A stretch of 64,000 nucleotides of DNA from Gemmatimonadota bacterium (GTDB taxonomy: Bacteria; Gemmatimonadota; Gemmatimonadetes; Longimicrobiales; Gaopeijiaceae): assembly GCA_028873595.1 (NCBI GenBank), contig JAPPOV010000033.1, forward strand, positions 1-64,000, written 5' to 3'. The translations under genes and the position numbers were made by a program. The notes beneath the pieces are model-generated. The model was not told where the DNA came from and ran no database searches. It worked only from the letters and a program-made list of their open reading frames with translations. This document shows positions 1-64,000 of the stretch, piece by piece (position 1 is the stretch's first letter; every line of letters starts with the position of its first letter).

Positions 1-2416
1 CGACGAAGACGAGCAGGGGTGTGGCTCGATAGTCGAAAGGGTGCCCCTCGAGAACTACGAAGTCGGCGTCCTTCCCGACCTCGATGCTGCCCATGCGGTC
101 AGACACACCCGCAACCTCCGCTGCATTCAGCGTCGCCATGCGGAGCGCCTCCAGCTCGGTCGTGCCATTTCGGAATGCCCAGGCCGAGTTCAGGATGGGC
201 TCGCCGGCGAGTCGACCGATGGGGGAGGCACGGCGTGACGCGCCCGGTCCGTAGAATGCGACCTTCACACCCGCGCTACTCAGGATCGCGGGACCTTCAA
301 CGCTCCAGCCCTCTCCGCCCCCCCGGATGTCAGAAGCGAACGACCCGGAGTTCCCGAGGATCACCCCTACGTCGGCAGCGGCGAGTGTGTCGGCAAGCCG
401 GTGCGCCTCGACGCCCCCGGTCACCACGAGTCGGAGGCCATATGTCTCCGCGATGTTCATAGCCTCGCGGATCTCTGCTTCTCGGTCGGCGTGAATAACC
501 GCAGGTACTCGGCGCTCGAGCACGGGCTGGAGCGCTTCCAGGCCGGGATCGTATTCGCGATCGGGCCCGGCATCCCGGTAGCGAGTCGCGTCTTCGAGTG
601 TCGCGCGGATCATCGACGAGGCTTCCTGAAGTGACATGGGGTTCTCGGGGCTCTCGGACCACTGCCTGCGAGCGGCGGACGAGAGCGACATGACCATGCT
701 ACTCGGCTCTCGCCGAACCATCTTCTCGAAATCCAGGCCGGGTGTCTTGATTACGACGCCGTTCCCACCGATCAGGTTCAGGATGCCCGGCGTCACCTGC
801 ATCGCGGTCACACCGACGTTGGTGTTGACCCGGTACGAGGGAAACCACGGGTCTACGGCGTATAGCGCGTTCATCTCCGGCACGACTGGCTTAGTGAGTT
901 CGTCATTCTGGACTTGCCACTTGAGATCGCCGATCCAGTCGTTCGCGAACGCGCGGGCGACGATCGATCCGGGCATGATCACCCGCCCCCCTACGTCGAG
1001 CGTGGGGATTCCCGGAGGTGGGGATGCGCCCGCTTCCACCTGCGTAAACCGTCCGTCCTCCACGACCAGCGTCGCATCGCGGATCGGGCCCGAGCTCATC
1101 GTAAAGACGTGGGCGCCGGTGATCGCGAAGGTCTCGTCGCCCTGGCTGACAGCTCCGGTCATCGTTGTGAACGGGCCCACCGGTGTTGGCCGGTCCGGTT
1201 GGCGCGACACGGTCTGTTCGTACTCGAGTTCGCCATCCACGAAGACGCGCTCGATCCGATCTGCCGAAAGGTCCAGGAAATGGCCGTTGAGTAACACTAG
1301 GTCGGCGTCTTTGCCCACCTCGATACTCCCGATTCGGTCATCGAGCATCATGGCTTTCGCGCCGTTGATAGTCATGATCTCGAGTGCCTGTTGATCGGTG
1401 AGGCCGTGTCGGGCGAGAAAGGCACCGTACTCACGGAAGTCGCCGAAGTGCTGCGCGGACATGTCGGTCTGAATGCTCGCCGTGATGCCCGCGTCGAGGA
1501 GGACCTCGAGGAGGTTGATTGGCTCTGGATCGTTGTAATACTGCACGATCATCATGGGGCCAATGACCGGTATGATGTCCGTGTCCCGGAGCACATCGAT
1601 CATCGGAAAGACCTCTTCGGCGTGGGCGAGGGCCAGACGGTCGATGAAGCCGTACTTCCTTGCGAGACGCATGACCATCATGGTCTCGCTCGGATAATGC
1701 GAGTGGGCGTGGACCATGACCTCGCCCCTCAGGACGGGGAGTAACGCCTCGAGTCTCTCGTCCCGTGCCGGGGGAGCGGTGGCCTGGCCGGCGGTATAGG
1801 CATCGAGCGACAACCGGTACTCCGTGGCCCGCCGGAAGTACTCGTCCGCGGTGGCGTACCATCCCATGACCGTCTGAGGTGTCTGCCCCGGGCGCAGGTT
1901 GATCAGGGGTCGCACCGCCATCTTGAGATCCACGTACGGCTTGAGGATCATGTCGGGTCCAGGCTCGGCCTTCATCTTCAGGGCCACCGACTGCCCGCTG
2001 GAGATGATGCCGCTGCCTGATCGGGTAATGAGCGAGGTCACACCACCGGAAAGCGCGACCTGGATCATCGGGTCGTGGAGGTCGAGGTTCTCGACGGCCT
2101 TCCACTCCGGTGTGAACGGTCCCGGGATCATGGATCGGCTCGATCGATCCAGTGCCAAATGCGCGTGGGCGTCGATCATGCCCGGGATGACGACTGCGGC
2201 GGTGTACTCGACCGTTCCGGGTGGGGCGTCAACTGTGTGTCCGACCGCCTGGATCACCCCGTCCTGCAGGAGGATCTCACCGTCACGGATCACGCCGTTC
2301 GTGACCGTGTGAATCTCGTCTGCACGGATCAGGACGGCCGGCGATTGAGCCTCCGCTGCAGGCGGACTCGAGACCATCGCGGCCAGGACGATGAGGAGGG
2401 CGGGTGGGCGCTTCAC
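1..2416 (-). CDS. Exported tandem amidohydrolase with two modules, 3' end beyond the left edge
   Basis: One open frame of about 805 codons runs from a GTG at 2416 (GAGGAGA Shine-Dalgarno just upstream) through the left edge with no stop, so the C-terminus is missing. Residues 1-24 form a cleavable signal peptide ending in AEAQ. Module 1 (about 25-410) has the amidohydrolase metal motif PGMIDAHAH (H84, H86), later HAHSHYP and ALAHAEE segments, and the closing GSIEVGKDADLVLLNG segment. Module 2 (about 420-805) repeats the fold and its own IEVGKDADFVVLEG segment. However, at the aligned PGxIDxHxH site it reads PGSIVARAF, so both metal histidines are replaced (R488, F490). Module 1 is probably a metal-dependent imidazolonepropionase/prolidase-like hydrolase, and module 2 looks catalytically dead or regulatory. 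The substrate is unknown. The gene is divergent from the Tat protein/amidase pair at 2583. Confidence 0.85.
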   Translation of the reverse strand, partial: MKRPPALLIVLAAMVSSPPAAEAQSPAVLIRADEIHTVTNGVIRDGEILLQDGVIQAVGHTVDAPPGTVEYTAAVVIPGMIDAHAHLALDRSSRSMIPGPFTPEWKAVENLDLHDPMIQVALSGGVTSLITRSGSGIISSGQSVALKMKAEPGPDMILKPYVDLKMAVRPLINLRPGQTPQTVMGWYATADEYFRRATEYRLSLDAYTAGQATAPPARDERLEALLPVLRGEVMVHAHSHYPSETMMVMRLARKYGFIDRLALAHAEEVFPMIDVLRDTDIIPVIGPMMIVQYYNDPEPINLLEVLLDAGITASIQTDMSAQHFGDFREYGAFLARHGLTDQQALEIMTINGAKAMMLDDRIGSIEVGKDADLVLLNGHFLDLSADRIERVFVDGELEYEQTVSRQPDRPTPVGPFTTMTGAVSQGDETFAITGAHVFTMSSGPIRDATLVVEDGRFTQVEAGASPPPGIPTLDVGGRVIMPGSIVARAFANDWIGDLKWQVQNDELTKPVVPEMNALYAVDPWFPSYRVNTNVGVTAMQVTPGILNLIGGNGVVIKTPGLDFEKMVRREPSSMVMSLSSAARRQWSESPENPMSLQEASSMIRATLEDATRYRDAGPDREYDPGLEALQPVLERRVPAVIHADREAEIREAMNIAETYGLRLVVTGGVEAHRLADTLAAADVGVILGNSGSFASDIRGGGEGWSVEGPAILSSAGVKVAFYGPGASRRASPIGRLAGEPILNSAWAFRNGTTELEALRMATLNAAEVAGVSDRMGSIEVGKDADFVVLEGHPFDYRATPLLVFV

Positions 2417-2582
2417 CGGGTCTCTCCTCGGCAGCAGTCGAACATCAGCGTAACTTGGCGGGAGAAGAGGATGCGCAGCAAGCGACCGACACCGGCCGTT
2501 GATCGGGCGTACGGGCCAGGCGTCGCGAACTTGCCTTGCCGGTGCCCACACTGGATTGGACTTCCCACTGCTCGGGGCTGAC

Positions 2583-2870
2583 ATGACAATCGATCGAAGA
2601 CAGTTCGCCAAGGTCGCCGGTGCAGGCGCTGCCGTAATGGCTGTCGCCTGGCAGCAGGCGTGTGCCCAGGTTTCAGACACCGGGGGCGTCACCGCGGACA
2701 CGGTCCGAACGCTACTCGATGCGCAAGGACCTCGTGGGGTCTATGACGACCCGGAGGAGTTCGAGCGTCTTCGAAGGGCGATCGCGAACAGTGCGCGCAT
2801 TGCGAACCAGCTCAGGGCGTTTCCACTGAATGAAGACGAGCAACCGCTCACGATCTTTCGGAGAGGCTGA
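2583..2870 (+). CDS. Small Tat-exported protein coupled to an amidase
   Basis: A 95-residue protein with a twin-arginine leader (DRRQFAKVAGAGAAVMAV) and a cysteine near the end of the leader (QQACAQ). The mature part of about 65 residues is acidic and probably helical. I recognise no domain. Its stop TGA (2868-2870) overlaps the ATG of the amidase at 2870 by one base, so the two are probably co-translated and may work together. Small Tat proteins of this kind often sit before amidases or oxidoreductases in such genomes as putative partner subunits; that role is inference. An in-frame ATG at 2499 exists, but the Tat leader supports 2583. Confidence 0.7.
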   Translation: MTIDRRQFAKVAGAGAAVMAVAWQQACAQVSDTGGVTADTVRTLLDAQGPRGVYDDPEEFERLRRAIANSARIANQLRAFPLNEDEQPLTIFRRG

Positions 2871-4342
2871 TGCAGGCGACGCCGATCCACTTCATGACGG
2901 TCCGGGAGCAGGCGGACCTTCTCGCCTCGGGCGAGATCACCTCCGTCGAGCTGACTCAGCATTTCCTTGACCGCGCCGCGGAGCTCGACCCACCCCCGTT
3001 CGAACTTCCCAGCGAGCCCCGCTCCGACCACGACGGTATGCTCGCGACTATGGTCACGATTGCGCGGGAGCACGCGCTCGAAGCCGCCGAGCGTGCCGAC
3101 GACGAGCTACGCTCGGGGAGGCGACGTAGCATCCTCCACGGTATTCCATACGGCGTTAAGGATCTGCTCGATACCGACGGTATCCGCACGACGTGGGGCT
3201 CGGGGATCTTTCGGGATCGGGTGCCACGACGGAACGCGGGGGTCATCGAGCGATTGGACGCGTCAGGAGCGGTACTGATGGCGAAGAATTCGCTCGGCGA
3301 GTTCGCCGGGGGGAACACCAGCTCTGCCTTGAATCCGTGGAAGCTGGATCGCACCAGCTTCGGTTCGTCCAGCGGCACTGTTTCCGCCGCGGTCGCCGGC
3401 CTGATCGGGTTCGGGATCGGCACGGAGACCGGCGGCTCCATCGTGTATCCGGCTTCCTCGGTTGGAGCGTCCGGGCTCCGGCCTACCTTCGGCCGTGTGA
3501 GCCGATTCGGATGCATGCCCCTATCCTGGAGCCTGGACAAGATCGGGCCCGTAGGGCGGTCGGCCAGGGACTGCGGATACGTCCTCGAGCAGATCAACGG
3601 CTTTGATGCGCGCGACAACTCATCTGCGAGCCGCCCCTTCGCGTTTCGGGCCGATCCCGGCTCGATGAGTGGCCGGCGGCTCGGTGTCCACCGTCCCGAG
3701 TTCTTGCTGACGCAATCTGATCACAACCGTGCGGTCTTCCAGGAGGCGCTCGATCGTTGGGCGTCCATGGGGGTCATCGTCGAGGACATCGATCTGCCGC
3801 AGTACCCCACCGGCGCGCTCTTTTCCACGATCGTGACGGTCGAGAGCGGAACCATCTTCGGGGAGCTCCTCGCTGATGGCAGCGCCTCCGGCATGTTTTC
3901 GTTCAACGAAGATCGAGCCGCGGGGTGGATGGCCGGACGGATGATGTCAGCGTCGGATTATCTCACTGCGCAGCGGATCCGGAGCCAACTCACACGTGAA
4001 GTCGACGAGATCCTCTCGCGATACGACGCGGTCATTGCCCCCACCTGGCCGAATGGAGCCGCTCTGCGGGAGGTGAGTGACGGATGGCCGATTCCCGCAC
4101 GCCACGAATGGGAGCCGCCGAACGACCTGGCTGGCAGCACGCCGCGACTCAACGGCATCGCCAACCTGGCCGGTCACCCTGGCCTCAACATCCCGTGTGG
4201 CTTCGATCCGGACGGGATGCCGTTGTGTGTTCAAATCGTCGGTTCGGCGTTCGACGAACAGGCCGTACTCGATTTCGGGATGTCCTACCAGGACGAGACG
4301 AACTGGCACCTGATTCGGCCCGAATATCCTTGGCGTCGTTGA
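2870..4342 (+). CDS. Amidase signature family hydrolase
   Basis: A 490-residue protein of the amidase signature (AS) family, to which GatA belongs. The Ser-cisSer-Lys triad is visible. Lys97 lies in GIPYGVKDLLD, the cis-Ser is among S166-S168 of the FGSSSGT loop, and nucleophile Ser190 lies in ETGGSIVYP. Length and motif order are normal for a complete enzyme. AS enzymes hydrolyse C-N amide bonds of small molecules or peptides. No gatB or gatC lies nearby, so this is not the tRNA amidotransferase subunit. It has no signal of its own, yet it is coupled by a one-base overlap to the Tat protein upstream, which might carry it out of the cell or might act separately. The substrate cannot be read from sequence. 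Confidence 0.9.
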   Translation: MQATPIHFMTVREQADLLASGEITSVELTQHFLDRAAELDPPPFELPSEPRSDHDGMLATMVTIAREHALEAAERADDELRSGRRRSILHGIPYGVKDLLDTDGIRTTWGSGIFRDRVPRRNAGVIERLDASGAVLMAKNSLGEFAGGNTSSALNPWKLDRTSFGSSSGTVSAAVAGLIGFGIGTETGGSIVYPASSVGASGLRPTFGRVSRFGCMPLSWSLDKIGPVGRSARDCGYVLEQINGFDARDNSSASRPFAFRADPGSMSGRRLGVHRPEFLLTQSDHNRAVFQEALDRWASMGVIVEDIDLPQYPTGALFSTIVTVESGTIFGELLADGSASGMFSFNEDRAAGWMAGRMMSASDYLTAQRIRSQLTREVDEILSRYDAVIAPTWPNGAALREVSDGWPIPARHEWEPPNDLAGSTPRLNGIANLAGHPGLNIPCGFDPDGMPLCVQIVGSAFDEQAVLDFGMSYQDETNWHLIRPEYPWRR

Positions 4343-4445
4343 TCCTTGTTTGAAATGGGGGGACTCCAGAGAGCCTCCGAAGGGGTTCCGCTTAGGAGAG
4401 AACGCAGCTGGAGGCGTGGTCTCGGGGTCCAACGTCCTCTTCAGC

Positions 4446-4907
4446 TCACCACCGGATCCTGAGCAGTCTCTCGGGGTCGACCGGCAACTCCTCTTCTCCT
4501 GGCGCGCGCCCGTTCTCTCGCAGCAGATGCGCGAGCACCGCGACGTATTCCTCGGGCGCAAGACTGCCCGGTCGATCCTCCGGCATGTTCGTGCTGATGT
4601 GTTCGTAGAGGTGCCCGATCGGCTCGGCCATCCACGTCATGGCGAAGATCGGCCCCTTGAACTCGTTCGCACCGTGGCACGACGAGCACACCCCCGAGTA
4701 GACCGCCGCCCCGCGGTCGGCCTGCTCCGCGGTGTAGGTGGGGGCGAGCAGCGCCCCGGGTGCCGGTTGCTCAGCAGCAGTCCGCTCCGCCACTCCGGCT
4801 GCAGGAGGCCCGGCCGACGCGCACCCGGTCAAGGAGCATGCCCCGAACAGCCCGAGGAAGAGCCCGGCGACGGGCGGTCGGACGCCCGCGCCCGACCGCC
4901 CCTCCAC
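4446..4907 (-). CDS. Cytochrome c-type lipoprotein
   Basis: A 153-residue protein read from GTG at 4907, preceded by an AGGAGA ribosome-binding site. A longer in-frame ATG at 5060 would overlap the upstream TPR gene and encode arginine-rich nonsense. Residues 11-28 form a lipoprotein signal with lipobox SLTGC (C29). The mature part holds one class I cytochrome c domain: heme motif CSSCH (C74, C77, H78) and a likely axial methionine in the NMPED segment (M108). It is therefore a small electron carrier tethered to the outer face of a membrane. It lies 23 bp downstream of the TPR gene and is probably co-transcribed with it. Confidence 0.8.
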   Translation of the reverse strand: MEGRSGAGVRPPVAGLFLGLFGACSLTGCASAGPPAAGVAERTAAEQPAPGALLAPTYTAEQADRGAAVYSGVCSSCHGANEFKGPIFAMTWMAEPIGHLYEHISTNMPEDRPGSLAPEEYVAVLAHLLRENGRAPGEEELPVDPERLLRIRW

Positions 4908-4930
4908 CGGTCTCCGTCTCCTTGAGCCGA

Positions 4931-6550
4931 TCAGAAGCGCGAGGACGTGATGATGATGTCGGCCCGCGCCCATGCCTGTTCGAAATCGGTCCGCGCCTGG
5001 TCGGCTTCGCCGTCCTTGCCCTGGCCCCGCAACGCCTGCTCGAGGCCGAAGTACGACCATCCGTTGCTCGGATGTTCTTCGAGCGCGACCCGATACACCG
5101 CTTCCGCTTCGACGAAGCGCCCGGCCTCGATCAGCGCGGCGCCCAGCCAGTGGCGAGCGTGGAAGTTGAGCGCTTCGGGTTCCGCATACTCCAGGCCGTC
5201 GTGGCGCTCCGAGGCTCGCTCGAAGATGGTGATCGCTTCGTCGAGCTTCCCGTCGGCGCGGAGCATTTCACCCCGCAGGATGTCGCCGGTAATGCTCAGG
5301 AGATCACGCCCGCTGTTGTTCCGCTCCCGCACGTCGTCCGGGAGCGTAGCAGCCTTCTCGTCGACGGCCTCGAGATAGACGGCCGCGCTGTCCGCCGATC
5401 CCGCGCGCAGGTGCGCGTACCCGCGAGAGAACTCCCACAGGCCGCGACGCAGGGGGCGCTCCGGTGCCTCGGTCAGGGCGAGAATCCGACGGAACTCTCC
5501 GAAGCGGAGGAGGACCATGGACTGGTAGAACTGCCCCCCGCTCACCTGCCGCGCGTACTCCTCGGCGGCGGCACGAGAGACCTGACCCTGGCCGTCCATC
5601 GAGCCCGCGAAGAAGAGCATGTGCAGGTTGTGGGTCGCCCCGTACGACACGCCCTCTCCGTACGCGGTCCGCTCGTCGGAGCGCCATGCCATGGCGTTCG
5701 ACCGGACCGCCTTACCCCAGCGACCGAGGACGTTGTAGGTGTGGGACGGCATGTGGTTGAGGTGGCTGGATCCCGGAACGGAGGTCATGAGATGATCCGC
5801 GCACGCCTCGGCCTTCCACGCGGCCGATGTGGCCTCCGTGGCATGGATGTACAGGTGACACGCACCCGGGTGGTTGATGTTCTGCTCGAGCACGCCCTCG
5901 AGGACGCGGTGGAAGCTCTGCACGTACGGGTCGTCGGCTTCGTACAGGGATCGTTGCGTGTTGAGTAGCATGAGCGACTCCGCATACAACGTCCCGATGT
6001 CTACGTCGTCCGGGTAGGACGTGTAGATCTCCGACATCGCGAGCGAATACGTCGAGTCGAGCGGGGCGCGGGTGTCCGGGTCGTGATCGGAGACGTAGCG
6101 AAGCGCCATCGCGCGGATCAGCGCCTTCTCCTTCGGATCGTCCGTATGATCGATCAGAGCCAGCGCGCGCTGGGCCGCCTCATAGGCCGGGCCGGCATTC
6201 ACGTCCGTCATGCGGCCGTTGAGGAACGGCCCACGCGCCTGCGCCTCGCCCCACGCGCATATGGCGCAGTTCGGGTCCTGTCGCTGTGCTTCCTCGAACG
6301 AGCGAATCGCGACCGGCAGCGTGAAGGCGTACACCATCTGCATGCCCTGATCGAAGTACGCCTGGGCGTCGGGCACCTCCGTATCGATGGCTCGAGTGTA
6401 TTCCCCCGTGACCGAGGTCAGAAGAGGAACCGCCGGCTCCTGAGCTCCGAGGCCCGACGCCGATGCGAGCGCGGCGAAGGTCAGTAGCGAGGAGAGGTGA
6501 ATCCGAAGATCCACCACGACACTGGACGACCTGCTTACCAACCGCTCCAT
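4931..6550 (-). CDS. Exported TPR-repeat protein
   Basis: A 539-residue protein starting at ATG 6550 with AGGGGG eight bases upstream. The frame stays open to 6829, but those residues read as non-coding. A signal peptide (about residues 12-37) ends near GLGAQ. The body consists of helical TPR-type repeats: an early repeat containing CAICAWGEAQA, a central segment with HLNHMPSHTY and ATHNLHML, and several C-terminal pairs such as WLGAALIEAGRFVEAEAVYR. The family is widespread in Gemmatimonadota and Acidobacteriota without an assigned reaction. Conserved His and Cys residues suggest more than a pure scaffold. It is co-directional with the cytochrome c lipoprotein, which suggests a redox or metal-related envelope role (inference). 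Confidence 0.8.
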   Translation of the reverse strand: MERLVSRSSSVVVDLRIHLSSLLTFAALASASGLGAQEPAVPLLTSVTGEYTRAIDTEVPDAQAYFDQGMQMVYAFTLPVAIRSFEEAQRQDPNCAICAWGEAQARGPFLNGRMTDVNAGPAYEAAQRALALIDHTDDPKEKALIRAMALRYVSDHDPDTRAPLDSTYSLAMSEIYTSYPDDVDIGTLYAESLMLLNTQRSLYEADDPYVQSFHRVLEGVLEQNINHPGACHLYIHATEATSAAWKAEACADHLMTSVPGSSHLNHMPSHTYNVLGRWGKAVRSNAMAWRSDERTAYGEGVSYGATHNLHMLFFAGSMDGQGQVSRAAAEEYARQVSGGQFYQSMVLLRFGEFRRILALTEAPERPLRRGLWEFSRGYAHLRAGSADSAAVYLEAVDEKAATLPDDVRERNNSGRDLLSITGDILRGEMLRADGKLDEAITIFERASERHDGLEYAEPEALNFHARHWLGAALIEAGRFVEAEAVYRVALEEHPSNGWSYFGLEQALRGQGKDGEADQARTDFEQAWARADIIITSSRF

Positions 6551-6847
6551 CGAATTCCCCCTGGACATGTTCGGGCCGAGAGGGCGGCTCGCTGCCAATC
6601 CGCCGCCCACGCTGACCTTCAGCCTATCGCCCGTCGGGCCCGATGGGCAACGGCCCGGATCCCTCGCCCAGGCACGGCCCTCAACGGTCCCGGTAGACTC
6701 GTGCCAGATCCCATCGCCGAATACGGTCGGCGAAGAGATCTTCCAGACCCTGAGCTGCGACCCCACCTTGGGTGCCTCATGCAAGAGCTGCGACCCAACC
6801 CTGTGACGTAGCGATTGCCAACTTCCCATGCGAAGGAACTCGGCTCC
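6551..6847. promoter_or_regulatory. Divergent intergenic region with a 16-bp imperfect direct repeat
   Basis: This spacer separates the TPR gene (-) and the large fusion gene (+), so it should hold both promoters. It contains GAGCTGCGACCCCACC at 6752-6767 and GAGCTGCGACCCAACC at 6785-6800, which match at 15 of 16 positions with starts 33 bp apart, about three helical turns. That geometry suits two regulator half-sites on one face of the DNA. The site lies about 50-95 bp before the fusion gene start. No regulator gene is nearby and I see no convincing -35/-10 boxes. Confidence 0.45.
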
Positions 6848-9800
6848 ATGGCACGTCGCAGTTCAGTCTCCTCCGTCGTCGTTGCGACGGTGGCCTTCCT
6901 GTGTCCGACGTTGGCCGGCGCACAGACCCGTGAGGTGGCGTTCTCCACCGACGAGGGCACGTGGCTTTCGCTCGACGTCTCACCCGGCGGCGAGGAGCTG
7001 GTGTTCGAGCTCCTGGGGGACATCTATGGGTTACCCGTGGCGGGCGGGGAAGCGACCCCTGTCCTGACTGGCACCGCCTTTCAGTCGCAGCCTCGCTACT
7101 CACCCGATGGCGCCTGGCTCGCGTATGTCAGCGACGAGTCGGGTGCCGATAACCTCTGGATCGCGAGGTCCGACGGGTCGGGCGCACGCCAGATCAGCAA
7201 TCGGACCGGGTCGACGTTCATCTCCCCGGAGTGGTCGCCGGACGGCGAGACCCTGTTCACGACCGTCGTGACAGGCGCGTTTCAGCGTATCGCTGAGTTG
7301 TGGGCGTTCGACGTCGCGGATGGATCCGGGACACGGCTCGTTGACAACAACAATGGCCTCTCAGCGCCTCTGGTGTCGTCTCCGGCACCCGGTCCGTACG
7401 GCGCGTCTGTCGCGCCCGACGGGTCCATCTACTACACGTCGGTGACGCCCCGCCCCTACGGCAGCAGGAGCGGGGCGAGCAGTGCGGTGATGCGATACGA
7501 TCCGGCTGCGGGACGCAGCACGCCCGTGCCGCTCCAGGGCGCCCAGGCGATGAAGCCGCGTGTGTCTCCGGACGGTGAGACGTTGGTCTACGGTGCAATG
7601 CGTGATGGGCGCACGGGCCTCAAGGCAAGGGATCTGTCGACAGGAAGTGAGCGCTGGATCGCGTATCCGATCCAAAGGCATCAACTCGAGGGACGTGCGA
7701 CGCGCGACGTGCTCCCGAACTACGCCTTCGCACCCGATGGACGTGCTCTGTTCCTGGAGCTGCGCGGGCGCATCCGCCGCCTCGACCTGACGACGGACGA
7801 GGTTTCTCCCGTCCCCTTCGAAGCGCCCGTGCGCCTCCAGGTCGCCGAACGCCTCGACTTTCCCCGAGCGGTCGAAGTGGGTCCGGTGCGTGCCCGGCGA
7901 GCGCACGGGGTCGCGGTCTCCTCCGACGGACGCATGACGTTCTCGTCGCTGGCCCGCATCTGGGTCACCGGTGCTTCCGGTACCACGCCCCGGCGCCTGA
8001 CCGACGACGCTCGACCGCGCGAGTTCATGCCGGCATGGTCACCCGATGGCCGTTGGATTGCCTACGTCACATGGACAGAGGATGGCGGTCACCTCTGGAA
8101 AGCGAGCACCGAGGGCGGGGTAACTCAGCGCTTGTCCGATGCCCCCGCACTGTGGGCCGACCCGGTGTGGAGCCCGGATGGGGACGCGGTCATCGCACTG
8201 CGCGCATCGCTCGGCGCTGCGGAATCGTTGTCGGCCGTCGGGCCGGGCAGCGCGGTGCCGTCCACGGCCGACATCGTTTCGGTCCCTGCCGACGGTGGGG
8301 CGCATCGCACGATCGCGCCCTCAAACGGAGCGAGGTTTCCGCACTTCGGGCCGGCGACCGACGCCGTGTACCTCTCAGGAGGAACGGATGGGCTGGTGCG
8401 CCTCCCGCTCGTGGGCGGCACGCCCGAGACGGTTGCGACGACGAGTGGCCCGCCCGCAGCCGAGATGCGGATCAGTCCCGATGGGCGTTTCGTTGCCGTG
8501 CGAGCCGGCCCGAGCGTCGTGCGCGTCCAGATGCCGATGGCCGATGGCGTCGGTCCGGTAACGCTCACGCCCGAGGGTCCGCCGTTGACCTCGGCCGACG
8601 CGACGAGTGTGGCGTGGACGCCTGACGGTTCCACCCTCTTGTGGACCGAGGGGCCGCGGATCGGACAGGCCGGCAATGACGGGCGCACGGCACCGACCGT
8701 GATGCCGCTCGGTGTCGAAGTGCCGAGAGCCGCAGCGACCGGCTCCATCGTTTTGAGTGGCGCAAAGGTCGTGACGATGCGCGGCGACGAGGTGATCGAG
8801 CGCGGTGACGTGGTCGTGACGAACGGACGCATCGAGTGGGTGGGACCGACAGGGTCGCAGCTTCCCCCCGACGGCGCCCGCGTCATCGACGTCTCGGGGC
8901 GCGTCATCGTTCCGGGTTTCATCGATATTCACGCCCACTTCGGCGTACGTGGTGAGCTGCTCGAGCCCGAGGGCACGTTCGCGTTCTCCAACCTGGCGTT
9001 CGGGGTGACGACCGTGCGTAACCCACAGGCGCAGGTCGACGTATTCGAGCTGGCCGACGTGATCGAAGCCGATGGTGTCCCCGCGCCACGAGTGGTGTCG
9101 ACGGGGCCGGGGCTGTTCGGCATGCTGAACCTGCAATCGTACGAGCAGACGCTGACGCTGCTCCGACGCTATCGGGACGAGTACGGCACGCACGTCCTCA
9201 AGTCCTACCTGGTGGGTGATCGGCAACAACGCGCTTGGGTCGCTCAAGCGTCGCGAGAACTGGGCATGATGCCGACGACTGAAGGCGGAGCCGACACGAA
9301 GGCCGATCTCACACATGCGATCGACGGGTTCAGCGGGAACGAACACGCCGTGCCGGTCGCTCCGATCTACGACGACCTCGTCCAACTCTTCGCGCACACG
9401 GGCGTCACATACACGCCCACCCTGGTCGTTTCGTTCGGGGCCGCGTTGCCGATTTACCGGCTATTCGCCGAAGAACGACCGCACGAGGACGCTCGAGCCG
9501 CCCGGTGGCATGCCGAGGGAGAGTTGTACGAGCGAAGCTCGACCCGGCAGCTGTGGTTCGCGCCTGAAGACTTCAGCGCCGTCGAGGTCGCTCGGGGTGC
9601 CGACGCGATCCTGCGGGCGGGCGGCAATGTGGCACTGGGCGGGCACGGCGAGGTGCAGGGCCTGGCGAGTCATTGGGAGATGAAGCTGCTCGCCGACGGC
9701 GGCATGTCCAATCACGACGTCCTGCGCGTCGCGACGATCATGGGAGCCGAGGCCATCGGCCATGATTCGGATCTGGGGAGTATCGAGGCAGGGAAACTCG

Positions 9801-11311
9801 CGGACATGGTCATTCTGAGCCGAGACCCGCTGGCCGACATCGAAGCCACGCAGGACATCGAACAGGTCATGCGCGGCGGCGTGCTGTACGACGGGTTCAC
9901 GCTCGACGAGGTATGGCCGACACCGCGAGCGCGTCCGATGCCGTGGAAGCTCCGGAAGACTACCTCCCCGGCGACCGCCATAGCCGATATCGAGGTTGCC
10001 GTGCGCGAGGCAATGGATCGCACGAGCACACCGGGCGTCGCGGTCGGGGTGGTACACGACGGTGAGGTGCTGATGTCGAAAGGGTTCGGAGTCGCAAACA
10101 TCGAGACCGGCTCGACGGTGACGACCGAGACCATGTTCCAGTCGGGTTCGGTCGGTAAGCAGTTTACGGCGGCTGGCGTGATGCTCCTCGTCGAGGATGG
10201 ACGCGTCGACCTCGATGAGTCGATTCGCGTGCATGTGCCGGAAGCACCGGCTTCGTGGCAACCGATCACCGTTCGCCACCTTCTGACACACGCCTCGGGG
10301 ATTCCCGACTACACCAGCGACTCGTTCGACTACGCGACGAACTACTCGGAAGAGGATCTGGTGCGCATGGCGTCGGGCCTCACCCTGGAGTTTCCGGCCG
10401 GGACGCGATGGAACTACTCGAACACTGGCTACGTCATGCTCGGCGTGATGATCAGTCGAGTCACGGGCGCGCCGTACTGGGAGTTCCTTCGCGAACGCCT
10501 GTTCGATCCTGCGGGCATGCCCACGATCCGGATCAACACGGCAACCGAGATCGTGCCACACCGGGCCCGCGGCTATATGCCGGGCCCCAGGGGGTTGCAG
10601 AACGCCTCGCACGTGGCCGAACAGACCAACACGACCGGGGACGGCAGCATGCTGTTCAGCCTGCGAGACATGATCGCCTGGAACGAAGTCGTGCGAACGC
10701 GGACGGTACTTTCCCCTGAAAGCTGGGATCAGATCCTCACGCCTATGGTTCTCAATAGCGGCAACACGCACCCGTACGGCTTTGCGTGGTTCTTCGACGA
10801 GGTCGCCGGCCAGCTTGTAACGGAGCACAGCGGGGCGTGGCAGGGCTTCGTGAACCAGTACACGCGATTCCCCCGGCAGGACCTGTCGGTGATCGTGCTC
10901 ACCAACGCGCGCAGCACCATGTCAGCCCCGCTGGCGATGCAGATCGGGGCTCTGATCGATCCGGAGCTCACGCCCGAGCCGCCGCCGACGGAGGCCATCG
11001 TGGATGACCCCGCCGTCTCGGCCTACGTGATGGACATGCTCGAGAGAATGTCGGACGGTTCGCTCGAGTTGACCGATTTCGATTTCGTGCGACAGACGGT
11101 CTTCCCGCGAATGAAGGCGGCCCTTCAGGCCCAGCTCGCCGGTCGCGGACGTCCGGATGACCTGACCCTGCTCGCTCGCAAGCAGGTCGGCGATGACACC
11201 GAGCTCGAGTATCGGGCTGCGTGGGGTGATCGAGGGATGCGCGTGACACTCACCATCGGACCGGACGGCGGCCTGACGAACTTCGTCTTCCTTACGCCGG
11301 ATCCGCGGTGA
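6848..11311 (+). CDS. Exported PD40/TolB propeller-amidohydrolase-serine beta-lactamase fusion
   Basis: A 1487-residue protein from ATG 6848 (GAAGGAA upstream). The signal peptide ends near LAGAQ. Residues about 30-630 are a TolB/PD40 beta-propeller with repeated YSPDG, WSPDG and VSPDG turns. Residues about 640-1035 are an amidohydrolase: PGFIDIHAHFG (H695, H697), LKSYL with a likely carboxylated lysine, a GGHGE loop and a closing AGKLADMVIL. Residues about 1050-1400 are a class C beta-lactamase/DD-peptidase-like domain with SVGK (S1101, K1104), YSN (Y1190-N1192) and a HSG motif (H1327) in place of KTG. A roughly 90-residue tail follows. Propeller-amidohydrolases of about 1080 residues are known; the added serine hydrolase is unusual. 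All catalytic motifs look intact, so it may process exported peptides or amides. Its stop overlaps the next gene. Confidence 0.9.
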   Translation: MARRSSVSSVVVATVAFLCPTLAGAQTREVAFSTDEGTWLSLDVSPGGEELVFELLGDIYGLPVAGGEATPVLTGTAFQSQPRYSPDGAWLAYVSDESGADNLWIARSDGSGARQISNRTGSTFISPEWSPDGETLFTTVVTGAFQRIAELWAFDVADGSGTRLVDNNNGLSAPLVSSPAPGPYGASVAPDGSIYYTSVTPRPYGSRSGASSAVMRYDPAAGRSTPVPLQGAQAMKPRVSPDGETLVYGAMRDGRTGLKARDLSTGSERWIAYPIQRHQLEGRATRDVLPNYAFAPDGRALFLELRGRIRRLDLTTDEVSPVPFEAPVRLQVAERLDFPRAVEVGPVRARRAHGVAVSSDGRMTFSSLARIWVTGASGTTPRRLTDDARPREFMPAWSPDGRWIAYVTWTEDGGHLWKASTEGGVTQRLSDAPALWADPVWSPDGDAVIALRASLGAAESLSAVGPGSAVPSTADIVSVPADGGAHRTIAPSNGARFPHFGPATDAVYLSGGTDGLVRLPLVGGTPETVATTSGPPAAEMRISPDGRFVAVRAGPSVVRVQMPMADGVGPVTLTPEGPPLTSADATSVAWTPDGSTLLWTEGPRIGQAGNDGRTAPTVMPLGVEVPRAAATGSIVLSGAKVVTMRGDEVIERGDVVVTNGRIEWVGPTGSQLPPDGARVIDVSGRVIVPGFIDIHAHFGVRGELLEPEGTFAFSNLAFGVTTVRNPQAQVDVFELADVIEADGVPAPRVVSTGPGLFGMLNLQSYEQTLTLLRRYRDEYGTHVLKSYLVGDRQQRAWVAQASRELGMMPTTEGGADTKADLTHAIDGFSGNEHAVPVAPIYDDLVQLFAHTGVTYTPTLVVSFGAALPIYRLFAEERPHEDARAARWHAEGELYERSSTRQLWFAPEDFSAVEVARGADAILRAGGNVALGGHGEVQGLASHWEMKLLADGGMSNHDVLRVATIMGAEAIGHDSDLGSIEAGKLADMVILSRDPLADIEATQDIEQVMRGGVLYDGFTLDEVWPTPRARPMPWKLRKTTSPATAIADIEVAVREAMDRTSTPGVAVGVVHDGEVLMSKGFGVANIETGSTVTTETMFQSGSVGKQFTAAGVMLLVEDGRVDLDESIRVHVPEAPASWQPITVRHLLTHASGIPDYTSDSFDYATNYSEEDLVRMASGLTLEFPAGTRWNYSNTGYVMLGVMISRVTGAPYWEFLRERLFDPAGMPTIRINTATEIVPHRARGYMPGPRGLQNASHVAEQTNTTGDGSMLFSLRDMIAWNEVVRTRTVLSPESWDQILTPMVLNSGNTHPYGFAWFFDEVAGQLVTEHSGAWQGFVNQYTRFPRQDLSVIVLTNARSTMSAPLAMQIGALIDPELTPEPPPTEAIVDDPAVSAYVMDMLERMSDGSLELTDFDFVRQTVFPRMKAALQAQLAGRGRPDDLTLLARKQVGDDTELEYRAAWGDRGMRVTLTIGPDGGLTNFVFLTPDPR

Positions 11312-12885
11312 TGGCCGTGCGCGGGACGGCTTCGGTCGGGCTGGCCTTGCTCCTGCTCTCCGGGTGTATCGACGCTCCGGTCTACGATACGGTGCTCGTG
11401 GGCGGAACGGTCGTGGATGGGAGTGGCGCGCCCGCCTTCGTCGCCGACGTCGCGATCCACGATGGGCGGATCGCCGCTGTCGGCCCTGATCTCGATACGC
11501 GCGGTGGGGAGGTCGTCGATGTGTCCGGGCTCGTCGTCAGTCCAGGGTTCTGGGACAACCACGCGCACCTCGTCACGCTCGCAGAACACCCGGACGCCGA
11601 GAACTTCATCCGGCAGGGCATCACGACCGTGCTCGCGCCACTGCACAGTCAGCCCCAGCCATGGCCTCTCGACGCGTACATGGACGACGTTCGCATGGCG
11701 CCAAACGTGGGGATGTTCGCGGGTCACACGTGGATCCGAGAGCGTGTGATCGGCCTGGAGAATCGCCCCCCGACGGCATCGGAGCTCGAGTGGATGCGCG
11801 CTCTTGTCGATTCCACGATGCAGCAGGGCGCTCTGGGGCTGTCGACCGGGCTGGAGTACGTACCCGCCGCGTATGCCGAGCTCGACGAAATCGTGGCACT
11901 CGCCGAAGTAGCAGCTGGCTACGGGGGCATCTATGTGACGCACATGCGCGACGAGGGCGTACGCGTGATTGAAGCCGTTCAGGAGACCCTGGAGGTGGGG
12001 CGTCAGGCTGGGATCCCCGTTCAGATCAACCACCACAAGGTGACGGGCGCGGACCAGTGGGGCGCTACGAGCCGCACGCTCGCCCTGCTTGATTCAGCCT
12101 CCGCCGCAGGGCAGGACGTCGTGCACGACGTGTACCCCTACACGGCGTTCAGCACCTATTCGGACCTGCTGTTTCCGTCGTGGGTGCTCGCCGACGGCTC
12201 CGACGCCTTTGCGGCGCGGGTGGCCGACCCCACCGTCCGGAGTCGTCTGGTGTCGGAGATGCGCACGATCTACGGACAGCAGACGGGCCCGGGACCGGAG
12301 AGCGTGCAGTTCAGGACGCTCGATGGCCGCCCGGACATGACGGGCCGGACCCTGGCCGACTACCTCGTTGACGCGGGACGTCCAACCACGCTCGACGAGA
12401 CGATCGAAGTGTTGATCGAGCTCCAACTGAACGGTCGCTTCATCGGCAACTTCTACGGCATGGACGAGGCCGATGTCATCCGCATCATGCAGCATCCAAC
12501 GGCGATGTTCGAGACGGATGGTGACCTCGTACAGCCTGGTGTGGGCTTCCCACATCCGCGCACCTACGGGTCGTTTCCCCGCATCCTGGGTCGCTACGTC
12601 CGCGAGCTGGGAGTGCTGACGATGGAAGAGGCCGTGAGGAAGATGACGTCTGCGCCGGCGGAGTGGCTTGGGCAAGCCGACCGGGGACGCCTCGCCGTCG
12701 GCATGGTGGCCGACATCACTGTGTTCGATGCTGACCGCATTACGGATCGAGCGCAGTTCACCGACCCGCATCACTACTCCGAGGGTGTGGTTCACGTATG
12801 GGTCGGGGGAACGGCGGTGCTGCGAGAAGAGGAGATGACCGGTGCACGGCCCGGTCGTTTTCTCGAACGTGGCCGTCGGTTCTGA
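11311..12885 (+). CDS. N-acyl-D-amino-acid deacylase-like lipoprotein
   Basis: A 524-residue member of the D-aminoacylase branch of the amidohydrolases. ATG 11311 shares one base with the TGA of the fusion gene; a GTG at 11308 is an alternative start. It has a lipoprotein signal with LLSGC (C19), so it should sit outside the cytoplasm. Family marks are an N-terminal beta-sandwich (VDGSGAPAFVADVAI), the metal motif DNHAH (H84, H86), THMRDEG, INHHKVTG and the late HPTAMFETDGD segment that resembles the family's MxSDG. The family removes acyl groups from D-amino acids and related compounds. Coupling to a beta-lactamase/amidohydrolase fusion suggests turnover of peptidoglycan fragments or D-amino-acid amides (inference). 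Confidence 0.85.
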   Translation: MAVRGTASVGLALLLLSGCIDAPVYDTVLVGGTVVDGSGAPAFVADVAIHDGRIAAVGPDLDTRGGEVVDVSGLVVSPGFWDNHAHLVTLAEHPDAENFIRQGITTVLAPLHSQPQPWPLDAYMDDVRMAPNVGMFAGHTWIRERVIGLENRPPTASELEWMRALVDSTMQQGALGLSTGLEYVPAAYAELDEIVALAEVAAGYGGIYVTHMRDEGVRVIEAVQETLEVGRQAGIPVQINHHKVTGADQWGATSRTLALLDSASAAGQDVVHDVYPYTAFSTYSDLLFPSWVLADGSDAFAARVADPTVRSRLVSEMRTIYGQQTGPGPESVQFRTLDGRPDMTGRTLADYLVDAGRPTTLDETIEVLIELQLNGRFIGNFYGMDEADVIRIMQHPTAMFETDGDLVQPGVGFPHPRTYGSFPRILGRYVRELGVLTMEEAVRKMTSAPAEWLGQADRGRLAVGMVADITVFDADRITDRAQFTDPHHYSEGVVHVWVGGTAVLREEEMTGARPGRFLERGRRF

Positions 12886-12998
12886 TGGCACATCGGCGGC
12901 TGCCAAGAACATGACGCTGTGCGTGGGCTTGATCGGCAGGTCGAATCTCTGCAGTGTCCGCTGTCGCCCTTTATCCATTTGCAGCAAGAGCCCCGGTC

Positions 12999-13532
12999 AT
13001 GACCATGATCCCGTTCCGAGCCATACCTGACGCCCCGAACTCTTATACGTCTGCCGCGATCCTGAGCCGCATGTTGGATGGTCTCGGATATCGGTTCTAC
13101 TGGGCGTCAGAGGGCCTGACCGATGAAGTGCTCGAATACCGGGCGGGCGCGACGGGTCGCTCCGTCGGTGAGACGATCGGGCACGTGTACAACCTGGTGC
13201 AGATGATCGAGTACGCGCTGTCCGGGCGTACGTATCCGATCCCGGAGCCCGACATTCCCGAAGGGCTCGATGTCAGAGTCGAGACGCTGAACGCGATCAA
13301 GCGGGCAAGCGAAGCGATTCGTGACACTGATCCGGAAAGGATTGGTGACTGGAAGGCCCGCTTCCACATGGGAGGGAACGACCTCGAGTTCCCCTTCTGG
13401 AACATGATCAACGGACCCATGTGTGATGCGGTGTACCACACCGGCCAGATCGTTGCGTACCGCAGAGCAGCGGGCCTGCCCATGGATCCTACGGTCAACG
13501 TGTTCACGGGCCACAATGACGCAGGAGCGTGA
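12999..13532 (+). CDS. DinB-like four-helix protein
   Basis: A 177-residue cytosolic protein that fits the DinB/DUF1572-type metal-binding helical bundle. Conserved-looking histidines lie in SVGETIGHVYNLVQM and in the C-terminal AVYHTGQIVAYRR segment, where the family places its metal ligands. The start is uncertain: ATG 12999 and ATG 13005 are both possible, and the frame is open back to 12954. Many family members are bacillithiol/mycothiol-dependent transferases or damage-inducible proteins of unknown activity. It lies 113 bp after the deacylase, perhaps in the same transcript. Confidence 0.75.
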   Translation: MTMIPFRAIPDAPNSYTSAAILSRMLDGLGYRFYWASEGLTDEVLEYRAGATGRSVGETIGHVYNLVQMIEYALSGRTYPIPEPDIPEGLDVRVETLNAIKRASEAIRDTDPERIGDWKARFHMGGNDLEFPFWNMINGPMCDAVYHTGQIVAYRRAAGLPMDPTVNVFTGHNDAGA

Positions 13533-13614
13533 GCTCGGATCCGGGAGGAACGAGCCACCGATCGGGCGTGCTGCGTTTCAGTCGCTTTTCAATTCGAGCT
13601 GCTAGGGGGAGATC

Positions 13615-13839
13615 ATGTCTGAGCGAGACATCGTCAAAGTCAGGGTCCACGACGGGATTGTGGGCCTCATGTATCTGGGTTCTGTAACGCTGGCGGGTCA
13701 GTTTGGTGTCAGTTGGATCTACGTCGCTGTCGGGGTGGCCATCCTTCAGATCGCTAGCCCATTCACCAAGTTCTGCCCGGTTTATACGGTTCTGAACAAA
13801 CTGATGCCGGATACCGCCCCCATTCAGGCGGGCAAATAG
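13615..13839 (+). CDS. DUF2892 inner membrane protein
   Basis: A 74-residue protein with a strong AGGGGGAG ribosome-binding site before ATG 13615. It has two membrane helices (about 15-32 and 34-50), followed by the signature segment FTKFCPVYTVLNKLM, which matches the CPLY-type ending of YgaP-like DUF2892 proteins. In other bacteria this domain is found alone or fused to rhodanese sulfurtransferases. No rhodanese is visible here. Its biochemical role is unknown. Confidence 0.85.
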   Translation: MSERDIVKVRVHDGIVGLMYLGSVTLAGQFGVSWIYVAVGVAILQIASPFTKFCPVYTVLNKLMPDTAPIQAGK

Positions 13840-14199
13840 ACCTGAAGGGCTGGTTCACGTGGCCGCGGGGTGTGACATCCTGACTTCGCTGGAGTTTCTC
13901 TGATCCCGGGCGCTTTCGGCGCCGTATTCTTGTCGTGTCTGCGGAGCCACAAGGTCGGTGGCGACACCGAAAATGCTGACCGTACGGCACAGCTGCCGGG
14001 CACGACTCCGCCAGCTTCTGGGGCCTTCCCAGACGGGATAGACGGGAGGCAGAGCGGCGCCCATGCGATCCGCCAGTTGGGCGCGAGCATATGTCGGTTG
14101 CGAAGACGCCGGAGCGGCGTATCCTACCCCGTCTCTTGAGCCCGAGTGAGGGCTGACGATCTCTCCCGCGCGGCGGATGGCGCCGCGGAAGGACGATGC
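13840..14199. other. Non-coding spacer upstream of the succinate dehydrogenase operon
   Basis: This is 360 bp without a convincing gene in any frame. A small hairpin (GGCGC, loop TTTCG, GCGCC) lies at 13909-13923 and could help end the DUF2892 transcript, but no T-run follows. The rest probably holds the sdh promoter; I see no clear -35/-10 pair or known riboswitch. Confidence 0.5.
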
Positions 14200-15009
14200 A
14201 TGGCGACACCTCCCACGGCACTTCCCGTGCGGCGGTCATTCGGCCAGACGATGCGGAAGGATGCCTGGTGGATCCAGCCGCTTGTCGTGTTCACGGTCTT
14301 TACCGGCTTCATCATCTACAGCACGTGGGCTGCGTTCCAGGGCACGTTCTACTGGCACGAGAACCTTCTTTCGCCGTTTTATTCACCGGAGATCTGGGGC
14401 GCTTCCGAGCACGCGCTCATGGAACGCTCGGGTGCACCGGGCTGGTGGCCGGGGTTCCTCCCCTATTCACCCGCGTTCCTGATCCTCTGGGCTCCGGTCA
14501 GCTTCCGTCTGACCTGTTACTACTACCGTGGTGCCTACTACAAGGCGTACTGGCCGGGTCCGCCGTCGTGCAGTGTCGGAACGCCGAGAAAAGAGTACAT
14601 GGGTGAGCGGAAGTTTCCGCTGATCATTCAGAACCTGCACCGCTACGCGTTACCGTTTGCGCTGCTGCTGCTCGTCTTCCTCACATACGACGCATGGACC
14701 GCGCTCTGGTTCGACGATGGCAGCGGAGGGAAGGAATTCGGAATGAGCGTAGGTACCATCGTCCTGACGCTCAACGTCATCTTTCTCTCGGGATACACCT
14801 TCGGCTGCCACTCTCTGCGGCACCTCGTCGGCGGCGGTATCGACATTCTATCGCGTCGCCCGATCCGCAAGACCGCCTACGAGTGCGTCTCGTGCCTCAA
14901 CGCACGCCACATGGCGTGGGCGTGGACGAGCCTGCTCTGGGTCGCGTTCTCCGACATTTACGTCCGGCTCTGCGCGATGGGTATCTGGACCAACGTGAGG
15001 TTCTTCTGA
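14200..15009 (+). CDS. sdhC: Succinate dehydrogenase membrane anchor (cytochrome b-type)
   Basis: A 269-residue integral membrane protein from ATG 14200 with AAGGA upstream. It has about five hydrophobic segments (near 27-45, 103-118, 150-170, 185-205 and 240-258) and several membrane-flanking histidines (for example NLHRYALPF, GCHSLRHL and NARHMAW) that could bind heme. It directly precedes the flavoprotein and iron-sulfur subunit genes, with its stop sharing one base with the next start. A single anchor of this size and the lack of an sdhD fit a type B-like, two-heme complex that uses menaquinone. The identity rests mainly on context; the sequence is diverged from E. coli anchors. Confidence 0.8.
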   Translation: MATPPTALPVRRSFGQTMRKDAWWIQPLVVFTVFTGFIIYSTWAAFQGTFYWHENLLSPFYSPEIWGASEHALMERSGAPGWWPGFLPYSPAFLILWAPVSFRLTCYYYRGAYYKAYWPGPPSCSVGTPRKEYMGERKFPLIIQNLHRYALPFALLLLVFLTYDAWTALWFDDGSGGKEFGMSVGTIVLTLNVIFLSGYTFGCHSLRHLVGGGIDILSRRPIRKTAYECVSCLNARHMAWAWTSLLWVAFSDIYVRLCAMGIWTNVRFF

Positions 15010-16826
15010 TGTCGGCGTACCAGGAATTCGAGCACGACGTGCTCGTCATCGGAGCCGGCGGTGCGGGTCTGCGTGCTGCGATCGAGGCAGCTGCCGCCGG
15101 CGTGAATGTCGGGCTGGTCTGCAAGTCGCTCCTCGGAAAGGCGCACACCGTGATGGCCGAGGGTGGCATGGCGGCGTCGATGGGCAATGTCGACGAACGA
15201 GACGGCTGGAAGACGCATTTCGCCGATACCATGCGTGGGGGGCAGTACCTCAACAGCTGGCGGATGGCGGAGTTGCACGCGAAGGAGTCGCCCGAGCGAG
15301 CCCGTGAACTCGAGAAGTGGGGAGCCCTCTTCGACCGCACGCCGGACGGAAAGATTCTGCAGCGCAACTTCGGAGGACACAAATACCCGCGGCTCGCGCA
15401 CGTCGGTGACCGTACCGGTCTCGAGATGATTCGGACCCTGCAGGATCACGGGATCCACCAGGGCATCGATGTCCACATGGAAGTCACAGTGACGCGACTG
15501 CTCAAGGACGGTGAGCGGTGCGTCGGAGCGTTCGGATACGATCGCGAGCAGGGCCGTTTCCGGATCTTCAAGGCGAAGGCGGTCGTTCTCGCGACCGGTG
15601 GCCTCGGTCGGGCGTACCTCGTGACCAGCAACAGCTGGGAAGGTACGGGCGACGGGCATTCGCTCGCGTATCACGCCGGTGCCGAGATGCGAGACATGGA
15701 GTTCATCCAGTTCCACCCGACCGGAATGATCTGGCCGCCGAGCGTCCGGGGTATCCTCGTGACCGAGGGTGTCCGCGGTGAGGGTGGGATTCTGAGGAAC
15801 AGCAAGGGTGAGCGCTTCATGTTCGAGGACATCCCGCCTCTGTACATCGATCAGACCGCCGACAACCCCGAGGAAGGGTGGCGATACGTTACCGGCGATC
15901 GGGACGCGCGCCGCCCCCCCGAGCTCCTCACCCGTGACCACGTCGCGCGAAAGATCGTGAAGGAAGTCCAGGAGGGGCGGGGAAGCCCTCATGGTGGTGC
16001 CTTCCTCGACATCTCCTGGATCAAGGAGCACATCAAGGACTCCGAGGGGCATATCAAGAAGAAGCTTCCGAGCATGTACCATCAGTTCAAAGAGCTGGCG
16101 GGCATCGACATCACGAAAGAGCCGATGGAGGTTGGACCGACCACGCATTACGCGATGGGGGGAGTCGCGGTCGACGCCGACACGCAGATGACCACGACCG
16201 TGCCTGGCCTGTTCGCGGCCGGAGAGGTCGGTGGCGGTCTGCACGGTGCGAATCGACTCGGAGGCAACTCGCTTTCCGATCTGGTCGTCTTCGGCCAGCG
16301 AGCGGGCGAATACGCCGCGAAGTTCGCGAAGGACAACCCGAACTACACGGTGTCGGAGGCCGAGATTGAGGAGGCCGCGACCGAGGCGCTCGCGCCGCTC
16401 GAGAGGGGTGTCACGTCGGTGAATCCGTTCCAGCTGCAGTTCGAGCTTCAAACCATGATGCAGAACAAGGTTGGGATCGCGCGGGAGGAGGAAGGGCTCT
16501 CGGAGGCCCTCGGCTCCATCGGAGAGATCGCGGGCCAACTCGCCGATGTGGGCGCAGGAGGCAACCGCTGGTACAACCCCGGGTGGCACACGGCGCTCGA
16601 CCTGAAGCACCTCCTCACTGTCTCCGAAGCCATCGCGCTGTCGGCTCGGGAAAGGAAGGAGAGCCGAGGCGCGCACTCGCGGCTGGATCACCTGGACAAG
16701 GACAAGGCGTGGTCGACGTTCAACCACGTCGTTCGCAAAGGGCCCGATGGCGAGATGATCATCGAGCGTCGCGATATTCCCCCGATCCGTCAGGAACTGC
16801 AGGACATCCTCGAGGAGGAAGGCTGA
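15009..16826 (+). CDS. sdhA: Succinate dehydrogenase/fumarate reductase flavoprotein subunit
   Basis: A 605-residue catalytic subunit that oxidises succinate to fumarate in the TCA cycle. It shows the FAD-binding GAGGAGLRAA loop near residue 15, the histidine for covalent FAD in KAHTVMAEGG (H46), QFHPTG, the arginine-bearing TEGVRGEGG loop, HYAMGG, and the second FAD loop ANRLGGNSLSD. Length and motif order are normal. ATG 15009 overlaps the anchor TGA by one base, and its own stop overlaps the sdhB ATG, so the three subunits appear translationally coupled. It is cytosolic and membrane-associated through SdhB and SdhC. Confidence 0.96.
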   Translation: MSAYQEFEHDVLVIGAGGAGLRAAIEAAAAGVNVGLVCKSLLGKAHTVMAEGGMAASMGNVDERDGWKTHFADTMRGGQYLNSWRMAELHAKESPERARELEKWGALFDRTPDGKILQRNFGGHKYPRLAHVGDRTGLEMIRTLQDHGIHQGIDVHMEVTVTRLLKDGERCVGAFGYDREQGRFRIFKAKAVVLATGGLGRAYLVTSNSWEGTGDGHSLAYHAGAEMRDMEFIQFHPTGMIWPPSVRGILVTEGVRGEGGILRNSKGERFMFEDIPPLYIDQTADNPEEGWRYVTGDRDARRPPELLTRDHVARKIVKEVQEGRGSPHGGAFLDISWIKEHIKDSEGHIKKKLPSMYHQFKELAGIDITKEPMEVGPTTHYAMGGVAVDADTQMTTTVPGLFAAGEVGGGLHGANRLGGNSLSDLVVFGQRAGEYAAKFAKDNPNYTVSEAEIEEAATEALAPLERGVTSVNPFQLQFELQTMMQNKVGIAREEEGLSEALGSIGEIAGQLADVGAGGNRWYNPGWHTALDLKHLLTVSEAIALSARERKESRGAHSRLDHLDKDKAWSTFNHVVRKGPDGEMIIERRDIPPIRQELQDILEEEG

Positions 16827-17581
16827 TGAAGTCTGCGACGTTCAAGGTCTGGCGTGGCGACCAGGAAGGCGGCGACTTCGAGACGTACGATGTCGACCTG
16901 GAGCCCGGATACGTCGTTCTCGACGCAATTCACAAGATCCAGGCGGAGCAGGCGACGGATCTGGCGTGCCGCTGGAACTGCAAGGCGGGCAAGTGTGGAT
17001 CGTGCTCCGCCGAGGTGAACGGTTCACCCCGGCTCATGTGCATGACGCGCGTCGAAGACGTGGCCGGAGACGGACCCATTACCGTCGAGCCGATGCGCGC
17101 CTTCCCGGTGCTCAAGGATCTGGTGACCGACGTCTCGTGGAACTACGAGGTGAAGGCATCCATCCAGCCGGTGACGCCCCGTGAGCCGGACTTCGAGGAC
17201 GGCTCATGGGAGATGCAACAGTACGACGTCGAGCGCCCGCAGGAGTTCCGGAAGTGCATCGAGTGCTTCTTGTGCCAGAACGTATGTCACGTGCTGCGCG
17301 ACCATCAGATGCACGCGGAGTTCGCAGGGCCTCGGCACTTCGTCTTCGCGGCACAGGCCGAGATGAATCCCATCGATGTCGGGGATCGCGTGGCCCAGCT
17401 CCGGGACGATCTGGGAATCGGCTACTGCAACATCACCAAGTGCTGCACGAACGTGTGCCCCGAGGGCATCACGATCACCGACAACGCGATCATTCCGCTC
17501 AAGGAACGTGTCGTCGACCGATCGTACGACCCGATCGCGAAGATCGCTCGTTCCGTATTTGGCGGTGCCGACGACGACTGA
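16826..17581 (+). CDS. sdhB: Succinate dehydrogenase/fumarate reductase iron-sulfur subunit
   Basis: A 251-residue subunit that carries electrons from FAD to quinone. The N-terminal ferredoxin-like domain has the 2Fe-2S cysteines (CRWNCKAGKCGSC, then a C in LMCMTR). The C-terminal domain has CIECFLCQNVC and CNITKCCTNVCPEG for the 4Fe-4S and 3Fe-4S clusters. The start is fixed by the one-base overlap with sdhA. This is a complete protein of usual length. Confidence 0.96.
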   Translation: MKSATFKVWRGDQEGGDFETYDVDLEPGYVVLDAIHKIQAEQATDLACRWNCKAGKCGSCSAEVNGSPRLMCMTRVEDVAGDGPITVEPMRAFPVLKDLVTDVSWNYEVKASIQPVTPREPDFEDGSWEMQQYDVERPQEFRKCIECFLCQNVCHVLRDHQMHAEFAGPRHFVFAAQAEMNPIDVGDRVAQLRDDLGIGYCNITKCCTNVCPEGITITDNAIIPLKERVVDRSYDPIAKIARSVFGGADDD

Positions 17582-17591
17582 CAGCTACGGC

Positions 17592-18092
17592 ATGTTCGAA
17601 CTGAAAAAGCTCTCGCCGGAGGCATTGGACGGTGCCCGTGACAAGGCGGCCCAGTACCGGCTGCTGAATCACCCTTTTCTGGCTGAGAGCATCTGTCGGG
17701 ACATCCTCGAGGTGAATCCGGACGACCAGGGCACGTTGGTGACCCTGTGCCTGACGTTGTGCGACCAGTTCGGGGTGGAAGGGGGCGCGACCGTGCGTAC
17801 GGCCATGGATATCGTCGAGCAGCTCGATGGCGATTACGACCGGATGTACTACAGCGGCATGGTGGCCGAGCGCATGGCCTTCTCCATCCTGCGACGAGGG
17901 GGGATGGCTGCCGGTGAAGTTGCATACGACTGGTTCGTGAAGGCGATGAGGCACTTCGAGGCCGCTGAGGCGATCCGGCCTCCGGGCAATGACGACGCGA
18001 TCCTGCGCTGGAATACGTGCGCCCGGGTGATGAACGCCCGGGCGGATGTCCGACTCGGGCACGAAGAGGCCGGCCGGTCGATGCTGGAGTAG
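17592..18092 (+). CDS. TPR-like protein downstream of sdhB
   Basis: A 166-residue soluble, mostly helical protein starting at ATG 17592, 10 bp after sdhB. The N-terminal half resembles a single TPR pair (PFLAESICRDILEVNPDDQGTL), and the C-terminal half repeats helix-rich Ala/Arg segments (AMRHFEAAEAIRP). It is probably the last gene of the sdh operon. It may help assemble the dehydrogenase, but that is only inferred from position. I recognise no specific family. Confidence 0.7.
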   Translation: MFELKKLSPEALDGARDKAAQYRLLNHPFLAESICRDILEVNPDDQGTLVTLCLTLCDQFGVEGGATVRTAMDIVEQLDGDYDRMYYSGMVAERMAFSILRRGGMAAGEVAYDWFVKAMRHFEAAEAIRPPGNDDAILRWNTCARVMNARADVRLGHEEAGRSMLE

Positions 18093-18530
18093 CCGACGCT
18101 CTTTTGGCCTCTGCCTCAGAGGGATCTCAGCTGCCAGCCGCGGGTCGACCGAACGTCGAGTCTGCCCGCGATTCGTGAGTAACCGCTCGGTGAGTTGGGC
18201 GGGTGGCCCGGTGCGTGGTTCGTCTAAGATACCTTACCAGTCGGGTTAGGGTTCTCGACGAAGGTGCTCATCTCCTGACGAGGCCTCGGGATCCCCGCTA
18301 TCTCGAAGGGTAGTCTGTCGACCCTCTGGAACTGCGAGTTACACGAATGACGATCTTTAGTGATCGGAATATCCTGGCCGCCACAGCGGTAAGGTCCGCC
18401 TCTTACGTGATCTCGTCGCATACATGATCCGATGTGTATCCGTGCGTTTTGCCGCACGGCCGACATCGAGAGTGCCGTTAAGGACCTGACTGGTGTGGCA
18501 GCTCAGGACATTCCATCCATTCGCTTGAGC
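18093..18530. other. Intergenic region after the sdh operon
   Basis: This is 438 bp between the sdh operon (+) and a convergent membrane-protein gene (-). A perfect 6-bp hairpin (CCTCTG, loop CCT, CAGAGG) at 18108-18122 lies 16 bp after the last sdh-operon stop. It may stop or protect the mRNA, but it lacks a T-run. Short open frames here (for example 18224-18466 on -) have no ribosome-binding site or recognisable similarity. Composition is less GC-rich from here to about 20.5 kb. Confidence 0.45.
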
Positions 18531-19001
18531 TTAACTCAGGGAATCTTGGTCCTTTATCCCCTCATTCCTCCACACAGGTGGATCCTCGGGCAACTCGTGC
18601 ACTACCGACTCTGAGGAAGGCACGCTGTCAGAATCTGGGGAGGGCATGCTGTCAGACAGCATGTCGTAGACCTTTGCCACTGCCATCCAACCGACGAAGA
18701 TAATGATCGCGCTGATAATGCCAGCATCTACACGGCGCGTGCCATTCAGAACGTACAGGACGTCAACTAACAGAATCTGAGGGACAGCTACTGCGAGCGC
18801 TGCCTTCATCGAATCCTGCATGTGCTGTGCAACCCAGTCATAGAAGGCTACTTGGAGAGCGACAGCGACAAGGAGGCCTCCAGGGCTGGGTAGAATCGGA
18901 TCTCCCGGAAGATCTCTTGCCATAGCGGGATCGAAAAAGTAGGTGACGCCAACGTAGAAAACGCCCAGGGCAACGGCGTACGCACCGAGAAACCTCTTCA
19001 T
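18531..19001 (-). CDS. Hypothetical multi-pass membrane protein
   Basis: A 156-residue protein from ATG 19001, with AGGAG eight bases upstream; longer in-frame starts lack such a site. There are about four hydrophobic segments (near 5-20, 40-58, 66-85 and 93-112) and then a hydrophilic, Ser/Asp/Pro-rich tail of about 40 residues. I recognise no domain. Its codon use is visibly less GC-rich than that of the flanking sdh and ligase genes. It is convergent with the sdh operon. Confidence 0.65.
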   Translation of the reverse strand: MKRFLGAYAVALGVFYVGVTYFFDPAMARDLPGDPILPSPGGLLVAVALQVAFYDWVAQHMQDSMKAALAVAVPQILLVDVLYVLNGTRRVDAGIISAIIIFVGWMAVAKVYDMLSDSMPSPDSDSVPSSESVVHELPEDPPVWRNEGIKDQDSLS

Positions 19002-19247
19002 GCGACCACTCCTTGCTGTAGGTAGGTGCAAATGAGACTCGCTTCCAACCTTTGGAACGCACAGCAAATGCGCAAGACACTAACGGTCAGTACATTTGAG
19101 CGGAGGACGCGTCTGAGGTCGTAGAGGCTTAGGGTAGCAACCGAGGTCATCGCGGCTAGAGTGCGTCTCTGCCGAGAGGAATCCTGGAAAGATCAGTAAA
19201 TGGCTGCCCATCGTCACGCAGTCATCGAAACGGCGGGAACAGAAATC

Positions 19248-19682
19248 ATGAAGACTGAGATGACTTTGCTACGGTCATGGCGGCTATTCGTACTCTTGAC
19301 ACTAATCCCGTCTCTAGGAGGATGCGGCCTTCTATTGATTGACGGACCTCCTGTGGGCTGGAGGGGCATTGAGGACCCTGACCGACTTGAAGCAGTAGCA
19401 CTTCTAAGTCCATGCACATCCGGGAAAGCCCTTGTGATTGCGGATGGCGCTTACGCCGCTGTGGTCGGCTCCACGTTGTTGTACGAATTGTCTGAGGACC
19501 CTCGCCCTAGCTCCGCGGAAGTTATCCACGGCGTGCTGGCCCTCGGGACGTGGAGCTACTCAGCTTGGTCGGGCAACCAAAAGGTCAACGATTGTAGTGC
19601 CTTCAATTCCCATGTGTACCAACATTTACAGAGCACGGTAGATGGACAGGCCCAGAGTGCTAGCGGTTGGAAGCCTCGTTAG
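19248..19682 (+). CDS. Hypothetical lipoprotein
   Basis: A 144-residue protein with a lipoprotein signal: hydrophobic stretch LFVLLTLIPSLGG followed by lipobox Cys26. The mature part has three further cysteines, Gly/Ala-rich segments (GAYAAVVGSTLLYELS) and no family that I recognise. The start is uncertain among ATG 19248, ATG 19260 and an upstream in-frame start at 19200. The base composition is lower in GC, like that of its neighbours. It ends 18 bp before a double hairpin. Confidence 0.6.
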   Translation: MKTEMTLLRSWRLFVLLTLIPSLGGCGLLLIDGPPVGWRGIEDPDRLEAVALLSPCTSGKALVIADGAYAAVVGSTLLYELSEDPRPSSAEVIHGVLALGTWSYSAWSGNQKVNDCSAFNSHVYQHLQSTVDGQAQSASGWKPR

Positions 19683-19699
19683 GCAGTAAAGCCAGAGAA

Positions 19700-19747
19700 A
19701 GGCTCAGGAACCAAGCTGAGCCTGCTCCCCCTTTGAGTGTCTCAAAG
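19700..19747. terminator. Tandem hairpins between convergent genes
   Basis: Two perfect inverted repeats lie side by side. The first is AGGCTCAG, 8-nt loop, CTGAGCCT (19700-19723, 8-bp stem). The second is CTTTGAG, loop TGT, CTCAAAG (19731-19747, 7-bp stem). They sit 18 bp after the lipoprotein stop and 78 bp from the end of the convergent YdhR-like gene, where a two-way terminator is expected. Tails are only weakly T-rich, so intrinsic termination is likely but not certain. Confidence 0.6.
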
Positions 19748-19824
19748 TGTGCGAAGCATCTCAATCCGCACGAGATGAAGCGAGACCCGGCAGGCGTTTG
19801 TTAGGGGGATCCTTACCTCAGGCG

Positions 19825-20130
19825 TCAAGCGAGACCGCGGGTTACGCGAGTGGGACCCTCGAGGATGCCGAAGTCTTTGACCGAGGCGTTCACGAAGTTG
19901 GGGTTCCCCGCAACAGCGGCGAATACCTCTCCGGACGTGTAGGCATCACATGCAGCCTTGTCCTGGAAGGTGTAGACGCCGCCGTAGGTGTTGCTCTCTG
20001 GATCAGAGAGCCAAACCTTCGCGATCAACCCCGGGATGGCAGCGAACGTGTCTGCTAGTCCGTCACACGCTTCACTGAACTGAGCGTGATCGATGCCTTC
20101 GAGATTGAAATTGACGATCAGGACATGCAT
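19825..20130 (-). CDS. YdhR-type putative monooxygenase
   Basis: A 101-residue protein from ATG 20130 (the frame is open to 20244, but similarity begins here). It starts with the beta strand MHVLIVNFNLEG and contains LAKVWLSDPE-like and GGVYTFQDKAACDAY segments. These are typical of the ferredoxin-like alpha/beta barrel of YdhR/ABM monooxygenases, which work as small dimers on aromatic or quinone-like substrates. A substrate is not known for most members. No good Shine-Dalgarno is visible. The gene stands alone on its strand. Confidence 0.75.
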   Translation of the reverse strand: MHVLIVNFNLEGIDHAQFSEACDGLADTFAAIPGLIAKVWLSDPESNTYGGVYTFQDKAACDAYTSGEVFAAVAGNPNFVNASVKDFGILEGPTRVTRGLA

Positions 20131-20516
20131 AGAAACCAACTTTTGGTAGAGGTGGGATGAGCGATCGGTAACTGCAAAGTGTGAATCTTCGTCAGGTGCA
20201 TCGTGCCATTGGCGCTCTCCATTGAAGAAGAACTGAAGGTGCAAATACGGTGCAGGGCTGCTGGAGCGTTGAAGAGCGTAACCCTCAGATTGGGTTTCGC
20301 AACATATTCGTTGTCACGATGCAGACCAGCGTCCCGGAAGTGAATACGATTCAGACGATTGGCATGCTGGGCCGGTAGTCGAATATGCCTGTAATCGTCG
20401 CCAATTCTCTGGCCGGCGCCAGGAAACAGCGCACCCAGGGCTCGCTGCCTCTCAGACCGGACGGTAACATCTTGGCCCAGAATCTTCGCTGATCTCAGTC
20501 TCTCGGACGGAGCATA
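20131..20516. other. Intergenic region upstream of the acyl-CoA ligase
   Basis: A 386-bp divergent spacer between the YdhR-like gene (-) and the ligase (+). I see no gene in it. A weak 5-bp hairpin (AACCC/GGGTT) occurs at 20280-20296. The ligase start at 20517 has no strong Shine-Dalgarno, only GGACGGAG about nine bases upstream. Promoters for both genes should lie here, but I cannot point to them. Confidence 0.45.
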
Positions 20517-22052
20517 ATGTCAAAAGATCCACGCACGGTTCGGTCTATACTGAATACTGGCTCAGGCGACGCGCCAGCGATTGGAGCTCCCGATCGAGTC
20601 GCGCTCGACTACGCCGGTCTGCGCGCGCACGCGGATCGAACGGTCAAGCGTCTGAATGAGCTCGGTCTGGGCCGAGGGGATCGAGTCGCGATCGTTCTGC
20701 AGAATGGCCCTGAGATGGCTTCTGCGTTCATCTCGTTGGCCTGCGGCGTGACGACTGCGCCGCTGAATCCCGGGTACCGGCGAAAAGAGTACGACTTTTA
20801 CCTTGAGGATCTGGGAGCCAAGGCCCTGGTCGTGGAGGAGGACAGTGAGTCCGAAGCGATCGACGCGGCCCGAGCGTTGGGAGCGACGATTATCCGACTG
20901 CGCGTCCCCGATGGAGCCCCCGCCGGGATCTTTGACCTGGAACCCGAAGGCAAGCCCAGTGGTTCTCCGGCACAGCGCGGACCTGCGGAAGCTGACGACG
21001 TCGCACTGGTGCTGCACACCTCCGGCACGACATCAAGACCGAAGATCGTTCCACTGTTGCATCGCAACATATGTGCGTCTGCGGCCAATATCCGCGGTAC
21101 GCTGCAATTGGAGCCCGGTGACACGTGCCTCAATGTTATGCCGCTCTTTCACATCCATGGCCTCATGGCACCGGTCCTGTCATCGCTGTCCACCGGATCC
21201 ACGGTCGTGTGCACACCTGGTTTCAATGCCCTGAAGTTCTATGGCTGGATGGACGCGGTCCGTCCGTCGTGGTATTCGGCCGTACCCACCATGCATCAGG
21301 CGATTCTCGCTCGAGCCCCTCGTAACGAGGAGGCGGTCGCGCGCGCGAGGCAAAGTCTTCGGCTCATCCGCTCGTCCTCGTCCTCACTCCCGCCACAGGT
21401 ACTGGGCGAACTGGAAGAGATGTTTGGTGTCCCGGTCGTCGAGGCGTATGCGATGACCGAGGCTTCGCATCAAATGACCTGCAATCAGCTTCCGCCAGGA
21501 CTGCGAAAGGCGGGCACCGTGGGGTGCGCGTCGGGGCCGGAGGTTGCCATCATGGACGATGACGGCAATCTGCTGGAGGTGGGGCAAGTGGGTGAGATCG
21601 TGATCCGGGGCCCCAATGTTACGCCGGGTTATGAGAACAACCCGGAGGCGAACGAGAAGGCCTTCACCAACGGGTGGTTCAGGACGGGCGACCAGGGTGC
21701 GATGGACGACGATGGCTATTTTTCGCTCACAGGCCGCCTGAAAGAGATCATCAACCGCGGCGGAGAAAAGATCTCGCCCAAGGAAGTCGACGTCGTGCTC
21801 ATGGACCACCCTGCGATCCAGCAGGTGGTGACCTTCTCGGTCCCGCACGATAAGCTTGGAGAGGAGGTCGCTGCGGCGGTTGTGCTGCGTGAGGGGACGG
21901 AAACGACTACCGCGGATATTCGAGACTTTGCCGCCACCCGGCTGGCTGACTTCAAGGTGCCCCGAACCGTTTTGATCATGGACGAGATTCCAAAAGGACC
22001 GACTGGGAAGCTCCGCCGTATCGGTCTCGCAGAGCAACTCGGAATCGCGTGA
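20517..22052 (+). CDS. AMP-forming acyl-CoA synthetase, oxalate-CoA ligase-like
   Basis: A 511-residue adenylate-forming ligase with all core motifs: the P-loop-like LHTSGTTSRPK (about 167-177), the A5 motif EAYAMTEASHQM, the A7 region GWFRTGDQG, LTGRLKEIINRGGEKISP, and the catalytic lysine near GPTGKLRR. The whole chain, notably PLFHIHGL, YSAVPTMHQAIL, RSSSSSLPP and GYENNPEANEKAF, follows the plant/yeast oxalyl-CoA synthetase (AAE3/Pcs60) pattern more closely than long-chain enzymes. Activation of oxalate to oxalyl-CoA is thus a reasonable guess; a broader acyl-CoA ligase remains possible. Its stop overlaps the GTG of the next gene (GTGA), suggesting a shared pathway. Confidence 0.85.
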   Translation: MSKDPRTVRSILNTGSGDAPAIGAPDRVALDYAGLRAHADRTVKRLNELGLGRGDRVAIVLQNGPEMASAFISLACGVTTAPLNPGYRRKEYDFYLEDLGAKALVVEEDSESEAIDAARALGATIIRLRVPDGAPAGIFDLEPEGKPSGSPAQRGPAEADDVALVLHTSGTTSRPKIVPLLHRNICASAANIRGTLQLEPGDTCLNVMPLFHIHGLMAPVLSSLSTGSTVVCTPGFNALKFYGWMDAVRPSWYSAVPTMHQAILARAPRNEEAVARARQSLRLIRSSSSSLPPQVLGELEEMFGVPVVEAYAMTEASHQMTCNQLPPGLRKAGTVGCASGPEVAIMDDDGNLLEVGQVGEIVIRGPNVTPGYENNPEANEKAFTNGWFRTGDQGAMDDDGYFSLTGRLKEIINRGGEKISPKEVDVVLMDHPAIQQVVTFSVPHDKLGEEVAAAVVLREGTETTTADIRDFAATRLADFKVPRTVLIMDEIPKGPTGKLRRIGLAEQLGIA

Positions 22053-23023
22053 AGATCTGCATCTACGGAGCGGGGGCGATCGGTGGGTTCCTCGGGGTCC
22101 AGCTGTCACTCGCGGGTGAAGATGTCACACTGATTGCACGCGGCCCCCATTTGGAGGCGATGCAGAAGAACGGGGTTCGTTTGCGCATCGGCGGCGAAGA
22201 ACGAATCGCTCACCCGCGGTGCACTAGTGATCCGACAGAGGTCGGTGAGCAGGATTTCGTGATCGTCACACTTAAGGCGCACTCTGCTCCGACAGTCGTA
22301 GATGCGATGCAGCCGCTCCTCGGACCGGAAACGGCTGTGGTAAGCGCCGTCAACGGGGTCCCATGGTGGTACTTCCATCGACTGGAGGGTCCCTGGGAAG
22401 GGACGAGGCTCGCAAGTGTCGATCCCGACGACGTCCAGTGGGACGGGATCGGGCCGGAGCGCGCGATCGGATGCGTAGTCTATCCGGCGACCGAGGTGCT
22501 AGAGCCGGGCGTCATCCAGCACCTCGATGGTGATCGATTCACATTGGGGGAGCCGAGCGGTGACAAGACGGAGCGCGTCCTCGCCCTTGCTCGTGCGCTG
22601 AAGGGCGCTGGATTCCGGGCCCCAGTCCGGCGCATCCGCGACGATCTCTGGGTCAAGTTGTGGGGCAACCTCTGCTTCAATCCCATCAGTGCCCTGACAC
22701 TGGAAACTCTGGACACGGTCGCGACTGATCCCGGTACGCGCGCCGTATCCCGAGCCATGATGCTCGAGGCGCAGGCGATCGGGGAGAAGCTCGGGGTTCG
22801 CTTCTCGATCGACGTGGACAAGCGCATTGATGGAGCCGCGGCAATTGGTGCGCACCGAACGTCGATGCTCCAGGATCTCGAGCGTGGACGTGCAATGGAG
22901 ATCGACGCCCTTGTGACGGCCGTCCAGGAGATGGGCCGTCTCGTCGACGAACCGACACCCACGATCGACACTGTTCTGGCCCTTGTGCAGCAGCGGGCTC
23001 GGGTTGCGGGGGCCTACCTGTAG
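22049..23023 (+). CDS. Ketopantoate reductase family (PanE/ApbA) oxidoreductase
   Basis: A 324-residue NAD(P)H-dependent 2-dehydropantoate 2-reductase family protein. The nucleotide-binding loop YGAGAIGGFLG is at residues 6-16. The catalytic-type lysine lies in DDLWVKLWGN, and the substrate-side segment HRTSMLQDLERGRAMEID is typical. The GTG start at 22049 overlaps the ligase stop by four bases, arguing for co-translation. The pairing with an acyl-CoA ligase rather than panB or panC suggests a 2-hydroxy/2-keto acid substrate other than ketopantoate, so I leave the symbol blank. It ends 22 bp from the convergent transporter. Confidence 0.85.
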   Translation: MKICIYGAGAIGGFLGVQLSLAGEDVTLIARGPHLEAMQKNGVRLRIGGEERIAHPRCTSDPTEVGEQDFVIVTLKAHSAPTVVDAMQPLLGPETAVVSAVNGVPWWYFHRLEGPWEGTRLASVDPDDVQWDGIGPERAIGCVVYPATEVLEPGVIQHLDGDRFTLGEPSGDKTERVLALARALKGAGFRAPVRRIRDDLWVKLWGNLCFNPISALTLETLDTVATDPGTRAVSRAMMLEAQAIGEKLGVRFSIDVDKRIDGAAAIGAHRTSMLQDLERGRAMEIDALVTAVQEMGRLVDEPTPTIDTVLALVQQRARVAGAYL

Positions 23024-23045
23024 CCGGGAGTTCCGCTCAAGCCCG

Positions 23046-24593
23046 TCAGCCTGCGAAGTAACGCACCCAGATCGTCCAGTAGATCGAGATGCCGGTGAGA
23101 CCGGTAAAGACCGCGAGACTCGTCCAGCCGAAACCACGCGCAAACGCAGACGGATAGAAGGCTTTGTCGTCCTTGGGGATGACCGTCAAGCAATACCAGA
23201 AATTCAGAAAGAAGATCACGGGCGCGACGAAGGCAGCGAGTGCTGACGCGACGAGGACGAGAAACACCGGACGCGGCAGTCCCCAGATGATCGCCACAGA
23301 GGCGACCAGCGAGTAGAACATGGTCGCCCGGTAGATGTTGTACTCCGAATACCAGGTGCTCCGGTGCTCCGGTGGGAGACTCTCGACATCGATACCGGTC
23401 AGGCGCGCAGTTCCGCGAAAGAGGTTTCGGGAGCATGCTCCTACGATCCGTGGCCAGCCGTCGAAATAGTTGAATGCCGTCGAGAACGTGGCCGCGAAGG
23501 CACCGAGCATAAAGACCACAGCCATCGGCCCGGAAAGATTCGCCGTGAAGATGCGTACGATGTCGCCCATGACCCCGCGACCCTGTAGTTCGCTGGGATA
23601 GATTCGCACCGCTGCGAGCAGGACGAAGATCACCGCGAGAACGAAAGAGACGATGTACCCCTGCCGGAAATCCCACGTGCCGATCTTGAACCAGCGGCGG
23701 CAGTAGTCAGACGCGTTCTGAGGCAGCACAGATGTATCGACCGCCAGGTCCGTCTTGCGAGGGGTGAACGGGTCAAACGGAGTCGCGAGTCCCATGATCT
23801 CGAGTCGTTCACGGATCTTGCTCATCCCCTTCTTCTTTGCCTTCCCCCACTCCGACGCTTGAAGAGAGACATCGATACCCGTCGGCAGCAGGCCGAGGAA
23901 CGCGGCAATGATCAGCCATGACCCATTGTCACCGACGGCGGGAGCCGGAACTTCGAAGATGAAGAAACTCGCCATTGCCGAGATCGGGGACGGCTCCGCG
24001 ATGAAGACCGCCAGGGTCGAAATGACGAGGATCGCGGCAAGCCCCTTGGCCGCTATTTCGACCGCCTGATAGCGGCCGCGCAAAATGATAGCCACCGCCA
24101 CCAGAGCGAGTCCCAGGCCGTATTGAGGAAGGGTGAAGGGGAGGCCGATCACCTCGCTACCCACCCAGTACGCGACGGCCGCTGCCGCAATCAGACGCCC
24201 GGCCTGACCTACCGCACACTGAATGAGCGTCGTGATCATGACGTACCACAACGGCCACTTCTTCCAGGCCGTACTGTACGCCTCGATCATGCTCTTGCCG
24301 GTCGCATTCGTGAACCGGAAGGCCATCTCGAACCCGTAATACTTGAAGATGTAGGCCACAGGCAGGCACCATAGCAGTGCGTAGCCAAAGCGCCCGCCAG
24401 CTGTGGGGGCCGTCACGAGATGGCTCGTTCCGATCCCTGTCATCATAAGGATCACACCTGGACCGAAGTGGCTCATCAGGCCACGCAGTGTCAGATCTGG
24501 CATTTCCAGGTCAGCGAAGGTCGCTTCGGACGTGCTGCCTGGTTGGGTCGAAGTGAATCCGATCTCGGGAGAGTCGTTTCGGTCGGCGCTCAT
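23046..24593 (-). CDS. Nramp-related membrane transporter lacking the usual metal motif
   Basis: A 515-residue protein of the Nramp/LeuT-fold class with about 11-12 hydrophobic helices, from ATG 24593 (AGGGTG upstream). The first helix region, FGPGVILMMTGIGTSHL followed by GGRFGYALLW, aligns with Nramp TM1. However, the family's metal-binding DPGN is absent (TAPTAGG in its place), and the TM6 region reads LLPTGID rather than a methionine-containing metal motif. A roughly 60-residue loop between helices contains DPFTPRKTDLAVDT. It is thus likely a transporter, but of an ion or solute other than Mn/Fe (inference). It is divergent from the first sulfatase with 212 bp between them. Confidence 0.8.
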   Translation of the reverse strand: MSADRNDSPEIGFTSTQPGSTSEATFADLEMPDLTLRGLMSHFGPGVILMMTGIGTSHLVTAPTAGGRFGYALLWCLPVAYIFKYYGFEMAFRFTNATGKSMIEAYSTAWKKWPLWYVMITTLIQCAVGQAGRLIAAAAVAYWVGSEVIGLPFTLPQYGLGLALVAVAIILRGRYQAVEIAAKGLAAILVISTLAVFIAEPSPISAMASFFIFEVPAPAVGDNGSWLIIAAFLGLLPTGIDVSLQASEWGKAKKKGMSKIRERLEIMGLATPFDPFTPRKTDLAVDTSVLPQNASDYCRRWFKIGTWDFRQGYIVSFVLAVIFVLLAAVRIYPSELQGRGVMGDIVRIFTANLSGPMAVVFMLGAFAATFSTAFNYFDGWPRIVGACSRNLFRGTARLTGIDVESLPPEHRSTWYSEYNIYRATMFYSLVASVAIIWGLPRPVFLVLVASALAAFVAPVIFFLNFWYCLTVIPKDDKAFYPSAFARGFGWTSLAVFTGLTGISIYWTIWVRYFAG

Positions 24594-24805
24594 GAGCACC
24601 CTGAGTGTTGGATGTTGATTGCGGCCACAGCGTGAACGTGTAGCGGTAAAGCTGCGCGCGCCTGTGGCTTGACGCAAAAGGTCGCTCGATCGGTTCGACC
24701 GTGCATTCCGATCGGGCCCGCCCTTTATGTGCTATGCTCTTTGCGAGTACGGGGGCGGCATGCGGGCCGATTCCGTTCAAAACCTTCGCATCTGCTTGAG
24801 GCGGG

Positions 24806-26251
24806 ATGAAACGACTTAGAACTACCCTGTTATTTTGCCTAGGCATCCTCGGGTTACCGGCGTGCGCTGACTCGGCAGCAGACCCGCCCTTGAACGTCGT
24901 CGTGGTTCTGATCGACGATATGGGCTGGATGGACACCGGGGTCTACGGGAGTGGTTTTTACGAAACGCCGAATATCGATCGTCTGGCGGCAGAAGGAGCC
25001 CGTTTCACTCAGTTCTATACGGCCAGTTCAGTGTGCTCGCCGACGCGTGCGAGCATCATGACAGGTAAGCATCCGGCCCGGCTGGACATCACCAACTGGA
25101 TCGGCGGGGAGCAGAACGGGCTACTCAACCAGGCGGTCTACCTTCGTCAGCTTCCCGAGAGTGAGACCACGTTCGGCGAGGCCTTTTCGGATGCAGGGTA
25201 CCGGACTGGTTACATCGGCAAGTGGCATCTCGGCCCAGACGGACATCTTCCGGACAGTCAGGGGTTCCAGTTCAGTTTTGCGGTGAACCATGCGGGTCAG
25301 CCGGCCTCGTATTTTCCGCCGTACGCGCGCTCAACCGAGTCACCGACTGACGTTCCCGATCTGTTCGGGGATCCGGAGAATTCCTACCTGACGGACCGGC
25401 TGACGGACGCTTCACTCGATTTCATCGAGGACAATCGCGAGAGACCTTTCCTGCTGGTGTTGTCACATTACGCCGTCCACACCCCGCTTCAGGCACCCCA
25501 GGAGGAGGTCGAGCGCTACGAAGAAAAGGCCGCGGAGCTCGGGCCGGAGCTCGAGGAGCATTACGAAGCTGAGCGGGAGGCGGAAACCAAGCTCCGGCAG
25601 GACCACCCAACCTATGCGGCGATGATCGCGTCGACGGACCGGAGCATAGGTCGAATTCTCGATAAGTTGGTCGAGCTTGGATTGGATGAGCACACGGCTG
25701 TGGTCTTCCTTTCTGATAACGGAGGCTTGAGCACACTCATGCGACGGAGCCCCAACCAGGCCACGGCGAACGTGCCGCTGAGAGCCGGAAAGGGGTGGTT
25801 GTACGAGGGGGGAATCCGCGCTCCGCTGATCGTGCGTTGGCCGGGTGTGATTTCGGCTGGCACCGTGGTGTCTGCCCCTGCGACCAGCAATGACGTGTTC
25901 CCGACACTTCTGGCGCTCGCTGGGTTGCCCGCACGTCCTCAGGATCACGTCGATGGAGTATCACTGCTCGGTGCGATCCAGGAGGATGCAGGAGAGATCC
26001 ACGATGCCCTCTATTGGCACTTCCCCCACTATCATGGGTCAGGTAACCGACCGGGAGGAGCTGTTCGAATCGGGGACCTGAAGTTGATCGAATGGTTCGA
26101 GGACGACGCGGTGGAACTGTACGATCTCTCTGTTGACTTGAGTGAACGTCGAGACCTGTCGAAGGAGCGGCCAGAGGACACTGCCCGGCTCCTGAGTGCC
26201 CTCCGTAGTTGGAGGCGGGAGGTCGACGCGAAGATGCCCACGGGGCGCTGA
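24806..26251 (+). CDS. S1 family sulfatase, lipoprotein
   Basis: A 481-residue arylsulfatase-type enzyme. It has a lipoprotein signal with LGLPAC (C20). Metal residues D37 and D38 lie in VLIDDMGW. The formylglycine motif is CSPTRAS (C77), and GKWHLGP, ALIVRWPG-like and FLSDNGG segments follow. It would hydrolyse sulfate esters outside the cytoplasm after C77 is oxidised to formylglycine by a maturase. No canonical maturase is seen in this window. Its stop shares one base with the start of the LamG/phosphatase gene, so the two probably act on the same kind of substrate. Which sulfated compound it cuts is unknown. Confidence 0.92.
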   Translation: MKRLRTTLLFCLGILGLPACADSAADPPLNVVVVLIDDMGWMDTGVYGSGFYETPNIDRLAAEGARFTQFYTASSVCSPTRASIMTGKHPARLDITNWIGGEQNGLLNQAVYLRQLPESETTFGEAFSDAGYRTGYIGKWHLGPDGHLPDSQGFQFSFAVNHAGQPASYFPPYARSTESPTDVPDLFGDPENSYLTDRLTDASLDFIEDNRERPFLLVLSHYAVHTPLQAPQEEVERYEEKAAELGPELEEHYEAEREAETKLRQDHPTYAAMIASTDRSIGRILDKLVELGLDEHTAVVFLSDNGGLSTLMRRSPNQATANVPLRAGKGWLYEGGIRAPLIVRWPGVISAGTVVSAPATSNDVFPTLLALAGLPARPQDHVDGVSLLGAIQEDAGEIHDALYWHFPHYHGSGNRPGGAVRIGDLKLIEWFEDDAVELYDLSVDLSERRDLSKERPEDTARLLSALRSWRREVDAKMPTGR

Positions 26252-28092
26252 TGACCTCGTCTCTCAGGATTTTCCTGATCGCTGCTGCTGTGGTTGCGAT
26301 CACGAATCACGGCGTCGCAGGTCAGACCGGCTCCGCGCCGATCGCACGTTTCGAATTCGATGGAACCGCAGGATCATCCGTGGGCACGCCCGTGAAGGCA
26401 GTCGAGTCCGGACCGATGAGCTACGGGGATGGGATCGGCGGCGGGGCACTGACGCTCGGGCCAGGTAGCGTTCTCACGTTGCCGACGGAGCTGGGGAATT
26501 TCGGAAGTGGCGCCGACTTCTCACTGCGGTTCTGGATCAGGACGGAGGCAGATGTTGATCGGCGCTTCGTCGTCCTGTCGCATAAGGAGCTTGAAGACAA
26601 CAGCCTGGCTTCGCAGAAGAACGCAGGCTGGGTCTTCTATGTTTCGGATGGCACGTGGGCGTGGAATGTCGGTTCAGGTGAACGACGCCTCACGTACGAA
26701 CGAGAAAACGGCGACCGAATGCCGATAAACGACGGTCGCTGGCACCAGCTGGCGATGACGTACAGCGAGGAACTCTCGCAGATACGGCTGTTCTACGACG
26801 GCGTGAACTGGGTCACGTACAACGTCACTGACGCGAATGGCTTCGACTTCACGAGTCAGTCTCCCCTGACCATCGGCTGGGACGGTGTGGCGACCGAGTC
26901 GGACCGTGAGCTGCTGCCCCTCATCGTACTGGGCTCGGAGCAACTCCAGACGTTCATCGATGCGTTCAATGCGCTGGGCGAACGCCCCATAGAGTCCGAT
27001 GAGTTCCTGCGGGTCATCGTCGACCCTCGCGAGGTCTTCGAGGAACGGGCTGGTCGGGAGGTCGATGACGAAGCCTGGGCCCCCGTAGCGGCTGCGGAGG
27101 CGGTATTGATGGACAATCCGTACACGACCCACCAGGCGCTCGAGTTCATGGAGGCGGCTCACCTCTCGCGGATCTACACGCTCATCGACGGCAAGGTGGT
27201 CATCCGGCGGGACGTGGCCGCTCGGTATGCGGCGCGCGAGAGGCTTTCCAACCCGGACTTCGAGATCGACGAGTTGGCGATCTGGGATCGAGTGTTGTCA
27301 CCGAGCGAGGTGCGGGACTCGTATGCGGAGCACTTCGATCCGAGCGACGTGCCGCTCACCGAGGAGCGCGCTGCCATGACCGCGGCTGCGTGGAACATCT
27401 GGCACGGTGGGCAACATTTCACGCTCGAGGCGGACGGATGGGATTCCCGCAAACGGGTCGCGGAGATGATTGCCGATGAAGCGGTCGATCTGGTGATGAT
27501 GCAGGAGACCTACTCCTCCGGAGACTTCATCGCCGCGGAACTCGGCTATTACTTCGCAACCACGGTCGACTGGGACTACCTCAATCAGGGCGCCAACATC
27601 TCCATACTGAGTCGCTACCCGATCACGGAGGTGCATGTCCCGGAGTCCTCTCCGTTCAACAACGTCGGTGCACGCGTCCAAGTCAGTGCGAGTCAGGACC
27701 TGTATGTCATGTCCAATTGGTACGGGATGGACCGATTCCCAGATGTCTTCGACTTCCATGCGAGCCGCTTCGCAGGATCGGACACGATACCTGTGCTGTT
27801 CGGGGGCGACTTCAATGCGGTTCCGCATACAGATGGTGGGGAGAGCCCCGCTTCCGTCACGTTGACCGAGGCGGGATTCACGGATGCGTTCCGGAGCGCT
27901 CGTCCCCATGTCGATGATTGGCCCGGAGCTACACACACGAGCGGTCGAAGGATCGACCAGCTGTACTTCAAGGGTGCGGGGCTCAGGAACACGGCGACGC
28001 GTGTCCTTTCTACATGGGATTCAGGCTTTCCGTCGGACCACTACATGATTCGAGCGGACTTTCAACTGACGTATCGCACTCGCGGACGCTGA
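26251..28092 (+). CDS. Exported LamG domain-EEP phosphatase/nuclease fusion
   Basis: A 613-residue protein starting at ATG 26251, overlapping the sulfatase stop. The signal peptide ends near GVAGQ. A LamG/concanavalin-like domain starts at about residue 28 (ARFEFDG) and runs to LTIGWDG (about 207). Its usual last strands (FEIDELAIWDRVLSPSEV) appear only at about 336-355, so a helical insert of about 130 residues breaks the domain. Residues about 380-613 are an endonuclease/exonuclease/phosphatase domain with the full catalytic set: WNIWHGG, MMQE, GGDFNAV, RRIDQLY and SDHYMI. The likely role is hydrolysis of phosphoester bonds on exported substrates such as lipids or nucleotides. Confidence 0.85.
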   Translation: MTSSLRIFLIAAAVVAITNHGVAGQTGSAPIARFEFDGTAGSSVGTPVKAVESGPMSYGDGIGGGALTLGPGSVLTLPTELGNFGSGADFSLRFWIRTEADVDRRFVVLSHKELEDNSLASQKNAGWVFYVSDGTWAWNVGSGERRLTYERENGDRMPINDGRWHQLAMTYSEELSQIRLFYDGVNWVTYNVTDANGFDFTSQSPLTIGWDGVATESDRELLPLIVLGSEQLQTFIDAFNALGERPIESDEFLRVIVDPREVFEERAGREVDDEAWAPVAAAEAVLMDNPYTTHQALEFMEAAHLSRIYTLIDGKVVIRRDVAARYAARERLSNPDFEIDELAIWDRVLSPSEVRDSYAEHFDPSDVPLTEERAAMTAAAWNIWHGGQHFTLEADGWDSRKRVAEMIADEAVDLVMMQETYSSGDFIAAELGYYFATTVDWDYLNQGANISILSRYPITEVHVPESSPFNNVGARVQVSASQDLYVMSNWYGMDRFPDVFDFHASRFAGSDTIPVLFGGDFNAVPHTDGGESPASVTLTEAGFTDAFRSARPHVDDWPGATHTSGRRIDQLYFKGAGLRNTATRVLSTWDSGFPSDHYMIRADFQLTYRTRGR

Positions 28093-28249
28093 TCTTCAGG
28101 GGCACAGCGAGTCCTGCCTGGACTCGGTTGACGACGTCCACAATCGCGCCAGGTGAGGCCGATGGTGCACGAAGTTGCGGCACGCACTTGCCCATGACCG
28201 TATCGTACCGTCGCTTCAGCGAAGCCTGCGACTTACCGGAGATCGTTCG

Positions 28250-30208
28250 ATGTCTTCTGCGTCCGACCACGAACTCGGTATGGGTCGATCCATACCTCGC
28301 CGCGATTTCGTCAGCGGTGTAGGTGTAGCGCTCACGGGCTCCATGTTTCCGCTTGGGTCCGCCGGTTCACTCGCTTCCTTGGTCGAAAGACGTCAGGAAT
28401 CGATCGATCCTCCCGCGCGCTCGGGTATGCGGGGCACGCATGACGGGTCCTGGGAGACCGCGCACGGGCTTGTCCGCGGTGAGACATGGGATCGGGCTCG
28501 CGACACAGGTGAGGCGTACGACCTGATTGTGGTAGGGGGGGGCATCAGTGGTCTATCCGCTGCGCACTTCTTCCGCCGTCAGGTCGGTGGCCCGAACGCT
28601 CGCATCCTCGTGCTCGACAACCACGACGACTTTGGGGGGCACGCGAAACGCAACGAATTCCGTCACGACGGGCGCCTGTATCTGGTCAACGGAGGCACGC
28701 TGAACGTGGAGGCGCCTTCGCAGTATAGCCCTGAGGCAGCCGGGTTGTTGTGGGATCTGGGGATCGACCAGACACGCTACTGGGAAGGGACGGAATCTGT
28801 GCGTCGGCGCTACGCCGAACTTGGGCTTTCCCATGGGTACTTCTTCGATCGTGAGAACTTCGGTGAAGACCGTCTCGTGTCGGGATGGGGAAGGGGATCG
28901 TGGGCCGAGCTTGCTGCCAGGACACCACTCTCGGACGGCGCTCAGGGAGATCTGGTTCGGCTGTACGAAGGCCGTGATCTGGTCGATCCGTGGCCAGGCC
29001 TGACCTCTGACGAGAAGAAGTCCCGCCTGGCGCGAACGAGTTATCGTGATTGGCTCGTCAACGTGCTCGGAATGGATCCGGCCGTGGCTCTGATGCAGGA
29101 TTCGTCCGGACACCTGTTCGTTACCGGAGCCGACGCGGTCCCTGCGGTCTATGCCTGGGAAATGGGGTACCCGGGCTTCGTGCATCTGGGCCTCGAGCCC
29201 ACGCCTCCACAGCGTCTCATCAACGAGCCGGGGGGCTCGCATGGCCGTGAGAATATGGCCCGCGCTGGAGCGGGCCGACCCACCATGTATTTCCCGGACG
29301 GGAATGCCACGATCACGCGACTCCTCGTTCGCTCGCTGATTCCAGACGCGATGCCTGGTGCGTCGATGGAAGACGTCGTGCTCGCTCGTGCCGCATACGA
29401 TCGCTTGGACCGTGCGGACTCGATGGCGCGGATCCGACTGGGGTCGACCGTGGTCGGTGTGCGTCATCTCGGCGATCCCGATACGGCTCGTGAGGTCGAA
29501 GTGACCTATGTGCGTGATGGAGCAGCGCATCGAGTTCGGGCACGCGGCGTGGTGCTGGCGTGCTGGCATCAGATCATACCCTGGCTCTGCCCCGAACTCC
29601 CCGACACGCAGCAGGAGGCGCTTCGCTACGGAGAGAAAGCGCCGCTCGTATACACCAACGTTTTTCTTCGTCATTGGCAGCCGCTCGTGAGCGCGGGCAT
29701 ATCAGGCGCGTCCGCTCCCGGCTCCTACCACCAGAGCCTCGGACTGTCTACTTCCTTGCGCATGGGCGGGTACACGTCGGGGCAGAATCCCGATGAGCCG
29801 GCAATTCTGCGTCTGTCCCGTTACCTGTACGAGCCCGGGCACTCCCGACGCGAACAGCACCGTCGGGGTCGCCGAGAGCTCCAGCGCACATCCTTTGAGA
29901 CCTTCGAGCACAACATCCGTGACCAGATGGCTCGGATGTTCGGAGGGCATGGCTTCGATCCCGCAGATGACATTCTGGGGATCACGGTGAATCGATGGCC
30001 GCACGGGTACAGCTACTCGTACAACCCACTCTTCGAGGACCCACGGTGGGCGTTTGGTACGCCGGATGACCGGCCGTGCGTTGTTGCGAGGCAGCCGTTT
30101 GGGCGGATCACCATCGCCAACGCGGATGCGGCAGCCAGCCCACACAGTGACGCCGCGATCAACGAAGCGTATCGAGCCGTTAAGGAACTGAGGGAAAGGC
30201 TGGGCTAG
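28250..30208 (+). CDS. Tat-exported FAD oxidoreductase, spermidine dehydrogenase-like
   Basis: A 652-residue flavoprotein from ATG 28250 (GGAG eight bases upstream). The twin-arginine leader is IPRRDFVSG. The Rossmann FAD loop is VVGGGISGLSAA (about 95-106), followed by LVLDNHDDFGGHAKRNEF. This GGHAKR segment and the overall length match spermidine dehydrogenase-like and related NAD(P)-binding proteins. The C-terminal PFGRITIANADAAASPH segment matches an FAD-contacting loop. It probably oxidises an amine in the periplasm; the true substrate is unknown. It overlaps the convergent APC permease by four bases. An amino-acid/amine permease next door supports an amine substrate (inference). Confidence 0.8.
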   Translation: MSSASDHELGMGRSIPRRDFVSGVGVALTGSMFPLGSAGSLASLVERRQESIDPPARSGMRGTHDGSWETAHGLVRGETWDRARDTGEAYDLIVVGGGISGLSAAHFFRRQVGGPNARILVLDNHDDFGGHAKRNEFRHDGRLYLVNGGTLNVEAPSQYSPEAAGLLWDLGIDQTRYWEGTESVRRRYAELGLSHGYFFDRENFGEDRLVSGWGRGSWAELAARTPLSDGAQGDLVRLYEGRDLVDPWPGLTSDEKKSRLARTSYRDWLVNVLGMDPAVALMQDSSGHLFVTGADAVPAVYAWEMGYPGFVHLGLEPTPPQRLINEPGGSHGRENMARAGAGRPTMYFPDGNATITRLLVRSLIPDAMPGASMEDVVLARAAYDRLDRADSMARIRLGSTVVGVRHLGDPDTAREVEVTYVRDGAAHRVRARGVVLACWHQIIPWLCPELPDTQQEALRYGEKAPLVYTNVFLRHWQPLVSAGISGASAPGSYHQSLGLSTSLRMGGYTSGQNPDEPAILRLSRYLYEPGHSRREQHRRGRRELQRTSFETFEHNIRDQMARMFGGHGFDPADDILGITVNRWPHGYSYSYNPLFEDPRWAFGTPDDRPCVVARQPFGRITIANADAAASPHSDAAINEAYRAVKELRERLG

Positions 30209-31554
30209 ACGCCCGAGATCCGACGGCCGAGGAAGTAGACGCCTGCACCGAGAGTCAGTGTCCCGAGGGCAGCACCCGTGGGGACCGGAGCCTCCACCAG
30301 CCCGTTGACCCACGCGGCGAGTGTGATCGCGATGAAGACGATCGCCGGTACAGGGTGAAGCGGTGTTCGGAATATCGTATTTGCGGCAGCGTGCCCTCGT
30401 CGCCGGGCCACGAAGAGCGTCCCGATGGTGAGGGCGTTGAACAGCAACAGGGAAGACCCGATGTAAATCAGTAGGGCCGAGAAGGCGCCGGTCAGGGCGA
30501 GCAATGCGGCGAGGATGCCTTGGGCCAGTATGGCCGCGACCGGTGCCACCCCGCGCTCGGAGATGTGCCCCATGAAGCGCGGGGCGACGCCGTCACGGGC
30601 CATCGCGAAATAGATTCGCGGGCCGACTGCGGTCATCGCACTAACCGACCCAAACATCGCGAGTGCGATGACGGCGCTCACGGTCCGGGCGCCTCCCGGT
30701 CCGAACAGGCGTTCCGCAGCCACAGCGCCGATGGCAATCTCCGACTCCCACTGCGCTTCGGGCAGGGCGTAGAAGAACAGTGCGTTCAGCAGGAGGTAGG
30801 CCACGATCACGAAAAGTGTCCCACCCACGATAGCGATCGGTAGATTCCGCCGCGGGTTCCTCACCTCTCCGGCGATGTATGCCGCGGCGTTCCATCCTGC
30901 GTACGCATACGTGACTTGCAGCAGCGCCACCCACCAGCTGCTCTCTGGCTCAGCCGCCGCGGTGAGACCAGACCACGCACCATTTCCGCTTGAAAAGCCT
31001 GCCAGGAGGAGGATCGCAATGGCGGCGAGAACCAGGCTTGCCAGGGTTGTCTGGAACCCACCACTCCAGCGTACGCCGATGCAGTGGACAGTGGTGAGGG
31101 CCAGCACCAGGCTGGCTGCTGCGGCTGAACCTTGCGAAACACCTCCGACCAAGACGGCGTCGGGATCCCAGCTTCCGATGAGCGGCGCGACATAGGCTGT
31201 CACCCCGAGTGACGAGGCGGCCACCGCCGCGGAGAAGCCGACTACGAACGACGTCCATCCACTCAGGAAGCCCCAGAGTTGTCCATACCCCTCGGTCAGG
31301 AATCGGTACTCGCCGCCCGCGCGAGGCAGGCGCGTAGCAAGCTCGGAGTAGCAGAGCGCACCACAGAGTCCCAGGAGCCCGGCTGCGAGCCAGACCCCGA
31401 GGGACGCTAGCGCGCTGCCCGTTGCCACACGGACGAATGCGGGGACGGTGAAGATGCCCGATCCGATCATGTTCGTGACGACGAAGGCGCCCGCTGCGAT
31501 GGGTCCGAGCGTGCGAACTAGCCCATCGGGATGCGGTCCGTCGGGGGAGGACAT
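30205..31554 (-). CDS. APC family amino acid/polyamine permease
   Basis: A 449-residue permease with about 12-13 membrane helices. Family marks are the first-helix motif NMIGSGIFTVPA, ELATRLPRAGGEY, and YAYAGWNAAAYIAGEVRNPRRNLP. The ATG at 31554 shares one base with the stop of the upstream isomerase gene, so it is the last gene of the five-gene minus-strand cluster (35930-30205). It probably imports or exchanges an amino acid or amine. No regulatory domain is seen. Confidence 0.9.
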   Translation of the reverse strand: MSSPDGPHPDGLVRTLGPIAAGAFVVTNMIGSGIFTVPAFVRVATGSALASLGVWLAAGLLGLCGALCYSELATRLPRAGGEYRFLTEGYGQLWGFLSGWTSFVVGFSAAVAASSLGVTAYVAPLIGSWDPDAVLVGGVSQGSAAAASLVLALTTVHCIGVRWSGGFQTTLASLVLAAIAILLLAGFSSGNGAWSGLTAAAEPESSWWVALLQVTYAYAGWNAAAYIAGEVRNPRRNLPIAIVGGTLFVIVAYLLLNALFFYALPEAQWESEIAIGAVAAERLFGPGGARTVSAVIALAMFGSVSAMTAVGPRIYFAMARDGVAPRFMGHISERGVAPVAAILAQGILAALLALTGAFSALLIYIGSSLLLFNALTIGTLFVARRRGHAAANTIFRTPLHPVPAIVFIAITLAAWVNGLVEAPVPTGAALGTLTLGAGVYFLGRRISGV

Positions 31555-32501
31555 CAGCCGGCTACGTCGACGGAGCGATACGCCTCGATGACTGCCCGTT
31601 CTCCCTCTTCACCGGGGTGGGCGTTGCCGTGTTCCATTCCGAGGATCCCTCGAAACCCTTTGTCCCAGATGTGCTGGAAGACGTTTTGGTAGTTGATCTC
31701 ACCCGTCGTCGGTTCTCTACGCCCCGGGTTGTCGCCGATTTGGAAGTAGGCAATTTCGTCCCAAGCCGCATCGATGTTGGGGATGAGGTTCCCTTCGGTG
31801 ATCTGCTGGTGATAGAGGTCGTCGAGAATCTTGCAGGCAGGGCTGTCCACCGCTCGGCAGATCTGGTAGGCCTGCGGTATTCCCTTGAGAAACAGCCCCG
31901 GATGATCTCGTGGGTTGAGGGGCTCCAGCACCATCACCAGCCCGTGCGGCTCCAGAATCGCGGACGCCTGTCGCAAGCTCTCGACGACGTGCGCGGTCTG
32001 ATAGTCCGGGTGGAGTCTCAGATCTACATGCCCTGGAACGACCGTCATCCACGTCGCATTCACTCGACGCGCGACGTCCACGGACTCTCGGATCTCAGCG
32101 AGAAACTCCGCTCTCTTGTCCGGATCGCCCCCCGCGAGATTCGGTTCTGTCCAGTGGATCGTATGAGCGACGAAGACACCCATGCGCATATCGAGGCGGG
32201 CCATTTCCGTCGCGATGCGCTCCTGTTCGGCTACGGTGCGGCCCTTCATGCCGTTGTCTTCAAGTGACCGGAATCCCTGGTCAGCCATGAACTGAAGCTG
32301 GCCGATGAGATCATCGCCCGCGCTGTGGCGGAACATCCCGAAATGCGGCGCGAAGTCGCATCGGAACGGATCTGCGGCGGATGGCGCAGTCGAAGGGGGT
32401 GCTTCAGCACCACGGAGATCCCGGGGGCGAAGTGCGCTGCCCGCGAGAAAGGTCCCGCCGGTAGCCGCTCCCGCGGCTGCCAGGAAGTCACGTCGCTTCA
32501 T
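31554..32501 (-). CDS. Tat-exported sugar phosphate isomerase/epimerase-like TIM barrel
   Basis: A 315-residue protein of the xylose-isomerase-like TIM-barrel family (hydroxypyruvate isomerase branch). It has a Tat leader (MKRRDFLAAAGA). Likely metal residues are the Glu in MVLEPLN, the Asp in KILDDLYH, the His near PNIDAAWDE, and the Glu in LGMEHG. The exported location and the lack of a kinase nearby suggest it works on unphosphorylated sugars. It lies 10 bp after apbE and is coupled to the permease. Exported members of this family accompany Gfo/Idh/MocA proteins in many glycan clusters, as here. Confidence 0.85.
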   Translation of the reverse strand: MKRRDFLAAAGAATGGTFLAGSALRPRDLRGAEAPPSTAPSAADPFRCDFAPHFGMFRHSAGDDLIGQLQFMADQGFRSLEDNGMKGRTVAEQERIATEMARLDMRMGVFVAHTIHWTEPNLAGGDPDKRAEFLAEIRESVDVARRVNATWMTVVPGHVDLRLHPDYQTAHVVESLRQASAILEPHGLVMVLEPLNPRDHPGLFLKGIPQAYQICRAVDSPACKILDDLYHQQITEGNLIPNIDAAWDEIAYFQIGDNPGRREPTTGEINYQNVFQHIWDKGFRGILGMEHGNAHPGEEGERAVIEAYRSVDVAG

Positions 32502-32511
32502 TCTAACTCGC

Positions 32512-33525
32512 TCATCGTTGAGAAGGTCGGGTCTGTGGTTCGGGGTCGTGCGTCCGTGCCCATGCCCCTTCGGTGCGTTGGATCAGAGCATCCCCCGAGG
32601 GCGTGTCCATGATGGACAGGACGGAAGCCAGTACGTCGGCTGATGTGGCAGTCGGTGCCCCGACGGTCACCGTCGGGGCATGGACCACACCGAGTCCGGT
32701 ACGGGGGTCGACAACGTGTGCGTAGCGAACTCCGTCGACGATGACGTGTCGTTCGACATCGCCCGACGTTGCGACTGCGGAGTGCGCGATTCGCAGAGAA
32801 TCTCCGCTCGGCAGAGCGATCAGCCATCCGTCCGAGCAGGGTGGTGGGGCACCAGCGGCGATGTCACCTCCGGCGTCCACGAGCGCCGCGTCGATTCCAT
32901 GTCTCGCCAGGATGTCGAGCACCGCGTCAGCCGCGAAACCTTTGGCGATTCCGCCAAGGTCCAGAGCCATACCGGCGCGATTCAGCTTTACCTGCGGTTC
33001 GTACGCATCGACGACGAGTTCCTGGAAGCCGACGGCTTCCCGTGCGTCACGGATTCGTTTGGGGTCGGGCAACTCGGCCCTGCGTGCGGACCAGCGCCAG
33101 AGCCTGCTGAGGGGGCCGACGGTGACGTCGAACAGGCCGGATGTTCGTTCGGACCATTGATTCGCTTCAAGGAGAAGCGACCAGAGTTCGGTCGACACGG
33201 GGACGTATCGACCGATCGTCGCCCGCTTCGTGAGGCGCGTAACTTCGCTATCGGGCCGATAATCGGAGAAGAGTGAGTCGAGTCGGGCTACGTGGCCGAA
33301 CGCCTGAGCGGTTGCAGCACGCGCTACATCGGCGTTCTCGGAATAGGCGACGATCCGAAACGTCGTGCCCATGTGCGTTGACTCGGAGGTATGGCGAACC
33401 AGCGCTGCCGACTCCTGCGCGTGCCCGGGCGCGCTACCGAACAGGAGCAGCGCAGCAACAGCAGCTCCGAGGCCGTGACCCGGTGAGCGAAGTCGGTCGG
33501 AGATCATGCGACGGCGGAGGTACAC
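32512..33525 (-). CDS. apbE: FAD:protein FMN transferase
   Basis: A 337-residue ApbE protein that attaches FMN to threonine or serine of exported redox proteins. Motifs are HMGTTFRI, LDLGGIAKGFAAD, ALVDAGGDIAAG and HVVDPRTG, all typical. The GTG start at 33525 has GAGGCGAG upstream; ATG 33507 is an alternative. An N-terminal signal ending PGHAQ places it in the periplasm. I see no protein in this window with an evident flavinylation motif, so its client is not visible. It sits in a cluster of exported oxidoreductase and sugar enzymes. Confidence 0.92.
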   Translation of the reverse strand: MYLRRRMISDRLRSPGHGLGAAVAALLLFGSAPGHAQESAALVRHTSESTHMGTTFRIVAYSENADVARAATAQAFGHVARLDSLFSDYRPDSEVTRLTKRATIGRYVPVSTELWSLLLEANQWSERTSGLFDVTVGPLSRLWRWSARRAELPDPKRIRDAREAVGFQELVVDAYEPQVKLNRAGMALDLGGIAKGFAADAVLDILARHGIDAALVDAGGDIAAGAPPPCSDGWLIALPSGDSLRIAHSAVATSGDVERHVIVDGVRYAHVVDPRTGLGVVHAPTVTVGAPTATSADVLASVLSIMDTPSGDALIQRTEGAWARTHDPEPQTRPSQR

Positions 33526-33541
33526 CGTGCTCGCCTCGACG

Positions 33542-34843
33542 TCAGAATGCCCGCGTGTAACCCGGGGTCGGAATCGCGTACCGCCCGTCTCCGTCGGGAA
33601 GGACCGGGGGTGGCGCGTCCCACGCGTACCGTTCCGGCATCAGACTCAGGTCCGATGCCATTGCCTCGTCCCATTCGACGACGCGGCCGGAATAGGTCGC
33701 CATTCGACCGAGGATCGAGGTCATCGTCGCGATCGCTCCGTTCTCGCCGTCGGCGTACTTGAAGCGTCCCGCCGCGACGGCTGCGAACAGCTCGTCGTGC
33801 TCGACCTGATAGGGGTTGGGGTCCTCGGAATCGTCGTACTCAAAGAGCGAATGGCCGGATGTCGACACGATCTTGCCGGGCTCCGGAGCACTGCCGTTCG
33901 AGCCATGGAAAGCCTCGGTGACGCGATTCATGCATTCGGGCATGTGCCGGCACTGACTGAGTACGGTGGCCCCGGAGTCATACGTGAACTCCACGAAGTG
34001 ATGATCGAAGATCTCGCCATGATCGATCCCATTGCGGACTTCGCGGCCGCCTTGCCCCTGTGCGCGGGCGGGAGGTCCTCCGAGTACCCAGTTGGCCACG
34101 TCGATGTTGTGGATATGCTGCTCGACGATGTGGTCGCCGCACAGCCAGTTGAAGTAGTACCAGTTGCGCATCTGATACTCCATCTCGGTTTGAGCGGGTT
34201 GCCGCTCCCGAACCCACACGCCACCGCTGTTCCAGTAGACGCGCCCGAGCGTGATGTCGCCGATCATGCCCGCATGCAGGCGTTGGACCCACTCGCGGTA
34301 GATCGTCTGATAGTGGCGCTGGAGGCCAACCACGACGTTGAGTCCCTCGGCCTTGGCCTTGGTGGCGGTTTCGAGCACACGTCGTACTCCGGGCGAGTCC
34401 GTCGCGACGGGCTTCTCCATGAAGACGTGCTTTCCCGCGTTCACCGCAGCCTCGAAGTGCATCGGCCGGAAGCCTGGCGGGGTCGCCAGAATGATCACGT
34501 CTGCGTGGGGAATCACCTTTTCGTATGCGTCGAAGCCCGAGTACCGGTGCTGCGCAGGTACGTTGATACGAGGGGTGAGGTCCACGTCCTCGTACGTCGT
34601 CAGCTCGCGGTAGCTGTTCTCGACCTTGTCGGCGAATGCGTCGCCCATGGCGACGAGCTGGACATCCTGGTCGGTGCTCAGCGCCTGGACTGCCGCACCC
34701 GTGCCACGTCCCCCGCACCCGATGAGGCCGACGCGAATCGGATCACGCCCGGAAGGTTGGGCTCGAGCCATTCGAGGTTGCCCCACGAGCGAAAGTCCTC
34801 CGATGGTGGCTGTCGAAGTTCGGACGAAATCTCGCCGGTCCAT
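33542..34843 (-). CDS. Tat-exported Gfo/Idh/MocA oxidoreductase
   Basis: A 433-residue NAD(P)-dependent oxidoreductase, with a perfect AGGAGG site before ATG 34843. A Tat leader (DRRDFVRTSTATIGG) is followed by the Rossmann loop GLIGCGGRGTG (about 39-49) and the family lysine motif FMEKPVATD. The C-terminal half has the family beta-sheet segments and IHNIDVANW. Such exported, leader-bearing members are common beside TIM-barrel isomerases and sulfatases and probably carry a bound nucleotide. They act on sugars, often in glycoside or keto-sugar conversion. The substrate is unknown. Confidence 0.9.
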   Translation of the reverse strand: MDRRDFVRTSTATIGGLSLVGQPRMARAQPSGRDPIRVGLIGCGGRGTGAAVQALSTDQDVQLVAMGDAFADKVENSYRELTTYEDVDLTPRINVPAQHRYSGFDAYEKVIPHADVIILATPPGFRPMHFEAAVNAGKHVFMEKPVATDSPGVRRVLETATKAKAEGLNVVVGLQRHYQTIYREWVQRLHAGMIGDITLGRVYWNSGGVWVRERQPAQTEMEYQMRNWYYFNWLCGDHIVEQHIHNIDVANWVLGGPPARAQGQGGREVRNGIDHGEIFDHHFVEFTYDSGATVLSQCRHMPECMNRVTEAFHGSNGSAPEPGKIVSTSGHSLFEYDDSEDPNPYQVEHDELFAAVAAGRFKYADGENGAIATMTSILGRMATYSGRVVEWDEAMASDLSLMPERYAWDAPPPVLPDGDGRYAIPTPGYTRAF

Positions 34844-34880
34844 GCATCCTCCTGTGATCAGCAGGTGTGAGTTCAGTCCA

Positions 34881-35930
34881 TCAGTTCGCGCCCAGGATCC
34901 CGTCCCAGTACGCGGTAATTTCCGACCCCGATAATGGTCGCGCTGGGCTCACGAGGCGAATGCCGACGTGAGGCGAGTCGGTATTCCACCAACGACTCTT
35001 TGGGATTTGCGGGTCTCTGCGTTTCCAAGCCGATGTCTCCTCGAAACGGTCGGCACAGCGCAGGTGGCGCAAGTCGTCGTCGAACGCACCTCCCCGTACG
35101 ACCCCGCGGCCACGCGTGGAGGTGTCAGGCTCCCTTCTCGTGGTCGGTGCGTCGTCGAGTGACGCGTAGCGGTCGGCGTCGTAGGGATGCAGCGTCCACT
35201 CGGCGGCGTTCCCCAGCAGGTCGTAGAGGCCCCAGGAGTTCGGCGCAAGCGTGCCCACGTCTCGGAGGGACCCGTCACTGTTCACCTCGAACCAGGCACG
35301 GTCGGACAGCAGGCTCGCGATGGACTCGAGGTCTTCCTGGTACGCTGCACCGAGACCGAATGCGTCCTCGTGCCCGGCGCGACATGCGTATTCCCATTCC
35401 ATTTCCGTGGGGAGCCGGTACAGCTGACCGGTCTTCTCCGAGAGCCAGCGGGCGAAGTGGAGTGCGGCGGCACGGGTCATCCCGGTCGCGGGCCTGCCCG
35501 CTCCGCCCATCCCGTGCGCGGGATCTTCGTAGGGCGGGCTGGGACGTGTGACCGCATCGGCGTCGAACGGGCGGCTCGGGTCCGCACGGATATCGTCATC
35601 AAGGCTGCGGTCGCGAAAGACCGAGAATACCTCGTGTGGAACCTCCGTCGTACCCATCCAGAACGGTCCGATGGTCAGCGTGCGCTGCGGTCCTTCGTCT
35701 TCGTCTCGACCCGGTTCGTCCGGCGGACTGCCGACTTTGAAGGAGCCGCCCGGGAGCAGGATCAGGTCGAATGATACGGTCGTACCCGGGATCGTCTGGG
35801 TCATGTGGTCACCCGACTGAACCGTCTGTGCCGCCGTGAAGGACGGAGGGAAGGATGCGCTGAGCAGACAGAAGAGCACGATCCTCCGGACGGCGAAGGT
35901 GTGGTTGGTCGGCTCGGGCTGGGTTCGCAT
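34881..35930 (-). CDS. Exported SUMF1-type protein without the maturase cysteines
   Basis: A 349-residue protein with a signal peptide (about 14-34, ending FTAAQ) and one formylglycine-generating-enzyme (SUMF1) fold: LLPGGSFKVGSP, FWMGTTEVPHE, YRLPTEMEWEYACRAG, NSWGLYDLLGNAAEWT, VVRGGAFDDD, and a final VGIRLV. True maturases place two cysteines after the RGGS motif; here that stretch is RGGAFDDDLRHLRCADR, so the pair is missing. It is therefore probably not a sulfatase activator, despite lying divergent from a sulfatase gene. The start is uncertain: ATG 35930 lacks a clear Shine-Dalgarno, and ATG 35981 or a GTG near 35885 are alternatives. Confidence 0.75.
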   Translation of the reverse strand: MRTQPEPTNHTFAVRRIVLFCLLSASFPPSFTAAQTVQSGDHMTQTIPGTTVSFDLILLPGGSFKVGSPPDEPGRDEDEGPQRTLTIGPFWMGTTEVPHEVFSVFRDRSLDDDIRADPSRPFDADAVTRPSPPYEDPAHGMGGAGRPATGMTRAAALHFARWLSEKTGQLYRLPTEMEWEYACRAGHEDAFGLGAAYQEDLESIASLLSDRAWFEVNSDGSLRDVGTLAPNSWGLYDLLGNAAEWTLHPYDADRYASLDDAPTTRREPDTSTRGRGVVRGGAFDDDLRHLRCADRFEETSAWKRRDPQIPKSRWWNTDSPHVGIRLVSPARPLSGSEITAYWDGILGAN

Positions 35931-36047
35931 GCGGGCCAATCGATCCAGTCCGACTTCGGGGCGCAATGGAATCGGAAGCATCAACTCGCTTCTGCTCCGT
36001 TCGCCTGTACCTTCGGAGTCCGGACTCGAGATGGAGAAGGCACGAAC

Positions 36048-37571
36048 ATGTGTAGACGAGTGATGACCCTGCAGATGTGGCGAGGTGTCGCTGCGCTCAC
36101 ACTCTTCATGTCGGTTGGTGCCTGCGCCGATGGTTCTCCGGAGCGCCCGAATATCCTTCTCGTCTTCACGGATGACCACGCGTCTCACGCCGTTTCCGCC
36201 TACGGGTCGGTGATCAACGAGACGCCGAACATCGACCGACTGGCGGCCGAAGGCATGCTCTTCGAGAACGCGTTCGTCACCAACTCGATCTGCGCCCCGA
36301 GCCGGGCGACGATTCTCACGGGCCAGTACGGGCACTTGAACGGGGTACCGACGAATTACGATACGCTGCACGCGACGACGCTGACCTTTCCGAAGCTGCT
36401 GCAGTCCGCCGGTTATCAGACGGCCCTTATCGGCAAATGGCATCTGAAGGTATATCCCGAGGGCTTCGACCACTTCGAAGTGCTTCGAGGGCAGGGGCCA
36501 TACTACAACCCCATCCTTTTTTCAGCCGACGACAGTGTCTCGTACGAGGGGTATACCACGGACATCATCACCGATCGGACGCTTCGCTGGATGCAGGAGG
36601 AGCGCGATGGAGATCGCCCCTTCCTGCTCATGTACCAGCACAAGGCGCCTCATCGGGAGTGGGCGCCGGGGCCGGAGCAGCTGAATCTGTTCGTCGATCA
36701 GGAGATCCCCGAGCCGGGCACGCTCTTTGACGATGCGTCCGGACGGACGTCGGCTGCGCTCACTCAGGAGATGACGATCGCTGAGCACATGAGTCCGCGG
36801 GACATGAAGTTCGTCGCGCCGGCCAATCTCACGCCCGATCAGCTCGCCACGTGGGACGCGGCGTACGGCCCGAGAAACGAAGCCTTTGAGGCGGCGGAAC
36901 TCGAGGGTGACGAGCGCACGTCTTGGCAATACCAGCGCTATATCAAGGACTACCTGCGGTCGATCGCGTCCGTCGACGAGAACCTCGGGCGGGTCCTCGA
37001 CTATCTCGACGCAGAAGGTCTCACGGAGAACACCGTCGTCGTCTACATGTCCGACCAGGGGTTCTTTCTTGGCGATCACGGATGGTACGACAAGCGGTGG
37101 ATGTATGAGGAGTCGCTGAGGACCCCCCTGATCGTGCGGTGGCCGGCGTCCGTGAACGCGGGTGAGCGCAATGACGCGCTGGTACAGAATCTCGACATCG
37201 CGCAAACGTTTCTGGATCTCGCTGATGTGTCGATTCCCGAGTCGATGCAGGGTGCGAGTCTCGTGCCGTTGCTGCGCGGCGAGACGCCACCCGACTGGCG
37301 AGACGCGATTTATTACCAGTACTTCGAGTATCCCGGCCCTCACATGGTGCGGAGGCACTACGGCATCCGCACGGGAACGCACAAGCTCATCCATTACTAC
37401 GAGATCGGGGAGTGGGAGCTCTTTGATCTCGAGGCGGATCCTGACGAGCTGCGCAGCGTGTTCGGGTCCCCGGACTACGCGGAAATTCAGGCTCGTCTGG
37501 CGATGCGACTGGATTCGATGCGCACGCATTTCGCCGTGCCAGTCGTGGACCCCGTCCCGTACGAGCGGTGA
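36048..37571 (+). CDS. S1 family sulfatase, lipoprotein
   Basis: A 507-residue sulfatase from ATG 36048 with GGAGAAGG upstream. The lipoprotein signal ends SVGAC (C26). Metal residues D42 and D43 lie in VFTDDHA. The formylglycine motif is CAPSRAT (C82), with IGKWHL and the late metal loop SDQGFFLGDHGWYDKRWMYEES typical of heparan/choline-type S1 subfamilies. The C-terminus resembles iduronate-2-sulfatase-like enzymes (ELFDLEADPDE). It is divergent from the SUMF1-like gene with 117 bp between them, so the two may share regulation. It is convergent with the GltS gene. Confidence 0.92.
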   Translation: MCRRVMTLQMWRGVAALTLFMSVGACADGSPERPNILLVFTDDHASHAVSAYGSVINETPNIDRLAAEGMLFENAFVTNSICAPSRATILTGQYGHLNGVPTNYDTLHATTLTFPKLLQSAGYQTALIGKWHLKVYPEGFDHFEVLRGQGPYYNPILFSADDSVSYEGYTTDIITDRTLRWMQEERDGDRPFLLMYQHKAPHREWAPGPEQLNLFVDQEIPEPGTLFDDASGRTSAALTQEMTIAEHMSPRDMKFVAPANLTPDQLATWDAAYGPRNEAFEAAELEGDERTSWQYQRYIKDYLRSIASVDENLGRVLDYLDAEGLTENTVVVYMSDQGFFLGDHGWYDKRWMYEESLRTPLIVRWPASVNAGERNDALVQNLDIAQTFLDLADVSIPESMQGASLVPLLRGETPPDWRDAIYYQYFEYPGPHMVRRHYGIRTGTHKLIHYYEIGEWELFDLEADPDELRSVFGSPDYAEIQARLAMRLDSMRTHFAVPVVDPVPYER

Positions 37572-37665
37572 AGTCGTCGGACAGAGTGTGGCATACCATG
37601 ACGCCTTTCAGGCGGAGCGGAAGGGTTCGGGACGACGCGATCGTTTGCTGACGAAGAGATGCGCT

Positions 37666-39006
37666 TCACCGACTTACACGGGTCGGAGGGCGTGTGCCCG
37701 GCTTGGGCCACAGGAAGAGGACGAGACCAACACCGACCACTCCGGTCAGCACGACAGGTAGCCCGAAGTTCACGATCAGGATGGGAACCGTGACGGTAAC
37801 GAACCCTCCTCCGACCATGGGCGAAATCACCAGCGCCTGGGCTGCGAACGCTTGAGCTCCCGTCGTGCGATTCTCCGGGTCGACGACTCGGAGCAGCATG
37901 AGCCCGATCGCTGTGACTGCGGTGGCCATCCCGTAGAAGGTGATGGATTGCTCGAACCAATCCTGCTGAATCATTCGGGGAGCGAGCACGAGGAACGCCA
38001 TCAGGGTCCAGGCGATTCCCGCAAGCATGAGCAACGTGAATGGCACGACGTTCTGCAGAAAGAGGTCGAGCCGGAGGGAGGCGATCGCGGCGACGATCAG
38101 CACATCGAGAGAAAGCCCCATGATGCGCTCGAAGGTAGCCCGATCGAAGTAGGTCGCCGCGCCCGCTCGACTGGCACCGAGTTGGATGGCGATCCCGCCG
38201 ATCATCGCGAGAGGGAATAGAGGAAAGCCGCTCATGGAGGAGTGGAGCGACCGAATTCCCGTCATGAGCAGCCACCCGATCAGGACGGCGACCATCGTCA
38301 CCGATACGTGCAGCGTGAATGTGTCGATCGCCCCACTTCGGGTCGTATGTGTCGCGGCCGTGGTGCGCTCATCCGAGGGGACCAGCGTGGTCATGTCTCC
38401 CATATCAGCAACGTCGCGCGAGGGGTCGAGCTGGTTGGCGTGACCGTGCCGGACACCCCAATGCACGAGCGCGAGGCCGCTTACTACCCCGACGACGATC
38501 CCGACCGTGGCCGACATCTGGCCCAAAGCACCGCCGGCCTCGAAGCCGAGGCCCTCGAATACGGGAGTCATGGCGGCGGCAGTTCCGTGCCCCCCGATAA
38601 AGCCGACCTCGAGCAGGCTCGCGAACAGCTCGGGAGTGCTGAAGAGAGGCCCGAGCACCAGCCATGTAAGGAGCATCCCTACCGCCAGCTGACCGAGCGC
38701 GACGATCGCTGCAAACCGGATCAGCGGTCCCCCGAGGCTCACGAGTTTTCCGGGCGACGGTATCGTCACGCCGAGAAACAGCGCGGCAAAGACGAAGTTG
38801 ATCAGGATGCCCGGTAAGCCCGACCAGACCGCGACCGTGTCCGCCGGAATTACGTCGAGCATATACGGGCCGAGAGCCAGGCCGACGAAGCCGCCAATGA
38901 CCGAAACCGGGAGCATGAGGCTGCGCAGCAGCCGGACCCGGCTTCGGAGCACGAGCCCTGCGAGGAGAAGCAGGCCGAGGCCGCCAAGTGCCACAAGGAA
39001 GTCCAT
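37666..39006 (-). CDS. Sodium/glutamate symporter family (GltS-like)
   Basis: A 446-residue membrane protein with about 11-12 helices. The segments GLPGILINFVFAALFLG and the pore-like VGFIGGHGTAAAM resemble the GltS family's inverted repeats, with the second repeat near FYGMATAVTAIGLMLLRVVDPENRTTGA. It would import glutamate or a related acid with sodium. It has a longer central loop (about 205-240) than E. coli GltS, so the substrate could differ. It is divergent from the FAD oxidoreductase with only 47 bp between, suggesting a joint function. Confidence 0.85.
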   Translation of the reverse strand: MDFLVALGGLGLLLLAGLVLRSRVRLLRSLMLPVSVIGGFVGLALGPYMLDVIPADTVAVWSGLPGILINFVFAALFLGVTIPSPGKLVSLGGPLIRFAAIVALGQLAVGMLLTWLVLGPLFSTPELFASLLEVGFIGGHGTAAAMTPVFEGLGFEAGGALGQMSATVGIVVGVVSGLALVHWGVRHGHANQLDPSRDVADMGDMTTLVPSDERTTAATHTTRSGAIDTFTLHVSVTMVAVLIGWLLMTGIRSLHSSMSGFPLFPLAMIGGIAIQLGASRAGAATYFDRATFERIMGLSLDVLIVAAIASLRLDLFLQNVVPFTLLMLAGIAWTLMAFLVLAPRMIQQDWFEQSITFYGMATAVTAIGLMLLRVVDPENRTTGAQAFAAQALVISPMVGGGFVTVTVPILIVNFGLPVVLTGVVGVGLVLFLWPKPGTRPPTRVSR

Positions 39007-39053
39007 GGCGGCCCAACCTAGCCCCGGAGAGGCCCGGGTGGGAGGTTGGGTGG

Positions 39054-40196
39054 ATGAACGAACGAGCGTGGGAATACGTGATCGTCGGGGGCGGCATCTA
39101 TGGGGTCGCCACGGCGTGGCATCTGGCGAGCGCTGGCGGCGAGGTGCTGGTGCTGGAAGGTCGAACCGTGGCCTCGGGTGCGTCGGGCGGCCTCGGCAAG
39201 CGTGGTGTGCGGGCGAACGGCCGCGACCTCCGCGAGTTGCCGCTCATGCGTGCGGCCTATGAGGTATGGCCAACCCTGGAAGCCGACCTGGGGCATCCGA
39301 CCGGGTGGGAGCGAGTCGGCCACCTTCGTCTCTACGAGCGTCACCACGACGTCGGCGCCGCCCGGGCGCGCGCGTGGGCCCAGGGTGAAGCCGGTATCGA
39401 GACGTACCACCTGGACCGGAGTGGCGTGCGCGAGATCGAACCGGGTCTGAGCGACGTCGTGCTCGGTGCGCTCCATTGCCCCAATGACGGTGTCGCGGAT
39501 CACAGCGCGACGACGGCGGGTTATGCGGCGCAGGCCCGAGAAGCTGGAGTGGTCATCCGGGAGGGTGCGGTCGTCTCTGCGGTGGAGGTGACGGGCGGGC
39601 GGGCAGCCACAGTCGTGCTCGCCGGGGGAGAGCGCATCACGGTGCGCGGAGACCTCCTGCTGCTGAACAATACGGGTGTCGCACCGCTCGTGTCCGCGTC
39701 GTTCGGCCGTTCGTTGCCGGTGTGGAAGATCTTCCCTCAGGCGATGTGCACCGATCCTGTGGCTGAGCCACCGTTCAGCTCACTCTTCGGTCACGCTCAT
39801 CGACCCCTGGCTCTCAAGATGGTACCGGGTGGGGCGGTCATGGCCTCCGGTGGCTGGCGAGGGCGATGGAACCCGGAGCGAGGCGAAGGCGAGGCTCTGC
39901 CGGACGCGGTGCGCGGGAACTGGGCCGAAGCCGTGCGGGTGTTTCCAGTCCTGGAGGATCTGGAGCCCAGGGTAGCTCGGGCTGATCGAGCGGAGAGTGC
40001 GTGCGTCGACGACATCCCGATCATCGATCGACTTCCCGAGGCTTCGAACGTGATTGTCGGCACGGGCTGGTCCGGGCACGGATGGGCCATCGCCCCGGCT
40101 GCGGCACCGTTGATCGCGCAGTGGGCTCGGGAGGGTGGGGATGCCCCCGGGCCGCTACGGCCCTTTCGGTTGGGCCGCTTCATGAGCAGGCGGTGA
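39054..40196 (+). CDS. DAO family FAD-dependent amino acid/amine oxidoreductase
   Basis: A 380-residue glycine/sarcosine oxidase-like flavoprotein from ATG 39054 (GGAGG upstream). The FAD Rossmann loop is VIVGGGIYGVATAWHLA (about 9-25), followed by a GASGGLGKRGVR segment. The C-terminal GTGWSGHGWAIAPAAAPLIAQW is the typical FAD-closing stretch. It has no signal peptide, so it is cytosolic. It is divergent from the GltS-type symporter, which suggests that it oxidises the imported amino acid or amine (inference). It is convergent with selO across 129 bp that holds only a weak hairpin (40302-40321). Confidence 0.88.
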   Translation: MNERAWEYVIVGGGIYGVATAWHLASAGGEVLVLEGRTVASGASGGLGKRGVRANGRDLRELPLMRAAYEVWPTLEADLGHPTGWERVGHLRLYERHHDVGAARARAWAQGEAGIETYHLDRSGVREIEPGLSDVVLGALHCPNDGVADHSATTAGYAAQAREAGVVIREGAVVSAVEVTGGRAATVVLAGGERITVRGDLLLLNNTGVAPLVSASFGRSLPVWKIFPQAMCTDPVAEPPFSSLFGHAHRPLALKMVPGGAVMASGGWRGRWNPERGEGEALPDAVRGNWAEAVRVFPVLEDLEPRVARADRAESACVDDIPIIDRLPEASNVIVGTGWSGHGWAIAPAAAPLIAQWAREGGDAPGPLRPFRLGRFMSRR

Positions 40197-40325
40197 CTGA
40201 GAAGTCGACAGCCGACCGGGGCCAGCCGCACGGCACCGTCTCAAGGGCCGAAGCTCAGCCCGTGTAGCGAGAGGGTGGCTGGCCACGGGTCACCGAAGAG
40301 GAGAATCGTCGCGGAGATTCTGCGC

Positions 40326-41798
40326 TCACGTCCCACAGTACGTCGTGTATTGGCCGAAACTGTCCGGCGCGCGAGTCTCGAACTCCTCCAGACCCTCGCG
40401 CCGATCGAAGGGCCGCTCGAGGACGTTCAGGATGCGACGGAACGGTTCGAGGTCTGAGGCGTCGGCGGCGTCGAGGGCTTCCTGCACTTTGTGGTTGCGT
40501 GGGACGTACACGGGATTCACTCGATCCATGGCATCGGCCCGTGATGAGGCGCTCTCGGTCTCGCGGGCCAGTCGTGCGATCCACAGATCCATCCAGGCGT
40601 CGATGGCGGTCGCATCGGGAAAGAGCGCCCGAACCGCGCTGCGATCACCCCGCGCGCTGTCGGCCAGGCGACGGAAGAAGCCGGTGAAGTCGACGTCCTG
40701 GCCCTCCAGCGCGTTGAAGAGCTTCTCGACGAGCGCTCCGTCCTCCGGCTCCGACCCGGCCAGTCCTAGCTTCGCGCGCATCCTCTCTAACCAATGACCT
40801 TCATACACCGGCGCGAATGCCTCGACCTCGGCAGTGGCCAGCGAGATGGCGCGATCCTCGTCGGGGTCGATGAGCGGAAGCAGGGTCTCCACGAGCCTGG
40901 CGAGATTCCACTTGGCGATGGCCGGCTGATTGCCGTATGCGTAGCGTCCGTGGTGGTCGATCGAGCTGAACACGGTCGTCGGGTCGTACCCGTCCATGAA
41001 CGCGCAGGGCCCGTAGTCCAGTGTCTCTCCGGCCACCGTTGTATTGTCGGTGTTCATGACTCCGTGCACGAATCCGATCGACATCCAGCGTGCGACGAGC
41101 GCGGCCTGGCGATCGCGTATGGCCCGAAACATCTGCAGGTAGCGATCGTCCTCCTTCGAGAATTCGGGGAAGTGTCGTGCGATCGTGTACTCCGCGAGCT
41201 GGCGAACACGCTCCACCTCACCTCGCGCAGCGAAGAACTGGAAGGTCCCTACGCGGATGTGACTCGATGCGATCCGTGCGAGGATGGCTCCCGGTTGCGC
41301 GCCCTGGCGCCAGATTTCTTCGCCTGTGGTGACAGCGGCGAGCGATCTCGTCGTGGGCACCTCGAGTGCGTGCATGGCCTCGCTGATCAGGTACTCACGC
41401 AAGACCGAGGAGAGTGTCGCTTTCCCGTCTCCACCTCGTGAGAACGGGGTTCGCCCCGAGCCCTTGAGCTGGAGATCGTGGCGAGTGCCGGCACGGTCGA
41501 TCAACTCACCGAGCAGGAGGGCGCGGCCGTCTCCGAGTTGGGGGACGAAGTTGCCGAATTGATGCCCTGCATACGCCTGTGCCAGTGGCGTTGTCCCTTC
41601 CAGTGCCTGAGTTCCGGCCAGGACGCGGGCCCCGACGTCGCTCGCCAGCGTAGCCTCATCCAGCTGCAGCTCTTGGGCGAGGGCGCGGTTCAGGTGAACG
41701 ATCCTGGGCTCTGGCACCACCGCCCCTTGCCAGGGGACATAGAAGCCTTCGAGCTCGACGGCGTACGTGTTCTCGAATCCGAACGACGACGTCGACAT
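40326..41798 (-). CDS. selO: Protein adenylyltransferase SelO
   Basis: A 490-residue pseudokinase-fold enzyme that transfers AMP to proteins and is linked to redox control. Motifs are AYAGHQFGNFVPQLGDGRA, LQLKGSGRTPFSRGGDGKATLSSVLREY, HGVMNTDN with the catalytic Asn/Asp, and LDYGPCAFMD. The C-terminus ends YCGT; eukaryotic homologues carry selenocysteine near this point, and bacteria commonly have cysteine. ATG 41798 shares a base with the TAA of the DUF2237 gene (TAATG), so the two are co-translated. The frame is open upstream to 41942, but those residues belong to the other gene's frame shadow. Confidence 0.95.
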   Translation of the reverse strand: MSTSSFGFENTYAVELEGFYVPWQGAVVPEPRIVHLNRALAQELQLDEATLASDVGARVLAGTQALEGTTPLAQAYAGHQFGNFVPQLGDGRALLLGELIDRAGTRHDLQLKGSGRTPFSRGGDGKATLSSVLREYLISEAMHALEVPTTRSLAAVTTGEEIWRQGAQPGAILARIASSHIRVGTFQFFAARGEVERVRQLAEYTIARHFPEFSKEDDRYLQMFRAIRDRQAALVARWMSIGFVHGVMNTDNTTVAGETLDYGPCAFMDGYDPTTVFSSIDHHGRYAYGNQPAIAKWNLARLVETLLPLIDPDEDRAISLATAEVEAFAPVYEGHWLERMRAKLGLAGSEPEDGALVEKLFNALEGQDVDFTGFFRRLADSARGDRSAVRALFPDATAIDAWMDLWIARLARETESASSRADAMDRVNPVYVPRNHKVQEALDAADASDLEPFRRILNVLERPFDRREGLEEFETRAPDSFGQYTTYCGT

Positions 41799-42184
41799 TA
41801 CTCCGCTTCCTCGGTCCACACGTTCGCGCGAAGGTCGTTCAGACTTGCGAACTCGAGGGCCGAAACGTGCGTTGCCTCGAGGACGACCGGCGGCGCCACA
41901 CCGGCTCGGTGTGCCTCGGCCCAGCGGGCAGCACAGAGACACCAGGCGTCCCCGGGCTTCAGGCCGGAGAAGCCGAACTCGGGGCGGGGCGTGCTCAGGT
42001 CGTTCCCCACTGACCGCGAGAAGACCAGGAAGCGGGCTGTCACTCGGGCGCAGACCACGTGCACGCCGACGTCGCCGTGGCCGGTGCGGCAGCAGCCGTC
42101 ACGAAAGAAGCCGGTGAGAGGTTCGTGCGAACAGTCCTCGAGCTCGGTGCCGAGCACGTTTCGTGGACCCTCGTTCCCGGACAT
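41798..42184 (-). CDS. DUF2237 family protein
   Basis: A 128-residue soluble protein from ATG 42184 with AGGGGAAG upstream. It follows the DUF2237 pattern closely: NVLGTELEDCSHEPLTGFFRDGCC, VCARVTARFLVFS, GNDLSTPRPEFGFSGLKPGD and WCLCAARW, with six or seven conserved cysteines. Its function is unknown; the cysteines suggest metal or redox chemistry. It is translationally coupled to selO, itself a redox-linked enzyme. Confidence 0.9.
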   Translation of the reverse strand: MSGNEGPRNVLGTELEDCSHEPLTGFFRDGCCRTGHGDVGVHVVCARVTARFLVFSRSVGNDLSTPRPEFGFSGLKPGDAWCLCAARWAEAHRAGVAPPVVLEATHVSALEFASLNDLRANVWTEEAE

Positions 42185-42389
42185 GGTGCTTCCCCTGGCG
42201 GTGGGTGAGACATCGGATTGACGGACGAGGCCCTTACCCCGAGGCCCTGCGGGTGCTCCCGGGCAGCCAGCTCGATCCCCGGGGAAGATCGGTGACCAGA
42301 TACCCGCTGAAGGAAAACTCAACCCACCCTTTACTCGTAAGGGGATTCAACGGTGAGTGTGTGCACCGGTGAACGGGGAGGGGGAGAAA

Positions 42390-42560
42390 ATGGGAAGTCT
42401 TATAGGACTCATGATGGTGTACGGCGTCGCAATGATCACGATCGGGACGATCATTGCTGGCGCGACCTTCTTGGTCAGGCGGCACCGACAGGGAGAGCCC
42501 CACGATGAACCTGGGACACGCGTGCCAAGCGCGACGGATCGCCCACGCGCCGTTGGATAA
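42390..42560 (+). CDS. Small single-helix membrane protein
   Basis: A 56-residue frame with a strong GGAGGGGGAG ribosome-binding site before ATG 42390. One membrane helix (about 4-27, GLMMVYGVAMITIGTIIAGATFLV) is followed by a basic then polar tail. I recognise no family. The clear ribosome-binding site and the clean hydrophobic segment argue that it is real. It stands alone on the plus strand between the DUF2237 and peptidase genes. Confidence 0.55.
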   Translation: MGSLIGLMMVYGVAMITIGTIIAGATFLVRRHRQGEPHDEPGTRVPSATDRPRAVG

Positions 42561-42710
42561 CTGTCGCCGGAGCTCGGAGCCGACGACGGCCTGTGCGTTG
42601 TTCAAGCGTTCGGCCTTCGGGCGTACGTCACGGTTTTGTCCTGATCTTGCGCGCGGTCCATTGAATCAAGTGCGACATCTCATGAGCAGCCGTCTGTTCC
42701 CTCAGCCGCC

Positions 42711-44972
42711 CTAACTGCGCTCCCGGTCCGAGGCCGCGCTCTCCTCCACCTCGTCGAAATGCTCGGCAAACCAGTCGACCATGCGACGCCAATGATCGAC
42801 GAAGTCCTCCTCGGTGCTGGCACGACCCGCTCCGTGTCCGCCCGCAGTGTAGTGCACCCATACGACGTCTTTCCCCAGCCGCCTCAGGGCGTAGTACATC
42901 TCGCGCTGATTGGTCGCCGGAACGTTCCAGTCGCCCTCTCCCGAGAGCATGAGGAGCGGTGTCTCGATCCGATCGGCAAACATCACGGCGGACGTGTTGA
43001 TGTACTTGTGTGGCTGCTCCCAAAGTGTCGCACCGATGCGGTCCTGCCCGACTTCCGCCGCGGCGTAGTTGCGGGTCGTGATCTTGGGTGAATCTCCGAG
43101 GAAGGAAATGATGTTCACTTTACCCGACACGTTCGCCGCCGCCGCGAACCGATCGGTCTGCGTGATGAGCAGGTTGGTCGCGTATCCGCCATAGCTCTGT
43201 CCGTAGACCCCGAGCTGGTCGGGGTCGACCAGGCCACGATCGATGATCTCGTTGATCGCGTTGGGGACGGCTTTCAGCCATGCTTCGCCCGGGTACCCCT
43301 CCTCGAACCGCACCGACGGGCGGAAGCCGAACCACCCCTGTGCAGTGATGAGATTCATGTTCTCGTTGTACCCATTGTCGAAGTACTGCTCGTAGATTTC
43401 TGCGACCAGCGGATACGTCTCCCCCGGTTGGTAGTTCGACGGGTAGTAGAGAATGCCGTAGAGGCGATTTCCGTCGACGTCGAGGTACTCGATCAGTTCG
43501 CTCCGGGTCAGGGCGACATCGTCGAGCTGAGGGTTCATCGTGGTGAGGGTCGTCGACTTCCCGCTGTTGTCAGCGACATAGATCTCGTCTGGTCTGTCCC
43601 CGTCGGACATCGCGTAAACGATGTGCTCCCCGTTCTTCGAGACGTTCCAGGACCTGTACATGTGGTCGTCCAGGATGAGCGTTTCGAGCTGCCCGGAACG
43701 GAGGTCCAGGCGCTTGAGACCGCGCTGCCACTGGTCGCGAGCCGAGTATGAGAAGTAGAGCCACCGACCGTCTTCGGACCACGACTGGACCGACCGCCTG
43801 GGCCTCGCCTCCGCGTCTTCGTCGAGTTCGAGAACGAGATGAATCCCATCACCCGCGGTATCCGCGAGATGCCATCCCAACCGCGACGTCAGCAGCAGGG
43901 ACGACCCGTCCGGGCTCCAGCCGTCGAGCGAGAATCGGAGCTCAGTGGAATCGCCCTCCACTTCGCGATGGCCATCGGTCACATCGACGGGCTCATCGGA
44001 GCCGATCGACTGCACGAAGACGGCACCTTCCTCGGCATAGGCGAACGCGTCTCCCGCTTCGGACCACGCGTACGACAAACGCTCCTCGGTGGGGCCCATC
44101 AACGCACTTGATTCACCAGACTCGAGGTCAAGAGCATGAATCGCGTATTCGGTTCCGTCGCGACGCGTGTAGGAGGTCTTCGTGCGCGCAGCGGTCGCGT
44201 AGAGGAGTGTCGATCCGTCGGCCGAGAAGCGCGGGGCGCTTGGCGTCAGGTCCGACAAGATTTCCTCGACCCCACCGTCTGCCAGCGAGACCAGGACGGT
44301 GATCTGACGGTTTGCGAGGTTTCGCACTCGATCCCATGCGAGGAAGTCGTTTCGCGAGTCCTGGACGATCACGGGGGCGACTGTGAGATCGAGGAAAGCC
44401 TCACGGGCTTCCGCGCCCCATCCGGCGGGCCGAAGGGACACGAGGACGCTCCGGCCGTCTGGTGACCAGACCAGCGGTGAAGACGAGGCGATGTCCAACT
44501 CCGTGCGGAGATCGATGGCAGACCCACGGCGCGCGGAGGCGTCGAAGACGCGCAGCGAATATCCGTCTTCGCCATGAGCGAAGTAGGCCAGGTGCTCACC
44601 GTCGGGCGACCAGGTGTAGCCTCGGAGGGAGGTCGGTTGTTCATGAACCCAGGTCTGTTCGCCTGAGCGCGTGTCGATGACCATCAACCGGGTGCTCACC
44701 GGGGACACGTACGTCGGGTCACCGTACCGTTGATGATCGACGTCCGTCCGGTCACGGCGGGTCTGCACCGTCACCGCGACTCTGGCGCCGTCCTCGGTCA
44801 CGGCCGCGATGCGCGCGGTCCGGACGTCAAGGGCGATGTCCGAGGTGAAGACGCGGTCTTGGGCCTCGACCGGAGAGATCGTGATGACCGCGCTCGTTAC
44901 CATCATCGCGAGACCGCGGGAGATCCGAGAGGTAGTGAGATGCGGCTGCGGGACCGCGTGGCCTCGTGTCAT
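42711..44972 (-). CDS. Exported S9 family serine peptidase
   Basis: A 753-residue prolyl-oligopeptidase-family enzyme from ATG 44972, whose GGAGG site overlaps the end of the upstream acylase gene. A signal peptide ends near SPVEAQ. The N-terminal propeller (about 40-480) has WSPDG and FSADG turns; the C-terminal alpha/beta hydrolase (about 490-753) has nucleophile GQSYGG (S593), an Asp in GEGDWNVP and His in AGGHGAG. It likely trims peptides outside the cytoplasm. Together with the penicillin-acylase-family lipoprotein it forms a two-gene unit for amide/peptide hydrolysis. Confidence 0.92.
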   Translation of the reverse strand: MTRGHAVPQPHLTTSRISRGLAMMVTSAVITISPVEAQDRVFTSDIALDVRTARIAAVTEDGARVAVTVQTRRDRTDVDHQRYGDPTYVSPVSTRLMVIDTRSGEQTWVHEQPTSLRGYTWSPDGEHLAYFAHGEDGYSLRVFDASARRGSAIDLRTELDIASSSPLVWSPDGRSVLVSLRPAGWGAEAREAFLDLTVAPVIVQDSRNDFLAWDRVRNLANRQITVLVSLADGGVEEILSDLTPSAPRFSADGSTLLYATAARTKTSYTRRDGTEYAIHALDLESGESSALMGPTEERLSYAWSEAGDAFAYAEEGAVFVQSIGSDEPVDVTDGHREVEGDSTELRFSLDGWSPDGSSLLLTSRLGWHLADTAGDGIHLVLELDEDAEARPRRSVQSWSEDGRWLYFSYSARDQWQRGLKRLDLRSGQLETLILDDHMYRSWNVSKNGEHIVYAMSDGDRPDEIYVADNSGKSTTLTTMNPQLDDVALTRSELIEYLDVDGNRLYGILYYPSNYQPGETYPLVAEIYEQYFDNGYNENMNLITAQGWFGFRPSVRFEEGYPGEAWLKAVPNAINEIIDRGLVDPDQLGVYGQSYGGYATNLLITQTDRFAAAANVSGKVNIISFLGDSPKITTRNYAAAEVGQDRIGATLWEQPHKYINTSAVMFADRIETPLLMLSGEGDWNVPATNQREMYYALRRLGKDVVWVHYTAGGHGAGRASTEEDFVDHWRRMVDWFAEHFDEVEESAASDRERS

Positions 44973-44974
44973 GA

Positions 44975-47302
44975 TCACCCTCCGGGGTTCAACGTGAGCC
45001 TGTGCGCAGACTGCCTCTCGACCTGATCTCTCGAGAAGAGCAGCCGGAAGTATTCCCCGTTGCCGAGTGCCTCGGCGAGGTTGCCGTAGAAGGGGCTACC
45101 CGGTTGCGCGGACTGCCCGGGAGCGTTGCTCGCGACCGAGTTGTCGATGTTGGAGAGGTCGATGATTCTCCGGAAGTTTGCACCGGTGGCGTTTACGGAG
45201 CCGAAGCCGCCGGGGCGCTCGACGGTGGGAAGGTCAAACGTGGAGGCGAACATGTGAGGCAGCGGACTCGTGTGGAGCCGGCCGTAACGCCAGTCGTCTC
45301 GATCTTCGCCGAGCTCTCCAGTCAGGCGTTGGATTGCGGCTGCGAGCCCAATCTCCAGAAACTCCTGCTGATCTGCGGCCGAGGTTGCTGCGTCGAGGCC
45401 GTTGCGATCGACGCCATCGGTCCAGCGCCTATACAGGGCCGCTGCGAGACTCCCGCGGTCGAGGTCACCGTCCCACTCCGCAATTGCGGCGCGTGCCCAC
45501 TCCACATCGGGATCGGACGAGGACCAGCCGTCGAACATCGGGATGTCCCGAGCGGCCGCGAGGATATGGTTGTCCCACTGAACGGCCTTGTGATCCTCGA
45601 CCGAGAAGGTGCCGCCCGCTCCGAAGAGGTCATGAAGCCTCATGATCCGGGACGTCTCCTTTCCACGCAGCGTGTGGTAGAAGACTGGGCGGCTGACGTC
45701 CGTGTAACCCGGAGGATGTACGTTGTTGTTGGCGGTCGCGATGTAGCCGCGCTCGGGGTTGAACTCCCTCGGCAGGTCTTCACGGAAGCCGTCCCACTCG
45801 TACGCACCCGTTCCGGGCACCGGTAGCCGACCGTTCCAACCCACCCGGTTCGGCGTCAGGCCCGTCACCTGGAGCGCGATGTTCCCTGAGTCATCACCGC
45901 AGATGAGGCTGTGCGTCGGCACCAGCCAGTGGTTCGCCCGGTCGAAGAAGTCTTCACAACTTTCGGCCTGGGCGAGTTGGAAGCTGCCTTTATAGGCCGC
46001 GGTGCCGGGGAACTGAACGACCGACTGCACCGAGTACGCTTTGTGGTTCTCGGGGTCCTCGTAGAAGACCGGCCCATGGCGCGTGAACTTGAGCGTGATC
46101 GTCTCGGGAGCCTGCCCCTTCACGAGGATCTGCTCCTCGATCACACGCATCTCCTCCCATTCGCCGCGGAAGAGCGTCTGATTCGCGTCCTCGGGGTGTG
46201 TCTCCTCGACGAAGACGTCGACCATGTCGGTCCCGGCGAAGGTGAAGCCCCAGGCGATGTGCTCGTTGTTGCCCGCGTCTGTCCCCGCGAACGGGGGCTC
46301 ACCACCACCGATGATGTTCCAGCCCGGTGCATTCAGGTGGACGTAGTAGCGTAGCGCCGGCATCTCGATCCGACGGTGAGGATCGTTGGCGAGGATCGGT
46401 ACACCCGTCGGTGACATCTCTCCGCTCATCACCCAGTTGTTACTCCCCTCCGTCGCGATGTCGCGCGTAAGGACCTGGGCGACCTGCATGGGCGGCATCG
46501 CCTCCCGGTACTCTGGCAGGATCTCGAGCGCGGGTAGACGACCCGTGACGAACGGGTCACCGTCTCCGGAGCGCATTGCGGCGAGCATCTCGTCCGTGAA
46601 GAGATTCACGTCGAGCCCATCCGGGATCTCGAGGTCGTCCCACGGGTCGGGAGCGAACCGCCGATTCGCCTCCGCAGCCCCGAACCGGGCTACATCCATG
46701 GCGAGTTGAACTTCGTTGATCGCGTGGCCCCGGACACTAGGAACGGCCAGGGAGGCCCACCGGAGCACAACTGTCTCCTTCGTCCACGGGAGCGGTTCCA
46801 CGCCCGTGAGCTGGAATTCCAGTGGCAGGTTGTCACGGTTTTGCTCGACGAACGCGTTCACGCCGTTCGCGTGGGCGGTGAAGAGGGCTTCGGCGTTTGG
46901 GTGGTAGCTGGTCCACTCCGTTTCGTCGAAGGGGCCACGGTACATCATCAACCGCGTGCGGCGGTCGTACGGCAGCGCCTCCGGGCCGAAAATTTCGGCC
47001 AGGCGCCCCTCGCGCCAACGACGCCACATCTCCATCTGCCACAGGCGATCCTGAGCCATGACGTAGCCTTGAGCGAAGAAGAGATCCTCTTCGTTCTCGG
47101 CGTAGATATGGGGGACCCCATACTCGTCCCGGATGACTTCGACCGGAGCCTGAAGGCCGGGCACGTCGATGGTGCCATCAAGCTGGGCCAGGGACGTGCT
47201 CGCAAGCTCCTCCACGGACGGTGTGCCGCCAGAGCAGGCTGCGAGGATCAGGGTCACGATGAGCGCGAGGGGCCTGACGGCCTGTGATACGGGAATCGAC
47301 AT
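44975..47302 (-). CDS. Penicillin acylase family lipoprotein (Ntn hydrolase)
   Basis: A 775-residue N-terminal-nucleophile amide hydrolase precursor. The lipoprotein signal is LILAAC (C23). The alpha chain includes VPHIYAENEEDLFFAQGYVMAQDRLWQME. The self-cleavage site and nucleophile are TEGSNNW, with S287 becoming the new N-terminus. The beta chain contains RHGPVF and NNNVHPPGY. Family members split acyl-amides, including homoserine lactones and beta-lactams; the natural substrate here is unknown. ATG 47302 has no clear Shine-Dalgarno, and longer starts to 47473 read as non-coding. Its stop lies two bases before the S9 peptidase ATG. Confidence 0.92.
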   Translation of the reverse strand: MSIPVSQAVRPLALIVTLILAACSGGTPSVEELASTSLAQLDGTIDVPGLQAPVEVIRDEYGVPHIYAENEEDLFFAQGYVMAQDRLWQMEMWRRWREGRLAEIFGPEALPYDRRTRLMMYRGPFDETEWTSYHPNAEALFTAHANGVNAFVEQNRDNLPLEFQLTGVEPLPWTKETVVLRWASLAVPSVRGHAINEVQLAMDVARFGAAEANRRFAPDPWDDLEIPDGLDVNLFTDEMLAAMRSGDGDPFVTGRLPALEILPEYREAMPPMQVAQVLTRDIATEGSNNWVMSGEMSPTGVPILANDPHRRIEMPALRYYVHLNAPGWNIIGGGEPPFAGTDAGNNEHIAWGFTFAGTDMVDVFVEETHPEDANQTLFRGEWEEMRVIEEQILVKGQAPETITLKFTRHGPVFYEDPENHKAYSVQSVVQFPGTAAYKGSFQLAQAESCEDFFDRANHWLVPTHSLICGDDSGNIALQVTGLTPNRVGWNGRLPVPGTGAYEWDGFREDLPREFNPERGYIATANNNVHPPGYTDVSRPVFYHTLRGKETSRIMRLHDLFGAGGTFSVEDHKAVQWDNHILAAARDIPMFDGWSSSDPDVEWARAAIAEWDGDLDRGSLAAALYRRWTDGVDRNGLDAATSAADQQEFLEIGLAAAIQRLTGELGEDRDDWRYGRLHTSPLPHMFASTFDLPTVERPGGFGSVNATGANFRRIIDLSNIDNSVASNAPGQSAQPGSPFYGNLAEALGNGEYFRLLFSRDQVERQSAHRLTLNPGG

Positions 47303-47546
47303 GAAGCGTTTCAAGCGAGAGGGCGGCGGGAGAGGGGTGAGATTGGATGCCGAGAGGCTGGTCGTCAATTCGTACTCTCGTCTTCTGACCGCGCGTTCGA
47401 ACGCTGTGCGCGAGGGGGATTCGCGTCGCGCTTGACCACCCAGCTCGTGGCGAACGTCTACCTGCTCGAGCATTCCGGACGCAGCGCCATGAACTCTACC
47501 TCACGGACGGACTGAAGCGCTCTTTCGCATGCTGCGGCACAACCCT

Positions 47547-48521
47547 CTACAGGGAGGCGATCAACTCGTCCTCCCACGACGTATCCGGCCGTGGGCGGTT
47601 CTGCACACGGTACCATTCGAACGTCTCCCGCATGCCGTCTTCGAGCGATCGCAGTTCCATGCCGAGCACATCTCGCGTTCGTTCCCCCAGAGCCGTGATC
47701 GGTGGAATGTCGAGGTAGGCCCCGAAGTAGAGGGGGGGCTGCATGACCTGTCCGCCACCGGCCGTGATCCGGTCACGAGGAACGTGCACCAGCTCCGGCT
47801 CGACCCCCACCACGTCGGCGAGTATGTGAACGAATTCGTTCTGAGTCACCGGGGCGTTAGCGAGGTTGTACGCCTCGCCACCGACGCTCTCGCGTGATGC
47901 CGCACGCAGGGAGGCGTCTGCTACATCGCTTGCGTGCACCCACTGCATTGTGCGTTCACCGTCCTCCGGGACGATGATGGGGCGTCCCGCGATCAGCCGA
48001 TCGAAGAAGAATGATTCTCTGGGAAAGGGGTTGTGTGGTCCGTAGACGAATGCCGGCCGCGTCGTCGAGACGGGTAGCCCATCCGCACGGGCTCGCGCGA
48101 AGAGCGCACGCTCGGTTTCCGCCTTGTGGACGCCGTACACGTTCGGATCGAACGAGGGTCTGAGTTCCGCGTCCTCATCGAAGGGGCCGCCCTCCGGATA
48201 GACGGCGACGCTCGAGACGAACACGTACCGTTGAAGATCCTCGTGCATCAGGACATGGGTCGTGTCCAGGACCTGGGCTGCCGTGGTGCCTCGTTGCCAG
48301 TCATACACGTTGTCGAACACCAGGTCGAAGCGTCGATGTCCGACGGCCGCTCGGACGGCCTCACCATCGTTCCGGTCCGCCAGCAGCTCCTCGACACGAT
48401 GACCGAACGGGGTGCCGGGGCTCCGGTGCATGACGGTGACGTGGTCGCCCCGGGCGAGGAGTGCTGCGACGAGTGGTGGTCCGATCAGGCTGGTGCCTCC
48501 GATGATCAGGGCCTCGGACAT
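47547..48521 (-). CDS. NAD-dependent epimerase/dehydratase family protein
   Basis: A 324-residue extended short-chain dehydrogenase. The NAD loop is IIGGTSLIGPPL (about 6-17). The catalytic pair is a Ser in VSSVAVY and Tyr/Lys in YGVHKAE. It is cytosolic and of normal length. Members act on nucleotide sugars or reduce ketones and flavonoid-like compounds; the pattern here (GGTSLIG, QWVHASDVADA) is that of atypical NAD-dependent epimerases. It is co-directional with, but 244 bp from, the acylase gene. Confidence 0.88.
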   Translation of the reverse strand: MSEALIIGGTSLIGPPLVAALLARGDHVTVMHRSPGTPFGHRVEELLADRNDGEAVRAAVGHRRFDLVFDNVYDWQRGTTAAQVLDTTHVLMHEDLQRYVFVSSVAVYPEGGPFDEDAELRPSFDPNVYGVHKAETERALFARARADGLPVSTTRPAFVYGPHNPFPRESFFFDRLIAGRPIIVPEDGERTMQWVHASDVADASLRAASRESVGGEAYNLANAPVTQNEFVHILADVVGVEPELVHVPRDRITAGGGQVMQPPLYFGAYLDIPPITALGERTRDVLGMELRSLEDGMRETFEWYRVQNRPRPDTSWEDELIASL

Positions 48522-48596
48522 GGGGTTACCGCGTCCTCGGGATCTCGAGTGACTCCGCGTCGCGTGTCCGGGAGTGGGCTACACGGCTGCCTTCGG

Positions 48597-49091
48597 TCAT
48601 TCCTCGCTCCCCAGCGCTGTCCATTCCGCTTCCGTCGCTGCGTCGCGCTGAAACTCCATCATCATCACCCAGCGGTCCTTCTTCACGAGGAGCGCCTCGA
48701 AGTGGACGTACTGAATCGATCCATCGTCCGCGGGTGAAAAGGCCGAGTACCGAAAAATGCCGGTTTCGTGCGCGGTTGAGGCGTCGTTTCTGCGCTCGGA
48801 GAACCGAAAGTCCACCGACGCCTCGAGGAGCCCGGTGCGCGTATCGTCGAACCCCGCTTCCCACCCGGCCAGGGCTTCGGAGATCGGCTGCGTGGTGTCC
48901 CCGAAGATGACCACGGCGTCCGGGTGGTATGTGGCTGCGTACCCGACGAAATCTCCGGACTCCACGGTCCTCGATACCTCGGTCCAGAAGGCGTCCAGCT
49001 CCGCTGTCACTTGCGCGGACAGTCTCGGCCCCGGAACGAGGAGAAGGGCCATGACGAACCCCTTTGTGAACCGACGCCTCGATTGCTTCAT
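48597..49091 (-). CDS. Exported SnoaL/DUF4440-like protein
   Basis: A 164-residue protein from ATG 49091 (GGAG about nine bases upstream). A signal peptide (MKQSRRRFTKGF then MALLLVPG) ends near RLSAQ; the double arginine may make it a Tat substrate. The mature part matches the cone-shaped NTF2/SnoaL fold: AFWTEVSRTVESGDFVGYAATYHPDAVVIFGD and a later EALLVKKDRWVMMMEFQRDA. Such proteins bind small ligands or act as isomerases. No catalytic residue can be assigned. Confidence 0.75.
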   Translation of the reverse strand: MKQSRRRFTKGFVMALLLVPGPRLSAQVTAELDAFWTEVSRTVESGDFVGYAATYHPDAVVIFGDTTQPISEALAGWEAGFDDTRTGLLEASVDFRFSERRNDASTAHETGIFRYSAFSPADDGSIQYVHFEALLVKKDRWVMMMEFQRDAATEAEWTALGSEE

Positions 49092-49169
49092 CTGGAGTGC
49101 TCCGCTGCTGAGATCGCGCTGGACCGATTCCCCTGAGCCCGGCGGGGTTGGGGCGGTGAACGTAATGAC

Positions 49170-49249
49170 TCCATCAGAAGCGGGCACGACGTGTTGGAGT
49201 ACGACTGGGACCGCTACATGGACTTTGCCGACATGCACTTCGGGCGTTA
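49170..49249 (+). pseudogene. Possible 3' remnant of a lost gene
   Basis: In a short open plus-strand frame ending at TAG 49247-49249, the last codons read VLEYDWDRYMDFADMHFGR, which looks far more protein-like than the surrounding spacer. There is no start, ribosome-binding site or upstream coding region, because a stop closes the frame near 49134. It could be the leftover C-terminus of a deleted gene or chance. I cannot name a family. Confidence 0.25.
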
Positions 49250-49293
49250 GTCGGTGACCCCCATCCGGTGTGGAGCTCGAGTGTCCGCTCGCC

Positions 49294-51285
49294 CTAGATC
49301 ACCCGAGGGTTCCCCCCGTCTAGTGGGACCTGGGCACCGGTGGTTTTGGAAAAGTCGGAGCTCAACAGCGACGTCACCGTAGCTGCGACGTCGGCTGAGG
49401 TGAGTTCGACCCCGAGCACGTTGTTCGTCCTGTACTTCTCCGGAGTGACCCCGTACTGCTCCGCCCGTGCGGCGATCACGTCGTGATTCCACGCCCCGGT
49501 GTCGAACACCGCATGCGGGTGGACCGTGTTGACGCGTACCCCGTGCGGCCCGAGTTCCAGTGCCGCGACGCGCGCCAGCTGAGTCATGCCGGCCTTGGCC
49601 GCCGAATACGCTGCGGCTCCGGGTCCCGGTGCAGGGACGTTCTTCGAGGCGACGAAGACGACGGAGGGCGAACATCCCAGCCGGAGGAAGGGCGCGGCTG
49701 CTCGAAGTACAACCAGGTGACCCGTGAGGTTCACGTTCACCGATTTCCCCCATGCCTCGTCGGTCATGTCCTCGATGGTCATGCTGTGGGGAAAGAAGCC
49801 GGCGTTGCATACCAGGATGTCCAGTCCGCCGAAGCGGGATACGGCTGCCTCGACCGATCGGCGGACGTCGAGCGGATCGGTGATGTCCGCTACGACACCG
49901 ACCCGATCTCGACCCTCGAACACGTCACGAACTGCGGGGTCGATATCCGTAGCCACGACAGCCGCTCCGTCATTGAGAAGTGTTTCGGCTACGGCACGCC
50001 CGATTCCACCCGCGGCTCCGGTCACGAGCGCGACCTGTCCGGCGAACCGCCGTCGTGCACCCGCTTTCTTGAGCTTAGCCTGCTCGAGCTCCCAATACTC
50101 GACCTCGAACAGCTCGGACTCTCCGACCGGCCTCCATCCCCCCAGCCGCTCCGACCATTCGATCGCGCGCATCGTGTGTTGGGCGATATCGACCACGGCT
50201 CCGGCTGCTGCCGCCGTATCCCCGAATCCGACCGAGCCGACGTTCGGCCAGACCACCCATCGGGGAGCCCGGTCCAGTTCGACGTGCTCGGGACCGGCAT
50301 TTCGTTCGAAGTAGTCCCGGTATGCGTCGGCGTAGTTGTGAACGGCGGCGGCCCAGTCGCTTTGGGCGATGAGCGGAACCGGTTTCGTGCGGATGGCATG
50401 GTCCGGTGTGAGCGGGCCGCGGCAGGCGATCTCCCCGACTGCTTCCGATCTTGCCATCCGACGTGCTACATCCGAGCGATCGATACGGGCGATCAGCGGA
50501 TGTCCGCGCATGTGACCGACCTCACGCCGCAGTGTCGCCAGCTCAACGAGTGAGTCCGCGTCGAGAGCCTCGCCCTCGCCGGAGACATCATCGAGGCTCT
50601 CTCCCAGAGCGCCGGTGGAGGCCAGGTAATCCTCCGCACGACTCACCACGTCGATCATGCCCTCGTAGCTCGTGCGAGCCGTGTTTCCGAAGGTGAATAC
50701 CCCGTGGTTCATGAGAATGAGGCAGTCGATCTTCGACCAGTCCAGCCCTTTGGTCGCTTCGCTTACCGCTCGTGCCAGCTTGAAGCCCGGCATGACGTAG
50801 GGGATGATCAGGGCGCGCTCACCGTACACCTGGCGGATGCGGTCTTCTCCATTCTCGGTGTTCGTGATCGCGACGACCGCGTCAGCGTGCGTATGGTCGA
50901 CCCAGTCGAACGGGATGATGGCGTGCAGCACCGCCTCGACGGACGGGGTGGGTGCATCGGGGTCGAGCATCGCGGCGCGTTGCGTCAGCACCATCTCCCG
51001 GTCCGAGATCGACTCGAGCTCGGCCATCTTCTTGAGAACATCCATGCGGACCGAGGCAAACCCCGCCTCCTCGATGGACCCCAGATCCCATCCGCTTCCC
51101 TTCACATGCAGCACGTCGTGTTCCGTTCCGAGCGCGTCGTGCACGGTCGCCTTGACCGACGTGTTGCCTCCGCCGTGTAGCACGAGCGACGGGTCCTGTC
51201 CCAGCAGGCGGGAGGTGTAGACGCGCAGCGCGAGTGGCGACTCGAGAAATGCTGCCGCGTCGTGATCGTCCCAGCGAGAGCGCAT
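49294..51285 (-). CDS. Class II aldolase-short-chain dehydrogenase fusion
   Basis: A 663-residue two-domain enzyme. The N-terminal class II aldolase (about 1-400) has GGGNTSVK, HVKGSGWDL, the zinc motif DHTHADAV and MNHGVFTFG. The C-terminal SDR (about 430-663) has GAAGGIGRA, CNAGFF and the YSAAKAG catalytic pair. It matches the bifunctional rhamnulose-1-phosphate aldolase/lactaldehyde dehydrogenase (RhaE-type) architecture: it would split a sugar phosphate and oxidise or reduce the aldehyde product. No rhamnose isomerase or kinase is present, so the substrate may be another deoxy-sugar or sugar acid. It lies 66 bp downstream of the Tm-1-like gene. Confidence 0.9.
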   Translation of the reverse strand: MRSRWDDHDAAAFLESPLALRVYTSRLLGQDPSLVLHGGGNTSVKATVHDALGTEHDVLHVKGSGWDLGSIEEAGFASVRMDVLKKMAELESISDREMVLTQRAAMLDPDAPTPSVEAVLHAIIPFDWVDHTHADAVVAITNTENGEDRIRQVYGERALIIPYVMPGFKLARAVSEATKGLDWSKIDCLILMNHGVFTFGNTARTSYEGMIDVVSRAEDYLASTGALGESLDDVSGEGEALDADSLVELATLRREVGHMRGHPLIARIDRSDVARRMARSEAVGEIACRGPLTPDHAIRTKPVPLIAQSDWAAAVHNYADAYRDYFERNAGPEHVELDRAPRWVVWPNVGSVGFGDTAAAAGAVVDIAQHTMRAIEWSERLGGWRPVGESELFEVEYWELEQAKLKKAGARRRFAGQVALVTGAAGGIGRAVAETLLNDGAAVVATDIDPAVRDVFEGRDRVGVVADITDPLDVRRSVEAAVSRFGGLDILVCNAGFFPHSMTIEDMTDEAWGKSVNVNLTGHLVVLRAAAPFLRLGCSPSVVFVASKNVPAPGPGAAAYSAAKAGMTQLARVAALELGPHGVRVNTVHPHAVFDTGAWNHDVIAARAEQYGVTPEKYRTNNVLGVELTSADVAATVTSLLSSDFSKTTGAQVPLDGGNPRVI

Positions 51286-51351
51286 CTTACACGCCTCTGT
51301 AAGAGAAGTCGTCGTCTCGTGTCCCGGCTGGGACCCAGTCCCGACCTGCGC

Positions 51352-52575
51352 TCATCGGGCTTCGATCATCGCGATGAGCGTCTTGACCGCATGCTCCACG
51401 AAGTGTGGATCTTCGGCGTGGGCGTCCATCTCGATCACCTCCACTGCGTCCGGCAGGCCGGTCCTCAGCGCGTCGAAGAACGCACGATCGCCATCCTCAT
51501 CGTGCAGCGGTTCACCGGGGATCGAGTACCGTCCTACGCCTCGAAGCGGCAGCATCATGACGGCCTGCCCCGTCGTGCTCTGTAACCGTGTACACATCTC
51601 CTGGGCCACGCGTACGAACTCCTCGCGGTTGAGTCGGGGCACGAAGATCACCGGACTGTGGAAGACGTGGAGATGATCTTCGTATTCAGCCGGCACCTGG
51701 TTGGCCTCGACGAACAGGCCCAGATGCTCGGCTCCCCCGGGGCAGATCACCTGCGGAAGGCCGAGGCTGCCGGCTACCGTGAGGCGCTCCGGACCACCCG
51801 CCCTCAGACCTCCGAAAACGTCGTCGGCGATCTCACCCATGGCGTAGTCGAACACGGCGCCGACGACACCTTCCTTCATGAGCTGTTCCATGGCTTGCCC
51901 ACCCGAGCCAACGGCGTGGAACACGACGACGTCGTAGCCAGCTTCGCGGAAGAGTTCCACTGCGAGGTTCGCCCCTTCGGTGAGCACGCCGAGGTTCGTC
52001 ATCGCAATCAGCGGCTTGTCCCCTGCCTCCGGGCGTGCGTCCGATTCCACCTGAGCCATGCCGTGTGCCGCTGCCGCCGCGTTGGCGAGGATCCGAGCCG
52101 TAAACCGGTTTACACCGAGGAGATCCGAGACCGAGAACATCATCGTGATGTCCTTGATCCCCACGAATGGTGAGGTGTCACCGGACGCGACTGTGGACAC
52201 CATGAGCTTGGGGAAGCCGTATGGGAGGGCCTGCATGATCTGCGTGCACGACGATGTTCCCTGCGTCCCTCCGATCCCGAGCACGGCGTGTACTTCGTCC
52301 TTTGCGATGAGGTCGAGGAGGATCCTGGTGGCGCCTGCGACCATCACCGGGCCGGCCTCCTCACGTGTCGGGGATGCAAGAAGCTTCTCCATGGATTCGC
52401 CGCCGGCCGCGGCGACGTCCGCGCGAGTCACGTCAGCCGGGATCGACGGAGTGCCGACCACACCGATATCCATCACCGTGGCGCTCCCGCCCAACCCCTC
52501 GATCTGTTCCTTCAGGTATTGTGCCTCTTCGCTCTTGGTGTCGAGCGTCGCGAGCACGACCACGGTTCTGGCCAT
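51352..52575 (-). CDS. Tm-1-like (UPF0261) protein
   Basis: A 407-residue protein matching the N-terminal half of the tomato Tm-1 resistance protein. Marks are VVLATLDTKSEEAQYLK, LGIGGTQGTSSC, ATVASGDTSPFVG-like VSTVASGDTS, KDITMMFSVSDLLGVNRF and the C-terminal HSPVIFVPRLNREEF. The family's nucleotide-binding site is known from Tm-1, but no reaction is established for bacterial members. It begins 9 bp after the TIM-barrel gene, which corresponds to the C-terminal half of Tm-1, so one functional unit is split over two genes. It is cytosolic. Confidence 0.9.
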   Translation of the reverse strand: MARTVVVLATLDTKSEEAQYLKEQIEGLGGSATVMDIGVVGTPSIPADVTRADVAAAGGESMEKLLASPTREEAGPVMVAGATRILLDLIAKDEVHAVLGIGGTQGTSSCTQIMQALPYGFPKLMVSTVASGDTSPFVGIKDITMMFSVSDLLGVNRFTARILANAAAAAHGMAQVESDARPEAGDKPLIAMTNLGVLTEGANLAVELFREAGYDVVVFHAVGSGGQAMEQLMKEGVVGAVFDYAMGEIADDVFGGLRAGGPERLTVAGSLGLPQVICPGGAEHLGLFVEANQVPAEYEDHLHVFHSPVIFVPRLNREEFVRVAQEMCTRLQSTTGQAVMMLPLRGVGRYSIPGEPLHDEDGDRAFFDALRTGLPDAVEVIEMDAHAEDPHFVEHAVKTLIAMIEAR

Positions 52576-52584
52576 GAGGACCCC

Positions 52585-53445
52585 CTATTCGTCCTTGAAG
52601 GTGAGCGCCGCAAACTCTCGGGCCGCGCCAAGTACCGCCCGCTCGATGGGGAGGCGTTCGGTGGACGAACCTGTCCAGAAGCCGTGTCCCGAGGTGTTGT
52701 GCAGCATGAACTGGGCGTCCTCCGGCGTCTCCATCGCCGCGCCGTGCGCGACGAGAATCGTATCGGGCTCGATTGCACGGATGGCCTTGTACGCCTCCTC
52801 CGTCTTGGCAGCAGTCTCCTCGATCGTCTCGCCGGAGTCGTAGCCCGTGATGCCTCCCTTGGTCGTACCTGCGTGGAAGCAGAAGATGTCAGGACGGGCC
52901 TGCTCGATGATCTGCAGGCTGTCCTCGAGATCGAACGCAAGGCCGACTGTGACCATCCCCATCTCCCGGCCCAGCGCGAGCATGTCGATCTCGTGCTGGA
53001 GCGTGATCCCGCTCTTGGTCAGGACCCGGTAGATGTTGCTGTCCTTGTCCACGTAGCTGATGGATGGACCGATGTTCGACACGGACATGACCCCCATGTC
53101 TTTGAGCCGCTGAAGCACGCTGCGCATATCACGCAGAGGGTCGTTCGCGTTGAGACAGGCACAGATGAAGGCATCGCCTTCGATCGCCGGCAGGATGTCC
53201 TGCTCGGTGTAGTCGAGTGTCTGCTTATTCGAGTCCAGGATGGGCCACATCATCGACATCGTTCCCATTCCGTTCGCCCGAAGGCGGGCGCCAGAGAACG
53301 TGTTGATGCAGTCCACGCCGGCCGTCTCCAGAAGCTTGGCCACCAGGCCACTGCCTGCGCTGGCGATGAAGATGGGCCGACGCTCGTCGATCTTTCGCTT
53401 CAGCCGAGCGAGAATCTCCTCTCGTGTGGGGCGTGGGACGATCAT
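52585..53445 (-). CDS. Phosphoenolpyruvate hydrolase-like TIM barrel, partner of the Tm-1-like protein
   Basis: A 286-residue TIM barrel of the putative phosphonopyruvate/PEP hydrolase family. Typical segments are TREEILARLKRKI, IFIASAGSGLVAKLLE, LDSNKQTL, ACLNANDPLRDM, CFHAGTTKGGITGYDSG and VAHGAAMETPEDAQF. The ATG at 53445 follows the cupredoxin gene stop by one base, and its GGAGG site lies in the end of that gene. In plants and fungi the same domain is fused behind a Tm-1 domain. Members are predicted to cleave or transfer phospho- or keto-acid C-C/C-P bonds; no activity is proven. Confidence 0.88.
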   Translation of the reverse strand: MIVPRPTREEILARLKRKIDERRPIFIASAGSGLVAKLLETAGVDCINTFSGARLRANGMGTMSMMWPILDSNKQTLDYTEQDILPAIEGDAFICACLNANDPLRDMRSVLQRLKDMGVMSVSNIGPSISYVDKDSNIYRVLTKSGITLQHEIDMLALGREMGMVTVGLAFDLEDSLQIIEQARPDIFCFHAGTTKGGITGYDSGETIEETAAKTEEAYKAIRAIEPDTILVAHGAAMETPEDAQFMLHNTSGHGFWTGSSTERLPIERAVLGAAREFAALTFKDE

Positions 53446-53446
53446 G

Positions 53447-56284
53447 TCAGCCCTCCACCGTCATCGTTCCGTGCATCGTGCCCCGATGGCCCGGGAAGGT
53501 GCAAAGGACGTCGTACTCGCCGGGTTCGGTCGGAGCTGTAAAGGTCAGGACCTGGAACGTCCCGTGGTTGAGCAGGTCCGAGGCGACGATGATCTCCGGG
53601 CGTTCGGGAATGAAGCGCTTGGCGAATCCGTCGACCCCGAGCGCATCGGCTGCTGCGCCGATGGTCTCGCCCGACCGTGGATGACCGATGACCAGGTTGT
53701 GGGGCGTGTAATCCTCGTTGTCGAAGAGCAGCGTGACGTCCTGACCCGCCGCGACGGTGAAGGACGTTACGTCGTAACGCATCTCCTCCACGACGGTCTT
53801 GACCACGATCGCGTCACTCCCGAGGTCGGGCCGTTCGTTGCTCCTCTCGTCCTCCTCCGGATCTGAGATCCGTACAGGGGCAGCAGCGGAGTTCTCCCAC
53901 ATCCGTTCCACTCGGCGTGCTGCGATGCGCGCGTCCGGTACCGGCGAGTTCAGAACGAGCTCCAGCAGGTCCTGATTCTCGACGTTGTGCTGCTGGTGGA
54001 CCCAGAGTGCTTCCAGCAGGTGATGCGCGTGACCGGGATCCCCTGGATCCCACTGCGCCATCCACGCCTCGGTCTCTGCGATGACCTCGTCCGTCGGTCG
54101 CTCGGAGAGCTCGATACGGGCCCGGTGGCGGATGCCGTTCACCGGGTGCTGAAGCGCGGTGAGCAGCACGGGAATCGGCTGCCCGTCGATGTCCACGTGG
54201 TCCTGAAGCGCCCGTGCGGGGGCGCTCAGCCGGTAGATACGTCCATGGGAATCATCACGGGCCGGATCCCGGATGTTGTGCTGCATGTGGCCGATGATCG
54301 CATTGGCCCAGTCCGCAACGTAGAGCGCTCCGTCATCTCCGATCTCGAAGTCGGTGGGTCGGAAGTTCGGGTCGGAAGAGACGAGCAGATCCGACGTCTC
54401 CGTACCCGTGACGTCTCCCGTCACGGCGTCGGCCTCGAGTGTGTACTGCTTGATCCCCAGGAAGGCGATCACGTTCAGGATGATGAAATTGCCCTCCATG
54501 CGCGGCGGAAGGTGCGCACTCGAGATGATCCCACTCGATGGGACGGGGCGCACCGTATGCTCGAGAAGTGAGCGCATTTCGAAGGTGCCGTTGCGGTTCG
54601 ACTTGACCTGGAACGCAGCACCGCCCGTCGCGTCGGTCGCATAGTGATAGCCCCAATAATCGAAACTGGTACCGTGCGGATTGGGCGTATTGATCGCGTG
54701 GAAGGAGAACTCGTGCGTGCGCGGATTGAACCGGTACATCCCCGATTCACGAGACTCCTGATTCGCGCTCCACGGCGACTCGACGTTCGAGACGTTGAAG
54801 ATACCCCGCTGGTAGTAGAGGAAGCCGTCGGGACCGTACACGAAATTGTTTGCGGAGTGGTGGGTGTCTGCCGATCCAAGCCCTCCCATGAGCCGGATTC
54901 GGACGTCTGCGACGTCATCGCCGTCGGTGTCCTTCAGGAAGAGCAGGTCGGGTACGGAGGCGACGATCACGCCCCCGTTCCAGAACTCGAAGCCTGTTGG
55001 ATTGTGGACGTATGCGAACGTGATGGCCCGGTCGGCTACACCGTCCCGGTCGTCGTCAGGCAGAATGAGGAGCCGGTCATTCATCTCACCAGTCGGCTCC
55101 CACTTGGGGTACGTGCCCCATGTCGCAGCCCACATACGCCCGCGCGTGTCGACCCCGAGTTGCACCGGGTTCACCAGCTCGGGGAACATCTCCTCCGAGG
55201 CGAAAACGTTCGCACGGAGCCCGGGCTCGAGCGTCATGCGGTCGATGCCCTCCTCGGCCGAGAGGAAGTCCAGCGTACCGAGCTTGCTGACGCCTCCCTG
55301 CTCCTGTGGCTCGTCGAGGTTGGAGATGACCTCGACCGGCGGGGGTACGTTCGAGTCGTCCGGGCTGATGGATTCGCCTTGGGCTGCGGCCCAGATGACG
55401 TGATCCCGGTTTGCGGTCATGTAGTCGAGCTGAATGAGCTCGTTCTGCAGGACGTCGTAGTTGGTCTGCCCGTCGGTAAACGCGAGCGTGGAACGTGTGC
55501 CCCACACGTCGTTGCCATCCGTCGCCCGATAGCGGTTGTGCCAGTGCAGGTTCTTGTCGAGCACCGCCGTCCGGATCGAAGCGAGTCTCTCTTCATCCTC
55601 GGAAGGTGCCTGGCCTGTGACCCTGCGAAGAATGACCTCCGCGATGCGGCGGTTGCCCTCATCGTTGAGGTGTACACCGTTGATGGTCAGCGGCGCTTCG
55701 GTGGAGCCGTAGAGCCCCTGCGATGCCGTGAAGAGGTCGACGTATCCGAGGCCCTGTGCCTCTGCGACCGCACGAGTAGCCTCGGCGTACCGGGCCAGGC
55801 GAGCGTTGTTCTCACTGCCGTCGGGGACGTTGGGGTCGTCCAGATCTTCGTGCGCGATCGGCGAGAAGAGGACGATGTCCGGGGGACCCTGACCCGAGTA
55901 GTCCTGCTCTCGTGTGTGTTCGATCCACTCCGACAACGCGTTGCCGTACCCTGCCGGGTCGTCATCGAACGACTCGTTGTACCCGAACATCGCGAAGATC
56001 GTCGTCGCCTGAGAGAGGCCCAGGTAGTCGTCCGCGGATGGGAAGCCCTCGCTACGGGGCCGGTGATCCACGCGGTCGCCGCTGAAGCCGTGGTTACGGA
56101 TCACGAGCTGGTGGTCGGGCAGAGCCGCCTGCAGGTAGGTCTCAAGCCAGCCGTCGTGCTGCATGCGATCGGGAAGCGCGTTGCCCAGGAGCACGATGTG
56201 CTCACCGGGCTGTATTTCGGCCACGGGTCGGTCACACCCCGCCACAAAGAGGAGGGCCAGGATGAGCGGAATCGGCTTCTTCAT
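53447..56284 (-). CDS. SGNH hydrolase-PVC-type propeller-cupredoxin fusion lipoprotein
   Basis: A 945-residue exported protein; its ATG 56284 overlaps the ThuA stop. The lipoprotein signal ends FVAGC (C17). Residues about 25-225 are an SGNH domain with FGYNES and GVHLND (H205), but the usual GDS nucleophile motif is replaced by LLGNAL. Residues about 350-690 are a propeller of the PVC-type dehydrogenase-like family (HHSANNFVYGPDGFLYY, FEIGDDGALYVADW). Residues about 700-830 are HEAT-like helices. Residues about 845-945 are an azurin-like cupredoxin with a full type 1 copper set (H862, C928, H933, M937). Many homologues end in a CxxCH heme domain instead. It is probably a surface redox enzyme passing electrons to copper. 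Confidence 0.85.
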   Translation of the reverse strand: MKKPIPLILALLFVAGCDRPVAEIQPGEHIVLLGNALPDRMQHDGWLETYLQAALPDHQLVIRNHGFSGDRVDHRPRSEGFPSADDYLGLSQATTIFAMFGYNESFDDDPAGYGNALSEWIEHTREQDYSGQGPPDIVLFSPIAHEDLDDPNVPDGSENNARLARYAEATRAVAEAQGLGYVDLFTASQGLYGSTEAPLTINGVHLNDEGNRRIAEVILRRVTGQAPSEDEERLASIRTAVLDKNLHWHNRYRATDGNDVWGTRSTLAFTDGQTNYDVLQNELIQLDYMTANRDHVIWAAAQGESISPDDSNVPPPVEVISNLDEPQEQGGVSKLGTLDFLSAEEGIDRMTLEPGLRANVFASEEMFPELVNPVQLGVDTRGRMWAATWGTYPKWEPTGEMNDRLLILPDDDRDGVADRAITFAYVHNPTGFEFWNGGVIVASVPDLLFLKDTDGDDVADVRIRLMGGLGSADTHHSANNFVYGPDGFLYYQRGIFNVSNVESPWSANQESRESGMYRFNPRTHEFSFHAINTPNPHGTSFDYWGYHYATDATGGAAFQVKSNRNGTFEMRSLLEHTVRPVPSSGIISSAHLPPRMEGNFIILNVIAFLGIKQYTLEADAVTGDVTGTETSDLLVSSDPNFRPTDFEIGDDGALYVADWANAIIGHMQHNIRDPARDDSHGRIYRLSAPARALQDHVDIDGQPIPVLLTALQHPVNGIRHRARIELSERPTDEVIAETEAWMAQWDPGDPGHAHHLLEALWVHQQHNVENQDLLELVLNSPVPDARIAARRVERMWENSAAAPVRISDPEEDERSNERPDLGSDAIVVKTVVEEMRYDVTSFTVAAGQDVTLLFDNEDYTPHNLVIGHPRSGETIGAAADALGVDGFAKRFIPERPEIIVASDLLNHGTFQVLTFTAPTEPGEYDVLCTFPGHRGTMHGTMTVEG

Positions 56285-57369
56285 CGGTCATTCGCTCCGT
56301 CGTCATCCGCGGGATCCGCGGTCGTCGGTCTGTCAGGTGACATAATGGGCGTTTCGAAGCCCGCCATGTCGGACGGTCGTACTCCTCGGCGGTATCCGTC
56401 GAAGCTGAACATGACGGGATGGTACGGCCCGACAAGGGAGACGTCGCGATCCCCACGGATCTCCTCCTCCAGTCCGAGACTCCAGAGGGAGGCGTTGATC
56501 AGCATCCGCCGAAATCCCTCGTCGAGAAAGTCCTCGGACGCGCCGTGCGTCGTCGTGAACACGCGCCCCGTCTGCCCGCCCGCCCCGGTGTAGCTGCGGG
56601 TCCACGCGACCGGAAGCATTTCCTTCTCGGGGTCCGGCGAAGCGTCGCGCTCCATCCCGTCAAGCACCTGGCCGAGCGCAATGACATCGGCGTCGTCGGG
56701 AGGGTACGCCTGATATCCACCGGACTGCACGTGCATATCCGAAACTCCCCGCAGGATCGGATGGTCCATGCGCCCATCCGCCGGGATCAGCCTCGAGCTC
56801 TGCTCATGGTTCGTGCCGTAATGCCCGACCCAGGTTTCACCGAGTACCTGCTCACCGAATCCCTGCAGATACTCCTCGCCCTCGTAATCCCAGGAGAAGC
56901 GCGCGTGTGGGCCGTCGGTGATCTGGAACGCGTGGGTCGCCGTGCGAAGACCGATGACCGGCCCGCCTCGGTCGAGGTAGTCGACGATGTGCTGCATCTC
57001 GTCTGCGGGGAAATCCTGGAAACGGATTGCCACGATCATGAGATCCGCGGTCTGGAGGGCCTGAAGGCCAGAGATGTTCGAGCTGCCCGGCTCGATGAAC
57101 CCGTCGTCGTCCAGCGTGAAGAAGACGCTGGTGTCGAAGCCGTATCGGCGTGCGAGAATCCGGCCCATCGCGGGCAGGATCTCCTCGGATCGGTATTCGT
57201 GATCACCGGAAATCAGGACGACGTGCATCCCCTCACCCGGGCCCGTGTCGCCTTCGTACGTCACCCGGTGAGGGTGAGCCGCTGCGGGCGATGTGCGATC
57301 TGCGTCGCCGCAGGCGGACAGCGCCATTAGGAACACCGCCATCGTAAATGGGCTGTGCATGAATTTCAT
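56281..57369 (-). CDS. ThuA-like lipoprotein
   Basis: A 362-residue protein of the ThuA (trehalose utilisation, glutamine-amidotransferase-like) fold. The signal peptide has lipobox MALSAC (C20). Family segments are VVLISGDHEYRSEE, LQTADLMIVAIRFQDFP, YLDRGGPVIGLRTATHAF, GHYGTNHEQSSRL and the C-terminal TTHGASEDFLDEGFRRMLINASLW. Family members are exported and bind sugar-like ligands; catalysis is unproven. It is the first gene of a five-gene minus-strand operon and is divergent from the third sulfatase across about 128 bp. Confidence 0.88.
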   Translation of the reverse strand: MKFMHSPFTMAVFLMALSACGDADRTSPAAAHPHRVTYEGDTGPGEGMHVVLISGDHEYRSEEILPAMGRILARRYGFDTSVFFTLDDDGFIEPGSSNISGLQALQTADLMIVAIRFQDFPADEMQHIVDYLDRGGPVIGLRTATHAFQITDGPHARFSWDYEGEEYLQGFGEQVLGETWVGHYGTNHEQSSRLIPADGRMDHPILRGVSDMHVQSGGYQAYPPDDADVIALGQVLDGMERDASPDPEKEMLPVAWTRSYTGAGGQTGRVFTTTHGASEDFLDEGFRRMLINASLWSLGLEEEIRGDRDVSLVGPYHPVMFSFDGYRRGVRPSDMAGFETPIMSPDRPTTADPADDDGANDR

Positions 57370-57497
57370 GTTCGATGATGGCTCGAGGGGTGCCTCTGCG
57401 GACGGTGCGCCGATAATGACGACTCAAGGGTGCGAAGACCAGCGAAGCCCCTGTCGGGTGCTCGCCTCCGGCCGTGATGGAGGCTATTTCAGTGAGA

Positions 57498-59459
57498 ATG
57501 ACTCCGTCGAGACGAGATTTTCTGCGCTGTACCGGGGCTGCGGGCCTGTCGATGACCGCCGCCTCCTGGTTCGCGTCGTGTGCCCCTCGGCCACGGCCGA
57601 CGAACATCGTCCTGATTTTCACCGACGATCAGGGGCACGGAGACATCGGTGTGTACGGCGCCGAGGGGTTCAGCACGCCCCACCTCGACCGGCTGGCCGG
57701 GGAGGGCATGCGCTTCACGGACTTCTATGCCTCGGAGGGCGTGTGCTCGGCATCGCGCGCCTCGCTCCTGACCGGATGCTATGCACCCCGCGTGTCGATT
57801 TTCGGGGCGCTGAGTCCGGGGTCGCAGGTCGGCCTTCACCCGGACGAAGTCACCATCGCCGAATTGCTCAAGCCGCTCGGCTACGCGACTGCAGCGGTCG
57901 GTAAGTGGCACCTCGGACACGGGCGTCAGTTCTTGCCGCTGCAACACGGTTTCGACGAGTACTTCGGCTTACCGTACTCCAACGACATGTGGCCTGTCGA
58001 CTATGACGGCAACCCAGTCGAGGAGGGTGGAAAAAGCGCCTACCCGCCACTCCCTCTTATCGAAGGTGACGAGGTGATCGAGACCGTCGACGAGCTCGCG
58101 GACCAGGACCTCCTTACGACGCGCTACACGGAACGGGCCGTACGCTTCGTCGATCGTCACGCGGACGGACCCTTCTTCCTCTACCTCGCCCATTCGATGC
58201 CACATGTGCCCCTGGGTGTCTCGGATCGATTCCGAGGCTCGAGTGAGCAGGGTATGTACGGCGACGTAATCCAGGAGATCGACTGGTCGGTCGGTCAGGT
58301 CCTTGAGGCGCTGGAGCGCAACGGCGTCGAGGACGACACGCTCGTCATCTTCACGAGCGACAACGGCCCGTGGCTCAACTACGGAAACCACGGGGGCTCT
58401 ACCGGAGCGCTGCGTGAGGGGAAGGGGACCGCCTTCGAGGGCGGTCCACGCGTTCCGGCGATCATGCGCTGGCCCGGACGGATTCCAGCTGGGGTGGTCT
58501 GTAACCGGATGGCATCGACGATCGACGTGCTCCCGACCGTGGCCGCGATCACCGGAGCCTCCCTGCCGACCCAGCCGATCGACGGGGTCAGCATCCTGCC
58601 GCTCCTCCTCGAAGAGGACGGTGCAGACCCGCGACAAGAGTTCTGGTTCTATTACACGGGAGAGTTGCGTGCCGTGAGAGAGGGCCGGTGGAAACGGGTC
58701 TTCACGCATCGCACCCGTTCGTATGTGGGGGTCGAGCCCGGCATGGACGGGTACCCCGGGCCGTATGCGTTCCCGACGGTGCCCGACGCGCTGTATGATC
58801 TGGAGGCCGACGTCGGGGAAACCGTGGACGTTTCGGCCGACTATCCCGATGTCGTGGCGCGACTCGAGGCGATCGGGGAGCTAGCCCGTGCAGCTCTCGG
58901 TGATCGACTGATGCAGCGCACGGGCACGGAGGTTCGCCCTCCCGGGCGCCTGTCTCTCGGTCGACCGGACACGCTCGCCCATGCCGCTGTGGGCGGCGTC
59001 GTCATCGAGGCCACACCGACGGATGTGCGATACCCCGGAGCAGGGCCGGATGCGCTGGTTGACGGACGTGTGGGGTCGGGCGACTTCCGAGATGGACGAT
59101 GGCTCGCGTACGACGGCGTGGACTTCGAGGCAACGCTGGACCTTGGTACTCCTCAGACCGTCGCTCGCGTAGGCATCGACTGTCTGCAGGTTCAGTCCGC
59201 CTGGATTCTGCTGCCCCGCGCCATACGCGCCAGCGTGTCCACAGACGGTCAGGCCTGGCGCGATCTGCCCGCGCTCATGGTCGCCCCGGAGGCAGACGAC
59301 CGCGTCGAGGCACGACTTCTCTCCGTCGACGTTGGGGGCGCGCCCGTTCGATATATCCGAGTCCACGCCACCAACACCCAGCCCCTCCCTGAATGGCACC
59401 CTGGAGCGGGTGAGACGGGTTGGATTTTCGTGGACGAGATCGTCGTGGACACCACGTAG
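57498..59459 (+). CDS. Tat-exported S1 sulfatase with C-terminal F5/8 type C domain
   Basis: A 653-residue enzyme with Tat leader PSRRDFLRCTGAAG. The sulfatase domain (about 30-480) has D43/D44 in IFTDDQG, formylglycine motif CSASRAS (C83), GKWHLGHG and IFTSDNGPW. Alanine at position 3 of the CxAxR motif is allowed. Residues about 490-653 resemble a discoidin/F5/8 C carbohydrate-binding domain (GRWLAYDGVDFEATLDLG, VSTDGQAWRDL, VRYIRVHA). The binding domain should hold the enzyme on a glycan. Start 57498 keeps the Tat motif near the N-terminus; an in-frame GTG at 57474 is possible, and neither has a strong ribosome-binding site. Confidence 0.88.
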   Translation: MTPSRRDFLRCTGAAGLSMTAASWFASCAPRPRPTNIVLIFTDDQGHGDIGVYGAEGFSTPHLDRLAGEGMRFTDFYASEGVCSASRASLLTGCYAPRVSIFGALSPGSQVGLHPDEVTIAELLKPLGYATAAVGKWHLGHGRQFLPLQHGFDEYFGLPYSNDMWPVDYDGNPVEEGGKSAYPPLPLIEGDEVIETVDELADQDLLTTRYTERAVRFVDRHADGPFFLYLAHSMPHVPLGVSDRFRGSSEQGMYGDVIQEIDWSVGQVLEALERNGVEDDTLVIFTSDNGPWLNYGNHGGSTGALREGKGTAFEGGPRVPAIMRWPGRIPAGVVCNRMASTIDVLPTVAAITGASLPTQPIDGVSILPLLLEEDGADPRQEFWFYYTGELRAVREGRWKRVFTHRTRSYVGVEPGMDGYPGPYAFPTVPDALYDLEADVGETVDVSADYPDVVARLEAIGELARAALGDRLMQRTGTEVRPPGRLSLGRPDTLAHAAVGGVVIEATPTDVRYPGAGPDALVDGRVGSGDFRDGRWLAYDGVDFEATLDLGTPQTVARVGIDCLQVQSAWILLPRAIRASVSTDGQAWRDLPALMVAPEADDRVEARLLSVDVGGAPVRYIRVHATNTQPLPEWHPGAGETGWIFVDEIVVDTT

Positions 59460-59638
59460 ATCCGATTCGGGCTCGGACATCGCGAGGCATGTGAGGCCCT
59501 CGTAGGTCGGTCCAGGATGAGTCATATCGTTCGACTTGGTTCGCCGACGCTTGTGACACATTCGCGACCCCCATAGCCTCCTCCCAGCAAGAGAGCGCTC
59601 CCCTCCTGCATTCACACCTACCACCACACAGCCTCTCC

Positions 59639-60535
59639 ATGGTTTCCGAGATCTTCGATGCGTCAGCCTGGCGCGAAGTCCCCGGCTTCGAGGACTTGAG
59701 CGACATCACATACCACGGCTCACTCGATGGAAAGACGGTCAGGATCGCGTTCGATCGCGCCGACTGCCGGAACGCGTTCCGTCCACGGACGGTCGATGAG
59801 TTGTATCGGACGCTGGAGCACGCGAGAACAACGTCGACGGTCGGCTGCGTGCTTCTGACCGGAAACGGGCCTTCGCCAAAGGACGGTGGCTGGGCTTTTT
59901 CGTCCGGGGGTGATCAGCGCATCCGTGGGGCGGACGGATACAAATACGAGGGAGGGGAAGGGGAGATCGATCCAGCCCGGCTCGGGCGGCTGCACATCCT
60001 CGAGGTTCAGCGACTCATTCGCTTCATGCCGAAGATCGTGATCGCGGTGGTTCCGGGCTGGGCGGCCGGCGGGGGTCACAGCTTGCACGTCGTCTGTGAT
60101 CTGACGCTCGCCAGCAGGGAACATGCGCGGTTCAAACAGACGGACCCGGATGTGGCCAGCTTCGACAGCGGATATGGGTCCGCGTACCTCGCTCGTATGG
60201 TCGGGCAGAAGCGGGCTCGAGAGATCTTCTTCCTCGGCTTCGACTACACGGCCGATGAAGCGCTGGCCATGGGAATGGTCAATGCGTCGGTCCCCCACAA
60301 CGAACTCGAAGAGACTGCGTTGAGCTGGGCCCGCACGATCAACGAAAAGAGTCCGACGGCGATGCGCATGCTCAAATACGGGTTCAACCTGATCGACGAC
60401 GGCCTGGTGGGTCAGCAGATGTTTGCCGGGGAGGCCACGCGTCTCGCGTACGGTACGGATGAGGCGCGAGAAGGTCGGGATGCATTCGTCGAAAAGCGGG
60501 ACAAGGATTTCTCCCGCTTTCCGTGGCACTATTGA
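59639..60535 (+). CDS. menB: 1,4-dihydroxy-2-naphthoyl-CoA synthase
   Basis: A 298-residue crotonase-fold enzyme of menaquinone synthesis that closes the second ring of the naphthoquinone from succinylbenzoyl-CoA. The sequence follows MenB closely: WAFSSGGDQRIRGADGYKY, AVVPGWAAGGGHSLHVVCDLTLASREHA, FKQTDPDVASFDSGYGSAYLARMVGQKRAREIFFL and the ending FVEKRDKDFSRFPWHY. No other men gene is in the window, so the pathway genes are scattered. ATG 59639 lacks a Shine-Dalgarno motif. Menaquinone would serve the succinate dehydrogenase at 14200-17581. Confidence 0.95.
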   Translation: MVSEIFDASAWREVPGFEDLSDITYHGSLDGKTVRIAFDRADCRNAFRPRTVDELYRTLEHARTTSTVGCVLLTGNGPSPKDGGWAFSSGGDQRIRGADGYKYEGGEGEIDPARLGRLHILEVQRLIRFMPKIVIAVVPGWAAGGGHSLHVVCDLTLASREHARFKQTDPDVASFDSGYGSAYLARMVGQKRAREIFFLGFDYTADEALAMGMVNASVPHNELEETALSWARTINEKSPTAMRMLKYGFNLIDDGLVGQQMFAGEATRLAYGTDEAREGRDAFVEKRDKDFSRFPWHY

Positions 60536-60645
60536 AACGCATCCTCCGTCGGGCTCCCCACGGCCCTTCGCTCGCGAGTTTTCACCTCAAGTCCTCGTTC
60601 CCGAGTGTCGGCGCTCTCTCCGGTAACCTCGGAGGTGAAGTAAGG

Positions 60646-60753
60646 ATGTCGCGAAGATCGAGCGCGCGGTCGGTACGAAGATCGAATGTGCAGGAGGAAG
60701 AGGCGTCGAGTAAGCCTGCACGGCGCCAGACGGCGTCGGTGCGGCAGGCGTAG
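60646..60753 (+). CDS. Possible 35-residue basic peptide
   Basis: ATG 60646 is preceded by CGGAGGTGAAGTAAGG, one of the better ribosome-binding sites in the window, and a frame of 35 codons follows (MSRRSSARSVRRSNVQ and on). The peptide is rich in Arg and Ser and has no recognisable domain. It lies between menB and the convergent methyltransferase gene. It may be a real small protein or a chance frame. Confidence 0.3.
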   Translation: MSRRSSARSVRRSNVQEEEASSKPARRQTASVRQA

Positions 60754-60756
60754 AGG

Positions 60757-61389
60757 TTAGAGGCCCGCGACCGTGTCGAGGCCGAGTTCCTTTCCTCCTC
60801 GATAGACTTTGATGCCGGTGTCGACGTTGTGCAGAACGAGCAGCGCTTCCCTACTTCCGTGCGCACGCATCAGGGCTCGCATCAGAGCTTCTTCGCCTGA
60901 CCACGGGTAGCCGTAGACAACGTCGAATTCACCCAGAGCCCGTCCCAGTTCGATGTATCCCGACGGCCCCTGGCCAATCGTGGCCGTGCGTCCGTCTCCG
61001 TCTGCGGGGTTCCATCGCCACCCCATCGGGATGAAGCTTCCGACGGCGAAGCGCGCTTCGGAATCCGAGCGATCGGCCAACTCACGTGCCGCACGCACGA
61101 GAGAGGCATCGATCTCGATCCCACAGGCGTCGAACCCCATCAGGTCTGCCATGATCGTGATGACACCGCTGGCCGATCCCCACTCGAGAAAGCGACGCCC
61201 TCGCCTACGAAGCGAGAGAAGCACGTCTCGAACCCGGTCGTAGTCTGCCGCGACGAACGAGTGCCACTCCTTTTGCCGGACCTGTGCATCGAATTCGTGC
61301 CAGAAGTCACGGCCTTCCTCGCAGAGCGCGTCGATGCGCTTCCTCAGCGAGGGGTCCAGTTCATGAGGCGGGTGGCTTTCGTCGATCAA
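60757..61389 (-). CDS. SAM-dependent methyltransferase-like protein
   Basis: A 210-residue protein with a class I methyltransferase glycine-rich motif RFLEWGSASGVITIMADLMGF followed by an acidic strand end in GIEID, and a later strand FDVVYGYPWSGEEALMRALM. The start is TTG at 61389, which overlaps the TGA of a short upstream frame (TTGA), a sign of translational coupling; no ATG lies near this point. The motifs are good but the substrate is unknown. It is convergent with menB. Confidence 0.7.
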   Translation of the reverse strand: MIDESHPPHELDPSLRKRIDALCEEGRDFWHEFDAQVRQKEWHSFVAADYDRVRDVLLSLRRRGRRFLEWGSASGVITIMADLMGFDACGIEIDASLVRAARELADRSDSEARFAVGSFIPMGWRWNPADGDGRTATIGQGPSGYIELGRALGEFDVVYGYPWSGEEALMRALMRAHGSREALLVLHNVDTGIKVYRGGKELGLDTVAGL

Positions 61390-62010
61390 TCTTCGGAGTC
61401 CAGTGCCTGCAGCACGTTCGATGTGGCTGCGAAGAGCGGGGGAGCTCCGCGATCCAGCAGGCCATTCTCGGTGGGGTCTCGACGGGACGCACGAAGGTGG
61501 CGGGGATCTCCTGTCCTCCGCGCTGAATCGATACCTGGGTGCTTTCGATTCCGAGTGAGCCCTGCCTCCAGCTCCTGGAATACCGAAACGTGCGCATGAG
61601 CCGTTGTGGCTTCGTACTGCTTCGGTCCAGCAATGTCTTGCGCCACCCTCCCTGGCAGCGACGCTGCCGACGGGTCATGAACCCGGTTCAGAAACACGAA
61701 GGCGGGGATCCCGAAGGAACGGGATCTCCGCCGTCACACGATACCGTACAGCCACCCAGAGTTGCCGTGCCTCTGGCGAAAGTCAAACGGTTGTTCACTC
61801 CGGCCTATCCGGTTCTCGCTGCCTTCCTGCGGAGCACGACGATGGCGCGCCACTGCTCTGGTCGGGGAAACGCTCGCGTGATCCAGCGGTGGGTGAACTC
61901 GGTTGAGTAAGCGTGAGTCAGATGCCGAACGCCGGTGGGTCGCCTAGGTTATCCCGGCCGCTCGATTCGCGGCCCGGAGCAGGCCCAAGACCCACGCCGA
62001 GGAGGTACAG
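61390..62010. other. About 620 bp without an intact gene; probable decayed hydrolase fragment
   Basis: No frame here carries a convincing complete protein. On the minus strand, one frame near 61455-61560 reads STQVSIQRGGQEIPATFVRP, which looks like the N-terminal strand pair of an alpha/beta hydrolase, but it continues into nonsense and stops at 61361. A second minus frame (61386-61697) ends at the TTGA junction with the methyltransferase. A third minus frame near 61830-61930 reads HAYSTEFTHRWITRAFP and ends shortly after. The pieces suggest one or more decayed genes. The start of the next gene (62011) has GAGGAGG directly upstream. Confidence 0.4.
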
Positions 62011-62541
62011 GTGACGATTACCCGTCGTGATGCGATCAAGACCCTGGTCATTTCCGTCGGCGGCTCATCGCTCCTGAGCGCGTGCGGCGGGCAGGTGTCG
62101 CTGGAAGCGCTGGCACCGACACCTGTGCCGCGCTTCTACAGCGAGCATGAAATGGCAGTCCTCTCGAGGGTGAGCGACCTACTTCTGCCACGGACGGAGA
62201 CTCCCGGTGCGTTGGACTCCGGCGTTCCAGGTCTGCTCGACCGCCTCATGGCAGAGTGGGCGAACGTCGAGACGCAGGCGGACCATCGTGCGGCACTGAC
62301 AGGACTGACCTCGAGGCTCGAGACACTGACCGGGGGTGATTTTCTCGGTGCGAGCGACCAGGTCGCTCGGCAGTCGCTCACCGATGTCGATGATGCGGAA
62401 TTCTCAGGTGACCAACTCGACGGATACCGGGAGTTGAAGGGGCTGATCACCGAAGTGTACTTCGCCACCGAAGCGGGGGCGGACGAGCGCGGATGGGATC
62501 CTGCGCCGGGCCGCTGGGATCCGTGTGTTGATCGATCCTGA
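62011..62541 (+). CDS. Gluconate 2-dehydrogenase subunit 3 family protein
   Basis: A 176-residue protein with a GTG start at 62011 and GAGGAGG upstream. The Tat leader is ITRRDAIKTLVISVGGSS with a nearby cysteine (LSACGG) that may be lipidated. The mature part has the family's FYSEHEMAVLSRVSDLLLPRTETPGALDSGV segment. Such small subunits carry a partner GMC flavoprotein through the Tat pathway; the partner follows 59 bp later. Electron acceptors are usually a cytochrome c subunit, which is not visible before the window ends. Confidence 0.9.
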   Translation: MTITRRDAIKTLVISVGGSSLLSACGGQVSLEALAPTPVPRFYSEHEMAVLSRVSDLLLPRTETPGALDSGVPGLLDRLMAEWANVETQADHRAALTGLTSRLETLTGGDFLGASDQVARQSLTDVDDAEFSGDQLDGYRELKGLITEVYFATEAGADERGWDPAPGRWDPCVDRS

Positions 62542-62600
62542 ACTACGGATGTGCGTGCAACGTACGCGACCGAATCTACCTCACTGCGGAGAGAACAGCC

Positions 62601-64000
62601 TTGGCCGAGTTTGATGCGATCGTGGTCGGATCGGGAATGAGCGGGGGATGGAGCGCGAAGGAGCTTACCGAGCGCGGCCTCAAGGTTCTCGTCCTCGAGC
62701 GCGGGCCGGAGATCATCCCGGAGCGCGATTACACCGATCGGATCCCGCCCTGGGAGCGCCCCAACCTGGATCGTATCTCGCAGGACGAAATCGAAGAGCA
62801 CTACCCCAAGCAGTACGGCGGCGTAGCCTACGCGATCAAGGAGACGACCAAGCACTTCTGGGTCAAGGACTCCGAGCACCCGTACGAAGAGGCCGAGGGC
62901 ACCAGTTACGACTGGTTGCGCGGATATCATACTGGCGGCCGTTCCATCATGTGGAGTCGGCAGGCATACAGGCTCGGACCTCAGGACTTCGAAGCAAACG
63001 AACAGGAGAACGTCGGCGTCGACTGGCCGATTCGTTACGACGATATCGCACCCTGGTACGATCACGTCGAACGATTCGCCGGGATTTCCGGGAGCGTCGA
63101 GGGGCTTCCTCAACTTCCTGATGGTGTCTTCCAGCCCGCGTTCGCGTTGACCTGCGGGGAGGAGGACTTCAAGGCGCGGGTAGAGGCTTCATTCCCCGGC
63201 CGCAGCGTCATTCCGGCGCGCGTCGCGCACATCACGGCCGCCACGGATGAACAGAAGGAGCTCGGGCGCAGCAATTGTCGGGTACGCGACCGGTGCGAAC
63301 ATGGTTGCGTGTATCGGGCATACTTCTCGTCCCTGAACGCCACACTGCCTGCGGCGGAACGCACCGGTAACCTCACCATGGTGCACAACGCCATTGTTCA
63401 ATCGATCGACTACGATCCGGGGACAGCGCGCGTTACCGGTGTCCGTGTTATCGATGCCGAGACTCGAGAGCGACGCACGTACACGGGGAGGGTCGTCTTC
63501 CTGAATGCCTCGACCATTGCTTCGGCGATGATCCTGCTGCAGTCGACCTCAGAGGCTTTCCCCGGTGGCTTGGCCAACCGTTCGGATCAGATCGGACGGA
63601 ATCTCATGGATCACGTGAGTGGGGTGGGGGTCAGCGGATTCATGTCCGGCCATGAGGACAAGACAACCTTCGGTCGCCGACCTGGTGGGATCTACATCCC
63701 GCGTTACGCCAACATCACAGAGCACGACAAGCCGTATCGACGCGGATTCGGCTTCCAGGGAAGCGTGCGGCCGGTCAATGGCCCAAGTGGCCAGACTCCG
63801 GGAATCGGCCGCGCGTTCAAGGAGTCCCATCGTGCACCGGGCCCCTGGCGTGTCGGCCTCGAAGCATTCGGGGAGCAACTCCCGGATCCGAACAACCGCG
63901 TCACACTGCATCCCTCGGCGCGCGACCAGTGGGGCAATCCGCTGGCCGTGTTCAACGTCACCTACGGCGACAATGAGCGTGTCATGCTGCAAGAGGCACG
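62601..64000 (+). CDS. GMC family FAD oxidoreductase, 3' end beyond the right edge
   Basis: An open frame of 466 codons from TTG 62601 (GGAGAG upstream; the first in-frame ATG, 62638, would cut into the FAD loop) to the edge. The FAD-binding motif is VVGSGMSGGWSAKEL (about 7-21) with VLERGPE after it. The TGGRSIMWSRQAYR segment is the GMC signature region, and CRVRDRCEHGC adds a cysteine cluster found in gluconate/sorbitol dehydrogenase large subunits. MDHVSGVG and GFGFQGSVRP segments continue the fold. It has no leader of its own, so it probably leaves with subunit 3. It oxidises an alcohol or sugar; the substrate is unknown. Confidence 0.9.
   Translation, partial: MAEFDAIVVGSGMSGGWSAKELTERGLKVLVLERGPEIIPERDYTDRIPPWERPNLDRISQDEIEEHYPKQYGGVAYAIKETTKHFWVKDSEHPYEEAEGTSYDWLRGYHTGGRSIMWSRQAYRLGPQDFEANEQENVGVDWPIRYDDIAPWYDHVERFAGISGSVEGLPQLPDGVFQPAFALTCGEEDFKARVEASFPGRSVIPARVAHITAATDEQKELGRSNCRVRDRCEHGCVYRAYFSSLNATLPAAERTGNLTMVHNAIVQSIDYDPGTARVTGVRVIDAETRERRTYTGRVVFLNASTIASAMILLQSTSEAFPGGLANRSDQIGRNLMDHVSGVGVSGFMSGHEDKTTFGRRPGGIYIPRYANITEHDKPYRRGFGFQGSVRPVNGPSGQTPGIGRAFKESHRAPGPWRVGLEAFGEQLPDPNNRVTLHPSARDQWGNPLAVFNVTYGDNERVMLQEA

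Follow-up and report, generated by a model that had tools for sequence, protein, structure and literature searches.

We found that five minus-strand open reading frames (ORFs) in a 64,000-nucleotide stretch of Gemmatimonadota DNA (hereafter the window) encode a ThuA-family lipoprotein, an SGNH/DUF7133/cupredoxin lipoprotein, a TIM barrel, a Tm-1-like UPF0261 protein and a class II aldolase/short-chain dehydrogenase (SDR) fusion (Table 1), and we read them as an operon for the breakdown of an oxidised sugar with a probability of about 0.45. This reading starts from direct observations of gene order, domain content, recurrent linkage, clade specificity and electron-carrier exchange. The arrangement is more than chance, because the order ThuA-propeller-TIM-Tm-1 is repeated in six other genomes and the linkages are specific to one clade when compared with 78 loci outside it. 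ORF coordinates and family matches agree with the five genes, their order and their junctions as given in an earlier note on this DNA, and the ORF ends recover the same junction values (4-bp overlap, 1 bp, 9 bp and 66 bp). By scanning positions 47500-59700 for consensus sites, we detected no sigma-70-like promoter, and the sole minus-strand terminator-like site (49815-49799) lies within the last gene; these scans would fit, without proving, one transcript for all five genes. Lipobox-like N-termini were recognised by eye in the translations of ThuA (LSAC) and of the 945-aa protein (VAGC), whereas no signal peptide was seen by eye in those of the TIM barrel, UPF0261 and aldolase/SDR proteins. 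None of the five genes encodes a transporter or a sugar isomerase.

Table 1. Features of the five-gene locus, in transcription order.
Feature	Coordinates	Strand	Details
ThuA-family lipoprotein, first gene	56281..57369	-	362 aa; PF06283 45.9 bits (cut-off 33.4)
SGNH/DUF7133/cupredoxin lipoprotein	53447..56284	-	945 aa; Pfam and NCBIfam matches
TIM barrel, phosphoenolpyruvate hydrolase-like	52585..53445	-	286 aa; PF09370 196 bits (cut-off 33.8), profile 1-266 of 267
Tm-1-like UPF0261 protein	51352..52575	-	407 aa; full-length match, PF06792 194 bits and PF23189 196.2 bits (cut-off 27 each)
66-bp spacer between Tm-1-like and aldolase genes	51286..51351	-	no terminator-like site in the consensus scan
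Class II aldolase/short-chain dehydrogenase fusion	49294..51285	-	663 aa; NF006196 match

The Tm-1-like/TIM pair of the window belongs to a clade with an SH-aLRT support of 99, which here comprises 41 genomes from five named phyla and one further bacterium. With the window excluded, ThuA is found near the pair in 17/40 clade genomes and at 0/78 non-clade loci, the exported propeller in 17/40 (16 matched by profile and one counted from a partial gene in L129) versus 2/78, and the aldolase/SDR fusion in 8/40 versus 0/78. At least one of these three partners is near the pair in 25/40 clade genomes compared to 2/78 non-clade loci (Fisher p 4e-13, with the relatedness of the genomes not removed). 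ThuA, propeller, TIM/Tm-1 and fusion are neighbours again across phyla; the families are therefore not a set that never occurs together, and the earlier proposal that the exported half forms a unit with the cytosolic one is supported. As for the five families in order, the search suggested in the earlier note succeeded for four genes, whereas the downstream placement of the fusion, that is the exact five-gene order, was seen in only one of the 41 clade genomes, the window's own. Sediminicola luteus HQA918 (L025), whose genome is at strain level, has the aldolase-TIM-Tm-1 core, and we recognised no description of this gene set in the open-licence literature.

Linkage of this kind could also arise if a redox module of exported proteins (ThuA and propeller), serving the cell surface or respiration, simply lay next to a separate housekeeping Tm-1/TIM enzyme, the two being joined by selection on expression only. 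We consider this unlikely. It would suit the 15/40 clade genomes with none of the three partners near the pair (several of their contigs are short), as well as the non-clade pair, for which no dominant partner was found in 150 neighbour ORFs from 52 loci (part of 335 ORFs selected from 75 non-clade loci), the largest neighbour family there being a xylose-isomerase-like TIM with 5 members. However, a propeller match reaching the SGNH part, adjacent to the pair or not, was obtained in 28/32 tested clade genomes versus at least 1/80 controls when up to 10 candidates were scored per control genome, which argues for a functional link. Since these controls (40 Planctomycetota and 40 Gemmatimonadota, with no Bacteroidota or Acidobacteriota) are all without any Tm-1/TIM pair, they give no evidence that genomes with a non-clade pair lack the propeller. 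In 18 of the 28 propeller-bearing clade genomes, window included, no more than 10 kb separates the propeller from the pair, against ~0.14 expected. Weak propeller matches (26-31% identity) were returned by plain tblastn at 5/78 non-clade loci.

The 945-aa protein combines an SGNH domain, a DUF7133/TIGR02604 propeller and an azurin-like cupredoxin. In the window, the cupredoxin carries CTFPGHRGTM, an azurin-type C-x(4)-H-x(3)-M type-1 copper loop whose residues presumably have their customary roles in this copper motif. All 17 propeller proteins checked (window included) have an electron carrier, with a cupredoxin motif only in 8, a cytochrome c motif only in 3 and both in 6. As the propeller comes with cupredoxin, cytochrome c or both, the lipoprotein is probably an exported dehydrogenase. 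The window protein scores 188.1 bits (cut-off 122.2) with TIGR02604, the PVC-type heme-binding CxxCH family; the CxxCH motif itself is absent from it and present in 9/16 relatives. By using Foldseek on a low-confidence model (mean pLDDT 63.7, below 50 at the cupredoxin end, built from 6 rows of which 3 have the copper domain), we found that the propeller may resemble SMP30/gluconolactonase-type propellers and the PQQ domain of the Coprinopsis cinerea pyranose dehydrogenase (6jt5). Like them, the window protein is exported, here with an electron carrier joined to the propeller, but the matches cover the propeller only. The redox nature proposed earlier for the exported protein is thus backed by exchangeable carrier domains and, within this model, by the fold match to a PQQ domain. 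The propeller region had no sequence match among the best 60 PDB sequences, and we found no paper on DUF7133 propellers in the open-licence literature. The SGNH label is right as far as the domain goes but not in its esterase sense: block I reads GNAL without Ser in the window, and the nucleophile serine is absent in 17/18 sequences, window included, with Ser only in L128. An active esterase was therefore rejected for the window protein.

The window Tm-1-like protein gave an AlphaFold2 model with a pLDDT of 92, and by homology it is a probable small-molecule kinase. Its solved relatives are tomato Tm-1 and Saro_1862 (PDB 9mpy), a UPF0261 protein with acetovanillone bound. To our knowledge, the sole known ligand of UPF0261 proteins is a phenol, and no sugar. 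In the species of Saro_1862, acetovanillone catabolism starts with the single-component kinase MarK, as described in PMC13101465; we infer that Saro_1862 is very probably this kinase of Novosphingobium aromaticivorans. The statement in the earlier note that the pair has no proven bacterial reaction is outdated by this structure and its link to MarK. Saro_1862 shares the UPF0261 fold and family and keeps 52/69 conserved Tm-1 columns, but it is ~30% identical to the window protein and its ligand is aromatic.

That ligand raises the alternative of an aromatic-ketone (lignin-monomer) pathway, in which the Tm-1-like protein would phosphorylate a phenol, as is presumed for Saro_1862/MarK, and the exported redox lipoprotein would oxidise a phenolic side chain. 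Other kinases initiate phenol pathways (PMC12167813), and in Thermomicrobium a non-clade pair is followed downstream by PEP-binding and PEP-utilising genes, reminiscent of HpeHI-type dikinases. However, inspection of selected ORFs around the clade pairs, by eye and with Pfam, revealed no biotin carboxylase, CoA ligase or HpeHI-like dikinase, the partners are of sugar type (ThuA, class II aldolase, SMP30/pyranose-dehydrogenase fold), and identity to Saro_1862 is low. We thus regard an aromatic substrate as very unlikely.

The TIM barrel is 67-84% identical within the clade and at most 40% outside it among the matches listed, and PDB 2p10 is a relative. In the literature searched, we found no assay of PEP or phosphonopyruvate hydrolase activity behind its family name. 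The name comes from a resemblance to PEP hydrolases, and this together with FGGY kinases adjoining the operon of L032 and L122 would accord with a Tm-1/TIM enzyme that cleaves C-C bonds or acts in repair, with ATP as a regulator and the aldolase substrate phosphorylated by another kinase. Such an enzyme seems improbable to us, given that the link to MarK speaks for phosphoryl transfer and that Tm-1 can stand without TIM, as 23/78 non-clade Tm-1 loci have no TIM match in their stretch (some contigs are short, and the profile derives from clade sequences).

Bacteria, archaea and fungi carry the pair, and land plants have it as a fusion (PMC5028733); plant Tm-1 shares both domain families, which are split in the window. 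Tomato Tm-1 scores 304 bits with the non-clade planctomycete L060, compared to 141 and 143 with the window and L028, and an origin of the plant gene as an offshoot of the clade is thus not supported. Beyond one aromatic case, we found no metabolic role of the pair in the literature.

The aldolase/SDR fusion scores above the equivalog cut-off of NF006196 (PRK08324-type; 885.6 versus 831 bits) and contains HTH, HG and YxxxK motifs. HTH or HSH followed by a later HG is present in 12 aligned members, as in class II aldolases; we take the HxH and the distal His to be metal ligands. In RhaEW (rhamnulose-1-phosphate aldolase/lactaldehyde dehydrogenase), a class II aldolase is likewise fused to an SDR (PMC3870299), but the window fusion falls under the equivalog cut-off of the RhaEW model (TIGR02632, 430.1 versus 567.75 bits), and this assignment was rejected. 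At 40% identity or more, the fusion was found in 11/41 clade genomes versus at least 8/80 controls (p 0.03; up to 15 candidates scored per control genome). Strict co-occurrence with the pair was therefore not found, and the fusion is an optional partner. Elsewhere in the clade, it lies upstream of TIM in 8 genomes and away from the locus in G106 and G108, and it was not found at this identity in the remaining clade genomes. G141 has a fusion at 58% identity without the pair, while G951 and G786 have an SDR-only homologue. A second fusion of 31-32% identity occurs in G301, G302 and G536, and the sole fusion of G305 is likewise 31-32% identical and, by a look at the sequence, adjoins rhamnose-type genes.

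We propose the following route for the catabolic operon, in which dehydrogenase, kinase and aldolase chemistry are assigned by homology, an intermediate in the form of a phosphorylated sugar or sugar acid is plausible, and an oxidised sugar as substrate is a guess. First, outside the cytoplasm, the lipoprotein would bind the substrate, perhaps with the nucleophile-less SGNH domain as a carbohydrate-binding part, and its propeller would oxidise it, with electrons leaving via the built-in blue-copper domain. ThuA might act, at a guess, on the oxidised keto- or lactone-type product, which would then be taken up by a transporter encoded outside the operon. Second, the Tm-1-like protein would use ATP to form a phosphorylated intermediate, and the TIM barrel might, again at a guess, isomerise or cleave the phosphorylated keto-acid or sugar. 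Third, the aldolase domain would split a ketose phosphate into triose phosphate and a short aldehyde, which the SDR domain would oxidise or reduce. We count in favour of this route the linkage, the propeller co-occurrence, the carrier domains, the Foldseek propellers, 9mpy/MarK with the conserved columns, the FGGY kinase of the window genome, the ribulokinase-like genes of G108 and G536 and the TonB, Gfo/Idh/MocA, SMP30 and xylose-isomerase-like neighbours, and against it the optional fusion, the weak tblastn matches outside the clade, the limits of the two-phylum controls, the five-gene order unique to the window, the lack of a transporter or sugar isomerase in the operon, the poor propeller model and the phenol ligand. 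In its boldest form, the proposal would be an undescribed sugar pathway that oxidises outside and phosphorylates inside, with an exported propeller dehydrogenase and its interchangeable copper or heme carriers feeding Tm-1/TIM as one ATP-dependent enzyme, which we hold to be rather doubtful. If this boldest form is true, the Tm-1 pair fused in land plants would originally have had a carbohydrate role. By tying the pair to an exported oxidase-like protein, ThuA and an aldolase, the clade reduces the candidates to a short list of assayable reactions, and it would place DUF7133 propellers in a pathway context.

ThuAB is counted among the 3-keto-glycoside pathways. These pathways (DUF1080, LacABC; PMC9007349) resemble the proposed route in that exported proteins oxidise sugars, and L026 has DUF1080-like (by a look at the sequence) and xylose-isomerase-like neighbours. 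However, the window operon has no DUF1080 or LacABC/ThuB-like gene and has a probable kinase and an aldolase instead; neither a 3-dehydrogenase nor a DUF1080 hydrolase was found among the five genes and the four flanking genes scanned.

A divergent sulfatase had been taken as a hint of a sulfated glycan source. This hint was not borne out, as the window sulfatase has no match in the stretches from the six genomes that share the four-gene order, and it was rejected as a part of the system. Matches to it were found near the clade loci of 4/40 genomes (L029, L031, L110 and L116) and at 2/78 non-clade loci, and L104 has a further sulfatase-like ORF. Planctomycetota are rich in sulfatases, so such matches are weak evidence.

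Other neighbours vary among genomes. L032 and L122 have FGGY kinases near the pair; with the phosphate already supplied by Tm-1, these would be redundant, which counts against the pathway. The genome of the window (94.6% complete) yielded one FGGY kinase, scoring as a glycerol kinase. In G108, a ribulokinase-like gene is ~9 kb away from the orthologue of the aldolase, and in G536 a further one is divergent from the operon. Near the pair in L022 or L026 are Gfo/Idh/MocA, SMP30 and xylose-isomerase-like genes, and a TonB-dependent-receptor gene adjoins ThuA at two bacteroidotal loci (Pfam run on one). Near the plasmid-borne Tm-1 genes inspected, which came from 10 of 341 records, no annotated aldolase fusion was found, and cupin, Gfo/Idh/MocA and sugar or branched-chain ABC genes lie near several of them.

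The five genes of the operon lie on the minus strand with the spacing that the earlier note had described, and Pfam and NCBIfam identified in their products ThuA; SGNH, DUF7133 (TIGR02604) and copper-binding domains (the propeller protein); the TIM barrel PF09370; both domains of UPF0261 (Tm-1-like); and a class II aldolase fused to an SDR. By consensus scan, no sigma-70-like promoter was found in the operon region and no terminator in its intergenic gaps. The proposed link to the neighbouring sulfatase should be dropped, since no sulfatase match stands beside the operon in the six other genomes sharing the order ThuA-propeller-TIM-Tm-1.

Coordinates of the features discussed, in the window and in related loci (L numbers)
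Sequence	Coordinates	Feature	Remark
Window	6815-11311	ORF, 1498-aa product	PD40 propeller repeats, amidohydrolase and beta-lactamase-type domain combined
Window	24806-26251	Sulfatase gene	
Window	57474-59459	Sulfatase gene	F5/8 type C domain; diverges from operon
Window	59639-60535	MenB-type naphthoyl-CoA synthase gene	Just past sulfatase; apparently no relation to operon
L013, Terrarubrum plasmid	1719-11062	Two Tm-1/TIM pairs and 616-aa PEP-hydrolase-annotated protein	Region also holds sugar-ABC, Gfo/Idh/MocA and cupin genes
L033, Caldilineales MAG	1687-3033	RuBisCO-large-chain-like gene	Adjoins Tm-1/TIM pair
L060, Pirellulaceae	10001-11188	UPF0261 gene	Non-clade planctomycete
L112, genome G951	6148-7062	SDR-only homologue of the fusion	

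By scanning genome contigs with a UPF0261 alignment and keeping the best 80 of 581 loci, and by searching for TIM genes at least 67% identical to that of the window, we delimited the clade holding the window's Tm-1/TIM pair. In the sample of the phylum (298 genomes), 4 carry UPF0261, one of them the window's own. The samples searched, query genomes counted, were 343 Planctomycetota, with 20 carriers of a clade TIM gene (in G788 as two fragments); 297 Acidobacteriota, with 5; 296 Bacteroidota, with 3; and 298 genomes from a single order of Bacteroidota, with 3. The next-best matches reached at most 40% identity in the searches that listed weaker matches, the remaining ones listing strong matches only. 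The clade totals 41 genomes including the window's, from Gemmatimonadota (among them G106, which belongs to the class of the window's genome), Acidobacteriota, Bacteroidota and Planctomycetota, together with one MAG of Pseudomonadota and one further bacterium. In a quick Tm-1 tree of 80 rows, for which 37 of 117 rows were dropped (every other distant row) and L115 (fragment) and L020 (duplicate) omitted, a single branch (SH-aLRT 99) separates the 39 clade rows from all others. Six Poribacteria loci (L038, L040, L043, L045, L048 and L058) carry UPF0261 genes with no tblastn TIM match within the fetched stretch. The RuBisCO-like neighbour in L033 is perhaps a second sugar-acid-phosphate setting of the pair.

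The operon's genes form a genuine module that recurs in other genomes. Neighbours were sought with profiles made from the loci themselves, mostly over 9-10 kb per side, the loci including short stretches (L023, L031, L111, L115, L118, L121 and L123 among them). First, ThuA lies near the pair in 17 of the 40 clade genomes other than the window's, the propeller in 16 by profile and as a partial gene in L129, and the aldolase/SDR fusion in 8; 25 of these genomes have one or more of the three. Second, the profiles found neither ThuA nor aldolase, and two partial propeller-type matches, in 78 UPF0261 loci outside the clade, five of which gave weak propeller matches by plain tblastn. Third, ThuA-propeller-TIM-Tm-1 recurs with order and strand alike, and with short or overlapping junctions, in L017, L018/L019 (one locus split by a contig end), L021, L124, L125 and L126. 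Loci L023-L026, L029, L106, L107 and L122 have the fusion upstream of TIM, a separate distant class II aldolase takes its place in L032, and a fusion orthologue (59-60%) lies away from the pair in G106 and G108. Alpha/beta hydrolase genes adjoin the pair or the fusion in nine loci (L023, L024, L032, L112 and L122; L119, L120, L121 and L127 with another family), and a TonB-dependent-receptor gene adjoins ThuA in L128 (Pfam) and L129 (clustering).

At the genome level, a propeller match extending to the SGNH part was found in 28 of the 32 clade genomes tested (of 41), mostly as one copy and as two in G303 and G1020; G1075 and G764 gave propeller-only matches, and G300 and G310 none. Among 80 control genomes without the pair (40 Planctomycetota and 40 Gemmatimonadota, at most 10 candidates scored in each), G814 had SGNH-reaching propeller genes and G761 propeller-only matches (Fisher p = 5e-21, relatedness between genomes still included). 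Co-occurrence of the fusion is a weaker signal, with homologues of at least 40% identity in 11 of 41 clade genomes versus at least 8 of 80 controls (up to 15 candidates scored per control genome).

The model of the window's Tm-1 protein (pLDDT 92) matches tomato Tm-1 and 9mpy (Saro_1862), whose title describes a Novosphingobium aromaticivorans UPF0261 protein with acetovanillone bound. In that species acetovanillone catabolism begins with MarK, a single-component kinase, according to PMC13101465. We infer that MarK is Saro_1862. A 39-row Tm-1 alignment has 69 columns that are invariant or almost so, and Saro_1862 keeps 52 of them. The pair is probably a kinase and its partner. A search for FGGY kinases covered 21 clade genomes; that of the window has one, scoring as glycerol kinase, and G968 has none, so a Tm-1-type kinase could supply the phosphate for the class II aldolase. 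FGGY kinases do lie close by in L032, L122 and the aldolase locus of G108. Against tomato Tm-1 the L060 protein scores 304 bits and the window's protein 141, which makes L060 a better bacterial stand-in for the plant gene.

The fusion retains its aldolase and SDR motifs; its identification as RhaEW was ruled out by model score. In G310 a homologue of 38% identity lies next to a methylthioribose-phosphate isomerase gene, and the G108 orthologue shares its region with two DUF2961 genes and a monosaccharide-type ABC transporter, with a ribulokinase-like gene about 9 kb away. These surroundings hint at pentulose or deoxypentulose phosphates. In G951, near the Tm-1 pair, and in G786, SDR-only homologues (50-53% identity to the dehydrogenase half) have no detectable aldolase domain.

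The earlier reading of the operon as a joint sugar pathway is reasonable; the substrate and the order of steps are inferred. An esterase role of the SGNH domain should be dropped because block I, GNAL or similar, misses its serine in 17 of 18 rows. The propeller model (pLDDT 63.7) matches propellers of the SMP30/gluconolactonase type and a pyranose dehydrogenase's PQQ domain, and it also matches SGNH esterases. The motifs DTHH and FRP are invariant across the 17 rows covering them, NPHG nearly so. All 17 propeller proteins examined bear an electron carrier: a type-1 copper loop only in 8, including the window's, CxxCH only in 3 (Saprospiraceae) and both in 6 (Planctomycetota). Such a carrier swap on one propeller type is expected of a dehydrogenase.
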